A stretch of 64,000 nucleotides of DNA, from assembly GCF_000003815.2 (NCBI RefSeq), contig NC_049994.1, positions 12,776,662 to 12,840,661 of the forward strand. The letters are read 5' to 3'. Under the pieces are notes generated by a model. That model saw only the letters and a program-made list of their open reading frames with translations, was not told where the DNA came from and ran no database searches. How positions within the stretch are numbered: position 1 is the first letter of the stretch; each line of letters starts with the position of its first letter. This document shows, in pieces, positions 1-64,000 of the stretch. Origin of the DNA: Branchiostoma floridae (lineage: Eukaryota > Chordata > Leptocardii > Amphioxiformes > Branchiostomatidae). The position numbers and the translations under genes were made by a program.

Positions 1-270
1 GCTGTAACTGGCCCCTCCTCGCACCGGAGGAAGTTGGGCGGGCTGCTATAAGTGAGATTTAATCAGGCTACTACGGAGGCTTAGACCAAGACAAAATTTT
101 GTGTCATTATGGTTAAGAGATAATCACCCGCCTTGAGGGTGTATTGGTGTCATAATTCTTGCTCCTTTGCTATGACCACCTAATAAAACCAATGAGTAAA
201 CAAAGCGAAACTGGCACATGTATATACATTCCAATGTGAGTGCTATACGTGGAATCTCCAATTTCTATTA

Positions 271-463
271 TCATACGTAGCCTATCCAAACTGACCGGCA
301 CCACTGTGCTGCTTGGCCCAGTTCAGCTTGCCGCCCGTCAGCCCCTGGATTTGGCTCCAGGGCACCTCCCCCAGCTTCCCATGAATCAAAAGATGAATTT
401 AAATCTGTGTCTGAAATTTCTTGGGAGAAAAACGGCCGCGCTCCGTCCATATCGTGATCCAGC
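271..463 (-). CDS. possible terminal exon of an unidentified minus-strand gene
   Basis: On the minus strand an acceptor-like site (pyrimidine-rich stretch ending in AAACAG at about 464-469) is followed by 64 codons, including a TGA stop at 271-273. The peptide is Ser/Asp/Gly-rich (contains FFSQEISDTDLNSS) and matches nothing I recognise. A second minus frame is also open here and reads LTGGKLNWAKQHSGAGQF before a TAG. I cannot decide which frame, if either, is used, and I found no convincing upstream exon. Treat it as coding potential only. Confidence 0.22.
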
Positions 464-532
464 CTGTTTCAAAGATGAAACAGAAGAACAGAATGTCATC
501 CGCAAAATATGGGGTGTATATGTATCTCTCCT

Positions 533-655
533 TTTGATTGGTCAATGTCCTGTGTATCTTTCGTTCTGATTGGTCAATGTCCAGTATATCATTTTGATTG
601 GTCAATGCTGCCATACACCCCAGGAGATTATGTATCTGTCCTTGTGATTGGATTC
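533..655 (-). repeat. short tandem repeats carrying inverted CCAAT boxes
   Basis: GATTGGTCAATG occurs three times at about 536, 569 and 596, with a decayed fourth GATTGGATTC at about 646 and GATTAGTCAG near 762. On the minus strand these are CATTGACCAATC, which contains CCAAT. The copies are about 27-33 bp apart. They may be a promoter for a minus-strand gene or a plain minisatellite; no TATA box or start codon next to them decides the matter. Confidence 0.45.
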
Positions 656-1031
656 AAAGGAAGGGGGGTCAACAATGCCTTACGCTGAATTGAGAAGAAC
701 CCCCTACATTGTACATGTATTATGATAGATATACATGTAGGGCATATGAATCTCTCCTTGTGATTAGTCAGACTAAAAAAGGAGATTTCTTCAAATTTGC
801 TCACCTCACTACAGTACTATAACAATTACTGTAACAATTATAAATTCGGTTCATCAGCAGCCAATGTTGAAAATCTCAAATCAGCGCTTCCCTCAAAAAT
901 AAACACCACCAGTACAAAAGTCTGTGAAGGAGGCTACCATACTGCTACCTACCTTGCACACTCCTCTGCAGGCACAGTTTGCGGAGGGCGGGCTCTCCTG
1001 CGGCTACCTCTCCTCCTCGCAAACTGAGAGA

Positions 1032-1124
1032 TGGGCCTGACTGTGAAGACTGATGGACTGGTACAGGAGCTGGCCAGAGCTGCTGGGTGGCTGGGAGTGG
1101 AGTTCTCCTGGCCCATTGCCAGGT
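1032..1124 (+). CDS. possible exon, unidentified
   Basis: From an ATG at 1032 the frame encodes MGLTVKTDGLVQELARAAG and onward to WPIAR, then meets a donor-like CAG|GTAATC. A stop codon lies two codons upstream, so it would be a first coding exon or start at an acceptor (TGAGAG). I found no following exon with a compatible phase before the receptor gene. Weak. Confidence 0.2.
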
Positions 1125-2608
1125 AATCTGTAGGATACACCAGAGACTGGAGGCACCTGCAATGGGAAAGATTACAAAGTCAAGGTCAGTTGTCCCATTG
1201 AATATCATTTGCTTTTCTCAATACATATACATAGACATTACATCATATATGTATAAAGTGACATCGCATAATAGTACTTAACATGTATACACTAAAATTC
1301 AAAGTGTATAACGTTACACTTGAGATACTCATACTGCATTGCAGCTTTGCTACTGCTTATGCTTTAAAATTATACTTTCATAACCAAGCGGCAAGCACAC
1401 CAAATCATCCCTTCTCTTCTAGGTAAGTGCGTTGGGTTCTTCAACAGTTCTACGTGTGGTCTAATGTAGAGTTAGTGTTTGTAACTTTGTTGCATATTTT
1501 CTCATATTGCTGTGTGTGTGTGAGTGTTTCTGCCATTGCAAATCTACGCAACACACATAACGTTACAACACAGCATTACATACAGTACATTCAAACACTG
1601 CTATTTCGTCTAGGGGACTGGAAGGATCACACGGCAGGGGATATAAGAAAAAGTTGCTATTTTCTAGCCTAACATCTGCTTGAAGAAAAAAGTCAACAAC
1701 ACACCCACAAAACCCGGAAGTAAAATGGTTTCGGTCTGCCGTCTGGGTCTGCTTCTCGTACAATCAAGGCACGATCTACCCCAAGATTCACCAGCATTCA
1801 GTCATTTTTCTGATAAGGAAGGAGCTACAAAGCTCTCTTTTACAGAATTGATAGATCACTGCTTTCAAAGGATGGAAGAAAGCCTGGATCGGGTAAAAAT
1901 TGTGAGCTTCAAAACAGCATAAATTAATTTAAAACGACATCCATGAAAACTAAGACCTATCATGATTAAAAGGAGACGGGGTTCCTGGACAATTTACGCC
2001 AAGATTATCACTATATGTTACCTAGAAACTAACCCCTACCTTCTCAAGGACCTGCAAATCGTCTGACACCTCTTGCTTGTCCTGAATGGAGGGAATAAAG
2101 GTCGGGAAAAGTGTCGATCAGAATACACAGCTGCAACAGGACGCGTAGTGGACGCTACGGTAAACGCTAGACAATACCATTTTCACATTCTATGGGGGTG
2201 GGTGGATGAGCAAATGTAACAAATATTCTGAATGTAGGTAAATGTTATGATGATTAGTTATTAAAAAGTCAAATATTAAACATTAATATGCAAAATCAAA
2301 ATTTACAAAACTGTACAAAAATACTGACTGACTAAATAGGTATTTAGAAGCATGGAATGGTCACTGGTAAATGGTATATTCCGACACGCATCGTGCAGCA
2401 AACTGTTCGCGAACGCCTCCTTGTGGTGATATGTGAACTGCACTGCACGATCCTTTGCATTTTCAGAAAAGGATCAGTAAATCAGCTTAGGGGAAATGGT
2501 GTTCAGAGAAAGACTGTTGAAGTTGTTGATTGGTACAAGCACAAAATAAAGTTACAGTACATTTTGCCGCTTTTATCAAAATGAGTTGAGTACAGTATTT
2601 GACAGAAG

Positions 2609-2875
2609 AAGTTTATTTGCAAGTTCGTGCCCGAGGGCTAATTGCAACTACATACATAGTAGATATACAATGGACTGTTATGAACAATATTCTACTCTAA
2701 TACCAGTGTTGGCTATTTCTAAACAGGTTGGTTTTGACTTCTTTTTTGGAAGCAGAGGGAGAAGAAAAGCCCCACCTTTTAGTGAAATTTGTGGGTTCTG
2801 CGAATTCATGAGAAAAGTGGCTTTCTGTTCGTCTGCCAACATGTGGGGAAGTTGGGATAGGTCTTTGTGGCTTCT
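2609..2875. repeat. interspersed repeat, copy 1
   Basis: About 265 bp closely resembling 35406-35660: both contain GTGCCCGAGGGCTAATTGCA, TTGGCTATTTCTAAACAGG and a purine-rich block ending in AAAGCCCCACC. At the second site the same sequence lies inside an element with long terminal inverted repeats. Here those ends are not seen, so this looks like a truncated copy. Open frames through it are not genes. Confidence 0.7.
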
Positions 2876-3057
2876 CTAAATTGAGTGATTCTTTCGGTTT
2901 GGTTGAATGAACATTTGGAAATAAAATGTGTTTCATCATTTATTCAGCTTCACAGGTTAGAGATCATTAGATACAATCTAAGGGATTTCGGCAACAGAAA
3001 TCTAGTTTCTCTACGAGGCCGACTCCCCAGTACAAGTATGTAAAGTCTTCAGGCCTT

Positions 3058-3191
3058 AATCTCCAAGCAGATCCTGCGTGGGATAAGCTAGGCAATATGT
3101 TGGCCACGCGGCAATTTACTCCTCTGTCGGCTAAACTCCTTCCTCAACTTATGTTACTGTCTTATGCACCGCAGGATCTGCTTGGAGATTT
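3058..3191. mobile_element. MITE-like foldback element, AATCTCCAAGCAGATC family
   Basis: The two ends are inverted repeats: AATCTCCAAGCAGATCCTGC at about 3059 and its reverse complement GCAGGATCTGCTTGGAGATT at about 3172-3191. The middle is about 90 bp. A second copy lies at 55102-55242, and the end sequence recurs in the tandem repeat at 22370-22950. There is no coding capacity, as expected for a non-autonomous element. Confidence 0.75.
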
Positions 3192-4429
3192 TTCAGACCT
3201 CGATACAAGCAAGGACGTCCTTGGTACAAGGGTAAATGATTACGATAAACAAGGCTGACATCACCGCATGACAAGGATTTTACGTCAAACCGGATGTTGA
3301 CACCTCTTGTGACATTCACACTATCAATGTGAAGTTATTGCTGTATCCACTAGGAGGAATCTGACTTTAACCTTCATGGTGTGTCAGAGCAGTGGCTGTT
3401 TACTTAAAGCAATCCTGCAAGCGACCTCATCCCCCACGGGTACACTCCGGCTGCGTTCGACACCCCGACGTGAGGGTTAGGGGTGCCGGAATGTAGGCAA
3501 CGCGAGGGGTACACATCGTCAATGTCAAATACAATGTCAATGGACGTCGGATACTCTACCAAACAGAATCCTTTGTAGCGAAATAGACCATTGTTTTGAG
3601 TATAACAAGTTCATAGATAATAGGTAAAGGTTCAGGTCCGGACCTGGACCTGATCGTCTGGAACTGAACCGTATCTGTGTCTCGGTATTTTCTGTACCGG
3701 TACCCACCCCTAGTACACATATATTAGAGGCGTCGGAACAAATGCTCATAAACATATTTTTTCGCGGCATTGAAAGTTGAACATTCATTGTTCGAAATGC
3801 CTATCAGTCTCACGGTATATTGAAATTGTGGCCCATTTGAAACTATCTGGGTACGGTCTGTCACAGATTTTTCTTTCTTCCTTTTTGCCCACTTTCTAGT
3901 CTCAATTTATTTCCTTTGAAAAACAAGACCCGGGAAAATTGAAGTTGTGTGACAATCGTGTCTGTCACAGTCGTTATATCAGGGACCTTTTCCTTCCAAG
4001 GGCGTTTAACTATGTAAGGATCCCTAGCTTGTTTTGATACTTTACCCTCCCCTTATATGCTTGAATATCACATATCATATTCATGTACATACGTCATTAA
4101 TTTTCGACCCAGGAAGGATTCAATTTCTCTTATATAATTAGCGCGGTGTTGATAGCTGTAGCAGGGGTATGCAAAAAGCATTAATTCAGGTATCATTTCG
4201 GCCTTCAACACTGGTTTTAGGTTTCTTTGCTGATTGGATTGCCTCAAACAAATGTGCCTCGCCAATTTCATAATGTTTGTGTATGTTTTCACCTCTAACA
4301 ATGCAAAGAAACAAATATGACCCGTTGATTTCATAATGTTTGTGTATGTTTTAGTCACCGGTCATTGATCTAGATCTGTGCGCCTATTTTATCACGACAG
4401 GGCTGCGATAGGCATAAATAGGGGTGCCT

Positions 4430-5520
4430 AAGCATTTGCACGAACCCTACGAGATTCGTACGAACATTATGTGGATACGCACGAATCTTATGCGATTTGC
4501 ACAAACCTTTTGCGAAATTCAGCCAATGGCCCGGGTCACGTCAAAAAGGATGATTCTTCCCAACCAATCATTGATGACCAAAACGAAGGAACACGGACTA
4601 TGAACGCTGAGCTTTTGCTCTGCTAATGTTTTTTTTACCATGTATATGTAGTGATATATGTAAATAGACTTATTAGCCGGGACTCGATGTAAAAAAAAAA
4701 CAACTGTATCTCTGTTACTAGTATATATTGTTTGACTCTTACCTGCCTCATGACCTCAATGAAAAGCGGCCTGCAGGCCGATTCGAGATTCTCATGAATA
4801 AATAAAGATTCAGCCAAACAAACAAACCGTTGAGTACATTGGCATACTATGTGATAGAGTCGATTCCATATTACCGAGAGGGTGTTTCTTGCCTTTTGTT
4901 CCAACATTTTGGAAATCTTTGTAACAATCTAACTGTGATAAGTAACTGTTTAGAACTATTTATAACATCAATGTGACGTTCTAAATATTTTTATAGCATT
5001 CAAACATGTTAGAAACATTTCTAACATCAAATACATAATATCTGTTAGTTTCTAAACTGTTCCAACATAGATGCATCATTTGTGATCACATGTTCGAACA
5101 TGGAAACAATATGATGAAACTGGGTCAGTGGGCTGGGAAGAGGGCAATTCACACATCCCTGCCAAGTGCAGGAAATTATGTCTGTCTGCCACCTTCTCAC
5201 AAAAGACTCACCATTGTATACTAAAGAAAATCTAAAAATACAATAGCCAAACAAAGGACCAAGCTTAGCAGCTTTGTTTATGGGGTCAATAAAAGTTTTT
5301 ATGGAGAGAAAAAATGACACAAAATGTTGGAACATGTTGGAACAGTAAAAAAAACACATAGATGTTTGAAAATTGTTCTAAATAAAGAGATAATTATATC
5401 ATTACTTTCCCAAATGTTCCAACAAATATAAAAAGGTTCAAACATGTTTAAACTTTCATTTTGAAATGTTTGAACAATTTCGAACTTAAGTGACTGAAAT
5501 GTTCTTTTACTCAAAATAGT
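4430..5520. repeat. low-complexity region with recurring short motifs
   Basis: At 4436-4520 an imperfect tandem repeat of GCACGAAYCTTATGCGAT-like units occurs. From about 4900 to 5520 variants of GTTCCAACAT, GTTCGAACA and GTTCAAACATG recur many times on both strands, including ATGTTGGAACATGTTGGAAC at 5323-5342. No exon with plausible splice sites is visible. I see nothing else in 3800-5890 apart from ordinary AT-rich DNA. Confidence 0.4.
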
Positions 5521-5899
5521 TCAAACTTATTACAAATATTATTTCAAAACCATCTCGGTGACTTGGAATTGACTCTACTACTAGTATTTTAGGAAATTGA
5601 TTGTATTCCTACTTCCTAAAAGTGAAAAAGACCTGGCTTCTTCAGTGGTTAGTGACGTAGCTTACATCCGCCAGAGCGTGGGTACTCACACGAGGCAAGA
5701 TTCGCGGTTTGACAACAACACCGGACACAATTATCTTAATGGATAGAACGTGGTAATTACAGACACTGATATGTAATTTATATTTGATGCGTGACGATAG
5801 GTGCTAACACTAACATAAATAACGGGTGTCGGAAATTTCTTGGACATTCGTCAGCTAAGCGCAGACCCTGTGAAGACCAGAAAAACGGACAGATCCGGC

Positions 5900-7526
5900 A
5901 TGAGACGAAGAGGTAAGGATAAAATCTATGTGTTTCTATCCTATGTTTTTCGTGACTGAACAATTTTGGCACTGCTGGCATGTTAACCATGTTAATCTTT
6001 GCTGATATGTGCTCCACTGGAATATATAAGGTAATCGTTTTTACTTCTATTTATCTTCATAGGTCGACAACAAAACTGTCGCCAGGAACGGCCACTGGCT
6101 CCAGTTGTTTACCTTCTCCTGGCTGCCTTAACCGTTTTTACCTTCCACTTGATCTCAAAGTACGTTGGAGAAACTTTCTTTTGGAAGCAAAAGCAGGAAA
6201 CTCCATCAACGTCACCCACGGCACCAGAGGCTACCCCTCCACGGGTGTCATCGGTTCACAGCCGCGACGCCGAGGCAGACTTACCCCGCCATCGCCGTTC
6301 CAGTCCTCATGATTGGAAGGGCGACGACAACCGCTACGAGCAGATCGAACAAGACACCAAAGAAGTGGCCTCATTCTCTGTCGACAAGAATGCCCCGAGT
6401 TACAACGTCAGATTAAGCAAGGGCAAATCAGCGGAAATAGCATTGGCAAAGATGAAAGAACCCCCCGATTCCACTGTCATCATTGGAGGCATCCTCAATA
6501 ATGGCCAAATCACGACGAGCACACCACCCGACAAGCAACAAGTCATCGTCTCCTCTACAACAAATGATGACCAATACGACCACAAACAGGTAGGAGCTTT
6601 GACCCAAAACAAAGCGTTCTCAGAAATCCCCACGGTCACAAAGATTGCCAACGCCAATGACAAGAAAGTTCGCTCGAATCTCTTCGGGAATCCACGTGAT
6701 CGGCAAGTTTTGAAAGAACTCTCCTCTTCCATCGTAGATGACGCCCAATTTTCTACTGATGACGTCAACATGTCACCAGAAGGCACAGAAGAAGAGTTCT
6801 TGGACTTGAAACACGGACAGTTTCAACCCGTGTTTCAACGCTCAACAGAAGAGATAGGAGAGAAAGAAAACGAAGAAATTCCTGTGGCCCTCTACAAAAA
6901 AGACAACCTGAGGGACAAGATACAACCGTCTTCAAAAGATGAAGGGCTACAGAGCATCCACGCCAGTGCTCACACATTCGATTACATTGACGAGCTTCTA
7001 ACTCACGCTGCCAAGAAATCAGAAGCCCATGGACTACCGGGTACGGACGCTTTTTACGAGACAATGCCTTGCGTTGTTGAAGATGACAACACCTTGAAAA
7101 ATCATCCAAGCAAACGTTCAACATATGTCCGAGAAATGGTCGATAATCAACACAGCAAAAATCTCAAAGAATCGACCAAAAGCAACGCAAATCAGACCCC
7201 TGCATCAAGTGGTCGTCCCAAGTCCAGGTATCCGCGAGAAGTTGGCAATCTACTTGTTGAAGAAAGTTCAGGGGAGCAGCCCACGACCCTTCTAACAACA
7301 CCAGGGCCTCAGAACTCAACCGCAGGCAAACTTTTCAGCGGCGCCAGTACTGAAGGATCCAAAGCGGAGGATGTTACTCAGATGTTGCACTCCACAGGAC
7401 AACCAAATGCGATTGCAAGTACTGTAGAATCCACTGAAAGCAGCACAGCGATTACCACCATTGGAACACTTGTAAACTCATCCCAGTACACGGCTATGAG
7501 CACAACGGCAACCACCCATGCACCAG
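5900..7526 (+). CDS. receptor exons 1-2: N-terminal anchor and disordered stalk
   Basis: Exon 1 (5900-5912) encodes only MRRR plus one base, followed by a short 150-bp intron. Exon 2 opens with a basic stretch and a ~20-residue hydrophobic segment (LAPVVYLLLAALTVFTFHLI) that could be an uncleaved signal anchor or a signal peptide with a long n-region. Then come ~450 residues rich in Ser, Thr, Asp, Glu and Lys without Cys clusters, which looks disordered and probably glycosylated. RHRR at residues 80-83 is a furin-type motif and could release the ectodomain. The donor CCAG|GTAAGT leaves phase 1. The start was chosen because it is the only upstream ATG that joins by GT-AG in frame. Confidence 0.72.
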
Positions 7527-10500
7527 GTAAGTACTTTACCTTCGTTATATATAATTACCTTTACAATTGTTGTACCCAGAAATCTCCTCCAGACGACCAC
7601 TCAGGGGGACGACAAAATCTGGTCTTTGCGGTTTGGTGGCCTGTTTGGATAGGATTCTCTTAAAAACATGTCAATGGGAAAATTATATGAAGAACAGCAA
7701 AATAGTGGTCACATTGTACGGGCAGTCCTGCTGTAGAAGTGGTCTCTAGTACAGGTTTGATTATACGGATATGTACAGAGCGTATTTCCCTGCTGTAGAT
7801 AATAGAGATGTAGTAGATCATAGATGATGTGTCAGATGCTGATATTTACCTTCGTCAAGAAGGTTATATTTTGGGTAGCGTTTGTTTGTATGTATGTATG
7901 TATGTATGTAGAAGACCAGAATAACTCAAGAACGCCTGGATGGATTGTATTGATATTCGGTATGTGAGTAGGTCTTGGTGAGACCTAGAAACGATTAGAT
8001 TTTGGGCCCCCTAGCAACCTGTTATGGTACTGCAGCAGAACTTCCTGGTTTGATATCTCAAGTTCTGAACATGCTATGGCCATGATTTTTTAGTGGTAGA
8101 TAGCTCTTGATGCCGAGAGTCGGTGGTGTATGTTTGGGCCCCCTAGCGGCTTGTTTTGGAACTGCAGAGCAGGTTTAGTGTCAGACTTTAAAAGGGAATA
8201 ACTCAAAAAGAGGTTAACGAATTGTTATGATTTTTGGTATGTGGATATAGTAAGTGATGCTTCATATAATGACATATTAATTATGCAAATATTTATCTAA
8301 TTTGCATAATTAATTATGAAATTTTATGAACATGCTCAGTTCCAGTATGGGACCATTGCAACATGTGACACCTGTAACTGAGAAGGAGAAGAATATTGAT
8401 TGATATATATGATGCAAAATAAATACCTAATTTGCATAATTAATGAGAAAATGCTACAATTTTATTGTCGTAAATGACAGTAACTTCTTACTTGTAGCAT
8501 TTGGAAGTTATGTACAGGTGAACATCGTTGAACATTAATTATGCAAATGAGGGTCTCATTTGCATAAATTATCAGAAAATGCGATAAAAGCCTTCTTTCT
8601 TAACATAGATTGTGTACGTCTGGTGTCTGGTAGAGGAGATGATCAACTGATACAATTTATGTAAATAAGAACCTTATTTGCATAATCAATGATAAACAAT
8701 TAAAGCAGCAGTTGTAAAGAAAGGTAGGATTATTTGGCGAAGGTATGGGGTCGTGGAACTCTAGTCTTATGTATTTACATAGTCTTATTTCTTAGTTGTA
8801 TTTTATTGTCTGTAGCCCCACTTTGGCCAATGACAATCATTTGCTTACAAATCAGCTCATGTGCCTTCTATTTTCTTACATTCTTTAGGCAACACCCATC
8901 GATGGTTAAATGTTTCTCCGTACTGGTCTGTACAATACAACGTTGAGAAGTGGCGGGATCGAGCGTGGAAGGCTCTAGACGGGAACCCGTCTGCAGTTTG
9001 GCTGGTATCCCACACTGTACCTTTGGTTGTGGACTTCGGATCGCCTCACGAACTGTTACAGATACGCATTACGTACAAGGAAAACCAGCACGCAGTTACC
9101 GGGTACAACATATATGTAACAAACGGACCGCACGCACAACGAAAGCAAGTGCAGTGGACTCATGTTCTGAGTACTCCAAGACAAAACATAAGCGCCGGGG
9201 AAGACGAAACCATCGACGGATTTTCGGGCATCGGTCGCTCGTGGAAACTGGTTTTCTTACATAACATCAGTGCCTGGGAAAGATGGTGTAGCGGAACGTA
9301 TAACTACAGAAATAGAGTTTTAGTGCAAAAGGTGGATTTCTTTGGTTCCAAAGGTAAGCCAACTTTATCCTTCACTCACAGTTTCAAGACACACGCATCC
9401 AATACCCAGGCGGGCAAAGATCCTCTCTTCTTCAGGTTCAACGAAGGTGGCCAACATCGTCATTTCGATGAATCTGATTTGGGTCAGGGGCCAGATTTTT
9501 GCTCCTAACGGTTGCTGGTACGGATGGTATTGGGAGGGGGGGGGGGGCAGGGGTATACTAGTGGTTACTTGATTTAAAGTATAATGATGCTAGCATATGC
9601 TGCGGTCCCGTTGCACTGGTACCCGTCGCGGATGTAGCCTCGGCCAGGCTTTAGCTATATAGAAGCCACAAATTTGCTGAATTGTAGCGGTACCTCCCGC
9701 GGTGTTCTAAAGATCAGGTCACTACATCTATTTGTAGCCGGGTCCCGGTTTGATTTTAACTGTTCGAGTCCCTGTTTGATTTTTAAAAATCAGGGGCCCC
9801 GTCCATGCCCAAAATAGTCTGGTAGCCGCACGGGACCCATAAAGTGCTAAAAAAACAGTCCGTAAACTACCGGGAGATGCCCCTTTTTTCCCTAAAAAGA
9901 ACCGTAACATTACAAGTGTGCATTGACAATATACAAATTCAAATCGTATAACTCAATAGCTAGTTTTACTACACGATACAGATATTAGCGTTGTCTCCAA
10001 TACCTCCATTGTGGCTTTGTGGACTCTGAAGTAAAATATTTGCAAAATATGTACAAGAGCCGAAAGTAACGCTTTCTAACCAGATTTCATAATACCATTT
10101 GTTTTGATGTTGTGTTTTGTTTATGTTTTACCCCTACAATTGAAAGTCACCGGTGGAGAGATGGACATCCCAGTCGGTCAGTGGCTAGTAGGCCACGCAT
10201 ATCGTCCACAAGTCCGAGAATACACGGGAGAGGGTGAGGACAACGTCGTGATGGAGGGTATACACAGTCTTGGACACAACTCATTTACTCCATGGAAACC
10301 GGTAGGAAAACCTCGCTACTACAATAACTGGTTTTTCGTCCTGGACTATCGCGCCAGTCACACCATGACGAAGCTACGGATTCTCAACGACGGCTGCGAC
10401 TGGAACCACGACGTCTGGGCCTTTACACTGCAGTCATCCGTCACGAGTAACCCCTACAACTGGACACACGTGCTAACCGTTACTGACGTGGCAGCGAACA

Positions 10501-11491
10501 CCTCCCTCCCGCAGTACTACGGCGGTTTCTCGGCGTCGGGCCGCTACTGGAAGGTCACCATAACGGCCACCTATTCGGGCTGGGAGCCTTGGCTGAGACT
10601 GTTTCACCTGTATGGAATCAAAGGTATTTACCAAAATATTTAGATCTGACATCTTTGATAATGATAAGATTGGTAAGTACATTAAATATTGCTTGCTTAT
10701 TAGAAAATATGATTAACACGTTTAGTCGTACCTAATTGTATAAAGAGTTTTGTTATCCTATGTCCTTTAGTCAGTAGAATTTTAATGTTAATTTAGTATC
10801 CCTTTTTGGTAGTTTGTAGTCGACCATACGAAAAGTCATTATACGTTTTGTCGTGTCATTTAAGCTTCTTATCTGATCCTTATTAATGAAAGTTTATCTG
10901 TGTTCTTAGTTAATGCCAGGCTCACTTTTCCATCGGTCAGTTGCGGAATGAAAAAGTATGATGTAATAGACAAAGCACATGAAAAAACACGCACTAATTT
11001 GTATGATTTAAATATGTCTTCTTTTAGATACACAATTTAATTTTCGTATAAGCAATTTCCCTTCCGGGCCCCAGTTTGGAAATGTGACCTCGGTATAACA
11101 TATCTTAAAGTTAAAACTTGTAAACGTTTGACAGTCCCATATTCTAACAAATGCAATGATTTTTGATTCCAGACTCACCGTACCTCTGCAGGGACATGGA
11201 TCTATTTAGTTTTGACCCCGTAGTACGAGGGCCTACCTCGAGGTACACCAAAGACCGGGTGAGAAAATCATTCTTCTTCTTTCCTTACTGCTGAGCCCCT
11301 GTAACAAGGATGGCTAGCAATGTTCACTTTCTATTACGTACCATCGGGCATCACTGTTTTCTTGAATGAATGAATAAATGAATGGATGGATGGATGAATG
11401 AATGAATGAATGAATGTGTGTTTCAGTGGCTTATTTTACCATTATTGTGCAATAAAGGCGATTATTATTATTATTATTATTATCATCATCA

Positions 11492-11523
<32 letters not shown>

Positions 11524-14500
11524 TATGTCATTATTGTTGTATTATGGTAGTATTTATGTTAAGTGCAACGTTTTTGCGTTATTGTTACATAGAGCGACGA
11601 TATCACGACATTAGGGACTGTCCTATCACGGAAGCAAATTTTGGAACGTTCGGCGTATGTATACTACGTTCAATGGACCGATACCGGACACCGTATTGAG
11701 TACGTAATCGGCGACAGCGGACATACACGACGGTTCGATGTGTTCCCTGCCGAGCTTGGTGAGTTGAAATTGCCTAACAGCTGTTTATAGAATAATTCTT
11801 CAATCTGGCACACTCTATTTGCCAGCGTGTTTTGCAACTTTTATCCGGGCGTGCAACAATGTGAAGTTATCCAGCTGGACCTTACCGGTTTGGGGTTTTC
11901 AGATCCCGTGCAGTTAATAGAAGTGTGCTGTTAATTCTAAATTGGCTTCTACTGTATAACACTTTTAATGAACAATATACAAATTTTGAGCTACTTTCTC
12001 CTCAGGCTGTCGCAGAGATGTCCAACCTGACATGTTGTTACCCTTTGATGCCGACGTCTGCTGCGTACCAGGTGATGCCGTATCAGGCTGTTTTCTTACA
12101 TTCAGAACATCTTGTGTAACTCAATTTATGTCATACCTGGGCCGTAATAACGTTCGATACAGGTGTTCCAGACCGGGTGATAAAAAGCTGTATCACACAG
12201 GCTACGAAGTTTTATCACACAGGCTTCTATCGAATAGTTCGAACATACTCTGCGCACGCCGAGCGCGGCGCGGTCGAAAATTCGAATACCTGAACATTGG
12301 TGTTGTAACAATCATTGTCCGAGGGCACCAAATTTTCTCCACTTCTGTCGCATTTTGCATCGAAACATGTGTTTTCTCAGGTTGGTATAACATAAATAGA
12401 ATACAACACAGTGTATTCCGCATCACCCTCGTCCGGGCCCTCCTACTGGATCGGATCGCCCTCCAACCCGCGGTCAGGCTGGTACTTCGGGTGATACGGA
12501 ATACACCGTGTTGTATTCTATATGTAAAACCGTAATAAGTTATGATTAAGAATCCAAATTATGCTAAATTGATGACTCCATAGCCTAGGTACCATCCGGG
12601 TATTTGTTCGCTCCTATGTTCGCTTCTGCATATAGCATGTGTATAGTGTATAGTCACTATAGTGTATAGTAAAAGTCGAGGCGAACTACTATCCATGTGG
12701 TACCCAGACTAGACTCCATATGCATTCGCTAAAGTTCATGATAGCGTATCATAGAATTAGCCTAGGTATAACCAGGTTCTTATCCATCAAATGTCATCAC
12801 TGTGATTTGTATTTCAGTTTGCTTTTCTCTTTGTTGATTGAAATGAAGTTTCTATGAGGTCTGATACTGATACTCATTGGTTAGCGTGATTCAACAAGAA
12901 ATAGCTAACTGAAAACAACACCAAAAATATTTCCAATTTATTTATCATGGCCATAACATATTTGTTTTTCTTCTTACATTTTCCAGGCCACGTCGACTGG
13001 AAGCCTCAGGTTAGTTTGATTTCTTCATTGCACATATGCCCTATTGCGTATTTGAAGGGGGCAAAATATGAAAAATCTTCAACAATAGACGGAATAATGA
13101 TGATGATGACGATGAATATGCCACAAAACAGTTACTCAGGCAACTGGATATGATTTTGGAAACGGCCTAGACGTTTCAGATACTAAAAGTATGTACTATC
13201 TTTCGGCAGTGTCACTGACGAAAGATAGCGGATACTATCTAAAACATCAGAACGTTTCAAAAATCATATCCAGTTGCTTGAGTAACTGTTTTGTGGCATG
13301 TCTTAGTACCTGGATGTCTAACCTTCAATAAAACTATAAACTAATGAAACAAAGTGTTTTTACCATACATTGATAAAACCATCAATGAGCACAAGCATGT
13401 AGCAAAAATCATCATAATGATCATTTGGCTGCTTTTGATGATTCATTTAACTGCAATTTTAGAACAAAAAGAGAGAAAACATTTTTCTGTACACTTTGCT
13501 CCAGCCTGAGCTCCATGGACTGCAGTGCTCACACAGAGCCTGGTGCAGGGTGTGCGGGCAAAGCATGACGGGAAACTCCTGTGGTTGTGACAAGAAATGC
13601 CGGTACGTTTGGTTTGCTGGTAAATGTACAACTAGAAAATACGTCTAACCTTTAGACTAGATTGACTATTACATTTTCCCACTAAGGAATTACATTACGT
13701 CTTTCTATCATTTCTTTACTGGCACTGTGGCACGAAAATGCGCATGCAATGCTTACCGTTTTAGTCCTGTCTATGATGTAATGGTATAGAGTCAAAGTCA
13801 AAGTTTATTGCATTTTGTTTGCCCCTTGCGCAAGCCAAGGTGAAAAAATGGTCTATCGATCTTTGTGAGTACTTTGTTTTTAGACAGTCAAAGGTTTCGC
13901 TTCTACTTTCATTGCTTCCTTCTCTGTGAAAAGCATAAAATCTTGTTATTTGTATCTGACTAGGGCTTAACAGATAGAGCTCAATTGCCAAATCACTTCA
14001 AACTAGGCAATTGCCCTAACTCTGTATATTACCTGAAGGATATTTGGGGACTGTTGCCATAACTACGAAGCCGCCTGTGGGGACGACGTAGAAGACGGCG
14101 AAGTTCTGCCGACAGTCATACAGCCAGACTCCTGCAAGGGGCGATGTAACAACGACAACATCGTCAGGTATGCAACATGTCGCTTATAAAAGTGCAATGC
14201 CTTTTGGTTACTAACTATACGCCTTCATATGGAGGTGACACATCCTTCTACCTTTACAATTAAGGCCTAGGTCACAATTCCCAACCCGGGGCCCGGCCGG
14301 GTAGCGTTCGGAAAAGAAAAATATTGATAAGAAAGGCAACACAACACACATAACGTAAAACATTAGTCAGGAGCATAATTTGTGTATATTCCTGCAAAGA
14401 CACTTTTTCGTTTCCGCAGACATCCCGGCCGGCCCCCGTTTTGGAAATGTGACCTAAGCCTAACCAGTTTTACGGGTGTTTCCAGTCTCTTTCGAGGGGA

Positions 14501-16889
14501 TGTGGATGGCCCTGAAAAGGGATTGGAGCTTTGCTGGTCTTCTTTGGTAGAAGCACAGCGTGGAATCCGGATGGGGAGAACGCCTGTGACTATGATACTC
14601 GTATGGAACATAACTTTATTTCATGCCTATAATTTCTCCCTTAAGGAGATATGTGAAATAGGAAGTACACCAGGTATGTAGACTAGACAACTTACAGACT
14701 TCTTTTCTACACTTAAAGTAGCAAAAGCAAGTATAGATATAAGATTGACGTTTGTTTCTTGACTTTATCTAGTGCTGTGACGTGCAGCTGCACGAGTTCC
14801 TGCCACACGACGAAAACTTGCTGTGACGATTTTCAAGATGTCTGCCAAGGTGAAAAGGACGACTGGAATGGGACCAATGTCGTCAACGCTACTTCAGCAG
14901 AACACAGCGAGGTAAGCAGACTTCTCGTCGTCCTTCGGCTGATTTCTATGTATTGATGTTGTCTGTATGTTACACTTCCAGATGACTGCATTTTTGAACA
15001 TATGATTACCGTTCATTCGAGAATAGTGCCAGCAAGTTGGTACGTCATTGATCATGAATCAAGAAACTCTTTTTACACGCCCATTGCTTTATTCACATTG
15101 CATACACAAAGGAGGTTACAGACGGTCACCGAAATGTTGTGTGAAATGACGACATGCAGACATTATACTATTACCGTACACTATTGACAATTTGGGTATT
15201 CTTCGACAGCCCCTGCAGTGTGTGGCTCCGTGGGGCTTCCGTGCTCACTTCTGGATGGTAGCGAGCTGCCCGCCGGGCTACACCGACGACGTCGTCCGAG
15301 GGATGTGCGAGACTTCGTACGAGAACGGCGACATGTTTCTCCACGCCCCTGTCACGGACAACACCACCAGCACCCACTACAGAAACGTGTTCTGCGCCTT
15401 GTGCAATAACGCTAGGTTCATGATAGGGTGGAAGATGGTTGCAAAATGTGGCAGAGGCGTGCGATCACTGAAAGAAATACTACAAAGGGAGAATGGTTGC
15501 AGTCAGTATTTCCGACCCGCTGGTTATTCTCCTGCGCGAGTTTGCTTCCCTCCCCCTAGAACACCCCCTAGTCCGAACCCACGCTGCGACGTCCAAAAGT
15601 GTAGAAATATCACGGCTCTTTTCTTCGCACGCGGTTTACCCTTTAGAAACTCCGCTTGCGCGAATTGTTACGCAGATGAAATGTCTCTTCGGGAAGCGTC
15701 GTGTTCCGACGATGACTTTACATGGGCTGGCTTCTTCTCGACCATAACTGTCCTTTTCGACTACTCGGCCATTTCCAAAAGCAAGATGTCGTCCAAAGAA
15801 CTCCAGCTGACCGACCACACTGAGTCATGCCCGGTTGGATACATATATGATCCGTTTGGTGACATTTGCCGCCAAATTTCGTCTGCTGCCCCGCCTAGAA
15901 TGGGCAAAGTCGCTAATGGTGTCCAAGAGACGAGAGCTTCTTTGGAAGATTCTGCACGACCTCTACTGTCTGCTTCCTTGGGTAATCCTGAAAATGTACG
16001 CAGTGCCAATGATCCCCTTGGTGGTAGTGCCCAAACCTCACGTCCTACGGTAGATGACACACCCGCTCCAAATACACGTCTCCCAAAGCTAAGCGCTACA
16101 TTTCTGGTCATCAACACTGTCTCTGGTGCTTCTGCATCAATTTCCATCCTATCCTTCCTCTTCAGCCTACGACGCCACCCCCGTCCTGACACCGTCATGA
16201 AGATCTGCCTCCTGACATGCCTTCTTCTGGCACAGATCAGCCAGCTGCTGGGTCAGGTCGTTCCTTCAGCAGCCTGCTGCACGGCCATGTTGGTGTGCAC
16301 CCTCTGCTTCTGTCTGGCCGCTAGTCTGTCTCTCACTGCCACGATCCAACACCTGTCTGTCCTCCAGCGAGGCGGGACCTGTAAAGCAACTGGCCATCTC
16401 TTAGTCATTGTGCTTATTCCGCTAGCAGTTTCGGGAGGTTACGTCGCTTTGGATGATAACATCCGCATAGGGGTGCCTCAGACTTTCCATGTTTTATCTC
16501 ACTGTTGGATTCGAGACCCTACCAAGATGGCAATCTTCGTAGTCGTGCCCATACTGATCTCCACTGTAGTCGACCTGTACTACCTGCTGCGCGTTGCCAT
16601 TAGGTGCGCTGCCGCGGATTGCGTGCAGTACTCCTTTCTGGCACAGGCGGCGCTGCTTTTTGTCCCGTACACCGGTGTCATGACAACTGGGATTCTCACG
16701 GCATTCGTTGGTGTAGAGTTGGACACGGTTTTCCTGTACATGGTGACCTCTCTAGGTGGGGTTGACGGGGTCCTGTTCTTGGTATTTTCCATTGTTGGCG
16801 ATGAGAACGACAACACTTCGAACGGCAACGCTCCAACTTTGCCTATTCAAGCTGTAACTTCGAGTTCACTCAACTCTTCTACCAAATAA
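5900..16889 (+). CDS. adhesion-class 7TM receptor with F5/8C and somatomedin-B domains (12 exons)
   Basis: Exons: 5900-5912, 6063-7526, 8889-9353, 10147-10623, 11173-11258, 11593-11758, 12006-12176, 12987-13009, 13505-13602, 14039-14167, 14773-14911, 15210-16889. All junctions are GT-AG and every phase agrees, giving one 1637-codon frame (1636 residues). Domains: hydrophobic anchor 16-35, disordered stalk ~40-492, F5/8C-like 493-647 and 648-806, linker with Cys ~807-955, somatomedin-B pair ~956-1055, Cys-rich ectodomain to ~1360, 7TM ~1365-1607. The protein is expected at the plasma membrane with a large outside region that binds matrix or cell-surface ligands. I recognise the class (adhesion-like GPCRs with SMB domains occur in invertebrates) but not the gene. 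No classic GPS cleavage motif was seen. Exon 6 and the exon 7 donor are the least certain parts. Confidence 0.82.
7860..8720. repeat. intronic repeat block with (TGTA)n and tandem octamer hairpins
   Basis: In receptor intron 2, 7860-8250 holds a (TGTA)n tract (7887-7910) and text of an interspersed type (AATAACTCAAGAACGCCTGG, GGGCCCCCTAGCAACC and a second GGGCCCCCTAGC copy). From 8280 to 8693 a unit of roughly 120-130 bp recurs four times. Each is centred on ATTATGCAAAT ... ATTTGCATAAT inverted repeats: 8280-8310, about 8410-8440, 8538-8570, 8655-8690. No coding function. Confidence 0.65.
8889..9353 (+). CDS. receptor exon 3: first F5/8 type C (discoidin-like) domain
   Basis: A 155-residue domain in a single exon with phase-1 introns on both sides. 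Family features visible are ALDGNPSAVW, PLVVDFGSPHELLQIRI, a central YNIYVTN strand, GFSGIGRSWKLVF and a closing VDFFGSKG. F5/8C domains are beta-barrels that bind lipids, glycans or proteins at cell surfaces; the ligand here is unknown. The symmetric 1-1 phase fits exon shuffling. Confidence 0.85.
9354..10146. other. receptor intron 3; no feature resolved
   Basis: The intron contains a G run at 9536-9547 and a GC-rich piece (9600-9900) with repeated GGTAGC/GGGTCCCGG-like text that is probably repetitive. I see no exon or RNA gene in it. Confidence 0.4.
10147..10623 (+). CDS. receptor exon 4: second F5/8 type C-like domain
   Basis: A 159-residue exon, again bounded by phase-1 introns. It has the same overall plan as the preceding domain: NWFFVLDYRASHTMTKLRI corresponds to the core strands, then a WTHVLTV strand, GGFSASGRYWKVTI and a final FHLYGIKG. 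It diverges from exon 3 and contains one Cys near the middle. The repeated single-exon 1-1 layout suggests tandem exon duplication followed by divergence. Confidence 0.8.
11173..13009 (+). CDS. receptor exons 5-8: linker between F5/8C and SMB domains
   Basis: Exons 11173-11258, 11593-11758, 12006-12176 and 12987-13009 connect in phase. The second has the sequence YVYYVQWTDTGHRIEYVIGD, which looks structured but matches no family I know. The third is Cys-rich (CRRDVQPDMLLPFDADVCC onward) and has two in-frame donors, after 12071 and after 12176, so a 35-residue optional segment is possible. The eight-residue exon 12987-13009 is a microexon and is only moderately certain. Confidence 0.6.
11361..11525 (+). 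repeat. (TGAA)n and (ATT)n microsatellites
   Basis: Receptor intron 5 contains TGAATGAATGGATGGATGAA-type tetranucleotide repeats at 11365-11415, then an (ATT)n/(ATC)n tract at 11461-11525. A long open frame through the tract codes only Tyr/His runs and is not a gene. Confidence 0.9.
12391..12526. mobile_element. foldback (MITE-like) element in receptor intron 7
   Basis: The arms are inverted: ATAGAATACAACACAGTGTA at 12397 onward pairs with TACACCGTGTTGTATTCTAT ending at about 12521, extended by CATCACCC / GGGTGATA. The GC-rich centre is about 70 bp. There is no coding capacity. Confidence 0.7.
12585..12715. repeat. imperfect inverted repeat GGTACCATCC...GGTACCC
   Basis: CCTAGGTACCATCCGGG near 12586 and CATGTGGTACCCAGACTAG near 12695-12713 form decayed inverted ends around ATAGTGTATAGTCACTATAG. 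It resembles the ends of the element at 48725-48836. Decayed MITE is the simplest reading. Confidence 0.4.
13119..13300. mobile_element. near-perfect foldback element in receptor intron 8
   Basis: ATGCCACAAAACAGTTACTC at 13119 is mirrored by GAGTAACTGTTTTGTGGCAT ending at 13300, and the pairing continues inward (GGATATGATTTT / AAAATCATATCC, then CTATCTTTCG / CGAAAGATAG). The whole 180 bp folds into one hairpin. A partial relative is visible near 47085-47165. Confidence 0.8.
13505..14911 (+). CDS. receptor exons 9-11: two somatomedin-B domains
   Basis: Exons 13505-13602, 14039-14167 and 14773-14911. SMB-1 has the pattern C..C..C...CGCDKKC..FGDCCHNYEAAC; SMB-2 is CKGRC then CSCTSSC then CCDDFQDVC, which is the eight-Cys SMB framework with its diagnostic CxC and CC pairs. 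SMB domains are small knotted modules that in vitronectin and ENPP proteins mediate protein binding. Introns interrupt each SMB unit inside the CxC-to-CC segment or just before it. NGT and NAT sequons follow the second domain. Confidence 0.85.
15210..16889 (+). CDS. receptor exon 12: Cys-rich ectodomain and 7TM bundle
   Basis: One large terminal exon (559 codons plus stop). The ectodomain part contains NVFCALCNN, paired Cys segments such as CPPGYTDDVVRGMC and CPVGYIYDPFGDIC, and a FFSTITVLFDYS stretch. From memory these recur in invertebrate SMB-containing receptors. Seven hydrophobic helices follow between about 16085 and 16795. HCWIRD in the second extracellular loop is the Cys-Trp hallmark of class B2 (adhesion) receptors. 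The tail is short (~30 residues), Asn/Ser/Thr-rich. The acceptor could be six bases further on (CTGCAG), which would change two residues only. Confidence 0.85.
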   Translation, partial: PLQCVAPWGFRAHFWMVASCPPGYTDDVVRGMCETSYENGDMFLHAPVTDNTTSTHYRNVFCALCNNARFMIGWKMVAKCGRGVRSLKEILQRENGCSQYFRPAGYSPARVCFPPPRTPPSPNPRCDVQKCRNITALFFARGLPFRNSACANCYADEMSLREASCSDDDFTWAGFFSTITVLFDYSAISKSKMSSKELQLTDHTESCPVGYIYDPFGDICRQISSAAPPRMGKVANGVQETRASLEDSARPLLSASLGNPENVRSANDPLGGSAQTSRPTVDDTPAPNTRLPKLSATFLVINTVSGASASISILSFLFSLRRHPRPDTVMKICLLTCLLLAQISQLLGQVVPSAACCTAMLVCTLCFCLAASLSLTATIQHLSVLQRGGTCKATGHLLVIVLIPLAVSGGYVALDDNIRIGVPQTFHVLSHCWIRDPTKMAIFVVVPILISTVVDLYYLLRVAIRCAAADCVQYSFLAQAALLFVPYTGVMTTGILTAFVGVELDTVFLYMVTSLGGVDGVLFLVFSIVGDENDNTSNGNAPTLPIQAVTSSSLNSSTK

Positions 16890-19463
16890 GTCGGCAACAA
16901 ATTCCTTCTGTATACTCAGATAGGGATCGAAGTCCCTTTTCCGCATACCTACTCGGATACGGGTAACACTGGTACAGCTAACATGTTACACACATACTTG
17001 CAGGTAGACATGAAAAATACCTGCACAACTGAAATTTTACCTACACAAACTAGCATAAGCAGGTAATGTATTGAGCCCTAAAAGTGTTCAATTTTCGATG
17101 TATTAAAAGTTTATCATATATACAAATGTTGATATCCAGAGCGCAATACCCTACCGCAACATTAGATGTTCTAACGTGGCATTCTTGGATTTCAGACCAT
17201 TTCGCCTATTTCCTCACTTGATAGTATGATCTGTAGTTGCAATTTCTTCATGTTGTTGTCTGCTATCTCGTAGTAGAGTGATATGTTACCAGGCTAATGA
17301 AAAAATGTAAGGGACCATCGAAAGTGATATTTTTTTGGTACTTGAATACCGGATTGAAATTAACCATCCAATCTCACTAGTGCCAACCTAACTTTTAAGA
17401 ATCAACTTAGATCAGTAAAATGAAGTGGAATGAATCAATATACTATTCATGATATACTGTTTGTTAATACAGTGTATACTGTCTGTGCATAGTAATATGT
17501 TAGAGTGCCACCATATTAGAAGCAAGATTACTTTAATTACTTTAACGGCACGATATTCATAATTATTTATAATGGAAGTTCATCTCTGTTGGCAGTAGTC
17601 ATAGTACATGCAAAACTTTCCTACAACACGAAGGTGTACATGGATCCAACATTTCACAATCACCGTCGCTTTCTTCGGTAAAAATAATGACCAATCGCTC
17701 CAGAACGAGAGTTACAGACACATGATCTTGTCAACACGTGATCTTACAGATACGTGACGCCAGCAATTGGTCAAACATACTTGGAAGTTCAAGCATAACG
17801 CCCCAATTGGCTGGCACAATATTTATCTGACTATGTAACTTTCAGCTTTGTGGATTTTCTATATTTTCCTGATCGTAATTGGTATACTAGTACTGCAATG
17901 GTGTGTAATATTCATATGAAAGTCCATGCATCATTGAATATGTAGCTGGATAATGTATGTCAATTATGGGAATAGATATATCTTTGATGGTTTTGAAAAT
18001 ATAATCAATCCTTAGATTCTTTAAAATTCATGTTTTTCGGTTTTCGACGTTAAGTAGTATTTAGACATCAGTTTGAAAAGCATGTTGAACACCGTATATT
18101 TACCTTGCACAAAAATAAACATATCTAATAATATTTTTGTATGCCTATGTGATGTTATATACGCACTCCATACATGTACCTGTCTATGACATACACACCT
18201 GTGTTTTTTGTCACTAGGATGTGATGTATTTTGTAAATTGTAGGGCATTTGTCTTTCTCAATCAATTATTTCTATTCAAACGTCGCTGAAAACAAGAACT
18301 ACCATTTTAACCTCCTTCGCGGGCTACAATTAATGACCAGAATTGCATTTTTTTATCTCCCGCTTGTGTTATGTTTCTTCATAAGTGAATGCGCAACAAT
18401 TACTCTTATCTAATATTGTGTATTTTATCGCAAGACCTGTCGTACCACGTGGTAGCTTCTGCCTGTCCAGCGCCGGCTTGGCTACCGCGTGTGCTCTTCT
18501 TGATTTATGTGATGAGCGATATATCACAGATCTCCTGGCACCCGCGGTCACGGGTTCAAATCCCGAGCCTCGGGCCGACACATTTCCACACCACCTTTTT
18601 TTCGAGATTTAGTTTATCCAGATCCACAATCAGCCGCATAAGAGACTATTCTAACTGTGGTCTATTCATATTTACACAGTACATTCATATTTTCACAATA
18701 CAATTAAAAACTGTTTACAAATTGACAATAGAGAGCAAAAATTACATTGTTTCTTTGAAGGCGATACCTTGCTTTCACATACAGCAATACAAACCACAAT
18801 CTGATTGAGGAAGACATCGGGATAAATGTATCCCATTGTATCAAACAAACATGCCGACTCACATTGTACACAACAAACAATGTGGTATGATTTCGCAACA
18901 ATAGGTCGGCTGTTCAGCTGTTATGCCTTTTGGTCTATTTATGTCGACATTGACGCAATAAACCGCTCAGTAAGGGAGCGCGGCATACCATCCTCACCAC
19001 GACCGCGCAATTTATCATGGGTTATTGATTAACGCCCTTAATTGTTCGATCATCATTACGGTCTGCCACGCCCAGATTAACGACCAGGCAGTGGCTGTCA
19101 ATCACCATCAAGAAATAAACCGTTCAGAAAACTGACAACAAAGGACGAAAACTTCACAAAATGTTCGCGTTTCTGTGTCCCTAGAAACAAGGGCGTTATA
19201 TCATCAACGGTCGGAATAAACGATTTAGTTGCATGACCTGTGCGTGTTTGTTTTGTTGACATTTATTGTAAGGCTGTCCTCCCCCACCAGCTGATTCTGT
19301 AGTGGACCGGGCCGGAGTAGATTTGCATAGCGGGCTGGAGTTGGAGTATTGTGTGATCGCGCTGAGGTTAGGGTGTGGCAGGTTCATACGCAGGTCTGAA
19401 GCTTATAGGATACACACAGGGTTTCGTCATATACAAACTGCTGGCGGTTTGGAACAAGACATC
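16890..19463. other. intergenic region between receptor and mucin genes
   Basis: This holds the receptor 3' UTR and the mucin promoter, neither of which I can delimit. Possible poly(A) signals are ATTAAA near 17102 and AATAAA near 18113. A tRNA-like B box lies at 18552. GCAGGTA-containing repeat text at 17000-17065 resembles the element at 21431-21745. AATAAACCG appears twice (18955, 19110). No exon was found; no TATA box is evident upstream of 19464. Confidence 0.4.
18440..18600 (+). repeat. tRNA-related (SINE-like) sequence
   Basis: GGTTCAAATCC at 18552-18562 is a good Pol III B box flanked by a short stem (CACGG...CCGAG), followed by a T run at 18595. No clear A box or cloverleaf could be built upstream, so this is more likely a tRNA-derived SINE head than a tRNA gene. 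A similar sequence lies at 20390-20430. Confidence 0.4.
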
Positions 19464-22400
19464 ATGGAGAAACTTGCAGCTTTTATTTTCGTCCTGGTGT
19501 GCTGCACGTATGTTGAGGGACAGACAACGCCGAATACAACAATAGCAACAACCAACGTTACGAATACGACTGCTAGTGCTACTGCTGCAACAACTAACGG
19601 TACGGTATACTCATAATCCTTAAAGTTTTCTCCGTTATTGACTTAACGTGGCTTGGGCAACCTGCTGGAAGAAGTGTGGTCTTAGCTACGCCAGCTTGGC
19701 GACTGTGTCTAACTTGATCCGCCAGAGTTTGGACAAAGATTTGAGTCGGAGTGAGGGAGGGTGGGGGGTCTGGCACGCAGGCGGTCGGCGTGGCGTGGTA
19801 GCGGGCCCGACAGAAGCTCTGGGCGGCCACGGGGGCATATGGCTGACCCCGCTAACACAGCCTGGCCCTGCAACACGGTGCTGATAGACAAGGAGGCTTG
19901 GGTTAGATCACGGATCTGCCATTGTTATGGGAGCAACAATATGGCATGACGAAGCGGAGTTCACCCGGAGAAAGTTTTGGTGGGCGAAGGTAACTTTACC
20001 TGTGCGTGCGTGACACCTGGCCAGGGCGCACCCGGAAGTAGAAATATTCATATTTTGGAAGCAGTCGTGATGTATTGACATTTTTTTTTGCCACATTGCT
20101 CTCAAGATGATCCATGCATTTTTTAAACAAAAAAAGTTGACAAAGTTGAATCTTTGAGATGATGAGAGGAACTTTCAGTCTCGAAAAATTTCATAACCTA
20201 AAATACTTTCAGTCTCGTAAAATTTCATAACCTAACATTAGTTGCAGACTCATGTAATTTCTTGTCTCATCGTCAATGAAGTCAAAGACATTCAGCACTT
20301 TAAGGATGAAGTTTACTTCACAACCACATCATCATCATGCATAAAAATTGACATTTTGAAATTCTAAAATAGTTCAGGTCGCATCTCTGGATCACACGGT
20401 CATGGGTTCAAATCCCAGCCGACACTAGTTCTTTGTCCTGATTTGATTACTAAGCTAAAGTTGCTGTCCTTGGGGGTGGGTGGGGTTCTAAACTGTCTCA
20501 GTCGCATGTTTAAAGAGTCACACCTTGAACATGTAAAAAAAAATTCTTTGCGCAATTTGAAAAGAGTAATAGCAGTATGCCCAGCACTCCTGTCAGACAC
20601 GATTGCGGGGCTTGAGGGAGCCAAAGATGTGAGAAATGTAAGGGGAGGGAGGAGGAGGGAGTCCAGGACATGCTCACTCTGGTAATATTCCCCACTGCCA
20701 CGGGTTTGAGTAGCCTATTTTGACAGAAATCATTGAAAAAACAAATATTAGCATGTTTTTATACAACTTAGGGACTTCCTTTGAATGATCTGTTCTGACA
20801 GGAATATATTGGAAGCAGTTGCAGCATCCTCCACAAAAAAGGGGGCTTCTGTGTCAAATAAAAAAGGTCAAAATGATCTGGTGAAAGCACTGGGTATTCC
20901 CTTGTTTGTGATATAGCAAGTACCTTCCATATACAGCTTATACATAGCAGTGCTGTCTCACGTAGCATTTTATCAGATATGGTAGTAACGTTTAACATAC
21001 ATGTATATAGTTATTGTTTAAAGGGTACAGCAACTTTCACCTGTTTGTTTGTACCCTTAATTGGGGAAAGGTCTGTCTTAACGTGCAAAATTAAGTTAAG
21101 CCATATGCATATATGTAAAGATAAAAGAAACAAAAAGTGTTTTAAAAGTTTTAAGAATCTAGACCATCAAAACAATCTTTCATTTTTATGTGAGTAATTA
21201 ACAAAATAAAAAAATCAACATCATTATTGCCCAAGAAGATGCGAATGATAGGTGCAGTTACATGTACATAGGTAGCTGGTCGATAGGACTATTTTTTCTG
21301 TAAAAAATCTTTGAAAAGAACTGAAAGTAAAACTGAAATGTACAAGAAGTTAATAAAAGGGAAATGATCGATGAACAAAGAAAATCTTTGAGCTATAAGC
21401 ATGTTTTGATTCTGTGGTAAAATTCTATAGCAGGGCTTGAAATACCACCTGCATATGCAGGTTAGTGCAGGTAAAATTGGAGCTGTGCAAGTATTTCTGG
21501 TGTCTACCTGAACCTAATCTGCACTGGTCCATATACTGGGTTTTATACATTAAATATTATATCAGGAGCATATGGATCGTTATCACTAGTAGCTGCATTG
21601 ACTGTAACCACCTGTAAAGTATGAAAGAATAAATAGCAATGGTTTCTGAACATGATCCGTACTTCCTAAAGTCAGAGTGGTGCAGGTAATTTTCAGTGTT
21701 ATTTGCACCAGTGCAGGTATGCGGAAAAAAGTATTTCGAGCCCTGTAAAGGCTGTATAGTATAACGAAACAGGTGCAAAAGTCTGCTGCTGGTGATAAAA
21801 ATAGATCACTCAAGGGTGCCAATAGTCATGGGATACGTGAGTATGGTGTGATAAAACAATAAGATTAATACACATAAAGTGTCTAGATTTACTAAGAAAA
21901 CCCAATGTTATTTCCTGAAAAGGGAAAAGTCTTATGCCCATTGTGCATTTTTCATTCTGTCTTGAATTCTATTCAGATGCATGATTAATTTCTGATTAAT
22001 TGACAGGGAAGTTGTTATTGATATTTCCTTGTCAAGAGTTCTGCTTATGCCAGCAATTCTCAATTTTGATATCTTCTCGTAGCTATGTTGCTGTTCAAAA
22101 TCAGAACAAAATTTCTAATGCCTTTTTCGGATGTGGCGGCATTGGTTCTAAATTGCAAAATGAACTTAACATTGTCCTTGCTGTGTACCTTAGTGCACTG
22201 AAGGTTAATAAAGATTCCTTTTGTCGCTCAATTTCTTTACACACAAGAAAGTGCCATCCCCTCCAAAATACCCCAGCCCAAAGACAACCCTAAGCCAGGT
22301 TACCTGTGCACTGATTGAAGTGACAGGTGACGTAAACAGGTGAGGGCGGGCGACAGGTACATTTGTGCTGAGGTGTGCCACCATTGTGGTGTACTGAGGT

Positions 22401-25400
22401 GGAAGTGACAACCATTATCTATACTGAAGCTCTGCCGTGTGAGCTGGTTATTACTGGAGATGTAATAGTGTGCCTCTATGTCAGATGAGATGAAGAACAT
22501 TAGTAGAGATGGTTATGGAAATGGAATCTCCAAGCAGATGTTGAGGGTGGAAATTGTTATGTAAGGTGCAGTGAGGTGGAAGTTATAACTATTATCTTAC
22601 CTGTAGGTCTGTCGTGTGAGCTGATTACTGGAGATGTAATAGTGTGCCTCTATGTCAGATGAAATAAAGTTAACATTAATAAAGATGGTTATGGAAATTG
22701 AATCTCCAAGCAGATGTTGGGGGTGGAAAATTGTAATGTGAGTTGTAGGGAGGTAAAGGTTACAACAGAACTATTACTAGTATCTGCCCTGTAGTTCTGT
22801 TGTTTGAGTTGATAACTGGAGGATTTAATACTTTGCCTTTATGTCAGATGAGATGAATATAGCACCAATACTAGAGATGGTATATATAGCCTTTTATAGG
22901 TTATGGAAATTTGATCTCCAAGCAGATGTTGGGGGTGGAAAATTGCAATGTTTTCTGACTGGCCCCCTTTTCTAGGCCAACCCAACATACTGCTTACTGT
23001 GATTAATTATTTTGCAAAATCTTCTACTTTTATTACCAGGTACCTTCATTCTTTGACTATGAAAACATGTATATTACACAATATTTTCACATTTTAGTGA
23101 TCAAATGTTGTTCCAAAGAAGGTTTGAAAGAAACAAAAACAGCATAGCAGTTGTCTTGCCCACCACCAAAAGTAAAAGTAGATGGTTGTACAAAAACCTT
23201 TTTACCATCTACAAATATGTGACAGCAGCCAACATAAAAGTCTTCCACTTTCAAAGTAATATATAAATGACTCGTTGTGTTGACTTGCTCTTCGAATAGC
23301 CCCCTATCTAAGCTATGTAAATCGATCCAGTGGAGTAAAAATCATTTCCAGGGAGAAGCTGAAGACGTTTGTAAACATGAAACAAATAACTGACGTTAGT
23401 GCTTCCCATAGTTACCGTTTAAGTATGGCGTGGTCAATCTAACGTTACATATTTGCTTGATTAGGTTATTGCTGGTCAGGTAGAAAAAAGTTGTTCAATA
23501 ATCAATTATGTACAAGGAATGTCGTACAACTTAAGTGTATAATGTTTGAAATGCAGTTAAGAACACTTCAGAAATTCATTTTGGGAGAGTCTTTTTTTCT
23601 GAAAATGATTAGTTTTAGAAAAGGTAAATAGAAGTTTCATTTTCTGTCAATTTCTCCATGAAGCTATATCATGTTTAAACTTGAGGTCATGCTGTATGAG
23701 GTCAAGCTGGTTCTATAATCTGTTTATTGGCCAGGTAGGTTAACAATTAACCTGTGGCATGTTGCAACGGTCGGTGTCATTGATTAGACTGAACAAAACA
23801 ATACAGGTCTTATGAGTATTATCATAGTGGTAGGGATGGAATTTTTTTTAAATGTTGATCATGATAGAATTCTATCTAGTTGATGTTAGAGTAGACAGAA
23901 AATTTGAATGCCCTACCATTAAAAAGGTTTCATGTAAGAATTAAAAAAGATGCAAAACTTCTATTACTGTAACAAAATTAAAGGAAGTGTTTTCAAGAAT
24001 AAAAGCTACTAGTAATATTTTCACCCAACAACTCCCTCTTAGACTTAGATTTCTTATGATTCTTCATCCTTCCTTTAACTGTCTGATACTACATGTAGAT
24101 ATATATATATATAGTCTGAGTTTATAGTATCTTCAAAACTCTACACCTGTCATATTATTATAAGTACAGAATGTCCACACACTATACATGATGATGTAAT
24201 AAGTATGACTCAGTCTGTTTGTTTATATGACCTGTCCAGGACATCCGGGCTGATCGTCACATTTTCAGTTCTCGGACAGGAAAGTACTGCATCATGAATT
24301 CAAACATTCGAAAAGTGTTTGTTGAATTTTACATTTTGTTTTTATCGAAGACGTTATATTAAAGTTTTGTTCAAGTACTGTTACTGAAAAATGCAAGTTA
24401 CAATGTTGCCTTACAAAAATATTGAGAGCCTAAACACAATTTAATAAGAAAATGTTCCAATGAAGATTTTTCAAAAGAAAGAAATTAATTCCATGTCATA
24501 TCTTGTTAACTTAAAAAACGTTTCCCTTGAGAGAAATATGATATTTTCTGTTTGACGCCACATCACAATTACTAGACCTAGCAACTGCCAAGTTTACAAA
24601 CTGTGTATTGTCAGTGCCTGCTCCCTTTTTCCCTAGTGAAAAATTTGGCATAACATTCAATCTTTCACCTCCCTTGCCACACAATGGCAATAGTGTGCTT
24701 GAGTTGCTCAACATAGCAGACTTGTATTACGTTACACGAGGTATTGTGTAGGACTAGGAGACCCCCTTTGTCGGACTTGACCTGACAACTTTGGTCAAGA
24801 GCTATTATGTGTAAAAGAAGGACCCCCTGAACTAGTTTGGGTCGGGTTATGTGGTAAAAGAAATAACTGTCATGCAGTTTTAAATGTCAAAACTAACAGC
24901 ATGGAAGTTTTCCCTACCATTTACTGCCAAATCTTTGCTAAATGCACACAATTTAAACCTTTCTACAGAGCAAATTTAAACATGTCATACAAATACCAGG
25001 GGCAATATAAGAAATGATGTTTATCTTAACTGGTACTTTGCCAGGGTTTACAACTTAGATGTGGTTACAGCACAGTAATGCCTTGTGGTCCTGGTATAGT
25101 TGACTCAGAATTTAAGAGATTGAGAAACTTAACACCGATTTCCTCACTCCACTCAGGTGAAAATGAGTACCAGTAAGCTTTAAATTTGTGCAGGGATGTA
25201 GGGAGGATGCAGATGGTAAAATCACTCTTTATTGCACTTAGTGGTGGTGGAAGAGAGCTTCATCAACCTGTCAATATGGCACATAATATGACATATTCCT
25301 TGTCAATGACTTCCCTTCCTGTCAAATGTAGAAGTACTAGTATCCAAACAGTGGATGATTTTAAAGATTTAGTAATAATGTATTTGGTTCAAGATCACTT

Positions 25401-28400
25401 TTTGCAGATTGAATAATGCTAGTTCACTTTTATCCACAGCGTAATTTATTCGTTGTTTTTAAAAACGGGGTATTAATTGGTATCATTACTATCAAGTCAT
25501 CGGTCGGTGGTTTCAAATTGCAATTTTTTTCAGAATATTGCAGTTTGAAACCCGGTGACCAGTCAACTTGATCCTAATAACCCCTAAATACTAATGTTAC
25601 AACCAATACAGGTTACCCCGCAGATAAAGGTGAACTAAGAATGTCATGTCTTTGGTACTATACTGTAGCTATTGTTAGTTTTTAAAGGAGAAAGATTGGA
25701 TTCATTGATGTATGAATGTAAAGGAAACATCAGAACAGTACTGTGCAGGTGGTTTACAATTTACACGTTTCATTTACATTGTACATGTAATGTTAAAACA
25801 GTAATGCCTTCATTCGAGGAATTTTGAGATAAAGAAACTGTTTTTGTAACAATGTTGTACACATGAGTCATGGTAAGTACTTTTCACGGTGTCAAAGGGC
25901 GCCATCACTACAGTTAGGTGATGTTTACCAAACAGGTGGGGCATTTATCGGTATATCAACTTGGATCTGACCATCACAGAGTTATGGGGGTGTTCCTTCT
26001 TTTTTTTTCATAATCTAAAAAGTAGATAGTTTATACTTCTAATAAAAAAGTTCTATGGCACTGTAGAATTTCTTTTGCTTGACATACACTTTCTACAACA
26101 GTTGTGCTTGTTTTCTGTCAATTTATTGGTTGAAGTTAACAGTATGAGCTTTTAAAGAATGAGCAAGCCAGCCATTGAACTCAAACTGTGGAATGTTGAT
26201 GTGAAATTGAAACTAGCAAACTGCATATTCATTTCGTGGTACGAGCGGGAACGTTTTGTTGTGTTCACAGTAGAAACAAGTTTTGTTCAGGAAATGAAAA
26301 GGATTCTAATCTTGATTGCAAAATGCATGATTGTGCAAATGTAGCCTGGATGCCAGACACAGGCCAGCTCCTTGGATCTCGGGCAAAAGGAAATTTGATT
26401 ACTACTACAGAATCCCTGAGTGAGGACCCTGAGCTTGTCAACTGCTAATTGGGACAGGCCCGATACTTTGGGAGCAATTGACATTTCTCCCCCAGCCGAA
26501 GGGTATAGCCAAAAGAATTGATACTGACTACTTTGCCCTGGATCTGGCATCTGGGCAAAAATCCATGTCCCTGACTGGTTTTTAGAACAGTCCAATTTTC
26601 AAAAACTGCATTGATTTTACTTTAGTTAGAAATTTGTATGCTGTTCCTGCTATATTAATAACTTCAAACAAACACTGTTTTGTCAACAATTCTACCCACT
26701 GAAATGTTTGTTCAGAACTGTGTTGTCAGTACACCAACTTAGCTGATATATTAATGATGATGTATTTTCTCTGTAACAGGTACACAAAATGCTACTACCG
26801 AAGCAATGGCAACTACAGTGGTGGTATCTACTGTGGTAGCAACAACACAACAGGTAAGTTAACATAAACAGTCTATGAAATCTGCCAGGTTCCTTTACTA
26901 GTAGGCTAGTATTAGTAACGCTAGTTCACAATTATCATTGGGGTAACCTATATAAGTTTTTGTACAGGGTATTTACAGATATCAAGTTTTAAAGGACAGT
27001 CACTTCAAACTGTAATATTTTTAAAACATTGCAATTTGAAACGACAGTCTGTCGATTGATATCCCTAAATACCCTCATTTAAAAACAACAGATATAAGTT
27101 ACCCTGTGGATAAAGGTGGGCTAGCGTTAAGACTTATACTTACTTACAAAAAAAGTGGTGTTATCGAGGGCTCAGGCCTTCTCAAGATGACTCTTGAAAC
27201 CTGGATTTCTGAAAGGTGCATATCAATACAATAGGGGATTTATAACTGATGTTGCATAAGTAGATGATGTAGATCTCTTTCAATTCACTTTTTTTCTGTA
27301 AAAGTTGAAATTGGTGGTTTTAAGATACCCATGAACAAATTATGAAAGTTAAAGTCTAACTTAGCTACATGTCATATCTGGGAGAGAATCATAAGCAGTC
27401 AAAATCCTTTATTTAGGCTCTCTAGTGAAGGGTTGAGTAGGTAAAGTTTCTAGAGAGGTATATATGGTATCTTGACAGTTGTCATTAGAATATGATGAAT
27501 TGTATGTTATGGCAAAAGTATAATATATCAGCCATTGATATCTGTTATGTATCATGATTGTGTTTTTTTGTTTTCTTCAGAATACCACAACTGCAGCGCA
27601 ACCAACAACTGGAGGTAAATGCTGTGTATTAACTGTTATTATGAAGTAGATTTTTAAAATTGTGCACATGTTTGTGATTAATTGTGCAGATCTTGATTAG
27701 TTATTATACTGTTTGTATAAAGATGACTAGACCCCTCTGTAAGTGACCCCAGGGCTTTTTAAAGGGAGATATACATTGCCCCTATACTCTGAAAAATGTA
27801 GGAGGAGTTTAACTTTTCTTATAGATAAAACATGTACAATGTACAATCTATCCTTTGAAATTGTTGCATCATTTCCTGCACAAGGAATAATGAATTTTTC
27901 ATAGCTCCTGATGTTTCATAAAAGAAGAAGTATGAAGTATGAAACTGAACTGAACTGAAGATGTGTTTGTGACTCGAATCATTTTGTCTATCCATCTATC
28001 TTTATGGATTGATTGATTTTCTATCTGAATAGTCATTAAGGCTTTAATTTAAGTCTCAATTGTCAAACTTCTGCATATAAAGTTTCAGTTTCAGTAAAAG
28101 AACCCAACACACTTATCAAAAAGAGTAGGGTGTGATGACACAGTGTGCTTGGTTGAAAAGGTGTGCCATGACGAGGCCAATGTGGGTCAGCTGCACAAAT
28201 AAATCTGAGACTCTACCCAAGGTCCCTTCTACTACTGACTAACTTCACACTTAAAGTTCTAGATCTCGGTGTGTGGATGCATTTCCCTTTTTTATTGGCA
28301 GGTAATACAACTGCTGCAGGTGCTACACCTGCAGGAAACACAACAGCATCAGTGGCACCTACAGCTGCAGCAAGCACATCTGTAGCAAGTACAGCTAATA

Positions 28401-28523
28401 TAAGTACAGCTGCAGCAGCTACAACTCAGCTATCTACAGATGCTGCTGCAACCACCAATGCAACTACCACGACCAAGAAAACCACTGTCATGGCAACGAC
28501 CACACCCCTTGTCACAACTACAG
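19464..28523 (+). CDS. mucin exons 1-4: signal peptide and Thr/Ala-rich region
   Basis: Exon 1 starts at an ATG and encodes [19 protein letters not shown], a standard signal peptide with likely cleavage after VEG. It is followed by a Thr/Asn/Ala-rich start to the mucin domain. Exons 26780-26853, 27581-27614 and 28302-28523 add ~110 residues dominated by Thr, Ala, Ser and Val (about residues 20-155), with NTT, NAT and similar sequons. Dense O-glycosylation is expected. Intron 1 is over 7 kb. Exon 27581-27614 is only 34 bp. The region is short for a mucin, so a longer or variable number of such exons in other alleles would not be surprising. Confidence 0.78.
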
Positions 28524-31500
28524 GTCTGCTTTCTGAATTTAGTTAGGGACATGTTAGTGATAAGAGGGGGGTGGGTGTAAGATGCATTAAGAAGATAAGT
28601 AAATAGCTTGAACAAGACTTGGTATTGACAGGAGAAAATGCAAGACAACAACATCAATAACGAATCATATCAATTATGAATTGCCAGCGACAAAATTTTC
28701 ATCAAAGTTGAAATTGAAATCATAGACTGAGTTTGTAGACCACAGAATCATGGGTAAAGCAGGGGGCAAGGGACACATCACCATGACTACAAATATCAAC
28801 ACTGCATTATCCCTGTTCTCCATTTTTCCCATCATGAGAAGGAATCCATAAACTCTGTAAATGTCGTGGGCAATCAAATGCACTGCCTGAAAAGCCTCAT
28901 TTCCAGGATGGAAACTGACTTACACAGTCCTGGAAATTAAACATGTCCTTCAAAATCCGGAGGTTTCATGCCTGCAAACGAGACGTGTACAGTCCTTTAC
29001 ATGTCCTAGAATCTCGCGGAAACGAACCATTTCTGTGTGCAGGACGTGTAAAGGGCTTGAAATACCCTTACAGATTCCCTTGAAACAACCTTACACAACA
29101 GGACATGAGCCGTGTGTTGCACTGTGTGTTGGCGGAATATGCATACATTAGCGGCCAATTACCACCTAATTATATTTCCCCGGTCTGCCTCACCCAGTGC
29201 ATCCCTTTTGTCATGGAAAAAGGCGTCGAGAGATCTGACGCCCTCCCCCCCCCCCCCCCCCAAAAAAAACAGCCCCGTTCCGAAGACTGCAAGGGAGTCT
29301 AGGTGATACAGTTGTCGTTCCTAGATGAGGGTGGTTTCGCTACCCAAACATGAGAGCCGTTTCGATATTCCTCCGCACTATTTCCGTCGAAAGCAAAGTC
29401 AAATGCCGACTGCAATATCATCGCTACAGTTGTATACGGAAGTTCCTTGATCCTTGAAGCCATGGGAGAGAACTTTGGCCCGACGGTGGTCCTGTTATTA
29501 TTAGTTGCAGCTGACGTCCTGTCGTCCTGTTCCGCGATCTTGAGTAGAAACTCCTTGCTGATGTAAAATAATGACCAATGTTCCTCGGTACCATCAGATA
29601 ACGCACCCTGGTATATAGACACACTTGGACAGCAAGAACGCACATCCACACGCAAAGACGCGGAATTCACAATACCAGCTCAACTGAAGATTTTGAAAAT
29701 TGTGACTGGCACGTTGATTGGCCGAAGGTTTGACCCTATAATTGTGCGAGGAGAAATTCTATTGGCTTTTTCTGAAGAATTTGCATGGGCACAGACACAA
29801 AGAGCTGTGAACTACTGCTAGTACCAGCCATGATGTCTATTGTTACAATCACGTCAAGGAGGTTGTTTGAGCTGCCTGATTACCCGTATTTCACTTCACA
29901 GTAAAACAATACCTGCCTAGAAAGATGTGAAACATGCCGCTGTGATTATCAACAGCTTGAAACATCGGTAGAAATTTAACGTTCAACGTTGTCATTTAGT
30001 TTGTACAATCAAGAACATAACCCGGGACAAAAATTTAGTACATCGAGTCAAGGAGGTTATATCTTAACATAGATCATTTCACTCAGTTTGTGCGTCGACA
30101 GCAGCCAAAGTTAGAGACAGTAACCAAGAAAATGGACTGTATTTTGTCCCGTGTTCTCTCTATTCTTTTGACAAAAAGCTGCCCATAAATCAGATCGCAG
30201 TCCTATGTTTTCCCTATGTCCAACGTCGTTTCAGTTCAACTTCCTCGCTATGACGCGACAGGCACTCTATAAAAACATCGTACATCACTAGTCAGGGCTC
30301 CAGACTAACTTTTTGACCTAGGAGCGTGGCGCTCCTAACTCTTAAAACTTAGGAGCGCCAGCAAAAAGTTAGGAGCACAAGCTAACGTCTTAAGCCATAC
30401 AAAGTATTACTCCTATAAATCAATGTTTTAAACCTGGATTAAGTATTTGCATAGATTATAACAGAAAAAGCATTGATCCTGTACAAAATGCTTGTTTGAA
30501 CCTTTATTCATGAATGCTCAAATCAGCCGGCGTGTTGCTTGATTTTTCTAATCGCGGATTAGTTCTGCAGCCATTACTACATACATTGTATAAACCTACG
30601 TTTAGGTTCAGGTCCAGATAAGAATCCGGAGTTTACTTTTAGGTTCAGGTCCAGACCTAATGAGTCCGGACCTTAATCCATGGCATTGAATATTAGGGGT
30701 GTTACACAGTAAGGCAGTAACCAAACAAGAAACAACAAAATACATGAGATCATTTTCAAGTAATATAACACTGATTTCTTACAATATAATATTTCATGAG
30801 TTAATACATACAATCAGGGAAAGTAAATTTAACTTACTGCCAAAGGTTAAACTTGACTGCTGTTACATATACTATAAACAACAAACTAAAGAAGTCTACA
30901 AGAAAATCTGCAAACCAACAGAGGAGAAAGTGTAGCCAGGACTGTCAGGTACATCTTGTATTTCTTTTGTGTATCTACTTTGTTAAGAATATAGCTGAAA
31001 ATAGATGCACTAAAAAATTAGAGGTTTACTTGTAGCCTTTAACATCAGTGTTAACTTATATAGAAAAATCTGTGTACAAACAGTTCATTATTTCAGTTGA
31101 AAAATATAGCAAAAAAAATGTGTTCGAAGGGCAAATTAAGCGAACTTTTTCCAACAAACAACATCCATTTATCAGTCTTTTGAAAATAAAGACTACAACA
31201 AAAGTATTATCTCAAGGAACCGTGAAAAAATCGCGACCTCCGTTCAACATTTTCTACGAATTCAGTGCCGACACCGAACCGCCCCCCTCCCCAGTTTGTC
31301 ATCGTCACATTAGCTGTTGTTTTTCCCGCATTCCACCGACAAAAAAACTCCAAAACAATCCTATACATGTACTTATCACCAAGGACTTTAGGCATTCGAT
31401 GAGTTTTCGTCAAAGTTACACGCTTTCGAAGCTTTCCTGCGTGATTTTTCCCGCGAAAACAGCGGGGATATCAGATATTCCACCAATAATGGCGGCCGGG

Positions 31501-34500
31501 CGAGCTACGTCACGCCGAAATGGCCAATGGGGTGCGACTCTCGCGATTCGCGAGATGTGAGTTACTGCGAGATTTGCGCGAGATTTGAATTAGAATCAAA
31601 ATGGCGGCTCGGTGAAAGGTGGAATCGGCAAATTTTGAACTTTGAGCGAAGTTTTCGGGGGGAAAATAAGGGCGTATCAAAGGCGTACATCCAAAAAACA
31701 GGGCGTACATTTTGTGCTTTTTTTTAGCAAAGGCCGTACATTGTACGCCCGTACGGATGGCTAGCTAAAAGCCTGCCTGAACCGAAACGTTTTTGCAAGT
31801 CCAGAACCGGTCCGGCGTACCGGCAAGCTTTATGTTTTGCTCATTTTTTATTGGCGCGCCGTGCGACCATCATTTCAAAAATAGGCGCATTATTAAAATT
31901 ACGGTCGCGATGCGACCAAATCTAGTCGCAGTCACGAGCCCTGCTAGTTTACGAATTTCCAAATTAAACTTCTTTGGTTAGTTTATTTTCCTAGCTCTTC
32001 ATACAAAGGGGGCAGATCACATAACTGATTATCGCGATACACGCAGAAGTCTATTGCAGCAGTTTAGATTTATGTATGTTGAAACAGAATCTCAGTGTGA
32101 GTGCAAAATGATTAAAGAAGAAATAAGAATGATTCAATGAACGCTGGGTGTTTGTGGCCTTTGTCTGCGCTAGACAATGCAATACACATCCGGCTAACGA
32201 ACTGCTGTTTATGTAATGAAAATGACGAGTTTGTTTAAGCAAGGAAGTTGAAACCTCCTTGGTTTAAGACATACTTTCCTATTTATAACATAAGCCAAGA
32301 TCTATCCCTAGCATTTATTTCTTTCCGACATGTAGAAATGAATATGAATGGCCCGTCCAATACGCGCCGACCGTAGGATTTCCAAATAAGTTGGAAATAT
32401 CGGGCCAAACAAATCACAGCTTCATTAATTATGACTGTTTTTTTTTAGTATTTTGTAGACCTTTCTTTCTGACCTTGATTGTATTCCTAAAAATGTGGAT
32501 GTCGTTTCTTTTTATAGTTGTATTTTGTTCCACTTTGTTCTGTCAGACGATGTCACGGGTAGACATACCAACCATTCAATACCCCCCGACACTCCCCCTT
32601 ATTTTGTGTTTAAAATGTAAACCTCATTGCTTATTAATTGTCCAAGCATAGCCTAGGCTGGGTTGCAGGGGTAGTAGTTGCCGTAAACAGTAAACCCGCG
32701 ACCCAAGCTTGGCTTTGAGAATAGGCGCCGCCAAGCCTTTGTCTGCCTATTTCCCCTACACGTCTGGTGTAAGGGTCCTAGAAATTCCTGTACAAGCGCG
32801 AGTCCAGGTATGTAAGAAAAAAACAAGGACATTACACGCCGAACCAGGAAAGTCATGTACACAGCCAGGACACAGAACATTTCACAGGTGTGTAAGTCCC
32901 TTGAAACACCTGGAAATTATTGATTTCGTGCAGTGATGTTATCCCCATTCAAAGTTATGGTCATTGTTCTCACACTGAAGAAATGTAAATATCGGTTATG
33001 CTTCTTTATTTGACAGAAGTGGATCTGTGCTTGACCGCTCCCTGCCAGCATGGCGGCAACTGCTCGAAGGTTCCTGGTGGATACATGTGTGACTGCACTG
33101 GGACTGGCTACACGGGCAAGAACTGCACTGAAGGTCGGTGGTTGGATGTTGTGTTTGTCAAACCAGTTTGGAATAATTTCGATATGCCAAAGAAGTGCTG
33201 TGGAGTAATGTTTTGGCTTGTTTGCTTATTGCTTGTCATCCTCTCTAGATCTGTCACTCCCTCTCTGTCACTGTTGTTATATGTGTGTGGTCATTCGTGT
33301 GTGTGTATGTTTGTGTGTCTTTGAGTTGTCATGTACATGTTTTTGTATATCCATGTGCTTTTGTGTGTGTTTCTCAGTGTGTGTGTGTCTTAAAGCTTGA
33401 CGTGTTTGTGCATGCATGTGTGTGTGTATCTTTCTATCAATTTGTAACTTACACAATGCAGCATTGCTATACATCCTCGGTGCTGCTATTTCTGCCCATG
33501 CTTAGATATGCTGCTATTTCTGCCTATGCGTAGATAAAGCATATTAATAATATTTGCTGCTATTCGATTACAATCAAATATTAGTAATGACAGTAAGTAA
33601 CAGTAAATATTAGGTAAGATAGAATAGTTAATATACACTTCAAAAACAGTGGCAGCTAGAACATTATTGAGAAGCTAATAGTAAGAGGTTACAACTAGAT
33701 GGAGACAGAGGCACAGCTGGAGGTAATCTTTTATTAGATGTCACTTACTTTTGAAGTGCATCTGAAAGTTGCCTATTGGCTATTGATGACAAAGTCATGG
33801 TCTGGTGAACCCTGGAGCAGTTTAGTAAGACGTTGCTGTATGAGGCATTCAACAGTAGAGGTGAGTTTGCTGTGTAGCAAGTTGGTATATGTGATCTGTG
33901 TCAGAAGAAGCCCCACAGACACATTGTTTGCCCTTGATGTTCATCTTGTACAACATACTGTTCAGTTGATACTTACCCATGCGTAGCCTGGCAGCTTGGA
34001 AGTTACTCTGCCATGGGCTGAGTAGTCGGTAAGTTTGGTGGTCATGCCTAATTGAGGTGAACAGGTGCTTTTTGCTTACTCTATTGAAATCGACGAGGCT
34101 GCGGGCATCTCTGACTGTCTGAGGTAATTTGTAAAAATTTCATAGGTCTGGGTCCAGCAATGAGGAACACGAAGGTGAGTGTTGTTGCATAATTGTAGAT
34201 GTGTGGCAGACTGGGCACTTCTTGTTGATGGAGTAAGCAACTGTAGATGTGGTGATAAGGGGTGAAGTCTGCCATTTCTGATGGCCTTGTTGGGTTTTAT
34301 GGTAATAGAATGGGACAAGACTCTAAATTGAGACAAGACTCTAATTGTATGCTGTAAAGGTTGTTAAATCTATTCAACAGCCAACCAAAGGCCTGAATTT
34401 ATAACCATTTCATTGCCTGCAGACGTGGATGAGTGCCAGACAGGTGGCCACATGTGCGACGGCAACGCCACCTGCACAAACACTGTGGGAAGTTACAACT

Positions 34501-37500
34501 GCAGCTGTAACAGTGGTTACGATGGTGACGGGATGAACTGCACAGGTACGTGTTATTGCTACAAGAACTCCGAGCTCATTACCGAGACGTGGGTTCGATT
34601 AGCAGTTTATCACACAACTGGAGATCAGCAATCAGGCCTCAACAACATCCCACAACGTTCAATCCTTGTAAGACGGGGAACAAGAGATGCTAAATGGGAT
34701 TGTGAGTGTGTGAGTGAGTTGATAGGCAAATGGTTCTCACCACACGGTAAAAAGAAAATATACAATTCCGCCTCTGAGAAAATAATGAAAAAAAAATTAA
34801 GAGGTGAAAACTTAAGAAGTGTTAAGAAGTGTCTTGAGCTTTAGTTCTTCAAGGAGTTATGTACTCAAAAGGCTTTTATGATATAGTGTGCTTCAAAGAG
34901 TGCTGATTATCTCAAATGTGCTATTTTTATCTTAAAATGCCTTTACAGACATCAACGAATGTAATGAAATGAACGTTTGTCACCCCACACTGGCTACCTG
35001 CCATAATACCCCTGGATCGTACCATTGTGACTGCAAGGAGGGGCAGATAGGCAACGGCACATACTGTGAAGGTGAACAAATTTATATTAACTGTCAAAAG
35101 ATTTTTTATGGTTGGCCCCAGCTTGGACATACCAGTATTGTAAGGGATTGTATTTTTTCATTTTGGGTGCTGACATAACGTTACATGTAAAGCCTGGGAT
35201 GATATGTTGAGCTTAGTTGAAAATGTAAGCAGTAGCATTTAAGACACTCTTTTTTACACAACCACAGCTTTATTTCCACCAACGTTCTGGTGACCGTCTG
35301 TCACCTTCCTCAGGGCTGACTGGTTCACAATTTGTACTGCAGCAATAAGTATTTTTTCTTACAGATGCGGTCACAAATACAAAGTATTTATACATATACA
35401 TTTCAAACAATGAAGTTTATTTGCATGTTTGTGCCCGAGGGCTAATTGCAATGGTATAAACATAGTGGATATACAAGTGACAATGAACAGTTATAAACAA
35501 TATGCTACTCTAATACTAGACTAAGTGTTGGCTATTTCTAAACAGGTTGGGTTTGACTTCTTTTTTGGAAGAAGAGGGAGATGAAAAGCCCCACCTTTTC
35601 TAAAATTGTGGGTTCTGCGATTTTCAAGAGAAAACTGGCTTTCTGTTCGTCTGTCAATGTGGGGATGTTGGGATAAGTCTTATACATTGCCCTGAAGAAG
35701 GTGACAGAAGGTCACCGAAACATCGGTGGAAATTGAGCTGTGGTTGCGTTAAAAAGAAGGTCTTAATGTTCCAACGTGATGAAACTATTGATGGAGCACT
35801 AGTAGCAAAATCACATTGCACTTACTAGCTACTTGCAAAAGAAAGAAAAGAAGAAAGGAAACTATTGGTGTATGACTTAAGAAATAGACAGCATGGAACA
35901 ATTTGTCAAAATAGTGTGTCTGAATACAATTGGTAAATAAGTAACTAGCTCAGCTTGTAAAATTTCGATGACTGCACTGGAATTGTGTTTATTGTTTCTT
36001 TCTTTACAGATGTTGACGAGTGCGCCTTTGGTATTGATGCCTGTGACGTTCATGCGACATGTAATAATACAGACGGGAACTACACCTGTACCTGTATTGC
36101 TGGGCACGATGGTGATGGTTTCAACTGCACAGGTGAGCAAGGGCGAGGTCAACTGTATGCTACATTGTAGGTGATGTACGTTCACTTTTCTAAAACGGCC
36201 TCACCTCTCCCACCACTCAAAATTGACGACCACCCTCTTCAAGAGGTTAAAGTGGCGAAGTGACTTGGCTTGTACATTCAAGCAGACCTCAGATGGAACA
36301 CCCATGTGGACTCCATGTTAAAGAAACAAGTAGCATAAGACTCTTCCTCCTCAGAAAACTGAAATCATTTCGACTGTCTACAGAGGACCTGGATAGACTA
36401 TAGTTTGGGTACCATTCTCCATTATAATAACTACTGGCTCAGTCTTTTTGCTTGCTAATCTGTGGGTAAGAAAGCAAAATGACTGAACTATCAGTTGCTA
36501 TAATATAATAGAGGATGGTTCCCAGGCCTAGACACTGTTGGAGGCATTCATCACAAAATAAAGACCAAAGATGCACATAGAACTCAGGAAAAATACCATA
36601 GCCATGAACTTAACAATTTACCTCATCGATTGAGTGAATAGCTCAATATGCTGTTGATCATGTGAAGGGTTTGCTTCGGAATCCATGAAATGTTTTTGAA
36701 ATGAATTTCTGTCTGTAGATATTGACGAGTGCTCTACCAGCACCCACACCTGCCACGCCCATGCCACCTGTGTGAACACTGAGGGGAGCTTCACTTGCGA
36801 GTGTAATGATGGTTATGCCAGAAATGGTACAGAGTGTGTAGGTAGGTACATGTACATGTTCAGGGAAATTGGCTAATGCAATTATGTATGTTCTATCTGG
36901 TCGGTCAAAAACTTGAGATTTCATTTGACATTTTTGTTGTTAAATCTGTCATCTTAATTTAATGAAAACACATGTTTCGTCAATTCCATGTGTCATGAAG
37001 TTCAGATTTTTTGTCCCAGGACGGAGGGACAGGTCCTGGAAACATCGCTGGTTATGCTGTATGGTGGTAATAACTGTATTTTTGTTCCTGACAGATGTTG
37101 ACGAGTGCTTCCTTGGTACAGACGCGTGCCAGTTTATCTGTGAAAACACAGACGGGTCCTACACATGCAGGTGCCCCGATGACTACATACTTGAAGCTGA
37201 CAACACAACCTGTGCGCTGAACGGTGTGTCTCTCATATTTTTGGTTGAATTTTCTGGTAGCCGGGCATTCAATTCTGCCAAATTGATTGTCAATGGGCCC
37301 AGTGCACAATAAGATCATCAATATCACAGATGTAAATGAATTAGGTTACAGGATGTTGTAACATCAGCAACTTGTCAATGAGATAAGCTACTGTCCTTTC
37401 TGTTGAGATTACATTTGAAAGTGATCCAGCTTAAGATTATTATTATTGTTGAAAAGGTCCTAATTATGTTCACAGCCACTAAGTTTTAAAAAGGCCGTGA

Positions 37501-40500
37501 ATTTAGATCCCATAGCACTTCAGTCGACACATGATTCTTCAGTCAAAGTGAAATGCTTTTGTAAATGTTGGCCATTGTCTGTAATTATGTCTATTATATA
37601 GTAATAGCAAAATAGATTGTCCCAGGATGAAAACAGATGCACCAATAATGCTGATTGACATATTTTTGGCTGGAGTAAGAGCACTAAGTCTTGTATCAAA
37701 AAGTTGTTGACATTCAAAAGACAACTTTCTAAGTGAAGAGAACAAATGTTTTTAATGTGTTTTGTGGCACAGGGACATGTGGGGTCACATGTAATAACCC
37801 AGCATACTGCGTTGTGGGAGAGAACAGCACAAGCACATGTGCCTGTCCGCAGGGCTATGTCCTGGAGGGTGGAGTCAACTGTGAAGGTAGGTCATCAACT
37901 TTCTCTGTCTGAAGAAAATAATTCGTCACGTCCTTTCCTATCTGTGGTCTTATTCTTATCTTATCTCTTCAAGAGATTCATCAGTCAAGTATGAGTAGGT
38001 TAATAGAATTACTCTTCAATCAGTGACTCTTGAAAACAGGTAAAACGTCTACAACTTAAATGTAACAATATTGCATTCAGTCTAAACTGCGTCTGTAACC
38101 ACGTCTATTGTAGACTATGTAAATATATTTTTTTATGTACTATTTCTTTTTCTGTTCAACTTGTTAATGTTTACAGCTGTAATAGATAATTTAAAAGAAT
38201 CTGATGCAAGTTATCTGAAGTCCTAATCTTTATTTTTCAGACATTGACGAGTGTTCAAACAGTTCACTCCACATGTGTGACCCTGACGGTGGTAGATGCG
38301 TGAATACGGAGGGTGGGTACAGCTGCGAATGTGATGCTGGGTTCACTCTACAGGCCGATGGGACAACTTGCCAAGGTCAGACTTGTTTTTTAAACTCTTT
38401 ACCTAACAATTTTCTCACAACCTTGAAGAGTAAAGCATTGTAATATATAGATAGAAGTAAGCGCAGCAGAGTTTTCCTGTCATTCTCTTTGTATAAACCT
38501 TACTGCGTTTAGCCCCAATTGGGTATGAATTGTCAACTTCATTGTCATTGTCATCTTGTCTTAAAATAAAAATGGAGCGATCGTTTTAGGATGGTTGTCA
38601 TTTCCGTAACTTTTTCCAATGTTCATCCTTTCACAATACATGTACCTAGCTCAATTGAATTTTCCTCTAACTTTGTGGTTGCAGACGATGATGAATGTAC
38701 AACTGTGTGCAAGAACGGAGACTGTATTAACGTGCCTGGGAGCTTCAACTGTTCCTGTAATACTGGCTATCAGTACAACCCAACAACTCAGAACTGTGAT
38801 GGTAAGAAGGATATTTTATGAGTATATGCTTGCTTTAAAACAAATTTTATAGTACATGTAATTCTATCAGCAGATGGAGTTAGACTTCATGAAATATGTT
38901 GCTGAGTGTTTCTTGTGCCCCAACTAAAGTGTTTTTGCTATTTTCTTTTGATTCAATGTATTATATTATATTATAGTTAAACAATTATTATTTTTTGTTT
39001 TTAATTAGTAGTTTTATTTTCATACTTGTGTTGTTATGTGATAAATTAGAAGAAGAAAAATTAAACTGATGTGATTTGAAATGATTATTGAATGCTTTCA
39101 GTGAGCCAGCCAATTAGTGTGGTTATTCTTCTAAGATTTCTTCCACAAATAGTCACTTTTGTTCTTATTATTTGAACAGTGAATATGGATTATGATTCTT
39201 TGTTAGGTATTTTGTTAATAGAATAAAAGATTGAAAGAAAACCAAGTTGATTAGGTAAGATGTTAAGATTTGTGCCATTTTATGTTTTTATGTTTTTTTT
39301 TCATTTTCTTATTCTTTTCCATTTTCCCATAGATGTAAATGAGTGTGAAGAGCAGGCAACAGACTGTGGTGAGAACCAGAAATGTGAGAATCTGATGGGG
39401 AACTACACTTGTTCGTGTCTACCAGGCTTCTACAGAAAGGGCGGAAACTGTTACAAAGGTAGGTAAAATTGGTCATTTGCCAATAAGAAGAAAAATTCAA
39501 TTCCCATTTCCATTTTGAGCTGAATTCGTATCCCACATTAAGTGCTATTAGCTGTTCATTATTTTGTAAATCTTGATGAATTTGAAATGGTTTTATGTTG
39601 AGCTCTCATCACATCAACAACATGTGTTCTGTCTTACCATTGTACTGTACTACTGCATCATTTTAACTGCAAACTTATAGAACTTTATGAATGCCTCCTT
39701 CCCCCTCCTTGTGACTGTGAAATTTATCCACAGTTTGATGATAGTGTGTCATTCCTTCTTTCTATCCAGCAACGAACGCATTCGAAGGTCAGATTGAGTT
39801 TGAAGACACCTTCATACCTGAACTTGCTGACCCTGCCACACAAGCATTCAGAGACAAGGCAGCCTTGGTGGAGGCAGAGGTGAGTAATTGGCTCTTACAT
39901 TGATCCATAGGATGTCATGTACTGTGTGGTGTAATGTCATTGGTGTTTTTGTACCAGAATCAACTCAAGAATTGACTCAAGAGGGCCAAAGTTTACAAAT
40001 TTTCCCACTTCTGATCAGACATTGTGATCTCTGCTTCCCGTATTTGGTTTCTTCCTCACTCTGTGAGTCGAGCTGGTCTCAATCTTGATGTTTCCGACTC
40101 ATGATCAGGCCTATGATTTTTGGTTTGAACAATAATTAAGGAGATATCTGTTGTATCATGTTTACTACAATCACTAAATTTTGATCCTGTGTGGCTAGAT
40201 GACCTTTTGTGCCACTTACACAAAGCCGCTGCTCCAAACAATTGAAGATGAATGTAATATACATGACATTGTTTTTATATATTCTGTTGTTTTTTTGCCT
40301 TTTAAGCTTGACAAGTTCTTCAGGCCAAGATACACAAATACTTTTGAAGGGGTTCAAGTGAAGGCTTTCAGGTTTGTACTCTTTGATTTCTACTTTGCAT
40401 GGATAAGTAATCGAAAATATATGATGATTTTTACATGTACTCAATCACATTTTTTTTCAATTTATGGTGAAAATAAGCCATGCAATATGCGGTCATCACA

Positions 40501-43500
40501 AAAACAACTGCAAACATATTATAACCACAGTGACTGCAAATATGGCTGCACTACAGTAGATACATGTACATTGTATCAGATTATACAAAAAATGGATTAA
40601 TGATCATCATTTGATAGTACAATTGTTCAAGATACACATAAAGCCATATTGAATGCTCTTTTGCAATACCGAGTGAGAATAAAGGTGTCCATAAAAGATT
40701 TTGAATCATAGATGATGAGGACATTGAGAAGGAGAGATCAAAATTAAAGTGCTTACAACCCTGTATGTTTCCCCTGTAGATCAGGCAGCGTAGTTGCTGA
40801 ATACGACTTGCTGTTTGCCGTGCCACCTGGCCAGACCGCCACCCTGACTGCTGAAAATCTGCACACAGAACTGACCACCGAGCTGCGACGGAGCTGTACA
40901 ACGGCTAATGGACAGACGTTCTGCCAACTTGGAGACTTGAGTGGAGTTGATCTTGAAGGAACCAGAGTTGAAGGTAAAAAAAATAGTCTCTGAGGCACTA
41001 TTGAAGATTTTCATCCTGTTTAAGAATCTAGCATGATGTTTGTCTGATGTGACACCCATATACAGCAGGAAAAATGTAGAGGATTCTTCTGATTCTGGAC
41101 ATTGAATTTTTTTTGCTGCAACATCAAATTATACAATCATATGACTCTAGTTTTAGATCATATTTCTGGTAGCTAATGAATCTCAAAAATGCAGATGGAA
41201 CTATGAATCAACAAAACTATGCTGTGTGATAAGACTACAAGGGGTTGCTGCTACATTGCATACAACTAGGATGTTTTTTTATTAGGCCTAGGAAAAAAAT
41301 GTTGTGTTTCCTGTAACCCGACCGACCCTAGAAAAACCTGCCGACCCTAGACTTTTTTTTGGGTGGCCGGCTGGCAGACATGAATTTTCCATGTGAGAAT
41401 TTGTGCAAGGAGAAATCGAGTGATGCATCGTTATAGAATCGGTTTTTGAACATGTTCTGCTAATTCCTAGTGCAGTAGAAAAAGTCCAAATAACATCAAT
41501 TACCTCTGTTTACTTCATAAATCACAGTTAACATAATTAGGAACACATAAATCATCGTAAATATGAGATACACATGGACACGTATAAACGTAGTAGAAGT
41601 TCAGAAGCATGACTCAGCTCAGGAGCATGTGCTCAAACACACAGTAAATTTTCAACTGAAACATAGAAATCAGCACCCAAACAAACAACTCAATAAACAA
41701 ACAATGCTTTTTCACTATTGTACCTCCAAAATTAACCTATTTTGGTACGCCTGAAATGCAAAAAAGTCCACCCAAAAGCCGTCCGAAATGAAGTAAACAA
41801 ACCGAGAGCCGCCATTTTGTTTTATGTACAGCAGCGCCCCTATCTTATTTGGGGGGAAATGCAGACTTGACAGCACTTTTACTGGTAATAATGTTGCATG
41901 TGAGTTTTTCCAAGGAGGTTTTATCAAATTGCATCTAATTTTTTGCTAACAAACAATTGTACATGTAACAAAAAAAAAGATAATTAATATATGGTTTATG
42001 GTATAGTACTTTTGGTTGTGCATGTATTTTTTGGGGGAGTGCAAGTATTTGTATTTTTTTCCATCTGCACCAGTTGACCATGAAATGTATTTAGTCTGTA
42101 TAGATTTTTATTAACTCAGAGAGCCAATAATTCCAGCAAGGTTTTTATTCTTATTTCTATAGGCAAACTTAGATAAAATTTGTTGTTGATTTTTTTTCTA
42201 ACTAACATGATCAAGATGATAGAAGTTAAGTTAGGATGCTTTGCCCAATGTTTTCTACATTTTTCATGGTAACTTGCCTCAAGTTCCAAGCAGGAAATAA
42301 TTATGATTTGGAGTTGTGTATACTGTTCCACTTGTTGAGCTTGAAGGCAGACTGTTGGCCCTTGGTAAGGGGTCCTAGTGGGGACCTATGCCCAATGTTT
42401 TGTTGGCAATTTATATCCTTGTATAAGAGTTAGTTTCTGTGTATAAGTGATAGCTTTCCCTAAAGCAGAAGATGAAGATTATGAGCCGGCAAGATGACAT
42501 CAGAAGCATACAATATAAATGTACATTTCTATGTAACAAAGTGTATGGATAGATATTGACATGGACACCACCACAGTTCCCAGCTTAAGAAATAATGCTT
42601 TTGGCCAATGTGTTGCCAGTTTTCAAGCCAGGTACCATGTCTAAAAAAAAAAAAAAAAAAAAAAAAAGATTATCCCTACCTACCGACCCTAATTTTTTCA
42701 GGACTGTTACAGGAAACACAACATTTTTTTTCCTAGGCCTTATGAACAATTAGAAAAAAATAATCATTATGATGAGATATTTCTTGAATCATCATCATCG
42801 GTCGACGTGATCAAACATGTTCGCACATGTTTACACACGACGGGGTTATACCGCCCCTTACGGGGTGACATACCCTTTCTTGAATACATGATTATTGAGA
42901 TTCAATAGCTCAGGTAGTGTTACTGTTGCTTGATGAACATACAATATACAGCATCTAGATGCAGGCAAGATACATGTATGTACCAGCCTGAGGGTTCTTA
43001 GCATCATTCCTTTGTTCCTTCCTTTAAAAGAATTTTGCTGCTGGGGACGGACAAAGATTTTGCCCATTCCATCCCCTGTGATAGACAAAAATTTGCATAT
43101 AAAGATATTAATTGATCCAAGCTGCAAAATTTACCCCGTAAAATAAAGGAAGTAGTTTTTCAAGGGGTCTAGATTTCAAATTTTCTTGAGGAGCATGCTC
43201 CGGACTCCCCTAGCATCACTGTGCCTTTTAACAGGATTTCCATTCAAAATTCAAGGGGGGGGGGGGGCGGAAAAAAGGCTACAACACTGGTATTAGTTAC
43301 TCCAGCTGAGACTGTCAGTGGTATTTGCATGCAAATAACCAAACATTAATGTTATATCATAAATGTTTCCCTCCACAGACCTGAATGAGTGTGCCTCCCC
43401 CGATAGCCACCAGTGCCCAGCCAACACTGACTGTGTGAATATTGACGGCGGGTATCGCTGTGCCTGTAAAGCCGGATACCAGCCTGACCCTACTCTACAA

Positions 43501-46500
43501 GCTGTGGATGGGAAAGAGTTCTGCATAGGTAACCATAGTGTTAATTTCAATACCAGTCATAATGTACATGTATGTCAAAAGATTTCTCACTGGGGGATAG
43601 AAGGTTAACACTTCTAGTTCACCTTTATCCGCAGGGTAACCTATATCCGTTATTTTGAAAACACTAGTGGGCATTAAGGGATGTTAAGTCGACAGACATG
43701 GTTTTAAATTGCAATATTTTCACTATGTAGAAAATATAAAGATAATTACTGTTGAACGTCTATAACTTGATGCCCATAAATAACCCGTTTTAAAAAGAAC
43801 AGATATAGGCTACCCCATGGATAAAGGTGAACTAGCGTTACCCCCCTCCAAGAGTCTGGTCATTCTCAACTTGATGGATGCATTATATGTTGTATCAGCA
43901 GGACTAGAGTGAAAATGTAACATTTATATAAGGGACATGTAAATATACAAACATGTAGTACTGTGTCACTTGACTCATAGTCATACAAAACAAAATAAAA
44001 AATCAACAAATAAAAGTGAACTTAGGTATTGTTACCTTACTTAACCCTGTATGAAAATACATGTATCACCAACACCAAACTTTAAGATGAATGCTGTACT
44101 AAACATTAATTTTGGGGGGGATGGGTCAACTACTCTCCCATCCCAGCCAGCTGTGGTGAGGTCTGCCTTTATTTGGTGGGTGTGAATTGTAAGGGTCTGA
44201 AATGGCAGTCATTTAGTGCTTTGATCACCCAGACTTATGTCTGTTGGGAATAAATGAGTTTTAATACCACTGTTGAAAAGGCTACACTTGGTTCTTAATT
44301 GTGATAGTACCTTCCCTGTTTCAGCACTGGACCCATGTGAAGACAACCCGTGCCAGGACACTGAGTACTGCTATCTGAAAGAAGACAGAACCTCAGAATG
44401 CAAAGGTGAGTGTGCTATTTGGTAATTTCTACAAAACATGTATTTTCAAGTTTTAGGTTGCATTTAATTACTAGCTAATTTATGATGATTTTAATACATT
44501 GTATCATGTAGAAAGTGTTTATTTGTGCTATCCCGGTACATGGTATACATTATATCTACCGGTTGTCTTTTCCTTCCTAAGCCATGCAGTTTTACAGTCA
44601 TTATGTAATGAATGCCCATGTACAGTAACTCTACAGCCTTTCTTGATGGTTTGCCAAAGAGAGGTTATTTGCATTTTGTTTAGAAGTTTTAAAGTCTTAA
44701 TTGAGCTCACACTAGTTCACCTTTATTTGCTGGGTAAACCTATTTGCGTTGTTTTTAAAAACAGGGTGTTAACTTGTATTTAAGGGATCATATCAAGTCG
44801 ACGGACAGTGGTTTGAAACTGCAATATTTCAAAATTATTTTTTTAAATATTGCAGTTTAAAACCACCGTCAACTAAATGATGTCCTTCTGTACCCTGTTT
44901 TTAAAAACAATGGATATATGTTACCTTGTGGATAAAGGTGTGTTATAGCCAGAATGAAGCATTATTTGCCACTTACGTCCTGTCTCTTCTGCACACAGAA
45001 TGCCCGTGCTTGAACGGAGGAACTTGTGTGACCGTCCGAAGGGGTGACAATTACCACTACTCATGCAGGTTCGTGTTTTCTGCTTTTAATACAAATGTAT
45101 TACACAGAACGAAACAGCTGTTGAATGTTGATAGTTTTAACAACTGCCACAAGTACATGTAACACAATGCATGTAGACCATAGTTAACTAATTGACAACA
45201 GTTTCTGGTGCAATACCAACTGTTTCCTTGCATTTGGTAGGTCATGAGTTCGATCTCTGACCAAGTCATACCAAAAACTTTAAAAATGGTACATGCTGCT
45301 TTCTCTGCTTTGCACTCAGCATTTGGGAGAGTAAGTACCATTGAACACACAGACCACTGACAGTGGAATAAGCCTCCAGTGCTGTAGTGGTGGCCCAGTG
45401 CTACAGAACCAGAGATGGGCAGTCTGATCTAATGCACCACTTTGTTAACAACGTTAACAGTCTTAAAATTTCTAAATGTTCTGCAACTTCAATCATGGTT
45501 TCCCTTAGATAATCTGGTTAATACATTATTTGCCAGGTTAATTTGATAATTTTATGTGAATACTGGACAATAATTATTATTGAAACACACCAGGTTGACA
45601 TTTGTTTACATTAATTTTTGTTAACTTGTTTTTTTGCAGATGTCCAGGAGGTTACTCAGGAGATGAGTGTGGAAGCCAAACAGGTGAAGATTCATAATCT
45701 TACAGAATGATGCCATGCATGAGCCATGTATATCATCATACATGTACATGTCATGCAGAATGCTCAGCCATTTATACAGAATGCTCGGTCATTCAAAGTC
45801 TGGCCTGTGATAGTGCAGGAGGGCTTGGAGCCTAAATTTATGCTGAGGCTCCATAAGCTAAAAGTGGATAAATTTTCATAAACTCAACTTCATAGGATTT
45901 CTTTTATTCGTTCACAGAGTACTCTGAGTGTATCTCATGTGTTGACAAATGTGGTTTGTCTCTCTTCCTCCAGTGTTCTTCATCACCACCATCGCCTGTG
46001 CGGCCGGGGCGGGGCTTTTCCTGATCATTCTGATCATCATAGCCGTGTGTGCCTGCTGCAGGTTGGTAGCATGATATACAATGTTAACTGGACTGTTAGG
46101 CCTCTACCAGGCTCTACATGTTGCTGGAAAAATAGTAGAAAACCAGAGAAAACACATGTGTCAGTCCAAAAAATACAATTACATGTATGTCGCCAACTAC
46201 ATGTAGTAAACTACTTTTTGGCAAGCTAACTTTTTGTATCTGGTGTGTTCTTTGATTGTCTATTTCAATTTCTACTATTTTCCCAGCATCCCAGCCTAGT
46301 AGAAACTACACAGTCTGTTACATACTGGTGTATCTCTTAATAGTCTCCTGGTCCACTGATGCTAGGGCATGTGACAGTAAAGTCTAAATATCCATGCAAA
46401 TGTCAACATTCAAACCTCAATATTCCAATGTTTTATGTAGATGTATACAAATTCTAAAATAGTGTGATGAATTGCAAGTCTTTTATTTCATGTATGTCAA

Positions 46501-49014
46501 GTCAACACATTTCAGACACGATTGAAGATTGATTGATTAATTGATTGCCTTCCTTTATTTGTGTACATGGGATTCTACATAAAAATTATATAGCCTCAAT
46601 TTGCATTCTTGTGAAGTCATCACTCCCCATGATGTTGACCTTCTAATCCAACCTTACAGGAGGAAGGACAAAAGTCAAAGTAATGGTGCATTGCATCATG
46701 GGGTTGAGTCGTATGGGGATGGAGGGTGGAGGCCGGGGAAGCTACGAGCGAACTTTGACCTAGACAAACACATGGAAATGCAGGAAACAGAGCCGAAGGT
46801 AACGTGGCAGGGAGAGTCGTCTGTGGGCTGGATCAGAACAATACACTGCTTGTCGATTTCACTTTATTCTTTAAAAATTTGGCACTTCCATCAAATTTTA
46901 TCTGAAACCAAAACCACGTTGAATGGAAATGCATATATTTGCAATAAAGCATTTCTATATTATATTCTTACGTTTTCATAAAAAATGTTTCTTTCTAATC
47001 TGTACATTCACCTCTAAATAGTCTAAAGGGATTTGCAAGAAATTGTAGCAACACAATACATAAGGTACCCAAGTGACTGGAAAATTAAGTCAATGGTCAG
47101 ATGTTTCAAATGGCATCCACTTTCTTTCCTCAGATGTAGCAGATGCTATCTAAAACGTCTGAAAATTAACAAACTTGCTCCAGTAACCGAAGTATTGTGT
47201 ATCTTTTTTGTACCTTTATGTCCAACCTTCATCAACAGAAATGATAACAACTTTGTACATCACTGATCCAGCCCAAGCAGAACTGACTCAACTGCCCAAA
47301 TTAACAGCATTAAGTTTTGAAACTAACATCGACCTGTGGAATGTGTGTCTCTCTAGGAGAAACCGTAGCAAGAAGGAATTGGGGTTTAACCATGACGTGG
47401 TTGAAATGCAGCCCAACGTTTACTCTGACGTCACTGAGGTTTGTGCGTGTAATATGAACCAGAGATTCCTGAAGCAGAGATTCAAAACAGTTCTTCTGCC
47501 AATAGTACACTAGTGTTAGTCCCCCGTCACACATTCATATCCAGACCATGTTTAGGAGTTAAGCCCCTGTCACACATAGCTGACCAAGGCCAGTCCCAAC
47601 CTTCTCCAGGCCATGGTTAGGAGTTAAGCCCCTGTCACACATAGCCGACCATGGCCTCCCAACCTTCTCCAGACCATGGTTAGGAGTTAAGCCCCTGTCA
47701 CACATAGCCAACCATGGCCTCCCAACCTTCTCTCTCCAGACCATGGTTGGGAGTTAAGCCCCTGTCACACATAGCCAACATGGCCTCCCAACCTTCCCTT
47801 AACCTTGGTTAGGAGGTAAGCCCCTGTCACACATAGCCAACATGGCCTCCCATCCTTCTCTAGACCATGGTTGGGAGTTAAGCCCCTGTCACACATATAG
47901 CCAACATGGCCTCCCAACCCTCTCCAGACCATGGTTGGGAGTTAAGCCCCTGTCACACATAGCCGAACATGGCCTCCCAACCCTCTCCAGACCATGGTTG
48001 GGTGTTAAGCCCCTGTCACACATGCAATTATATTAGCCCATGAGACAAACTATGTTTTCTGTAAAGATGATGGAATGGCCATAATTTTTGTCCATGATAG
48101 TACAAAAAGCTGATGGTCAACTGACGGACCCAATTGCAATGTAGATGGTAGAAGTATTGGGGCAGGTGTTGGTGTCAAGTTGGGGTCATCACCATGCAGT
48201 AAATCAATATGGTACTGGCAGACTAACTGTTTGGAATCTCTGCTTTTGTATCTCTAATGGTGGCATATTGCTTGAGCCTATGTTGCTGCCATAAAAAGTC
48301 AAAATGCTTCCAATTTCTTCTTGTGGTACTCTTGTGCTTGTTGGTTTCTGTGTTGTTGCATTGTGAGTGAAAGTCACAAAAAGATAATGTTAAGTGTATG
48401 AAGTATCAAACTATCATTTTCATAATTAAATTTGAAACAATTTAACATTTTGAAATATATATAAGAACATTGATTGAGCTACATGTAAGGTTACATGTAG
48501 GAATAAATGAATGCTCTGAAGTTTTTGCATTATGTTCACAATTGCCACAAAAAGTATTCAATTTGTTACCTTCTGAGTGAAAGTCAGATGAAATGAATAA
48601 CAGTATGAAGTATCAACTCAGCAGAATAATGAATGACTGTTTGTTTCAGGTCTTTGTATGTGTTTGTGTTTGCTTCTTTGGGGATGCTTTGCATGCTTCA
48701 AGTTAAACAATTTGTTTTTATTAGCCTGAGTACCATCCTCCGTAATGGCTGCTGGCTCAGTACTTTCATTGCTAATCTGTGTTTAGCAAGCAAAAGTATT
48801 AAGCCAGCGATCGCTACAGATGATACTACTCAGGCTATTTTTCTATACGAACTGTTGTTTTCTGTTGACAATGTATCCTCTGTGTCCATCACCTCCACAG
48901 CATCGGCTGAGCGGAGACGAGGCGGCGGACGGTGCCACCACGTTCGGGAGTGGACACACCAACAAGGCAGCAACCGGGGACGACGGCAAACAACTGGACA
49001 TGGATTACTTCTAG
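19464..49014 (+). CDS. EGF/SEA-domain membrane mucin-like protein with alternative cytoplasmic exons
   Basis: Exons: 19464-19599, 26780-26853, 27581-27614, 28302-28523, 33017-33133, 34423-34545, 34949-35071, 36010-36132, 36719-36841, 37095-37223, 37773-37886, 38241-38375, 38685-38801, 39333-39458, 39770-39879, 40307-40371, 40780-40973, 43379-43528, 44325-44405, 44999-45068, 45640-45683, 45974-46061, then either 46660-46798 or 47357-47438, then 48901-49014. Phases agree throughout, giving 916 or 897 residues. The plan is signal peptide, Thr/Ala-rich mucin region, ten EGF modules, SEA, EGF-like modules, one TM helix and a ~85-residue tail, comparable to vertebrate MUC3/MUC13-type membrane mucins (EGF-SEA-EGF-TM). 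It should sit at an epithelial surface, extracellular part outward. I cannot name an orthologue. Extra exons in the 4.5-kb intron before 33017 cannot be excluded. Confidence 0.82.
20385..20435 (+). repeat. tRNA-related (SINE-like) sequence
   Basis: GGTTCAAATCC at 20405-20415 with flanking CATG...CCAGCC resembles a tRNA T arm and Pol III B box. The sequence before it (CACACGGTCATG) parallels the copy at 18540. No full cloverleaf could be built. Confidence 0.4.
21431..21745. mobile_element. non-autonomous DNA element with CAGGGCTT...AGCCCTG ends
   Basis: CAGGGCTTGAAATAC at the left end and GTATTTCGAGCCCTG at the right end are 15-bp inverted repeats with one mismatch. Inside, GCAGGTA-type motifs recur. 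CAGGG/CCCTG ends are typical of hAT-group elements; the flanking TATAG/TAAAG is at best a decayed target-site duplication. No transposase. Confidence 0.7.
22370..22950. repeat. tandem repeat, about three copies of a 175-210 bp unit
   Basis: The anchor TCTCCAAGCAGATGTTGGGG (with variants) occurs at about 22527, 22702 and 22914. Each is preceded by GGTTATGGAAAT and followed by GGTGGAAAATTG; between anchors a CTGATTACTGGAGATGTAAT-like block and TATGTCAGATGA recur. The anchor is shared with the ends of the elements at 3058 and 55102. Confidence 0.7.
25418..25639. mobile_element. CTAGTTCACCTTTATC foldback family, copy 1
   Basis: The left end GCTAGTTCACTTTTATCCAC and right end CAGATAAAGGTGAACTAAG are inverted repeats, with inner blocks around AAATTGCAATTT and ATTGCAGTTTGAAAC. 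About 220 bp. Four more copies lie at 26918, 43612, 44709 and 49087, all within this one gene. Confidence 0.75.
26150..26600. repeat. decayed inverted repeat GCCTGGATGCCAGA...TCTGGCATCTGGG
   Basis: TAGCCTGGATGCCAGACACA at 26342 and GCCCTGGATCTGGCATCTGG at about 26533-26553 form inverted ends around ~190 bp. Probably an old foldback element; not coding. Confidence 0.45.
26918..27129. mobile_element. CTAGTTCACCTTTATC foldback family, copy 2
   Basis: This diverged copy starts ACGCTAGTTCAC and ends GTGGATAAAGGTGGGCTAGCGT. The internal TTTTAAAACATTGCAATTTG block and AAACAACAGATATAAGTTAC match the other copies. Confidence 0.65.
29299..29670 (-). CDS. unidentified intronic open reading frame (123 codons)
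   Basis: An ATG at 29670 opens a 123-residue frame ending in TAG at 29299-29301, within a mucin intron and antisense to it. It contains [20 protein letters not shown] and [21 protein letters not shown] recognise no family. On the minus strand, CCAAT sequences lie at about 29713-29717 and 29759-29763, 45-95 bp upstream, which is suggestive of a promoter. No intron is required. It could be a small nested gene, a first exon, or chance. Confidence 0.3.
   Translation of the reverse strand: MNSASLRVDVRSCCPSVSIYQGALSDGTEEHWSLFYISKEFLLKIAEQDDRTSAATNNNRTTVGPKFSPMASRIKELPYTTVAMILQSAFDFAFDGNSAEEYRNGSHVWVAKPPSSRNDNCIT
30293..31943. mobile_element. candidate 1.65-kb DNA transposon with CAGGGCTC/GAGCCCTG ends
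   Basis: CAGGGCTC at 30293-30300 and GAGCCCTG at 31936-31943 are inverted ends, and CTAGT flanks both (30288-30292 and 31944-31948) as a possible 5-bp target duplication. Internal GGAGCGTGGCGCTCC palindromes and repeated GTACGCCC/CCGTACAT text are repeat-like. The open frame at 31048-31560 (+) lies inside, has no recognisable transposase motif and no splice support. Non-autonomous hAT-group element is my reading. Confidence 0.6.
33017..39458 (+). CDS. mucin EGF modules 1-10
   Basis: Ten exons, each one EGF module, each flanked by phase-1 introns (33017, 34423, 34949, 36010, 36719, 37095, 37773, 38241, 38685, 39333; residues ~156-565). Module 1 is of the CQHGGNC type. Most others begin DVDEC, DINEC or DIDEC and have the Asn ... 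Tyr/Phe positions of calcium-binding EGF (for example [12 protein letters not shown] and [12 protein letters not shown]). Module 7 (37773-37886) lacks the DxxEC start, so it is probably not calcium-binding. Four modules (34423, 34949, 36010, 36719) are exactly 123 bp, which points to tandem exon duplication. Many NCT/NGT sequons precede the last Cys. Confidence 0.9.
33240..33440. repeat. degenerate (GT)n tract
   Basis: GT-rich sequence with interruptions inside the intron after EGF module 1. Open frames here consist of Cys/Val or His/Thr runs and are artefacts. Confidence 0.85.
35265..35760. mobile_element. element with ~60-bp terminal inverted repeats
   Basis: The left arm (AACCACAGCTTTATTTCCAC ... 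CACCTTCCTCAGGGC, 35267-35325) is the reverse complement, with mismatches, of the right arm (CCCTGAAGAAGGTGACAGAA ... GCTGTGGTTGCG, 35690-35748). The interior includes the repeat also found at 2609-2875. No open frame of note. It lies in the intron before the EGF exon at 36010. Confidence 0.7.
36200..36402 (+). pseudogene. dead LINE reverse-transcriptase fragment (CR1/L2-like)
   Basis: In one frame the plus strand reads [14 protein letters not shown], a stop, then [17 protein letters not shown]; after a frameshift [20 protein letters not shown] follows. The W-x-x-HV-x-x-M-x-KK and LRKL patterns are typical of the region after the catalytic core of CR1/L2-clade reverse transcriptases. At least two stops and one frameshift make it non-functional. 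It is cut off by a foldback element at 36413. Confidence 0.7.
36413..36530. mobile_element. GGTACCATCCTCC foldback family, copy 1
   Basis: TTGGGTACCATTCTCCATTA and TAGAGGATGGTTCCCAGG are inverted ends about 115 bp apart, with TGGCTCAGTCTTTTTGCTTG and CTAATCTGTG inside. It closely matches the copy at 48725-48836. It appears inserted into, or at the end of, the LINE fragment. Confidence 0.7.
39770..40973 (+). CDS. mucin SEA domain (three exons)
   Basis: Exons 39770-39879, 40307-40371 and 40780-40973 encode ~120 residues (566-688). The order [42 protein letters not shown] fits the SEA fold. GSVVA (Gly codon 40784-40786, Ser codon 40787-40789) matches the self-cleavage motif G|S-V-V seen in MUC1-type SEA domains, so the protein probably exists as a non-covalent heterodimer. 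The second half contains a CxxxxxxxxxxC pair ([14 protein letters not shown]). The cleavage site lies at the start of the third exon, two codons after the splice junction. Confidence 0.87.
41283..42742. mobile_element. candidate 1.46-kb DNA transposon with ~35-bp inverted ends
   Basis: TAGGCCTAGGAAAAAAATGT and TTGTGTTTCCTGTAAC at the left (41283-41317) are mirrored by GTTACAGGAAACACAACATT and TTTCCTAGGCCTTA at the right (42706-42742). CCGACCCTA motifs recur just inside both ends. A poly(A) tract of ~25 lies at 42643-42667 near the right end. No transposase frame, so non-autonomous. It sits in the intron between the SEA domain and EGF module 11. Confidence 0.75.
43379..45683 (+). CDS. mucin juxtamembrane EGF-like modules
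   Basis: Exon 43379-43528 is a complete calcium-binding-type EGF (DLNEC...[10 protein letters not shown]...FC). Exon 44325-44405 encodes only four Cys ([14 protein letters not shown]...EC), half a module. Exons 44999-45068 and 45640-45683 together give CPCLNGGTC...[14 protein letters not shown], a complete EGF split by a phase-2 intron. The last three exons break the one-exon-one-module rule of the N-terminal array, as is common in the stalk next to the membrane. Confidence 0.85.
43612..43840. mobile_element. CTAGTTCACCTTTATC foldback family, copy 3
   Basis: The best-preserved copy: CTAGTTCACCTTTATCCGCA then GGGTAACCTATATCCGTT at the left, and AACAGATATAGGCTACCCCA then GGATAAAGGTGAACTAGCG at the right, pairing over ~45 bp. 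About 230 bp, in the intron after EGF module 11. Confidence 0.85.
44709..44947. mobile_element. CTAGTTCACCTTTATC foldback family, copy 4
   Basis: Starts ACTAGTTCACCTTTATTTGC, ends TACCTTGTGGATAAAGGTGT. It contains the two ATTGCAGTTT / AAACTGCAAT inner arms. It ends about 50 bp before the EGF exon at 44999. Confidence 0.8.
45180..45440 (+). repeat. tRNA-derived SINE-like sequence
   Basis: GTCATGAGTTCGATCTCTGA at about 45241 contains a B-box-like GAGTTCGATC. It is followed by an AAAACTTTAAAAATGGTACA region and a GCCCAGTGCTACAGAACC tail. The arrangement resembles tRNA-derived SINEs. Not a functional tRNA. Confidence 0.45.
45974..46061 (+). CDS. mucin transmembrane exon
   Basis: An 88-bp exon encoding [12 protein letters not shown], then [18 protein letters not shown]: a single ~25-residue hydrophobic helix followed by Cys residues that could be palmitoylated and an Arg stop-transfer. 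It enters in phase 1 and leaves in phase 2, which forces the next exon to start in phase 2. Confidence 0.9.
46101..46306. mobile_element. CTACCAGGCTC foldback family, copy 1
   Basis: CCTCTACCAGGCTCTACATG and TGGAAAAATAGTAGAAA at the left pair with TTTCTACTATTTTCCCAGCA and CAGCCTAGTAGAAA at the right. About 205 bp, just after the TM exon. A second copy lies at 56493-56693. Confidence 0.7.
46660..46798 (+). CDS. mucin alternative cytoplasmic exon A (47 residues)
   Basis: It begins at TTACAG|GAGG and joins the TM exon in phase 2 to give [15 protein letters not shown] and onward to MEMQETEPK, then ends in phase 0 at AAG|GTAACG. It cannot be joined to the next candidate exon (47357): that junction would shift frame and hit TAG after three codons. 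It is therefore used instead of exon B, not with it. Gly-rich, with Tyr and acidic residues. Confidence 0.75.
47357..47438 (+). CDS. mucin alternative cytoplasmic exon B (28 residues)
   Basis: It begins at CTCTAG|GAGA and also joins the TM exon only in phase 2, giving [14 protein letters not shown] and onward to [12 protein letters not shown], and ends in phase 0 at GAG|GTTTGT. It has the same entry and exit phase as exon A. Both open with Arg-Arg and carry an EMQ tripeptide near the end, hinting at a duplicated exon. The YSDV stretch could be a Tyr-based sorting or signalling motif; this is inference. Confidence 0.72.
47516..48022. repeat. ~62-bp minisatellite, about eight copies
   Basis: GTTAAGCCCCTGTCACACAT recurs at intervals of 61-69 bp (about 47563, 47625, 47687, 47756, 47818, 47880, 47943, 48005), with GGCCTCCCAACCTTCTCCAG and ACCATGGTTGGGA between. 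It lies in the intron between alternative cytoplasmic exon B and the last exon. Open frames through it on both strands ([15 protein letters not shown] repeats) are artefacts. Confidence 0.92.
48725..48836. mobile_element. GGTACCATCCTCC foldback family, copy 2
   Basis: CCTGAGTACCATCCTCCGTA at the left and GATACTACTCAGG at the right are inverted ends. The interior TGGCTCAGTACTTTCATTGC, CTAATCTGTG matches the copy at 36413. It ends ~65 bp before the last mucin exon. Confidence 0.7.
48901..49014 (+). CDS. mucin last coding exon, cytoplasmic C-terminus
   Basis: CCACAG|CAT starts in phase 0 and encodes 37 residues ([19 protein letters not shown] ... QLDMDYF), then TAG at 49012-49014. Acidic and Gly/Thr-rich. 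It fits after either alternative exon. Confidence 0.85.
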   Translation, partial: HRLSGDEAADGATTFGSGHTNKAATGDDGKQLDMDYF

Positions 49015-49086
49015 CATATCTGGAGATAGATTAACAACACTATCTGTCTTCTCACTATAGTCAATGGTGCCAATATTAATGCTAAT

Positions 49087-49222
49087 GCTAGTTCACCTTA
49101 ATCTGGGGGTAGCCTATATCCGTTGTTTTTAAAATCAGTATTTAGGGATGTCAAGTCAACGTACAGTGGTTTTATATGCAGTGGATGTAGGTTAACCTGC
49201 AGATAAAGGTGTATTAGCATTG
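49087..49222. mobile_element. CTAGTTCACCTTTATC foldback family, copy 5 (deleted)
   Basis: GCTAGTTCACCTTAATCTGG at the left and GGTTAACCTGCAGATAAAGG, TGTATTAGC at the right. The middle is ~90 bp shorter than in the other copies. If the 3' UTR reaches 52156, this element is transcribed within it. Confidence 0.7.
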
Positions 49223-52150
49223 TATTCAGACACGTTGATCTGTCAATTTATTTTCAATGTTTTATAACTATAAAACTGACACTCAAGGCTGGTCTGATCT
49301 ACCTCTATCTTGTTTTAAGTTCAAATAAGATGGCAGTGAAAAACTGAACGGTTTTCATGAAATGACGACCGGACCTTTTTCAGTGACAGGCTCCAAACCA
49401 GAATTGCTTTCTTTGGTTTACATGCAGGTTTGAGAGAAACACATAGCAACTAGACATATTTTCTTTTTCATTATTTTGGTCAAATTATCTTTAATTCTAT
49501 GCACATTATAATCAGAGCTTCCATAGGACTCACATTTGATTGACACTTAGTGTTACAATGTTGAATTCTAAATGCAAAAGTTTCCATTGAAAACACAGTC
49601 ACGTGGTTACTACTTAAAGTTTCTGACAGCATACATTTTGCTTCAACCTGTCCTTAAGAGCTGTCCTTATTATTTCATTTTTTCTGATAGCAACTTTTCA
49701 AGCACAATGAAAATCTTATTCTGATTTTGGTTCGAATCATAGCTAGGTCCAGTGTAGCAAAAATGAAGAATATTAGAGTTTCTTTTTCAATTTCATGCTT
49801 TAAAGACAGTTTTTCGCATCTTACCCCTTTGTCGTAATTGCTTATAATTCAAAGTCCAACTGGCACTTAGATAAATGGAATGGGAAAAAAATGTGCAAGT
49901 GTGCCAATGTTTGGAAGTGACCATTGCAATATCTACAGCTTTACATGACATGCCTGTATCATGTACAGTGTAGTTGGTGCAAAGATAATTAGCAGGTTGT
50001 TAAAGGAGTTAAACTCACTTTCAAATTGATTATTTTGTAAAAGCTTCCCTATGGAACACAGTTAAATCAATGGCGTTTTGGTGCCAACTTTTTCTTGGAG
50101 ATATAAAATCTGCTTAGCCAAATAGTCTTGTTTAGAGGGTTTAATGATTGTACAGATGATATAAAATATGCAATGATCTTTGGGGTGTCTTCCACATGTG
50201 AAGCAATGTAGCCAGGCTGTGCTATTCACATGATATCTGTTTTCTACGGTGATTGGATGAAATCCATGGTTTTACTTTGTGTGTACAGTAGTTCAAAATT
50301 ATCTTCTTCCCCTGGTAACTGTCATCTGTTGGTTAAGTCCCTGTGGATAATATGTCAAGTTGTCAACCCCCTATCCCACCTGGTTAGCAGTTTGTAATGA
50401 GGTTTAAGGAGATGGGAAAAGGTGTCACAAGTGCCAGTGTTACAGTAGTCCATATCCTCTTCTAAACTGTCAGCTGTTTAGTGAAGTCCCTGTAGATAAT
50501 ATGTCAAGTTGTCAACCCCCTATCCCACATGGTTATAGTATAAAGTGAAGAGATGGGAAAAGGTGTCACAAGTGCCAGTAGTGTAAACATTGTACTTAGT
50601 GCCTGTGTCATAGATAAAAGTTGTACTTAGGGGAGAACCATGTGATATTTTGAGGTGAAACTTCTTTGGAATAGGCCTTTTATTCCAACATATCATACAA
50701 TATTTCAGATTATTACAGTCAAATGGTCTCTCCCCATACCACAATTTTTAATCCAAAGTTCATGCAGTGCCTTATAGTAACTAAAACCATTTTTATTCCA
50801 ACTAATGAGATTTTAGAGGGGACATTTCAAACTTGAATACTTTTTAACCTAAAAGAGGCCAAATAGACATATAGAAATTATGTATTTTGTAAAGTTTTGT
50901 TTATTGACACAATATATACTCTGGCCATTCTAGTTTATGGTTGTAAGGAAATTTGTTAAAAACAATAGTATAGAGAGTCCCTGTTTTACTGCATCAATTT
51001 TGAAATGTCCCCTTTGTACCAGTTGCAGGGCCAACTGGCATTTTATAGACAGTTTAAATTTTGTGCAAATATCCTCTGAATGATGTTAGAAATTGCTTTC
51101 CTCCAATGATTTGTTGTTTTACTGAAATATCGATCCTCCTTTAATTGTAACTTGTGGAAATTGAATGTTAATTGTTAAACTGAATTTAACAATAATAATT
51201 TGACTTTTTTTCATTTTCTGCTGGTAAGTGGCTCGCCTCTGACCATGTATTAACAATTGTTAAACTTTACTTAATCTGTCATTTTACATCTAGTGTCTTA
51301 ATCAGTCTTTAAATTACAAATAGCAAATCATTCAGGGAGAATTTGACAGCAATTCGACATTGCAATGTTTACTTACAGACATCAGATAGCAAACCTTGTG
51401 TCATATGTAATAGTTTACACTTGTCTGTTGATTCTGCAAGTAGTCTACTTTTATAGTTTTTAATCCTGGTTTAAAAAAAAAACTCCTTGTATTTTGGGGG
51501 TTTAGCATGCGCTTGTAGTTATTGTTCCCTTGAGAGAATGCAAAAGGAAAACTTTTCCTGCATCAAAAGATTTTGTTGGGGAGAGTGTGACTGTTTCCCA
51601 TGATGCATTTTTGTTTAGCTAAACTCTATGTGCACATGTGTTGTTATGGTTTTTACCTTGTTGCAAAGAATTAGCTATGATTATATAATTGATAATGATT
51701 ATATTGCTTTAATTGTTGCAAAGTGCCTCGCACAAGGAATGCTTGCAATAGAAATGATTTGTTCTTGAATACATCTTCAAATCAGGAATTCTAACGCTTT
51801 CTGTAGTTTGCTAGGGTGATAACGTTAGTCTCTAGGATTGCATTTTCAAGTTTTAGTTTGATTTTTTAATGCTTTCTTTCACATAGTGTTTTGACAGCAT
51901 GGTTGGTTGTGCACAAATTTCAGAGAAACATGTAAGAAGAAGATGGTACTTTTGTTGATAAAGTACAAAATACTATTTATACTCTTGACACTAAAACTGC
52001 TTTTGGCAAAAAAAGTAAATGAAGAATCAGCGGTGTGGAATAAGGTGATGTTTTCATGCCATTGTGACAGAAGCAGCTGTACATTTGCTGGTATTTTGGT
52101 GTTAGTGTTGAAGAAAGATGTATAAATTTGTCACTTTGGAGATAAATTGC

Positions 52151-52156
52151 AATAAA
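52151..52156 (+). promoter_or_regulatory. poly(A) signal AATAAA, probable end of mucin transcript
   Basis: A canonical hexamer followed within 10-20 bp by a GT-rich element. It is the only canonical hexamer I noticed between the mucin stop codon and the next gene's promoter. Confidence 0.55.
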
Positions 52157-52493
52157 GTTTGTTGTTTCCGATTTGCACTAGGTCTTGTATCTTTATGTGT
52201 AGTCTAATAAGGCCTACTAATCCTAAGTTACGATCAAACATGATTTGACTGTAGCTTGTTACTAGCAAGCTTGTTATCAGCATAGTGTGCACCTGCACAC
52301 GCTTCCAATAACGGTATTAACAATGTCTACGCTCGCCAACGACCTCTAGCGATATTAATAGAAACTGCAGCCAACAATTTACTGCGGGTTTTCTCACTTC
52401 CTGTTTAGACAAGCTCGTGCCCATTGACGACAGCGCCTTTTCTTAGAAGGGTAACGGCGAGTACTTACGCGTAGGCAACCGGAAATGTGACTT

Positions 52494-52500
52494 TATAAAA
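52494..52500 (+). promoter_or_regulatory. TATA box of the WAP/Kunitz/NTR gene
   Basis: TATAAAA lies 87 bp upstream of the start codon at 52587, which would put transcription start near 52525 and give a ~60-base 5' UTR. A second AT-rich TTTAAATAG lies at about 52522. The upstream ~340 bp after the mucin poly(A) signal is the likely promoter region. Confidence 0.65.
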
Positions 52501-52586
52501 AGCCTCAGCAAATCGCCTGACCTTTAAATAGAGAGAAAACCACTCGGAACACAGGCGCACAACTCGTGGTACGACTCTTTACAACA

Positions 52587-54239
52587 ATGAAGATGCTAGT
52601 ATCGCTCGTCATTTTAGCAGTGATTTCTGCAACATATGGTGAGTAGTGATGTTATATATTTCCTTTGGCAGAATGTGGTGTTCGCTACCGGTGATAGTCA
52701 AGGAGATTAAACAAGATTCTTTTAACCTCCTTGCTATAGTGAATTTGTATGTGCGTCTTCGTGTTGAATGTTGAGGATGGTTACTGTATTCATGTGTCAG
52801 TGGCTTTAATACGATATTAAAACTTGTGACCGTCTTTGACTAGTATGTACTAGTATGTCCATAAATACGGAGAGGGCAGAAGAGACTCGGGAGCTTAGAA
52901 TACAGACGAATACCAGGCTTAAGTTGGATAGGATTTAAACAGTTTCATTCGTGCTCTATCCGAAACTGGGCTTTACTCCAACTATCAACTGGGCTTTACT
53001 CCAATAATGAGGCCCCTTAAGCTCGTCACCAGTGAATATAGCCTGGTTACCAAACCCAGCCCGATATCAAGTATTTATCGTGCACGAAAGATTGAGGTTG
53101 GGGTATGGTATCAAGGCTACAGTGAATAGTGAAATTGGTTTATATAAAAGGCACAGTCAATGCATTTTTTTAAATATTTGCGGTCCACTACATATAGAAA
53201 TATGCTATCAATGCACGATATACCTTAAAACAAAATGGCAGTTTTTTTTTCTTCTTTTCATGCCAAACTTTCTTCTATCGTGGAAGAGATCATAAAAATA
53301 CACACACGGTTGGAAGTCGAGCGGGGCAGTGTTTCATGCCATGTACGTGAAAAGTGCACGTGGGCGATGGCACATCTTTATGGGGTTACCGGAGGTCATG
53401 TTGTTATCACTTGTGGTCTGTAGAAAATTACTGACACTTCCGGTGAGCGGTAGCATCTTCCTGACGGTTTCGGAAGCCCATGGGCCTTCGTAAAGACTGT
53501 CAACATAACAGTAATCAACATCATGACAAGGCATGATGGCGAGCTGAACTTTTACATAAGAGACATGTAAAACCTTCTCTCTTTCATGTTCTTTCTTTCT
53601 CTCTCTCTTGCACCCACTCACTGTCTCTCTCTCTCCAAGCTTCTCTTTCTCTCTTTCTTTCTATCTTGCTATTTATCTACCTCATAAGCACAAACACACG
53701 CACTTGCAAATACATCCCGATTAAATACAGTAACAGGATGCCAAGCTACATATTGACCAGGAAGGCTTGTGATGTAGTCACAAGACGTGCAGTCAAAGCC
53801 GCGTGATTCCAATATAACCAGCGCTCCTCCAATGTATACAAAATGTACTTGGATTTCGTGCCTAAAAAAATCCAAAGTTGCCAAATCCGAGAAACTGCTT
53901 TATTTGCATCTTCGAATAACATCTTAGGCACACCGCTAAATGAACGCACAAACTGCAAGTGTAAAGATAGCAATTAAAAGCGCAGAATGACGTTAAAACA
54001 CGTCGGTGCAGAAGCATACATCTGCATTTTTATTATTCTTTTTTTTTTCAATTTATTTTGTTTGGAATGTAATTCTACCGGAACTCCCTGCTCTGTTGCG
54101 TGCCAGGGGGAACGACAGGGAACTGAAACGTTGTGCCTTGTCATTCATCCGTTTTCCTGACTCATACACGAACAGATAATGATAGTACAGTCTCTCTCTC
54201 TCCCTCTCTCTTTCTCTCTCCCTTCTCTCTCTCTCTTAA

Positions 54240-54299
<60 letters not shown>

Positions 54300-54729
54300 A
54301 CTCCCTATTCCCCTCTCCCCCTTCTCTCTCCTCTTTCGTCAACATCTAGAAAGAAATGGACTATTTCTGAATATGATGCGTAGATGAAGGTTAACATACA
54401 AGTAGTAAGAAACAGTGCAAAAGTTATTAAAGAAACAGGCTAGTTTTGTAAACGGGCAGACTTTTCAGATAGCATTGTGAATCGTATGATGTGTTAACAG
54501 TAGGTAAAATCCCGCTCTCTCTTTACCGTACCAGGTCAGGGGGCCCCTCGGCAGAAGGACGGCTCCTGCCCGCCGGTAGACCTGGACTCCTTCGGTCTGT
54601 GTGCGGACCTATGCGATGCGGACGGGGACTGCCCTGGCGAACTGCTATGCTGTCCGAACGCCTGTGGCGCCACCGTGTGTCAGGAACCAGTACTGCAGAC
54701 CACAGAGGCACCGCCTGAGCCCCCGACAG
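52587..54729 (+). CDS. WFIKKN-like exons 1-2: signal peptide and WAP domain
   Basis: Exon 1 is just the signal peptide (17 codons plus one base). Exon 54535-54729, phase 1-1, holds the WAP four-disulfide core: [16 protein letters not shown], then [17 protein letters not shown], then TVC, eight Cys with the diagnostic CC. It ends in a Pro/Glu/Thr linker. Confidence 0.9.
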
Positions 54730-55430
54730 GTACGACAATCAAATATTCTTCTTCAATGGCGGAATTTCGAAGATCATAACGTTTTCTTATATCACCTAAG
54801 CTAACCATGACATGTTCCAATATTCCCTCATAATAGCTGATTGTAGCTATAATGCCTAGTCTAGTAACGTTACATTTGCTATTCCTGAACGAATGAACTT
54901 TGCTCGCAAAAAAAGTTGTTCAATGTAAACCTATATGGCAAGAAGAAAACGTTGCCTTTTACTCATTTATATATAAAGTCACAGTAGTGAAAAAGATTTT
55001 TTAGAAATGAAAAGTGAATGTGTGTGATAAATACCGAGGCTTCTATCGCGTATTTTAGTGTGTGAGTGTGTGTTTTTTTCGCGTGAAAACCGTACAAAAT
55101 AATCTCCAAGTACACCCTACGGTACCATAAGATAGTATCAAAAGCTAACAGTGGAGTGAAGCCGGACTAGGAGTGTGTATGCTCCAATAGCCTCTGCCAA
55201 CTTTTCTACTATCTTATGCAACCGTAGGATCTGCTTGGAGATTAGTATACAAGAGAAATATACAATACATCTACTTGGAGGTGATTAACAGTAACCTTGT
55301 GCCTGTAGATCCATGCCTTGAGGTGACGTGTGTGCAGCAGGGGGCGTCATGTGAGGTCATGAACGGTCAGGCCATGTGCAGGTGTCCCTCCGACTGTTCT
55401 CGGTAAGTGTGTGTGGGTTTGTGTGTGTGT

Positions 55431-55462
<32 letters not shown>

Positions 55463-55929
55463 GCGTGCGTGTGCATGTGCGTGCGTGTGCGCGAGCGCGC
55501 ATGTGCGCGCTTGTGTGCGTGTGTGTGTGTGCATGTGTGTGCATGTGTGTGTGTGTGTGTGCGTTCGTTCGTTCGCAGTACTCAATTCGTATATGCATTT
55601 CTATGCATTGCATGTTCCCAACCCTGATTCAAGTTTTAAAAAAAACATTGCACATCAACACGAAGAGAAACTTGGATGCGCAGTGGAAAAAACAAAAGCT
55701 GCTTTCGATAATCCAAATCACCCTGTTGTACAAAATATCTAGCAGAGGGTGGTTTCGATCCACCGACCTCTGGGTTATGGGCCCAGCACGCTCCCGCTGC
55801 GCCACTCTGCTCTCATAGGTAATATTTTTCACATACGTTTACTCAATGTGCCAGATTGATTTCGACATTCCCACCGCTTGTTGCATCAGCTTGATCCCTT
55901 ACTCATAGCTGTTGTGTGTGTGTGTGTAC

Positions 55930-55960
<31 letters not shown>

Positions 55961-58900
55961 CGTGCGCGTTTGAGTTGGCGTGTGCGTGCGCGCGCGCGTT
56001 TGTGTGTGTGTGTGCATGTGTGTGTGCGTGCATGCGTGTATCTGTGCATGTGTGTGTGTCACGTGAGCGCGCGCGCGCGCGCGTGTACATGTGTGCGTTT
56101 GTTCGTTCGTTCGCAATACTCAATTCGTATATGCATTTCATTCGTCCCGGGAGCCTCAGCTCCCCCCCCCCCCTACTTTTGCCCCTCGCGGGGTCATTTG
56201 GGGGTATATATGCAGATGCAGATGCATTTCTATGCATTGCATGTTCTTCCCAACGCAACTCTGATTCAAAAAAAAATATTGCACATTAACACGAAGAGAA
56301 ACTTGAATGTGAAAAAGAAAGCTGCTTTCGATAATCCCAAATTAACCTGTTGTACAAAATATCTAGCAGAGGGTGGTTTCGATCCACCGACCTCTGGGTT
56401 ATGGGCCCAGCACGCTCCCGCTGCGCCACTCTGCTGTCATGCGAAACTTGCGTATATATCTAAGTCCGTATGAGGCGCGCATGGAAGTATTTGCCTCCAC
56501 CAGGCCCCACAGGTCGTTGGAAAAACAATAGAAATCAGACAAACGTAAACAGGTAACATGTCAGACGAGTTACCTGGGTCGCTAACCATACTTCTCGATC
56601 AGCTATCTCAATCTGGCATGTTATGTATCTATATTTGTCCAATTTGTACTATTTTTCCCGCGACCTGTGGAGCCTGGTAGAGACTAAGAGCTTCATACGC
56701 ACCTCAAAAGGACTTGAATATATACGCATGTGTGACCCCACCTTAAATCAATGTGCCCGATAGATTGCAACATCTCCTCCGTTTGTTACATCAGCTTGAT
56801 CCCGAACGCAGGGCCCGCCCACAGCTGGCATGTTCCCAGGATTGTTACCCGCAGGTTGGCCATTCGGTGCAAAGATTATGTCCTATATAAACCTATGCAT
56901 AGATGTTCTGTCTATTCAACGGTTGGGGTGTTAAAACAAAAACTAAACACGAGGAAAAACATTTACAGTGTAATCAATAATAAGCCAGTCTTTTAACACT
57001 CCTTGGCGTCTACAGCTACAACGTGTTGCTGTACAATTGTACGTACGTAATGTCATTATATAGATGAAGAATGAAAGTCGATCTGTGGTTTACTGATATT
57101 GTAAACCTCAGTGTCAGTACGTGTGGTGGATGAAGAAATTCAAGTATTTCGTTCTCCTTCTTAACAAACCTAAGACCGATATCAAAACTTTCCAGAGCGC
57201 TAAAATTGCGAAGATTTTTCGAAAAACGAAACAAGATCAAACATGTATTTATATATGATAATCAGATAAGTTTTGTTTCTGCATCCCCAGGTTTGGCCAG
57301 TCCCCAGTGTGTGACATGTCGGGGAACTCTTATAACAACCAGTGTGTGCTGGACGCCGTGGCCTGTCAGCTGGGAATCACCTTGGAAACGGTCACGTGCC
57401 CACAGCCAACGGGTGAGCATGCGTATTGTGTCGGAATTGTTTTACTGCTGTATTACTAAAAAGGGTAGTAAAATTATCCGAATGAAAGCTCATCTATGTT
57501 GGTAAATTCCATAGTGAAAATTTAAACTTTGTTCCAACACAAGGGAAGAANNNNNNNNNNNNNNNNNNNNNNNNNNNNNNNNNNNNNNNNNNNNNNNNNN
57601 NNNNNNNNNNNNNNNNNNNNNNNNNNNNNNNNNNNNNNNNNNNNNNNNNNATCAGATGATGATTCGCTGCACTAATCCGGAAGACGGTGGCAGGTTTCGC
57701 CTTCCCGCCATTTATGATTCGCTGCTACCTGACGTCATCCGACGACTTCCGGATTAGTGCAGCGAATCATTCATCTGATGAAGGTCGGAGTGTTCGGCCG
57801 AAAATTTATGGTGAGTTTCTTCCCTTGTGTTGGAACAAAGTTTAAACTTTTCACTATGGTAGTAAAATTAGTTGGAACTTACATGTATTACGGTTTCATA
57901 TCTACTATATTTGAAGAGGCATATACTTATCGTCAGTAACGTGCCTTGGTCGTGAAAATTTTCCGGGACGGGGGGTGACACAGGCTTACCATCACCTTTG
58001 ACCTATTACTGACGTACCGTTTCCGCAAGATCCAATACGTCGCTTTTCTTGAAAGGGATCCGTACAAAAGCATCGATATCGGGTATACATTAGTTAAGAG
58101 GGCAAATCTTGTTTTGGTAAGGCTAGCGTTTTTTTAGCCTTTTTTGGCGATGCCTCCGGAGCGAGACTAATAGTATCTTTAAAATTCTTTTCAACGCCAG
58201 CTCCCGTAACCGAGGCCCCGGCTACCCAGGCGCCAGCTACCGAGGCTCCGGCTACCGAGGCCCCGGCTACCGAGGCCCCTGCCCGCCCGCAGCCCGGTAC
58301 CTGTACCCTCCCGCCGAAGACCGGCCGCTGCCGCGCCTTCACGTTGCGGCACTACCACCACGCCGGGACCGGCCGCTGCCTGCGGTTCGTGTACGGAGGG
58401 TGCGGGAGTAACGGGAATAACTTCAGGAGCCTGGCGGAGTGTCAGCGGCAGTGTGGCGCCCCTCCCCCGTACACACCCGGGCAGCAGGATCCTGACGTCT
58501 GCAGTCTTCCGCTAGACGCCGGGCCAAAATGTGGGCAGTTTCAAGTCAGGTAAGATTGTCTCTGAAACTCTCCGACAATAATATTTTTCGGGTGTTAAGA
58601 TAAAAGTTGCCAGTCATTCACCAAGGAGGCGCAGCACGAGGTTTCATGCACTTTTGTATGGGCAGTTACAAGTTAGGTCAGCGGAATTTTCATACGAAGC
58701 GAAGCTTGCCAATCATGTTTTAAAACCCTTAAACTGCCAAACCCGGATATATCCGGCACACAGTAGAAACTTTGCGCGCGCGTAGCGCATGAACCCTGGA
58801 AGTTAGGTACTTCGGCCTTGTTCGAGGGGTTCTTTTTGGAGGTCAGCGGCCAACCCTGGCACTGATAGCATTTTATAGTGCTGAAACTCTGGCAGTTTAA

Positions 58901-60327
58901 GGGTTAACAGCAACTCAGGTTAGTGCGTACGTGTGTGTAGCGTAATGGGGCACACTTACTGCGAAAGGCATAACATACATGTTTTGTATCTTGTTATGTT
59001 GCAACAAGGTTAAGTTTACTATTGAGTTTCATGCAGTCGTAAGAGTAACATTGAAATGCACGATCTTTTTATCCATCTGCCTCCCCCACAGGTACTACTA
59101 CCGTTCAGAAGACGAAGGGTGTCATCTGTACGTCCACGGCGGTTGCCAAGGCAACGGAAACAGCTTCGTCAGTAGGAAAGCATGTGAGGCCCGGTGCAAA
59201 CCAGGTACGCAACAAATCACATAGACCTAAGGGAGAGGTGGGGTAAATACTTTTGTGCTTTCACGTTCGTATGGTATCTTGTAAACTTGTAATCACGCCG
59301 GCGCCTTCGAAAAGAATTTCATCAGGTTGGTAGATCATAGGACATACGAGTTTTCTTAACGTTTTCCAAGGACGTTATATCAGATGTGATATAACGTCCT
59401 TGACATAACCAGTTGAGAAAAACTGGTTGTGTAAAAGAAAACTCTTATGTCCTTGTAATATAATCACACCAGTGTATTACTTACCAAAACATACAAGCGA
59501 ATAGGTTTGAAGCGTCCTTTGTAAAGAAATCAGTAACATCAGTCTATTCTCGTACCAGTTATCCACTCGAGTACCCCGTCAGTCTTTAATGTATTGTGTA
59601 TGATTGTCACCAAAGTTACATGTACATGATTGTTACCATGTGATCTATACTTAGCTCAGTGGGGCAAAAATATTCAATAAAGGTTTTCATTCATCCATTG
59701 ATATTTTGTTCTCCCGTACTCTCCACAGCTGCCTGCGCCCCATGCCCTGTCCGCTGGTCAGAAAGACTGTCTAAGCACTACTGCCACAGCGGCTTCGGTA
59801 AGTACACTGGGGACGAGAACAGTTCCTCTATGTCATAAGACTTAACAATGGATCATAATCGTTTAAATGTTTTACAGTAAGGTTTTCTTGTTAGCTTTTT
59901 TCTTTTTTTTTCTATCATTTTGTACCGTTCGCGATGCTAGCTACCATTCACATGTCAAATAAATAAACTTGAAACTAGAATATTATTTTGAAGCTATACA
60001 TTTAGCTAGTTCACCTTCAAGATGTTAAAGATACTAGTAGTCTCATCATAAAGGTGGTAATGACTTCACTGTTTTCCAACGCTTCTTTTTCTCTTTTACG
60101 TTAAAGAAATAAAGTTGGAACATACTTATAGAAATGAAATGTTGTAAGGTAATGGTTGCATTTTTACTCTCCATGCGGAGGTTCGGCTCCAGTTGCTAAC
60201 TTTTGGCTGGTGGACAGAAAGAAAACGAGAAATTTAAGAAAGCCTTTACTTTTTGAAAAGTAAAACACATCAACGACTGCCGGATCCGAACCCTTGCTTG
60301 GAATGTAGGAGTTTTGACCTTCAAGTT

Positions 60328-60365
<38 letters not shown>

Positions 60366-61104
60366 TATGCCATAAAGCTGATCATGACTTGGCTGTTCTC
60401 TTTTTCTCAGTTATCACCGGAAGGGTGACGAACATCCGGCGGGTCAGCCCATTGGACGACAGGAGCATCGTACAGGTGCGCGTTACCGAGATGCACCGCG
60501 GTGGCGGCCTCGTTCTGGACGGGCGCACGCGCACTGCCATGATCATCACGGAGAATCAGTTTGCGGAATGCGCATGCCCAAATCTGTCTGAAGGTGGGAT
60601 TTGATTGACGTCTAACTTGATATTTTGTGTTTTCTGATGAGATCATCTTATGTCCACATTTTGCTCAGTCTCCTTTGCAAAGCCTGCCTAGGCGGCCTAT
60701 ACAATACACCGTGGGGCTCTACTAAACCGGGCTAAAGTTTTCAAGCCCGCTGTTAGTCATTCAAAGAATAATCTTTGCCTAAAGAAAATACGTAGGCAAA
60801 TTCCTGATTGGTTTGTGGCTGCGCCCACAAGTGGAAACCTCAGCCCAGGTTAAGGGCCTTCCCAAGGTTGATGAATAGGCAACTTAGGACAATCCTTCTT
60901 ATATTGCGTAGTACTGTATAAGTCAGAAATTGACGTTTTACTCCTTGTTAAACAGGTAACAACTACATCTTGATGGGCGACGTGAGTGGAGGGTACGGCA
61001 TGGTATCCAGATGGAACTACGCACGACCACTGGACAGCGCCGCCTACCGGGACCTGATGAATGTGCACCACTCTGGGAACCCCTGCAGAGGTTACGGGCG
61101 CTAA
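52587..61104 (+). CDS. WFIKKN-like: secreted WAP-Kazal-Kunitz-Kunitz-NTR protein, WFIKKN-like (9 exons)
   Basis: Exons: 52587-52638, 54535-54729, 55309-55402, 57291-57412, 58201-58549, 59092-59204, 59729-59797, 60411-60593, 60956-61104. All are GT-AG with consistent phases; 441 residues. Order: signal peptide ([18 protein letters not shown]), WAP ~28-68, follistatin/Kazal ~84-152, Pro/Thr/Ala repeat linker ~155-180, Kunitz 1 ~183-233, Kunitz 2 ~250-306, NTR ~310-441. Vertebrate WFIKKN1/2 have WAP, Kazal, Ig, two Kunitz and NTR, and bind GDF8/GDF11-type ligands; here the Ig domain is absent. A secreted antagonist or protease-inhibitor role is inferred from family only. The terminal AATAAA is at 61458. 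Confidence 0.87.
52639..54534. other. WFIKKN-like intron 1
   Basis: It contains a direct repeat ACTGGGCTTTACTCCAA at about 52964 and 52988, CT-rich sequence at 53575-53670 and a long (CT)n tract at 54191-54330. No exon is visible. Confidence 0.6.
54191..54330 (+). repeat. (CT)n microsatellite
   Basis: Nearly pure CT dinucleotides over ~140 bp, with a pure core of ~50 bp at 54241-54292. Leu/Ser-run frames here are artefacts. Confidence 0.95.
55102..55242. mobile_element. MITE-like foldback element, AATCTCCAAGCAGATC family, copy 2
   Basis: AATCTCCAAGTACACCCTACGGT at the left and CCGTAGGATCTGCTTGGAGATT at the right are inverted ends ~140 bp apart, matching the element at 3058-3191. ATAAGATAGTA / ACTATCTTATG form a second inner pair. 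Confidence 0.75.
55309..57412 (+). CDS. WFIKKN-like exons 3-4: follistatin/Kazal domain
   Basis: Exon 55309-55402 gives a follistatin-type N-lobe ([17 protein letters not shown] ... CRCPSDC), and exon 57291-57412 the Kazal core ([20 protein letters not shown] ... [12 protein letters not shown]), joined at phase 2. The first lobe plus Kazal make the FS unit seen in WFIKKN, agrin and follistatin. The 1.9-kb intron between them contains two antisense tRNA genes. Confidence 0.88.
55740..55811 (-). tRNA. tRNA-iMet-CAT: initiator tRNA-Met (CAT), copy 1
   Basis: On the minus strand 72 bases from AGCAGAGTGGCGCAGCGG to ACCACCCTCTGCTA fold as a cloverleaf with a CAT anticodon in GGGCCCATAACCC. The three G:C pairs before the anticodon loop and the T loop ATCGAAA, lacking the usual TTC, are eukaryotic initiator hallmarks. 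TTTT follows within about 10 bases (plus-strand AAAA at 55732-55735), a Pol III terminator. Antisense to the host gene. Confidence 0.96.
56364..56435 (-). tRNA. tRNA-iMet-CAT: initiator tRNA-Met (CAT), copy 2
   Basis: As far as I can see its 72 bases are identical to the copy at 55740-55811. The same short terminator follows (plus-strand AAAA at 56356-56359). Both internal promoter boxes are intact, so both copies should be functional. Confidence 0.96.
56493..56693. mobile_element. CTACCAGGCTC foldback family, copy 2
   Basis: GCCTCCACCAGGCCCCACAG at the left pairs with CTGTGGAGCCTGGTAGAG at the right, ~200 bp apart. Inner AAAACAATAGAAA / GTACTATTTTTCCC also pair. Related to 46101-46306. Confidence 0.7.
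57464..57870. mobile_element. palindromic insertion with 13-bp flanking repeat, containing an assembly gap
   Basis: GGTAGTAAAATTA occurs at 57464-57476 and 57858-57870. Between them, CATAGTGAAAATTTAAACTT to GGGAAGAA (57510-57550) is mirrored by TTCTTCCC to AAGTTTAAACTTTTCACTAT (57817-57857). Further inside, ATGATTCGCTGCACTAATCC GGAAG (57657-57682) mirrors CTTCCGGATTAGTGCAGCGA ATCAT (57746-57770). The 13-bp repeat looks like a target-site duplication. It lies in the WFIKKN-like intron 4. Confidence 0.75.
57551..57650. other. assembly gap (100 N)
   Basis: Exactly 100 N, usually a placeholder of unknown true size. It falls between the two arms of a palindrome, a common place for assembly to fail. 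Confidence 1.
58201..59204 (+). CDS. WFIKKN-like exons 5-6: repeat linker and two Kunitz domains
   Basis: Exon 58201-58549 opens with five to six copies of a 15-bp unit coding EAPAT, then Kunitz 1 ([13 protein letters not shown] ... [13 protein letters not shown] ... CQRQC), spacing canonical, P1 residue Arg after the second Cys, so trypsin-type inhibition is plausible. Kunitz 2 spans the intron ([14 protein letters not shown] ... [11 protein letters not shown] ... CEARC). It has nine rather than eight residues between its first two Cys and Gly at P1, so it is probably not a standard serine-protease inhibitor. Confidence 0.9.
58613..58900. other. WFIKKN-like intron 5, nothing resolved
   Basis: The intron 58550-59091 holds AAACTGCCAA / TGGCAGTTTAAGG-type inverted pieces (58732 and 58891) suggesting a decayed foldback element. 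No exon seen. Confidence 0.35.
59340..59453. mobile_element. foldback element with nested hairpins
   Basis: Outer ends GGACATACGAGTTTTCTT (59340) and AAGAAAACTCTTATGTCC (59435-59452) are inverted. Inside, AAGGACGTTATATCA / TGATATAACGTCCTT (59368-59401) is a perfect 15-bp stem with a 4-base loop, and AACCAGTT / AACTGGTT a third stem. Intron 6 of the WFIKKN-like gene. Confidence 0.75.
59729..61104 (+). CDS. WFIKKN-like exons 7-9: NTR (netrin-like) domain
   Basis: Exons 59729-59797 ([10 protein letters not shown] ... HYCHSGF), 60411-60593 ([12 protein letters not shown] ... CACPNL) and 60956-61104 ([16 protein letters not shown] ... NPCRGYGR, stop). Cys positions and the beta-strand pattern V-I-x-G-x-V / Y-I-L-M-G fit the NTR OB-fold found at the C-terminus of WFIKKN, PCOLCE and TIMP-related proteins. 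The 60411 acceptor follows a (TA)n tract closely. Confidence 0.85.
60332..60364 (+). repeat. (TA)n microsatellite
   Basis: About 16 TA units immediately upstream of the 60411 splice acceptor region. The length may vary between individuals. Confidence 0.95.
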
Positions 61105-61457
61105 GTCAAGGATGGATTTGGACGCGTGTGTTTTCAACATCAGTTCAACATCTCATACAGTTCAACATCTCATACATCAGTATCATCATTCATATGTTAT
61201 CAAACCACGCACTTTTGTGAATATTATGTTATATCTCATATTGTCATTGAAAGAGTTGACAGGCTTTTCACGGTCGACAAACGTGAGGTTCTATATTTCT
61301 GTATATGAAAAGGTATTGCTTTCGTATTGGTGACTCCATTTTGTATAAAGCTATATAAGTGACGTTTGGAATCTATGTTGACTGGTCATTACTAATATCG
61401 CTATTCATGTATTAAAGATGATTTGTAAACTATCTAGGCCTATAGGAAGTTTTCTCA

Positions 61458-61463
61458 AATAAA
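61458..61463 (+). promoter_or_regulatory. poly(A) signal AATAAA of the WFIKKN-like gene
   Basis: A canonical hexamer 354 bp after the stop codon at 61104; the first one downstream. Confidence 0.6.
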
Positions 61464-61643
61464 CATAATATGCAAAGAACCTAAAGTGTGTCCCGACCTT
61501 AAAGTTCAAAAGGCAACTATCTGAATAACTTTATAACTACTTTAAGCTGCGTTACACCCTTCTACTATCGTCTTGAAAATATAGAGGGTAAGATGATACA
61601 TTTAAACCAAGAAATAAATAAATAGAAAAATGATTCAAAAAGC

Positions 61644-61649
61644 TTTATT
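61644..61649 (-). promoter_or_regulatory. poly(A) signal AATAAA of the Arg-rich peptide gene
   Basis: The plus-strand TTTATT at 61644-61649 reads CAATAAAGC on the minus strand, 266 bp past the stop codon. With the signal at 61458 it defines two convergent transcripts whose ends are under 200 bp apart. Confidence 0.6.
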
Positions 61650-61914
61650 GAACCAGAAATCAGCAAGGTCACAAAATGCTGTTCATGTATAACACGATTA
61701 TTAAAATGGATATGCAGCATTTGTTTCAAATACAAACTGATCGAACACATTGAATCCATTATAAGGCACAAAGTTGTTTCGCCCATCTCAAGTGAGTCTT
61801 TGGGTTAAATAACATTACATGTTACTGGAGAGGAACAACACGAGACAAAAAAAATCAGAGAAAAAAGGTTCCGACGACGAACGAACTTTCGTTTTTTCTA
61901 CAATTTCAACTGTA

Positions 61915-62485
61915 CTAAATGTCTTGCTCAAGACTTCTTCTCGTTTGACCTTCTTTCTGATCCGTGAGAGCGTCCTCCCCTTCCCCGTTCTCTAGTCCTT
62001 GTGTATTCCACTGTTCACTGGCCTCATCAAGTTCCTCCAGGAGCGACCTCGCCTCTTCCACAACCTCCCTCAACTCTGAGTCAGCTGGACGGGTAAAGGA
62101 AAGACAGATATCATGAGAAAAAAAGCCAAGTACAAATTTTGATTGACTTGAGATGGCACTCAGGGTTCTTTCTGTAGTGCAGAAATTCATTAGTCAAGAA
62201 TACTAGAAGTATTGTAGACACTGAAACAGCAATGTTTATGTTGTAGTATACAGTGTACATCAGTTAAAACGAAGTCTTTTTCGCTTCGTATAAATATTAT
62301 TTGTACTTATCCGTGGCAAAATTAAGACTAAAGCCGTCTCATTTGTGATGACCAAACGTACCATCTGCATCGACATCCAGACGACCCCTTCTGCGCCTGC
62401 GCCGACGCCTCCATCCCTCGGAGTCGTCGATCAGCGTTGCCATGACAACCATCGTCACCAGCATCATGCAGACAAACAGCTTCAT
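61915..62485 (-). CDS. small secreted precursor with octa-arginine tract and acidic tail
   Basis: Coding exons 62485-62362 and 62084-61915 (minus), joined GATG|GTACG ... TCCAG|CTGAC in phase 1, 97 residues. Residues 1-16 form a signal peptide (MKLFVCMMLVTMVVMA, likely cleaved after VMA or a little later). Residues 25-36 are W, eight Arg, G, R, L. The remainder is strongly acidic with a predicted helix (SELREVVEEARSLLEELDEA). A short basic segment after the signal peptide followed by an acidic propiece resembles the layout of piscidin- or styelin-type antimicrobial precursors, and it could equally be a neuropeptide-like precursor. I cannot name it. The gene faces the WFIKKN-like gene tail-to-tail. 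Confidence 0.68.
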
Positions 62486-62917
62486 TGCGTAGCTTCAGCT
62501 GAAGGGGGGGGGGAGGGGATGATTACAATTAATTGGTGGAAGTGTTTATCTCTGTACGTTGTGGTAAGACGAACTTATTTCAAGTGACAAACAGTTGGAA
62601 GGATATCACTTCAACTCAAGAAGCTAACCCTGTTTTGCTTGAAAGCGACAGTATAATTATTCGAAGAAGTACTATAAGACTTTCTTTGACTTGGGTTATG
62701 TGTTAGAAAAGATTTTCATCAGTTATTTAAGTTGCAAGTTTTGAACAATTCCTCAAAAAAAGTCCATCTCTATTCCACACCCTCCAAATAAATATTGAAA
62801 CACGGAGAAAAAATACGGTGTTTAGGGTGCGTACATAAACAAAGAATTCGAAAAAAGCGATTGAGAATATCGAATGAAAATTAAGAAAACATGTTGGGAA
62901 GTGAGTTTGATACTTAC

Positions 62918-62980
62918 AGAATTCCTGTACAAGTAGATCACGGCACGATGTCACGCTGAGGTCACGGCTGGTGGGAATGA
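62918..62980 (-). other. probable non-coding first exon of the Arg-rich peptide gene
   Basis: On the minus strand a strong donor TTCT|GTAAGTATC lies at 62917/62918. The coding exon's acceptor is C8-TTCAG| at 62499, 13 bases before the ATG. The 5' edge is estimated from the TATA-like sequence upstream. Confidence 0.5.
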
Positions 62981-63003
62981 ATGAGGAGGGCTCGCGGGGA
63001 TGG

Positions 63004-63012
63004 AAATATATA
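63004..63012 (-). promoter_or_regulatory. TATA-like box of the Arg-rich peptide gene
   Basis: The minus strand reads GTATATATTTCC. It lies about 30 bp upstream of the inferred first exon, the expected TATA distance. Confidence 0.5.
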
Positions 63013-63019
63013 CTCCACT

Positions 63020-64000
63020 GTGTAAGACAAGTATGGAAATGAGCCATTGTAGAATTTTGTACTGTCTTAGAGATGTTATATGTTGAAATTGTACCATGGG
63101 CATTTCACACCTGCTTAAAGACAAGTGCGAAAAGAAGACAATTGCATGTTTGTTACAGAAACTTGTCTGTCAATGATTATTTGTGTCGTACTGACCACCA
63201 AAATAGAAGACAACTTTGAAAATAATACACTCGCATGTTTATGAAAAGAAAGGGTATCTTAATAATGCTATATATGTTCTAAATCAGTAAACTGTACAGA
63301 AAATCAACAGACTAGACATCTACGATAGAATTTAGAAAAAAAATTCTCTGACCAAATACCACATTGAAAGTTACGCACACTTGTATGTTGTGAGTTTACT
63401 GTACAGTCGTCAGTGAAGCCTTTCCGTCCCAACTACAGTGCCACATATAAACAGGCGACACGAGTGTGTGAATCAGACGTCCAACATGTTTTATTGAGTA
63501 GCCTGACTAAAATCAAGCCCCTAGCGGCCGGCCCTACAATTGCCGCCACCCGGGGGGAGGGGGTCATTAAGCCCAGCCGGCGAGAGCTTGTGTAAACACA
63601 GGCTATTTTATTGAGCAACCAACAGAGAATATTTGCTTTTGCCTGGACCTGTTTTGACTTAGTAACTATAGAATTCAGATTTGACAGGTATTATTGGATC
63701 CAATAGATGCCTACTGTATGAGTAGTCTAGAGGCTGGCTGGGAACGTTGGAAAGAATAACAACATTTTAGACCTCTGTGTTTATCTTAATGTCGAATTAT
63801 AAAGTCGGAATATAAAGTTTACCTAATGAGTTGAACTTGTCATAAAGATAAAGTCATATTATGCTGTTCAGATTTAAACATTTATTGTCATTCAAGTTTC
63901 TGTGAGTTGCTGAGTTGATTTCAGAAAGGACCACACCATTTGGAAGAAAAGAGCAATGGTTTAAGTTTGATTTAGAGCCGTTTTCAGGATACTGAATATG
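63020..64000. other. intergenic sequence, no feature resolved
   Basis: AT-rich with one GC-rich patch (63515-63590, containing GCGGCCGGCCCTACAATTGC). Short frames at 63413-63618 on both strands are shadows of that patch. No exon, RNA gene or clear repeat could be supported. Confidence 0.4.

Follow-up and report, generated by a model that had tools for sequence, protein, structure and literature searches.

The window analyzed here is a 64,000-nucleotide stretch of the Branchiostoma floridae genome (contig NC_049994.1, positions 12,776,662 to 12,840,661 of the forward strand) with a GC content of 40.5%. Toward its end there appears to be a small animal gene on the minus strand, predicted to encode a secreted peptide precursor in which one tryptophan and eight arginines are followed by an acidic tail. 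This octa-arginine gene converges tail to tail with a WFIKKN/GASP-type gene on the plus strand (54504-61104).

The predicted gene comprises three exons, a TATA box and an AATAAA signal, and all of its parts given below lie on the minus strand. A pattern scan found TATATA at 63007..63012, 95 bp 5' of the exon-1 donor, where it would serve as the TATA box. Exon 1 (62918..62985) is a putative 5'UTR exon whose start was guessed from the position of the TATA box and which ends at TCT/GTAAGT, a donor that ranks 582 of the 8025 GT sites in the window. Intron 1 (62499..62917, 419 bp) is predicted to lie within the 5'UTR and to end 13 nt before the ATG, and its acceptor, with a long stretch of C and T, takes first place among 7341 AG sites in a weight scheme. 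Exon 2 (62362..62498) carries 13 nt of 5'UTR, the signal, the cationic core and the first acidic residues, LDVDAD; translation would start at the ATG at 62485, and window positions 62362-62485 translate to MKLFVCMMLVTMVVMATLIDDSEGWRRRRRRRRGRLDVDAD. Intron 2 (62085..62361, 277 bp) is predicted as a phase 1 GT-AG intron with the donor ATG/GTACGT (rank 179 of 8025) and the acceptor TTTACCCGTCCAG/C (rank 22 of 7341). Retention of intron 2 would end the frame after GTFGHHK. The coding part of exon 3 (61915..62084) encodes the acidic tail, with the helix-like segment LREVVEEARSLLEELDEA and, close to the C-terminus, a dibasic RR, and closes with a TAG stop codon at 61917-61915. The polyadenylation signal AATAAA, also from the pattern scan, is located at 61644..61649, about 266 nt 3' of the stop. 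Joining 62485-62362 to 62084-61915 across the GT-AG intron reproduces the 97-residue product of the preliminary description, and the two-intron gene proposed there is plausible as a predicted model with compatible phase and splice sites.

The spliced product can be divided into a signal-like peptide (residues 1-24), the cationic core W-R8-G-R (residues 25-35) and the tail (residues 36-97). The signal-like part (62414..62485) has a mean hydropathy of 2.71 across residues 3-19. A von Heijne matrix places the top cleavage site at DSEG/W after G24 (score 3.00), ahead of VVMA/T after A16 (1.30); S22 and G24 conform to the -3/-1 rule, and a cut at DSEG/W would make Trp the first residue of the mature part. 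The core (62381..62413) has a net charge of +9 and ends in G34-R35, which resembles an amidation signal. It contains seven R-R pairs and five furin-type R-X-[KR]-R sites, overlapping in each case, while the only dibasic site outside the core is the RR at residues 90-91. The tail of 62 residues contains 21 D+E and 5 K+R, giving a net charge of -16 and a pI of 4.05. Its best 18-mer, LREVVEEARSLLEELDEA, which was selected as the moment maximum, has a helical moment of 0.63, equalled by 0.14% of its own shuffles. Both the signal-like start and the order of W-R8-G-R and an acidic region of about 60 residues, as described previously, are thereby confirmed. The precursor has a single Cys, located in the signal, so the mature cationic region would be Cys-free. 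A core of Trp and eight Arg would not form an amphipathic cationic helix. The precursor does fit the general description of a linear cationic antimicrobial peptide (AMP), i.e., a Cys-free cationic peptide with an anionic proregion, with secretion presumed from the signal.

The octa-arginine tract (62387..62410) is encoded by AGG CGT CGG CGC AGG CGC AGA AGG, which uses 5 of the 6 Arg codons, and Tandem Repeats Finder at default score reported no array from 61,177 to the end of the window. The absence of an array indicates that the tract is not a simple DNA repeat, and with the five codons it rules out a repeat origin, as the first description of the tract had argued. It is the longest Arg run in any of the six frames of the window, the next longest being 6 and 5. 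The six-arginine run at 14084 (plus strand) lies a few residues past a stop codon and lacks a signal-like start.

The neighboring WFIKKN/GASP-type gene was recognized from its domains. Pfam matched a WAP domain (E 3.2e-9), two Kunitz domains (3.5e-17 and 3.0e-11, the latter partial), of which the second is split by an intron, and an NTR domain (9.5e-10) once three exons had been joined by eye. A Kazal match was weak and below the Pfam cut-off (3.6e-4), and an exon near 55,310 that looks follistatin-like to the eye gave nothing above that cut-off. No immunoglobulin exon was seen in this gene, where a gap of 100 Ns (57551-57650) may hide one. This domain set is reported from deuterostomes, with no trace found in protostomes (PMC3427181), and WFIKKN is reported from three lancelet genomes (PMC6071037). 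The domain set therefore marks the locus as deuterostome-type. Branchiostoma WFIKKN is described as having two introns beyond the vertebrate one, while in acorn worm and sea urchin most of the domains are separated by introns (PMC3427181). Stop codons and frame changes between exons make introns apparent between most domains of the gene studied here, which thus appears to exceed the intron number given for Branchiostoma in that text (PMC3427181).

Other features of the window are on the plus strand. Two weak F5/8 type C (discoidin-like) matches at 8834-9505 and 10080-10640 are below the Pfam cut-off. The open stretch at 15150-16886 (579 residues) resembles, on visual inspection, a receptor with seven transmembrane segments and an ectodomain rich in Cys, but has no Pfam match up to E 0.1. 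Calcium-binding EGF exons of an extracellular protein occupy 34368-37309 (EGF_CA E 8.1e-11 in 34368-34841), including a second EGF-like stretch seen by eye at 36944-37309. Beside long TG repeats, two similar stretches (55712-55819 and 56335-56470) encode 21 residues in one frame; they may represent a tRNA-derived short interspersed element.

Overall, the octa-arginine gene is a well-formed predicted gene, and our leading reading, to which we assign a probability of roughly one half, is that its product is the precursor of a linear cationic host-defence peptide, probably W-R8-amide, neutralized by its acidic tail. The preliminary description had raised a defence peptide silenced by an acidic tail, an idea that we keep as the leading guess. 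The signal would be cut at DSEG/W, and the tail (net -16) would neutralize the +9 core inside the secretory pathway. Removal of the tail near G-R, followed by a carboxypeptidase and an amidating enzyme, would then leave the core as W-R8-amide or a slightly extended version of it. The arginines could bind anionic surfaces such as LPS, teichoic acid, bacterial lipid and nucleic acid, with the single Trp as a membrane anchor, and the peptide might enter or disorder microbes in the manner of arginine-rich cell-penetrating peptides. Since the core is pure Arg and has no hydrophobic face, an amphipathic-helix mechanism is disfavored and electrostatic binding with cell entry is favored. Octa-arginine is a standard laboratory cell-penetrating sequence. 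The likeness of the tract to such sequences, which had been pointed out before, stands, as Trp and eight Arg are in effect the laboratory octa-arginine peptide.

Several comparisons with known systems, set out further below, would count for the host-defence reading. The order of parts and the charge balance match the precursors of tested AMPs (the myticalins and those of Ciona), the predicted gene plan matches that of myticalins, and the anionic amphipathic segment of the tail is like the anionic helix of Ciona precursors. The activity of the Ciona peptide KH.C7.94, Gly-Arg amidation in EeCentrocin 1 and the effect of poly-Arg segments would also count for it. Other points go against it. The five overlapping R-X-[KR]-R sites may lead to destruction of the octa-arginine tract, and the core, in contrast to most of those in Ciona, lacks a hydrophobic face; the cores of myticalins likewise have no helix but carry Trp, Tyr or Pro (PMC5577615). 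Salt is a concern for electrostatic binding, to judge from KH.C7.94, which is among the less salt-resistant Ciona peptides (PMC7387483), and from the myticalins. Of the seven myticalins that were tested, not one had an inhibitory effect on V. anguillarum, possible reasons according to the authors being the salty medium or intrinsic resistance (PMC5577615). Amidation may not follow either, given that the centrocins of S. droebachiensis are not amidated despite their Gly-Arg (PMC4805251). In the 1 kb upstream of the octa-arginine gene, the pattern scan found no NF-kB, AP-1 or ISRE pattern and only two GATA-like matches. The lack of these patterns and of a family match counts against the host-defence reading.

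An alternative that we regard as unlikely, though worth weighing seriously, is that the octa-arginine tract is a convertase cleavage linker removed by furin-like enzymes and a carboxypeptidase, and that the active product is an acidic helical peptide of approximately residues 34-89. The overlapping furin-type sites in the tract and the second dibasic site at 90-91 would suit such processing, as would a tail that is the longest part of the product and has a helix-like amphipathic segment. However, four residues are enough for a furin cleavage site, which makes eight arginines unnecessary. Moreover, RRRR lies within the predicted mature region of Ciona candidates and of myticalin C, and the acidic part is read as the propiece.

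It is improbable that the model is non-functional, i.e., a chance or decayed open frame next to splice-like sequence. This would fit the lack of relatives in Pfam, the PDB, NCBIfam, IMG/VR, GTDB and the window itself, the sequence collections among these being without animal genomes. The best Pfam profiles for the product, LigD_Prim-Pol (E 0.14) and Conotoxin (E 0.21), did not reach the cut-off, and none of the AMP families curated in Pfam matched. The best PDB sequence match had an E of 0.13 with no family match, and the prokaryote library NCBIfam gave no match. The pattern matches in IMG/VR (72, 0 confirmed) and GTDB genomes (569, 0 confirmed) say little, as these collections are not meant for animal genes. 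Within the window, no paralogue was found, the best non-self hits being E 0.015 by tblastn (16180-16127) and E 0.27 by blastn. Codon usage does not decide: although the CDS outscores the other five frames, its score is reached by 20 of 65 stretches of 291 nt that are free of stops, a set with overlaps and with training exons included. The middling exon-1 donor also fits a chance frame.

Against this, the octa-arginine tract and the composite gene model are missing from shuffled sequence. In 200 dinucleotide-shuffled windows the longest Arg run was 5, found in 11 of them, and none reached 6. The window has a single ORF in which a hydrophobic N-terminus is followed by a 12-residue span with a net charge of at least 8, compared with 0 in 150 shuffles; at lower charges the shuffles gave 0.053 per window (at least 6) and 0.27 per window (at least 5). 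A search for a signal exon, donor, acceptor and open second exon returned four models in the window, of which two represent the octa-arginine gene, each starting at one of a nested pair of ATGs, and the remaining two did not pass the charge filters, whereas 40 shuffles gave zero models with or without these filters. The latter control bears on the exon-splice combination and not on the charges, and the thresholds of the charged-ORF and composite-model searches were set after the gene had been seen. In addition, the parts are correctly ordered and the phase fits, TATA box and AATAAA are both present, and the model has no internal stop or frameshift.

We give little credence to the possibility that the hydrophobic stretch stays uncleaved, which would make the product a membrane microprotein with the octa-arginine tract placed in the cytosol by the positive-inside rule. 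In its favor, the 15 residues that follow the hydrophobic stretch carry a net charge of +5, compared with about +2 ahead of it, and the best cleavage score of 3.00 is modest, as the customary von Heijne threshold is 3.5. On the other hand, agreement with the -3/-1 rule at S22/G24 speaks for cleavage. The hydrophobic stretch and the arginines are separated by DDSE, much like ECE in the myticalin signal consensus, and precursors with a cationic core right behind the signal are known from the accounts of myticalins and Ciona.

We regard as very improbable a reading in which the targets of the released Trp-oligoarginine are host proteins and not microbes, the peptide serving as the animal's own convertase (furin) inhibitor or as a ligand of heparan sulphate. 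Polyarginines do inhibit furin, with Ki values of 0.106 uM for hexa-D-Arg amide and 0.0013 uM for nona-D-Arg amide, and 0.10 uM for W4-[R5] (PMC4482483). However, these inhibitors are D-form or cyclic, and a peptide of L-residues would be a furin substrate as well; nothing else tied the gene to the control of proteolysis, and the adjoining WFIKKN-type inhibitor gene is probably coincidental. We consider it equally far-fetched that the animal naturally secretes a genome-encoded octa-arginine as a cell-penetrating peptide (W-R8-amide) with a role as convertase inhibitor or cargo carrier in its own secretory or extracellular space, the acidic tail being an intracellular silencer and the likeness to the myticalin plan either due to convergence or left over from a family of much greater age.

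A precursor for a host-defence peptide of this kind would, if true, be a natural secreted source of near-octa-arginine, offering an entry to how a cell makes, stores and survives such a peptide and to whether an acidic tail silences an Arg core. If orthologues exist, they would also allow a test of convergence versus common origin for the gene plan that it shares with mussel myticalins. Among the matches listed in the openly licensed PubMed Central literature (titles and abstract starts), there was no natural secreted octa-arginine precursor.

The closest comparison for the layout is with the myticalins and modiocalins. In myticalin precursors the signal is conserved, the Arg-rich core is hypervariable, and there is an acidic extension (PMC5577615), and the order of signal, cationic core and acidic C-terminal extension is common to myticalins, modiocalins and the octa-arginine gene (PMC5577615). 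Exon 1 of myticalin genes is 5'UTR only, with an intron immediately before the ATG; exon 2 holds the signal, core and first acidic residues, and a second intron in phase 1 places the tail in exon 3 (PMC5577615), a three-exon plan given for all myticalin genes (PMC12294457). The predicted octa-arginine gene model matches this plan in its three exons, 5'UTR intron and phase 1 intron 2. Its intron 1 of 419 bp compares with 303 or 340 bp in myticalins, and its intron 2 of 277 bp with 289 bp in C10 and 1287 bp in A5, so that its introns are near the C10 values. The acidic extension of 62 residues lies within the 35-75 residues of myticalins and modiocalins (PMC5577615, PMC12294457). The signal ends in DSEG where the myticalin consensus has ECEG, Gly-Arg is frequent in myticalins (amidated by prediction) and present at 34-35 here, and RRRR occurs in myticalin subfamily C, where the predicted C10 mature region begins GRRRRYRYWRRG.

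The differences are nevertheless substantial. Myticalin cores are mixed and 23-42 residues long, whereas the core here is almost pure Arg and 9-11 residues long, and the Lys-Arg (or Arg-Arg) site between core and tail of myticalins is absent, LDVDAD following directly after W-R8-G-R. The signal agrees with the myticalin consensus MKGXXLLLLTIXXALCMIXECEG at 7 of 18 fixed positions with one gap, a score equalled by 5.7% of 50,000 self-made random signal-like peptides, the scoring having covered the octa-arginine signal and these peptides. The likeness of the signals is therefore not clearly better than chance. In view of this match, the missing Lys-Arg site and the much shorter core, we do not file the gene as a myticalin. 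Myticalins are reported only from mussels, whereas the octa-arginine locus carries a deuterostome-type WFIKKN/GASP gene.

Linear cationic AMPs of Ciona have a signal and a cationic region, with an anionic helix in 17 of 22 candidates (PMC7387483). Ci-MAM, Ci-PAP, KH.C1.640 and others share the part order of the octa-arginine precursor, Trp is frequent in their cationic regions, and some candidates contain RRRR or RRRRR (PMC7387483). KH.C7.94, which is Arg-rich, low in hydrophobicity and charged +11, was bactericidal to E. coli and S. aureus at 6.25 uM (PMC7387483). Ciona cores are mostly amphipathic with hydrophobic residues, unlike the pure Arg core here, and the signal consensuses MDRKIVFAL... 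and MNKSALL... differ from the octa-arginine signal (PMC7387483). By sequence comparison, homology to myticalins or to the Ciona antimicrobial precursors could not be demonstrated.

From amphioxus itself, BjAMP1 resembles the octa-arginine precursor in its length of 97 residues, in a signal predicted to span 24 residues and in having a single anionic and a single cationic region, but the order is reversed, with the C-terminal cationic peptide after the anionic region and RR75-76 (PMC4683396). Its primers, translated by eye, encode MARLAVF... and ...CKKFGRR, i.e., a different protein (PMC4683396), and the opposite region order and different ends exclude membership. Among the echinoid centrocins, EeCentrocin precursors end in Gly-Arg, and the EeCentrocin 2 heavy chain has Trp at its start, as proposed for W25 here; in the EeCentrocin 1 light chain, conversion of the C-terminal Gly-Arg to an amide was shown by mass spectrometry (PMC4805251). 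Unlike the octa-arginine precursor, centrocins have two chains and a 30-residue prosequence ahead of the peptide (PMC4805251). Poly-Arg segments increase antibacterial activity, and poly-Arg motifs of natural AMPs usually span 3-5 residues; piscidin TP4 has five arginines at its end, the run coming after an amphipathic helix (PMC12371492).

The preliminary description had stated that no described family has this exact layout, which the myticalins and modiocalins (PMC5577615) and the Ciona AMPs (PMC7387483) refute. Since the myticalin and Ciona precursors share the order of parts, the layout is of a known kind. The unusual feature of the octa-arginine gene is its homopolymeric core, which set against these systems is unusually pure in arginine.
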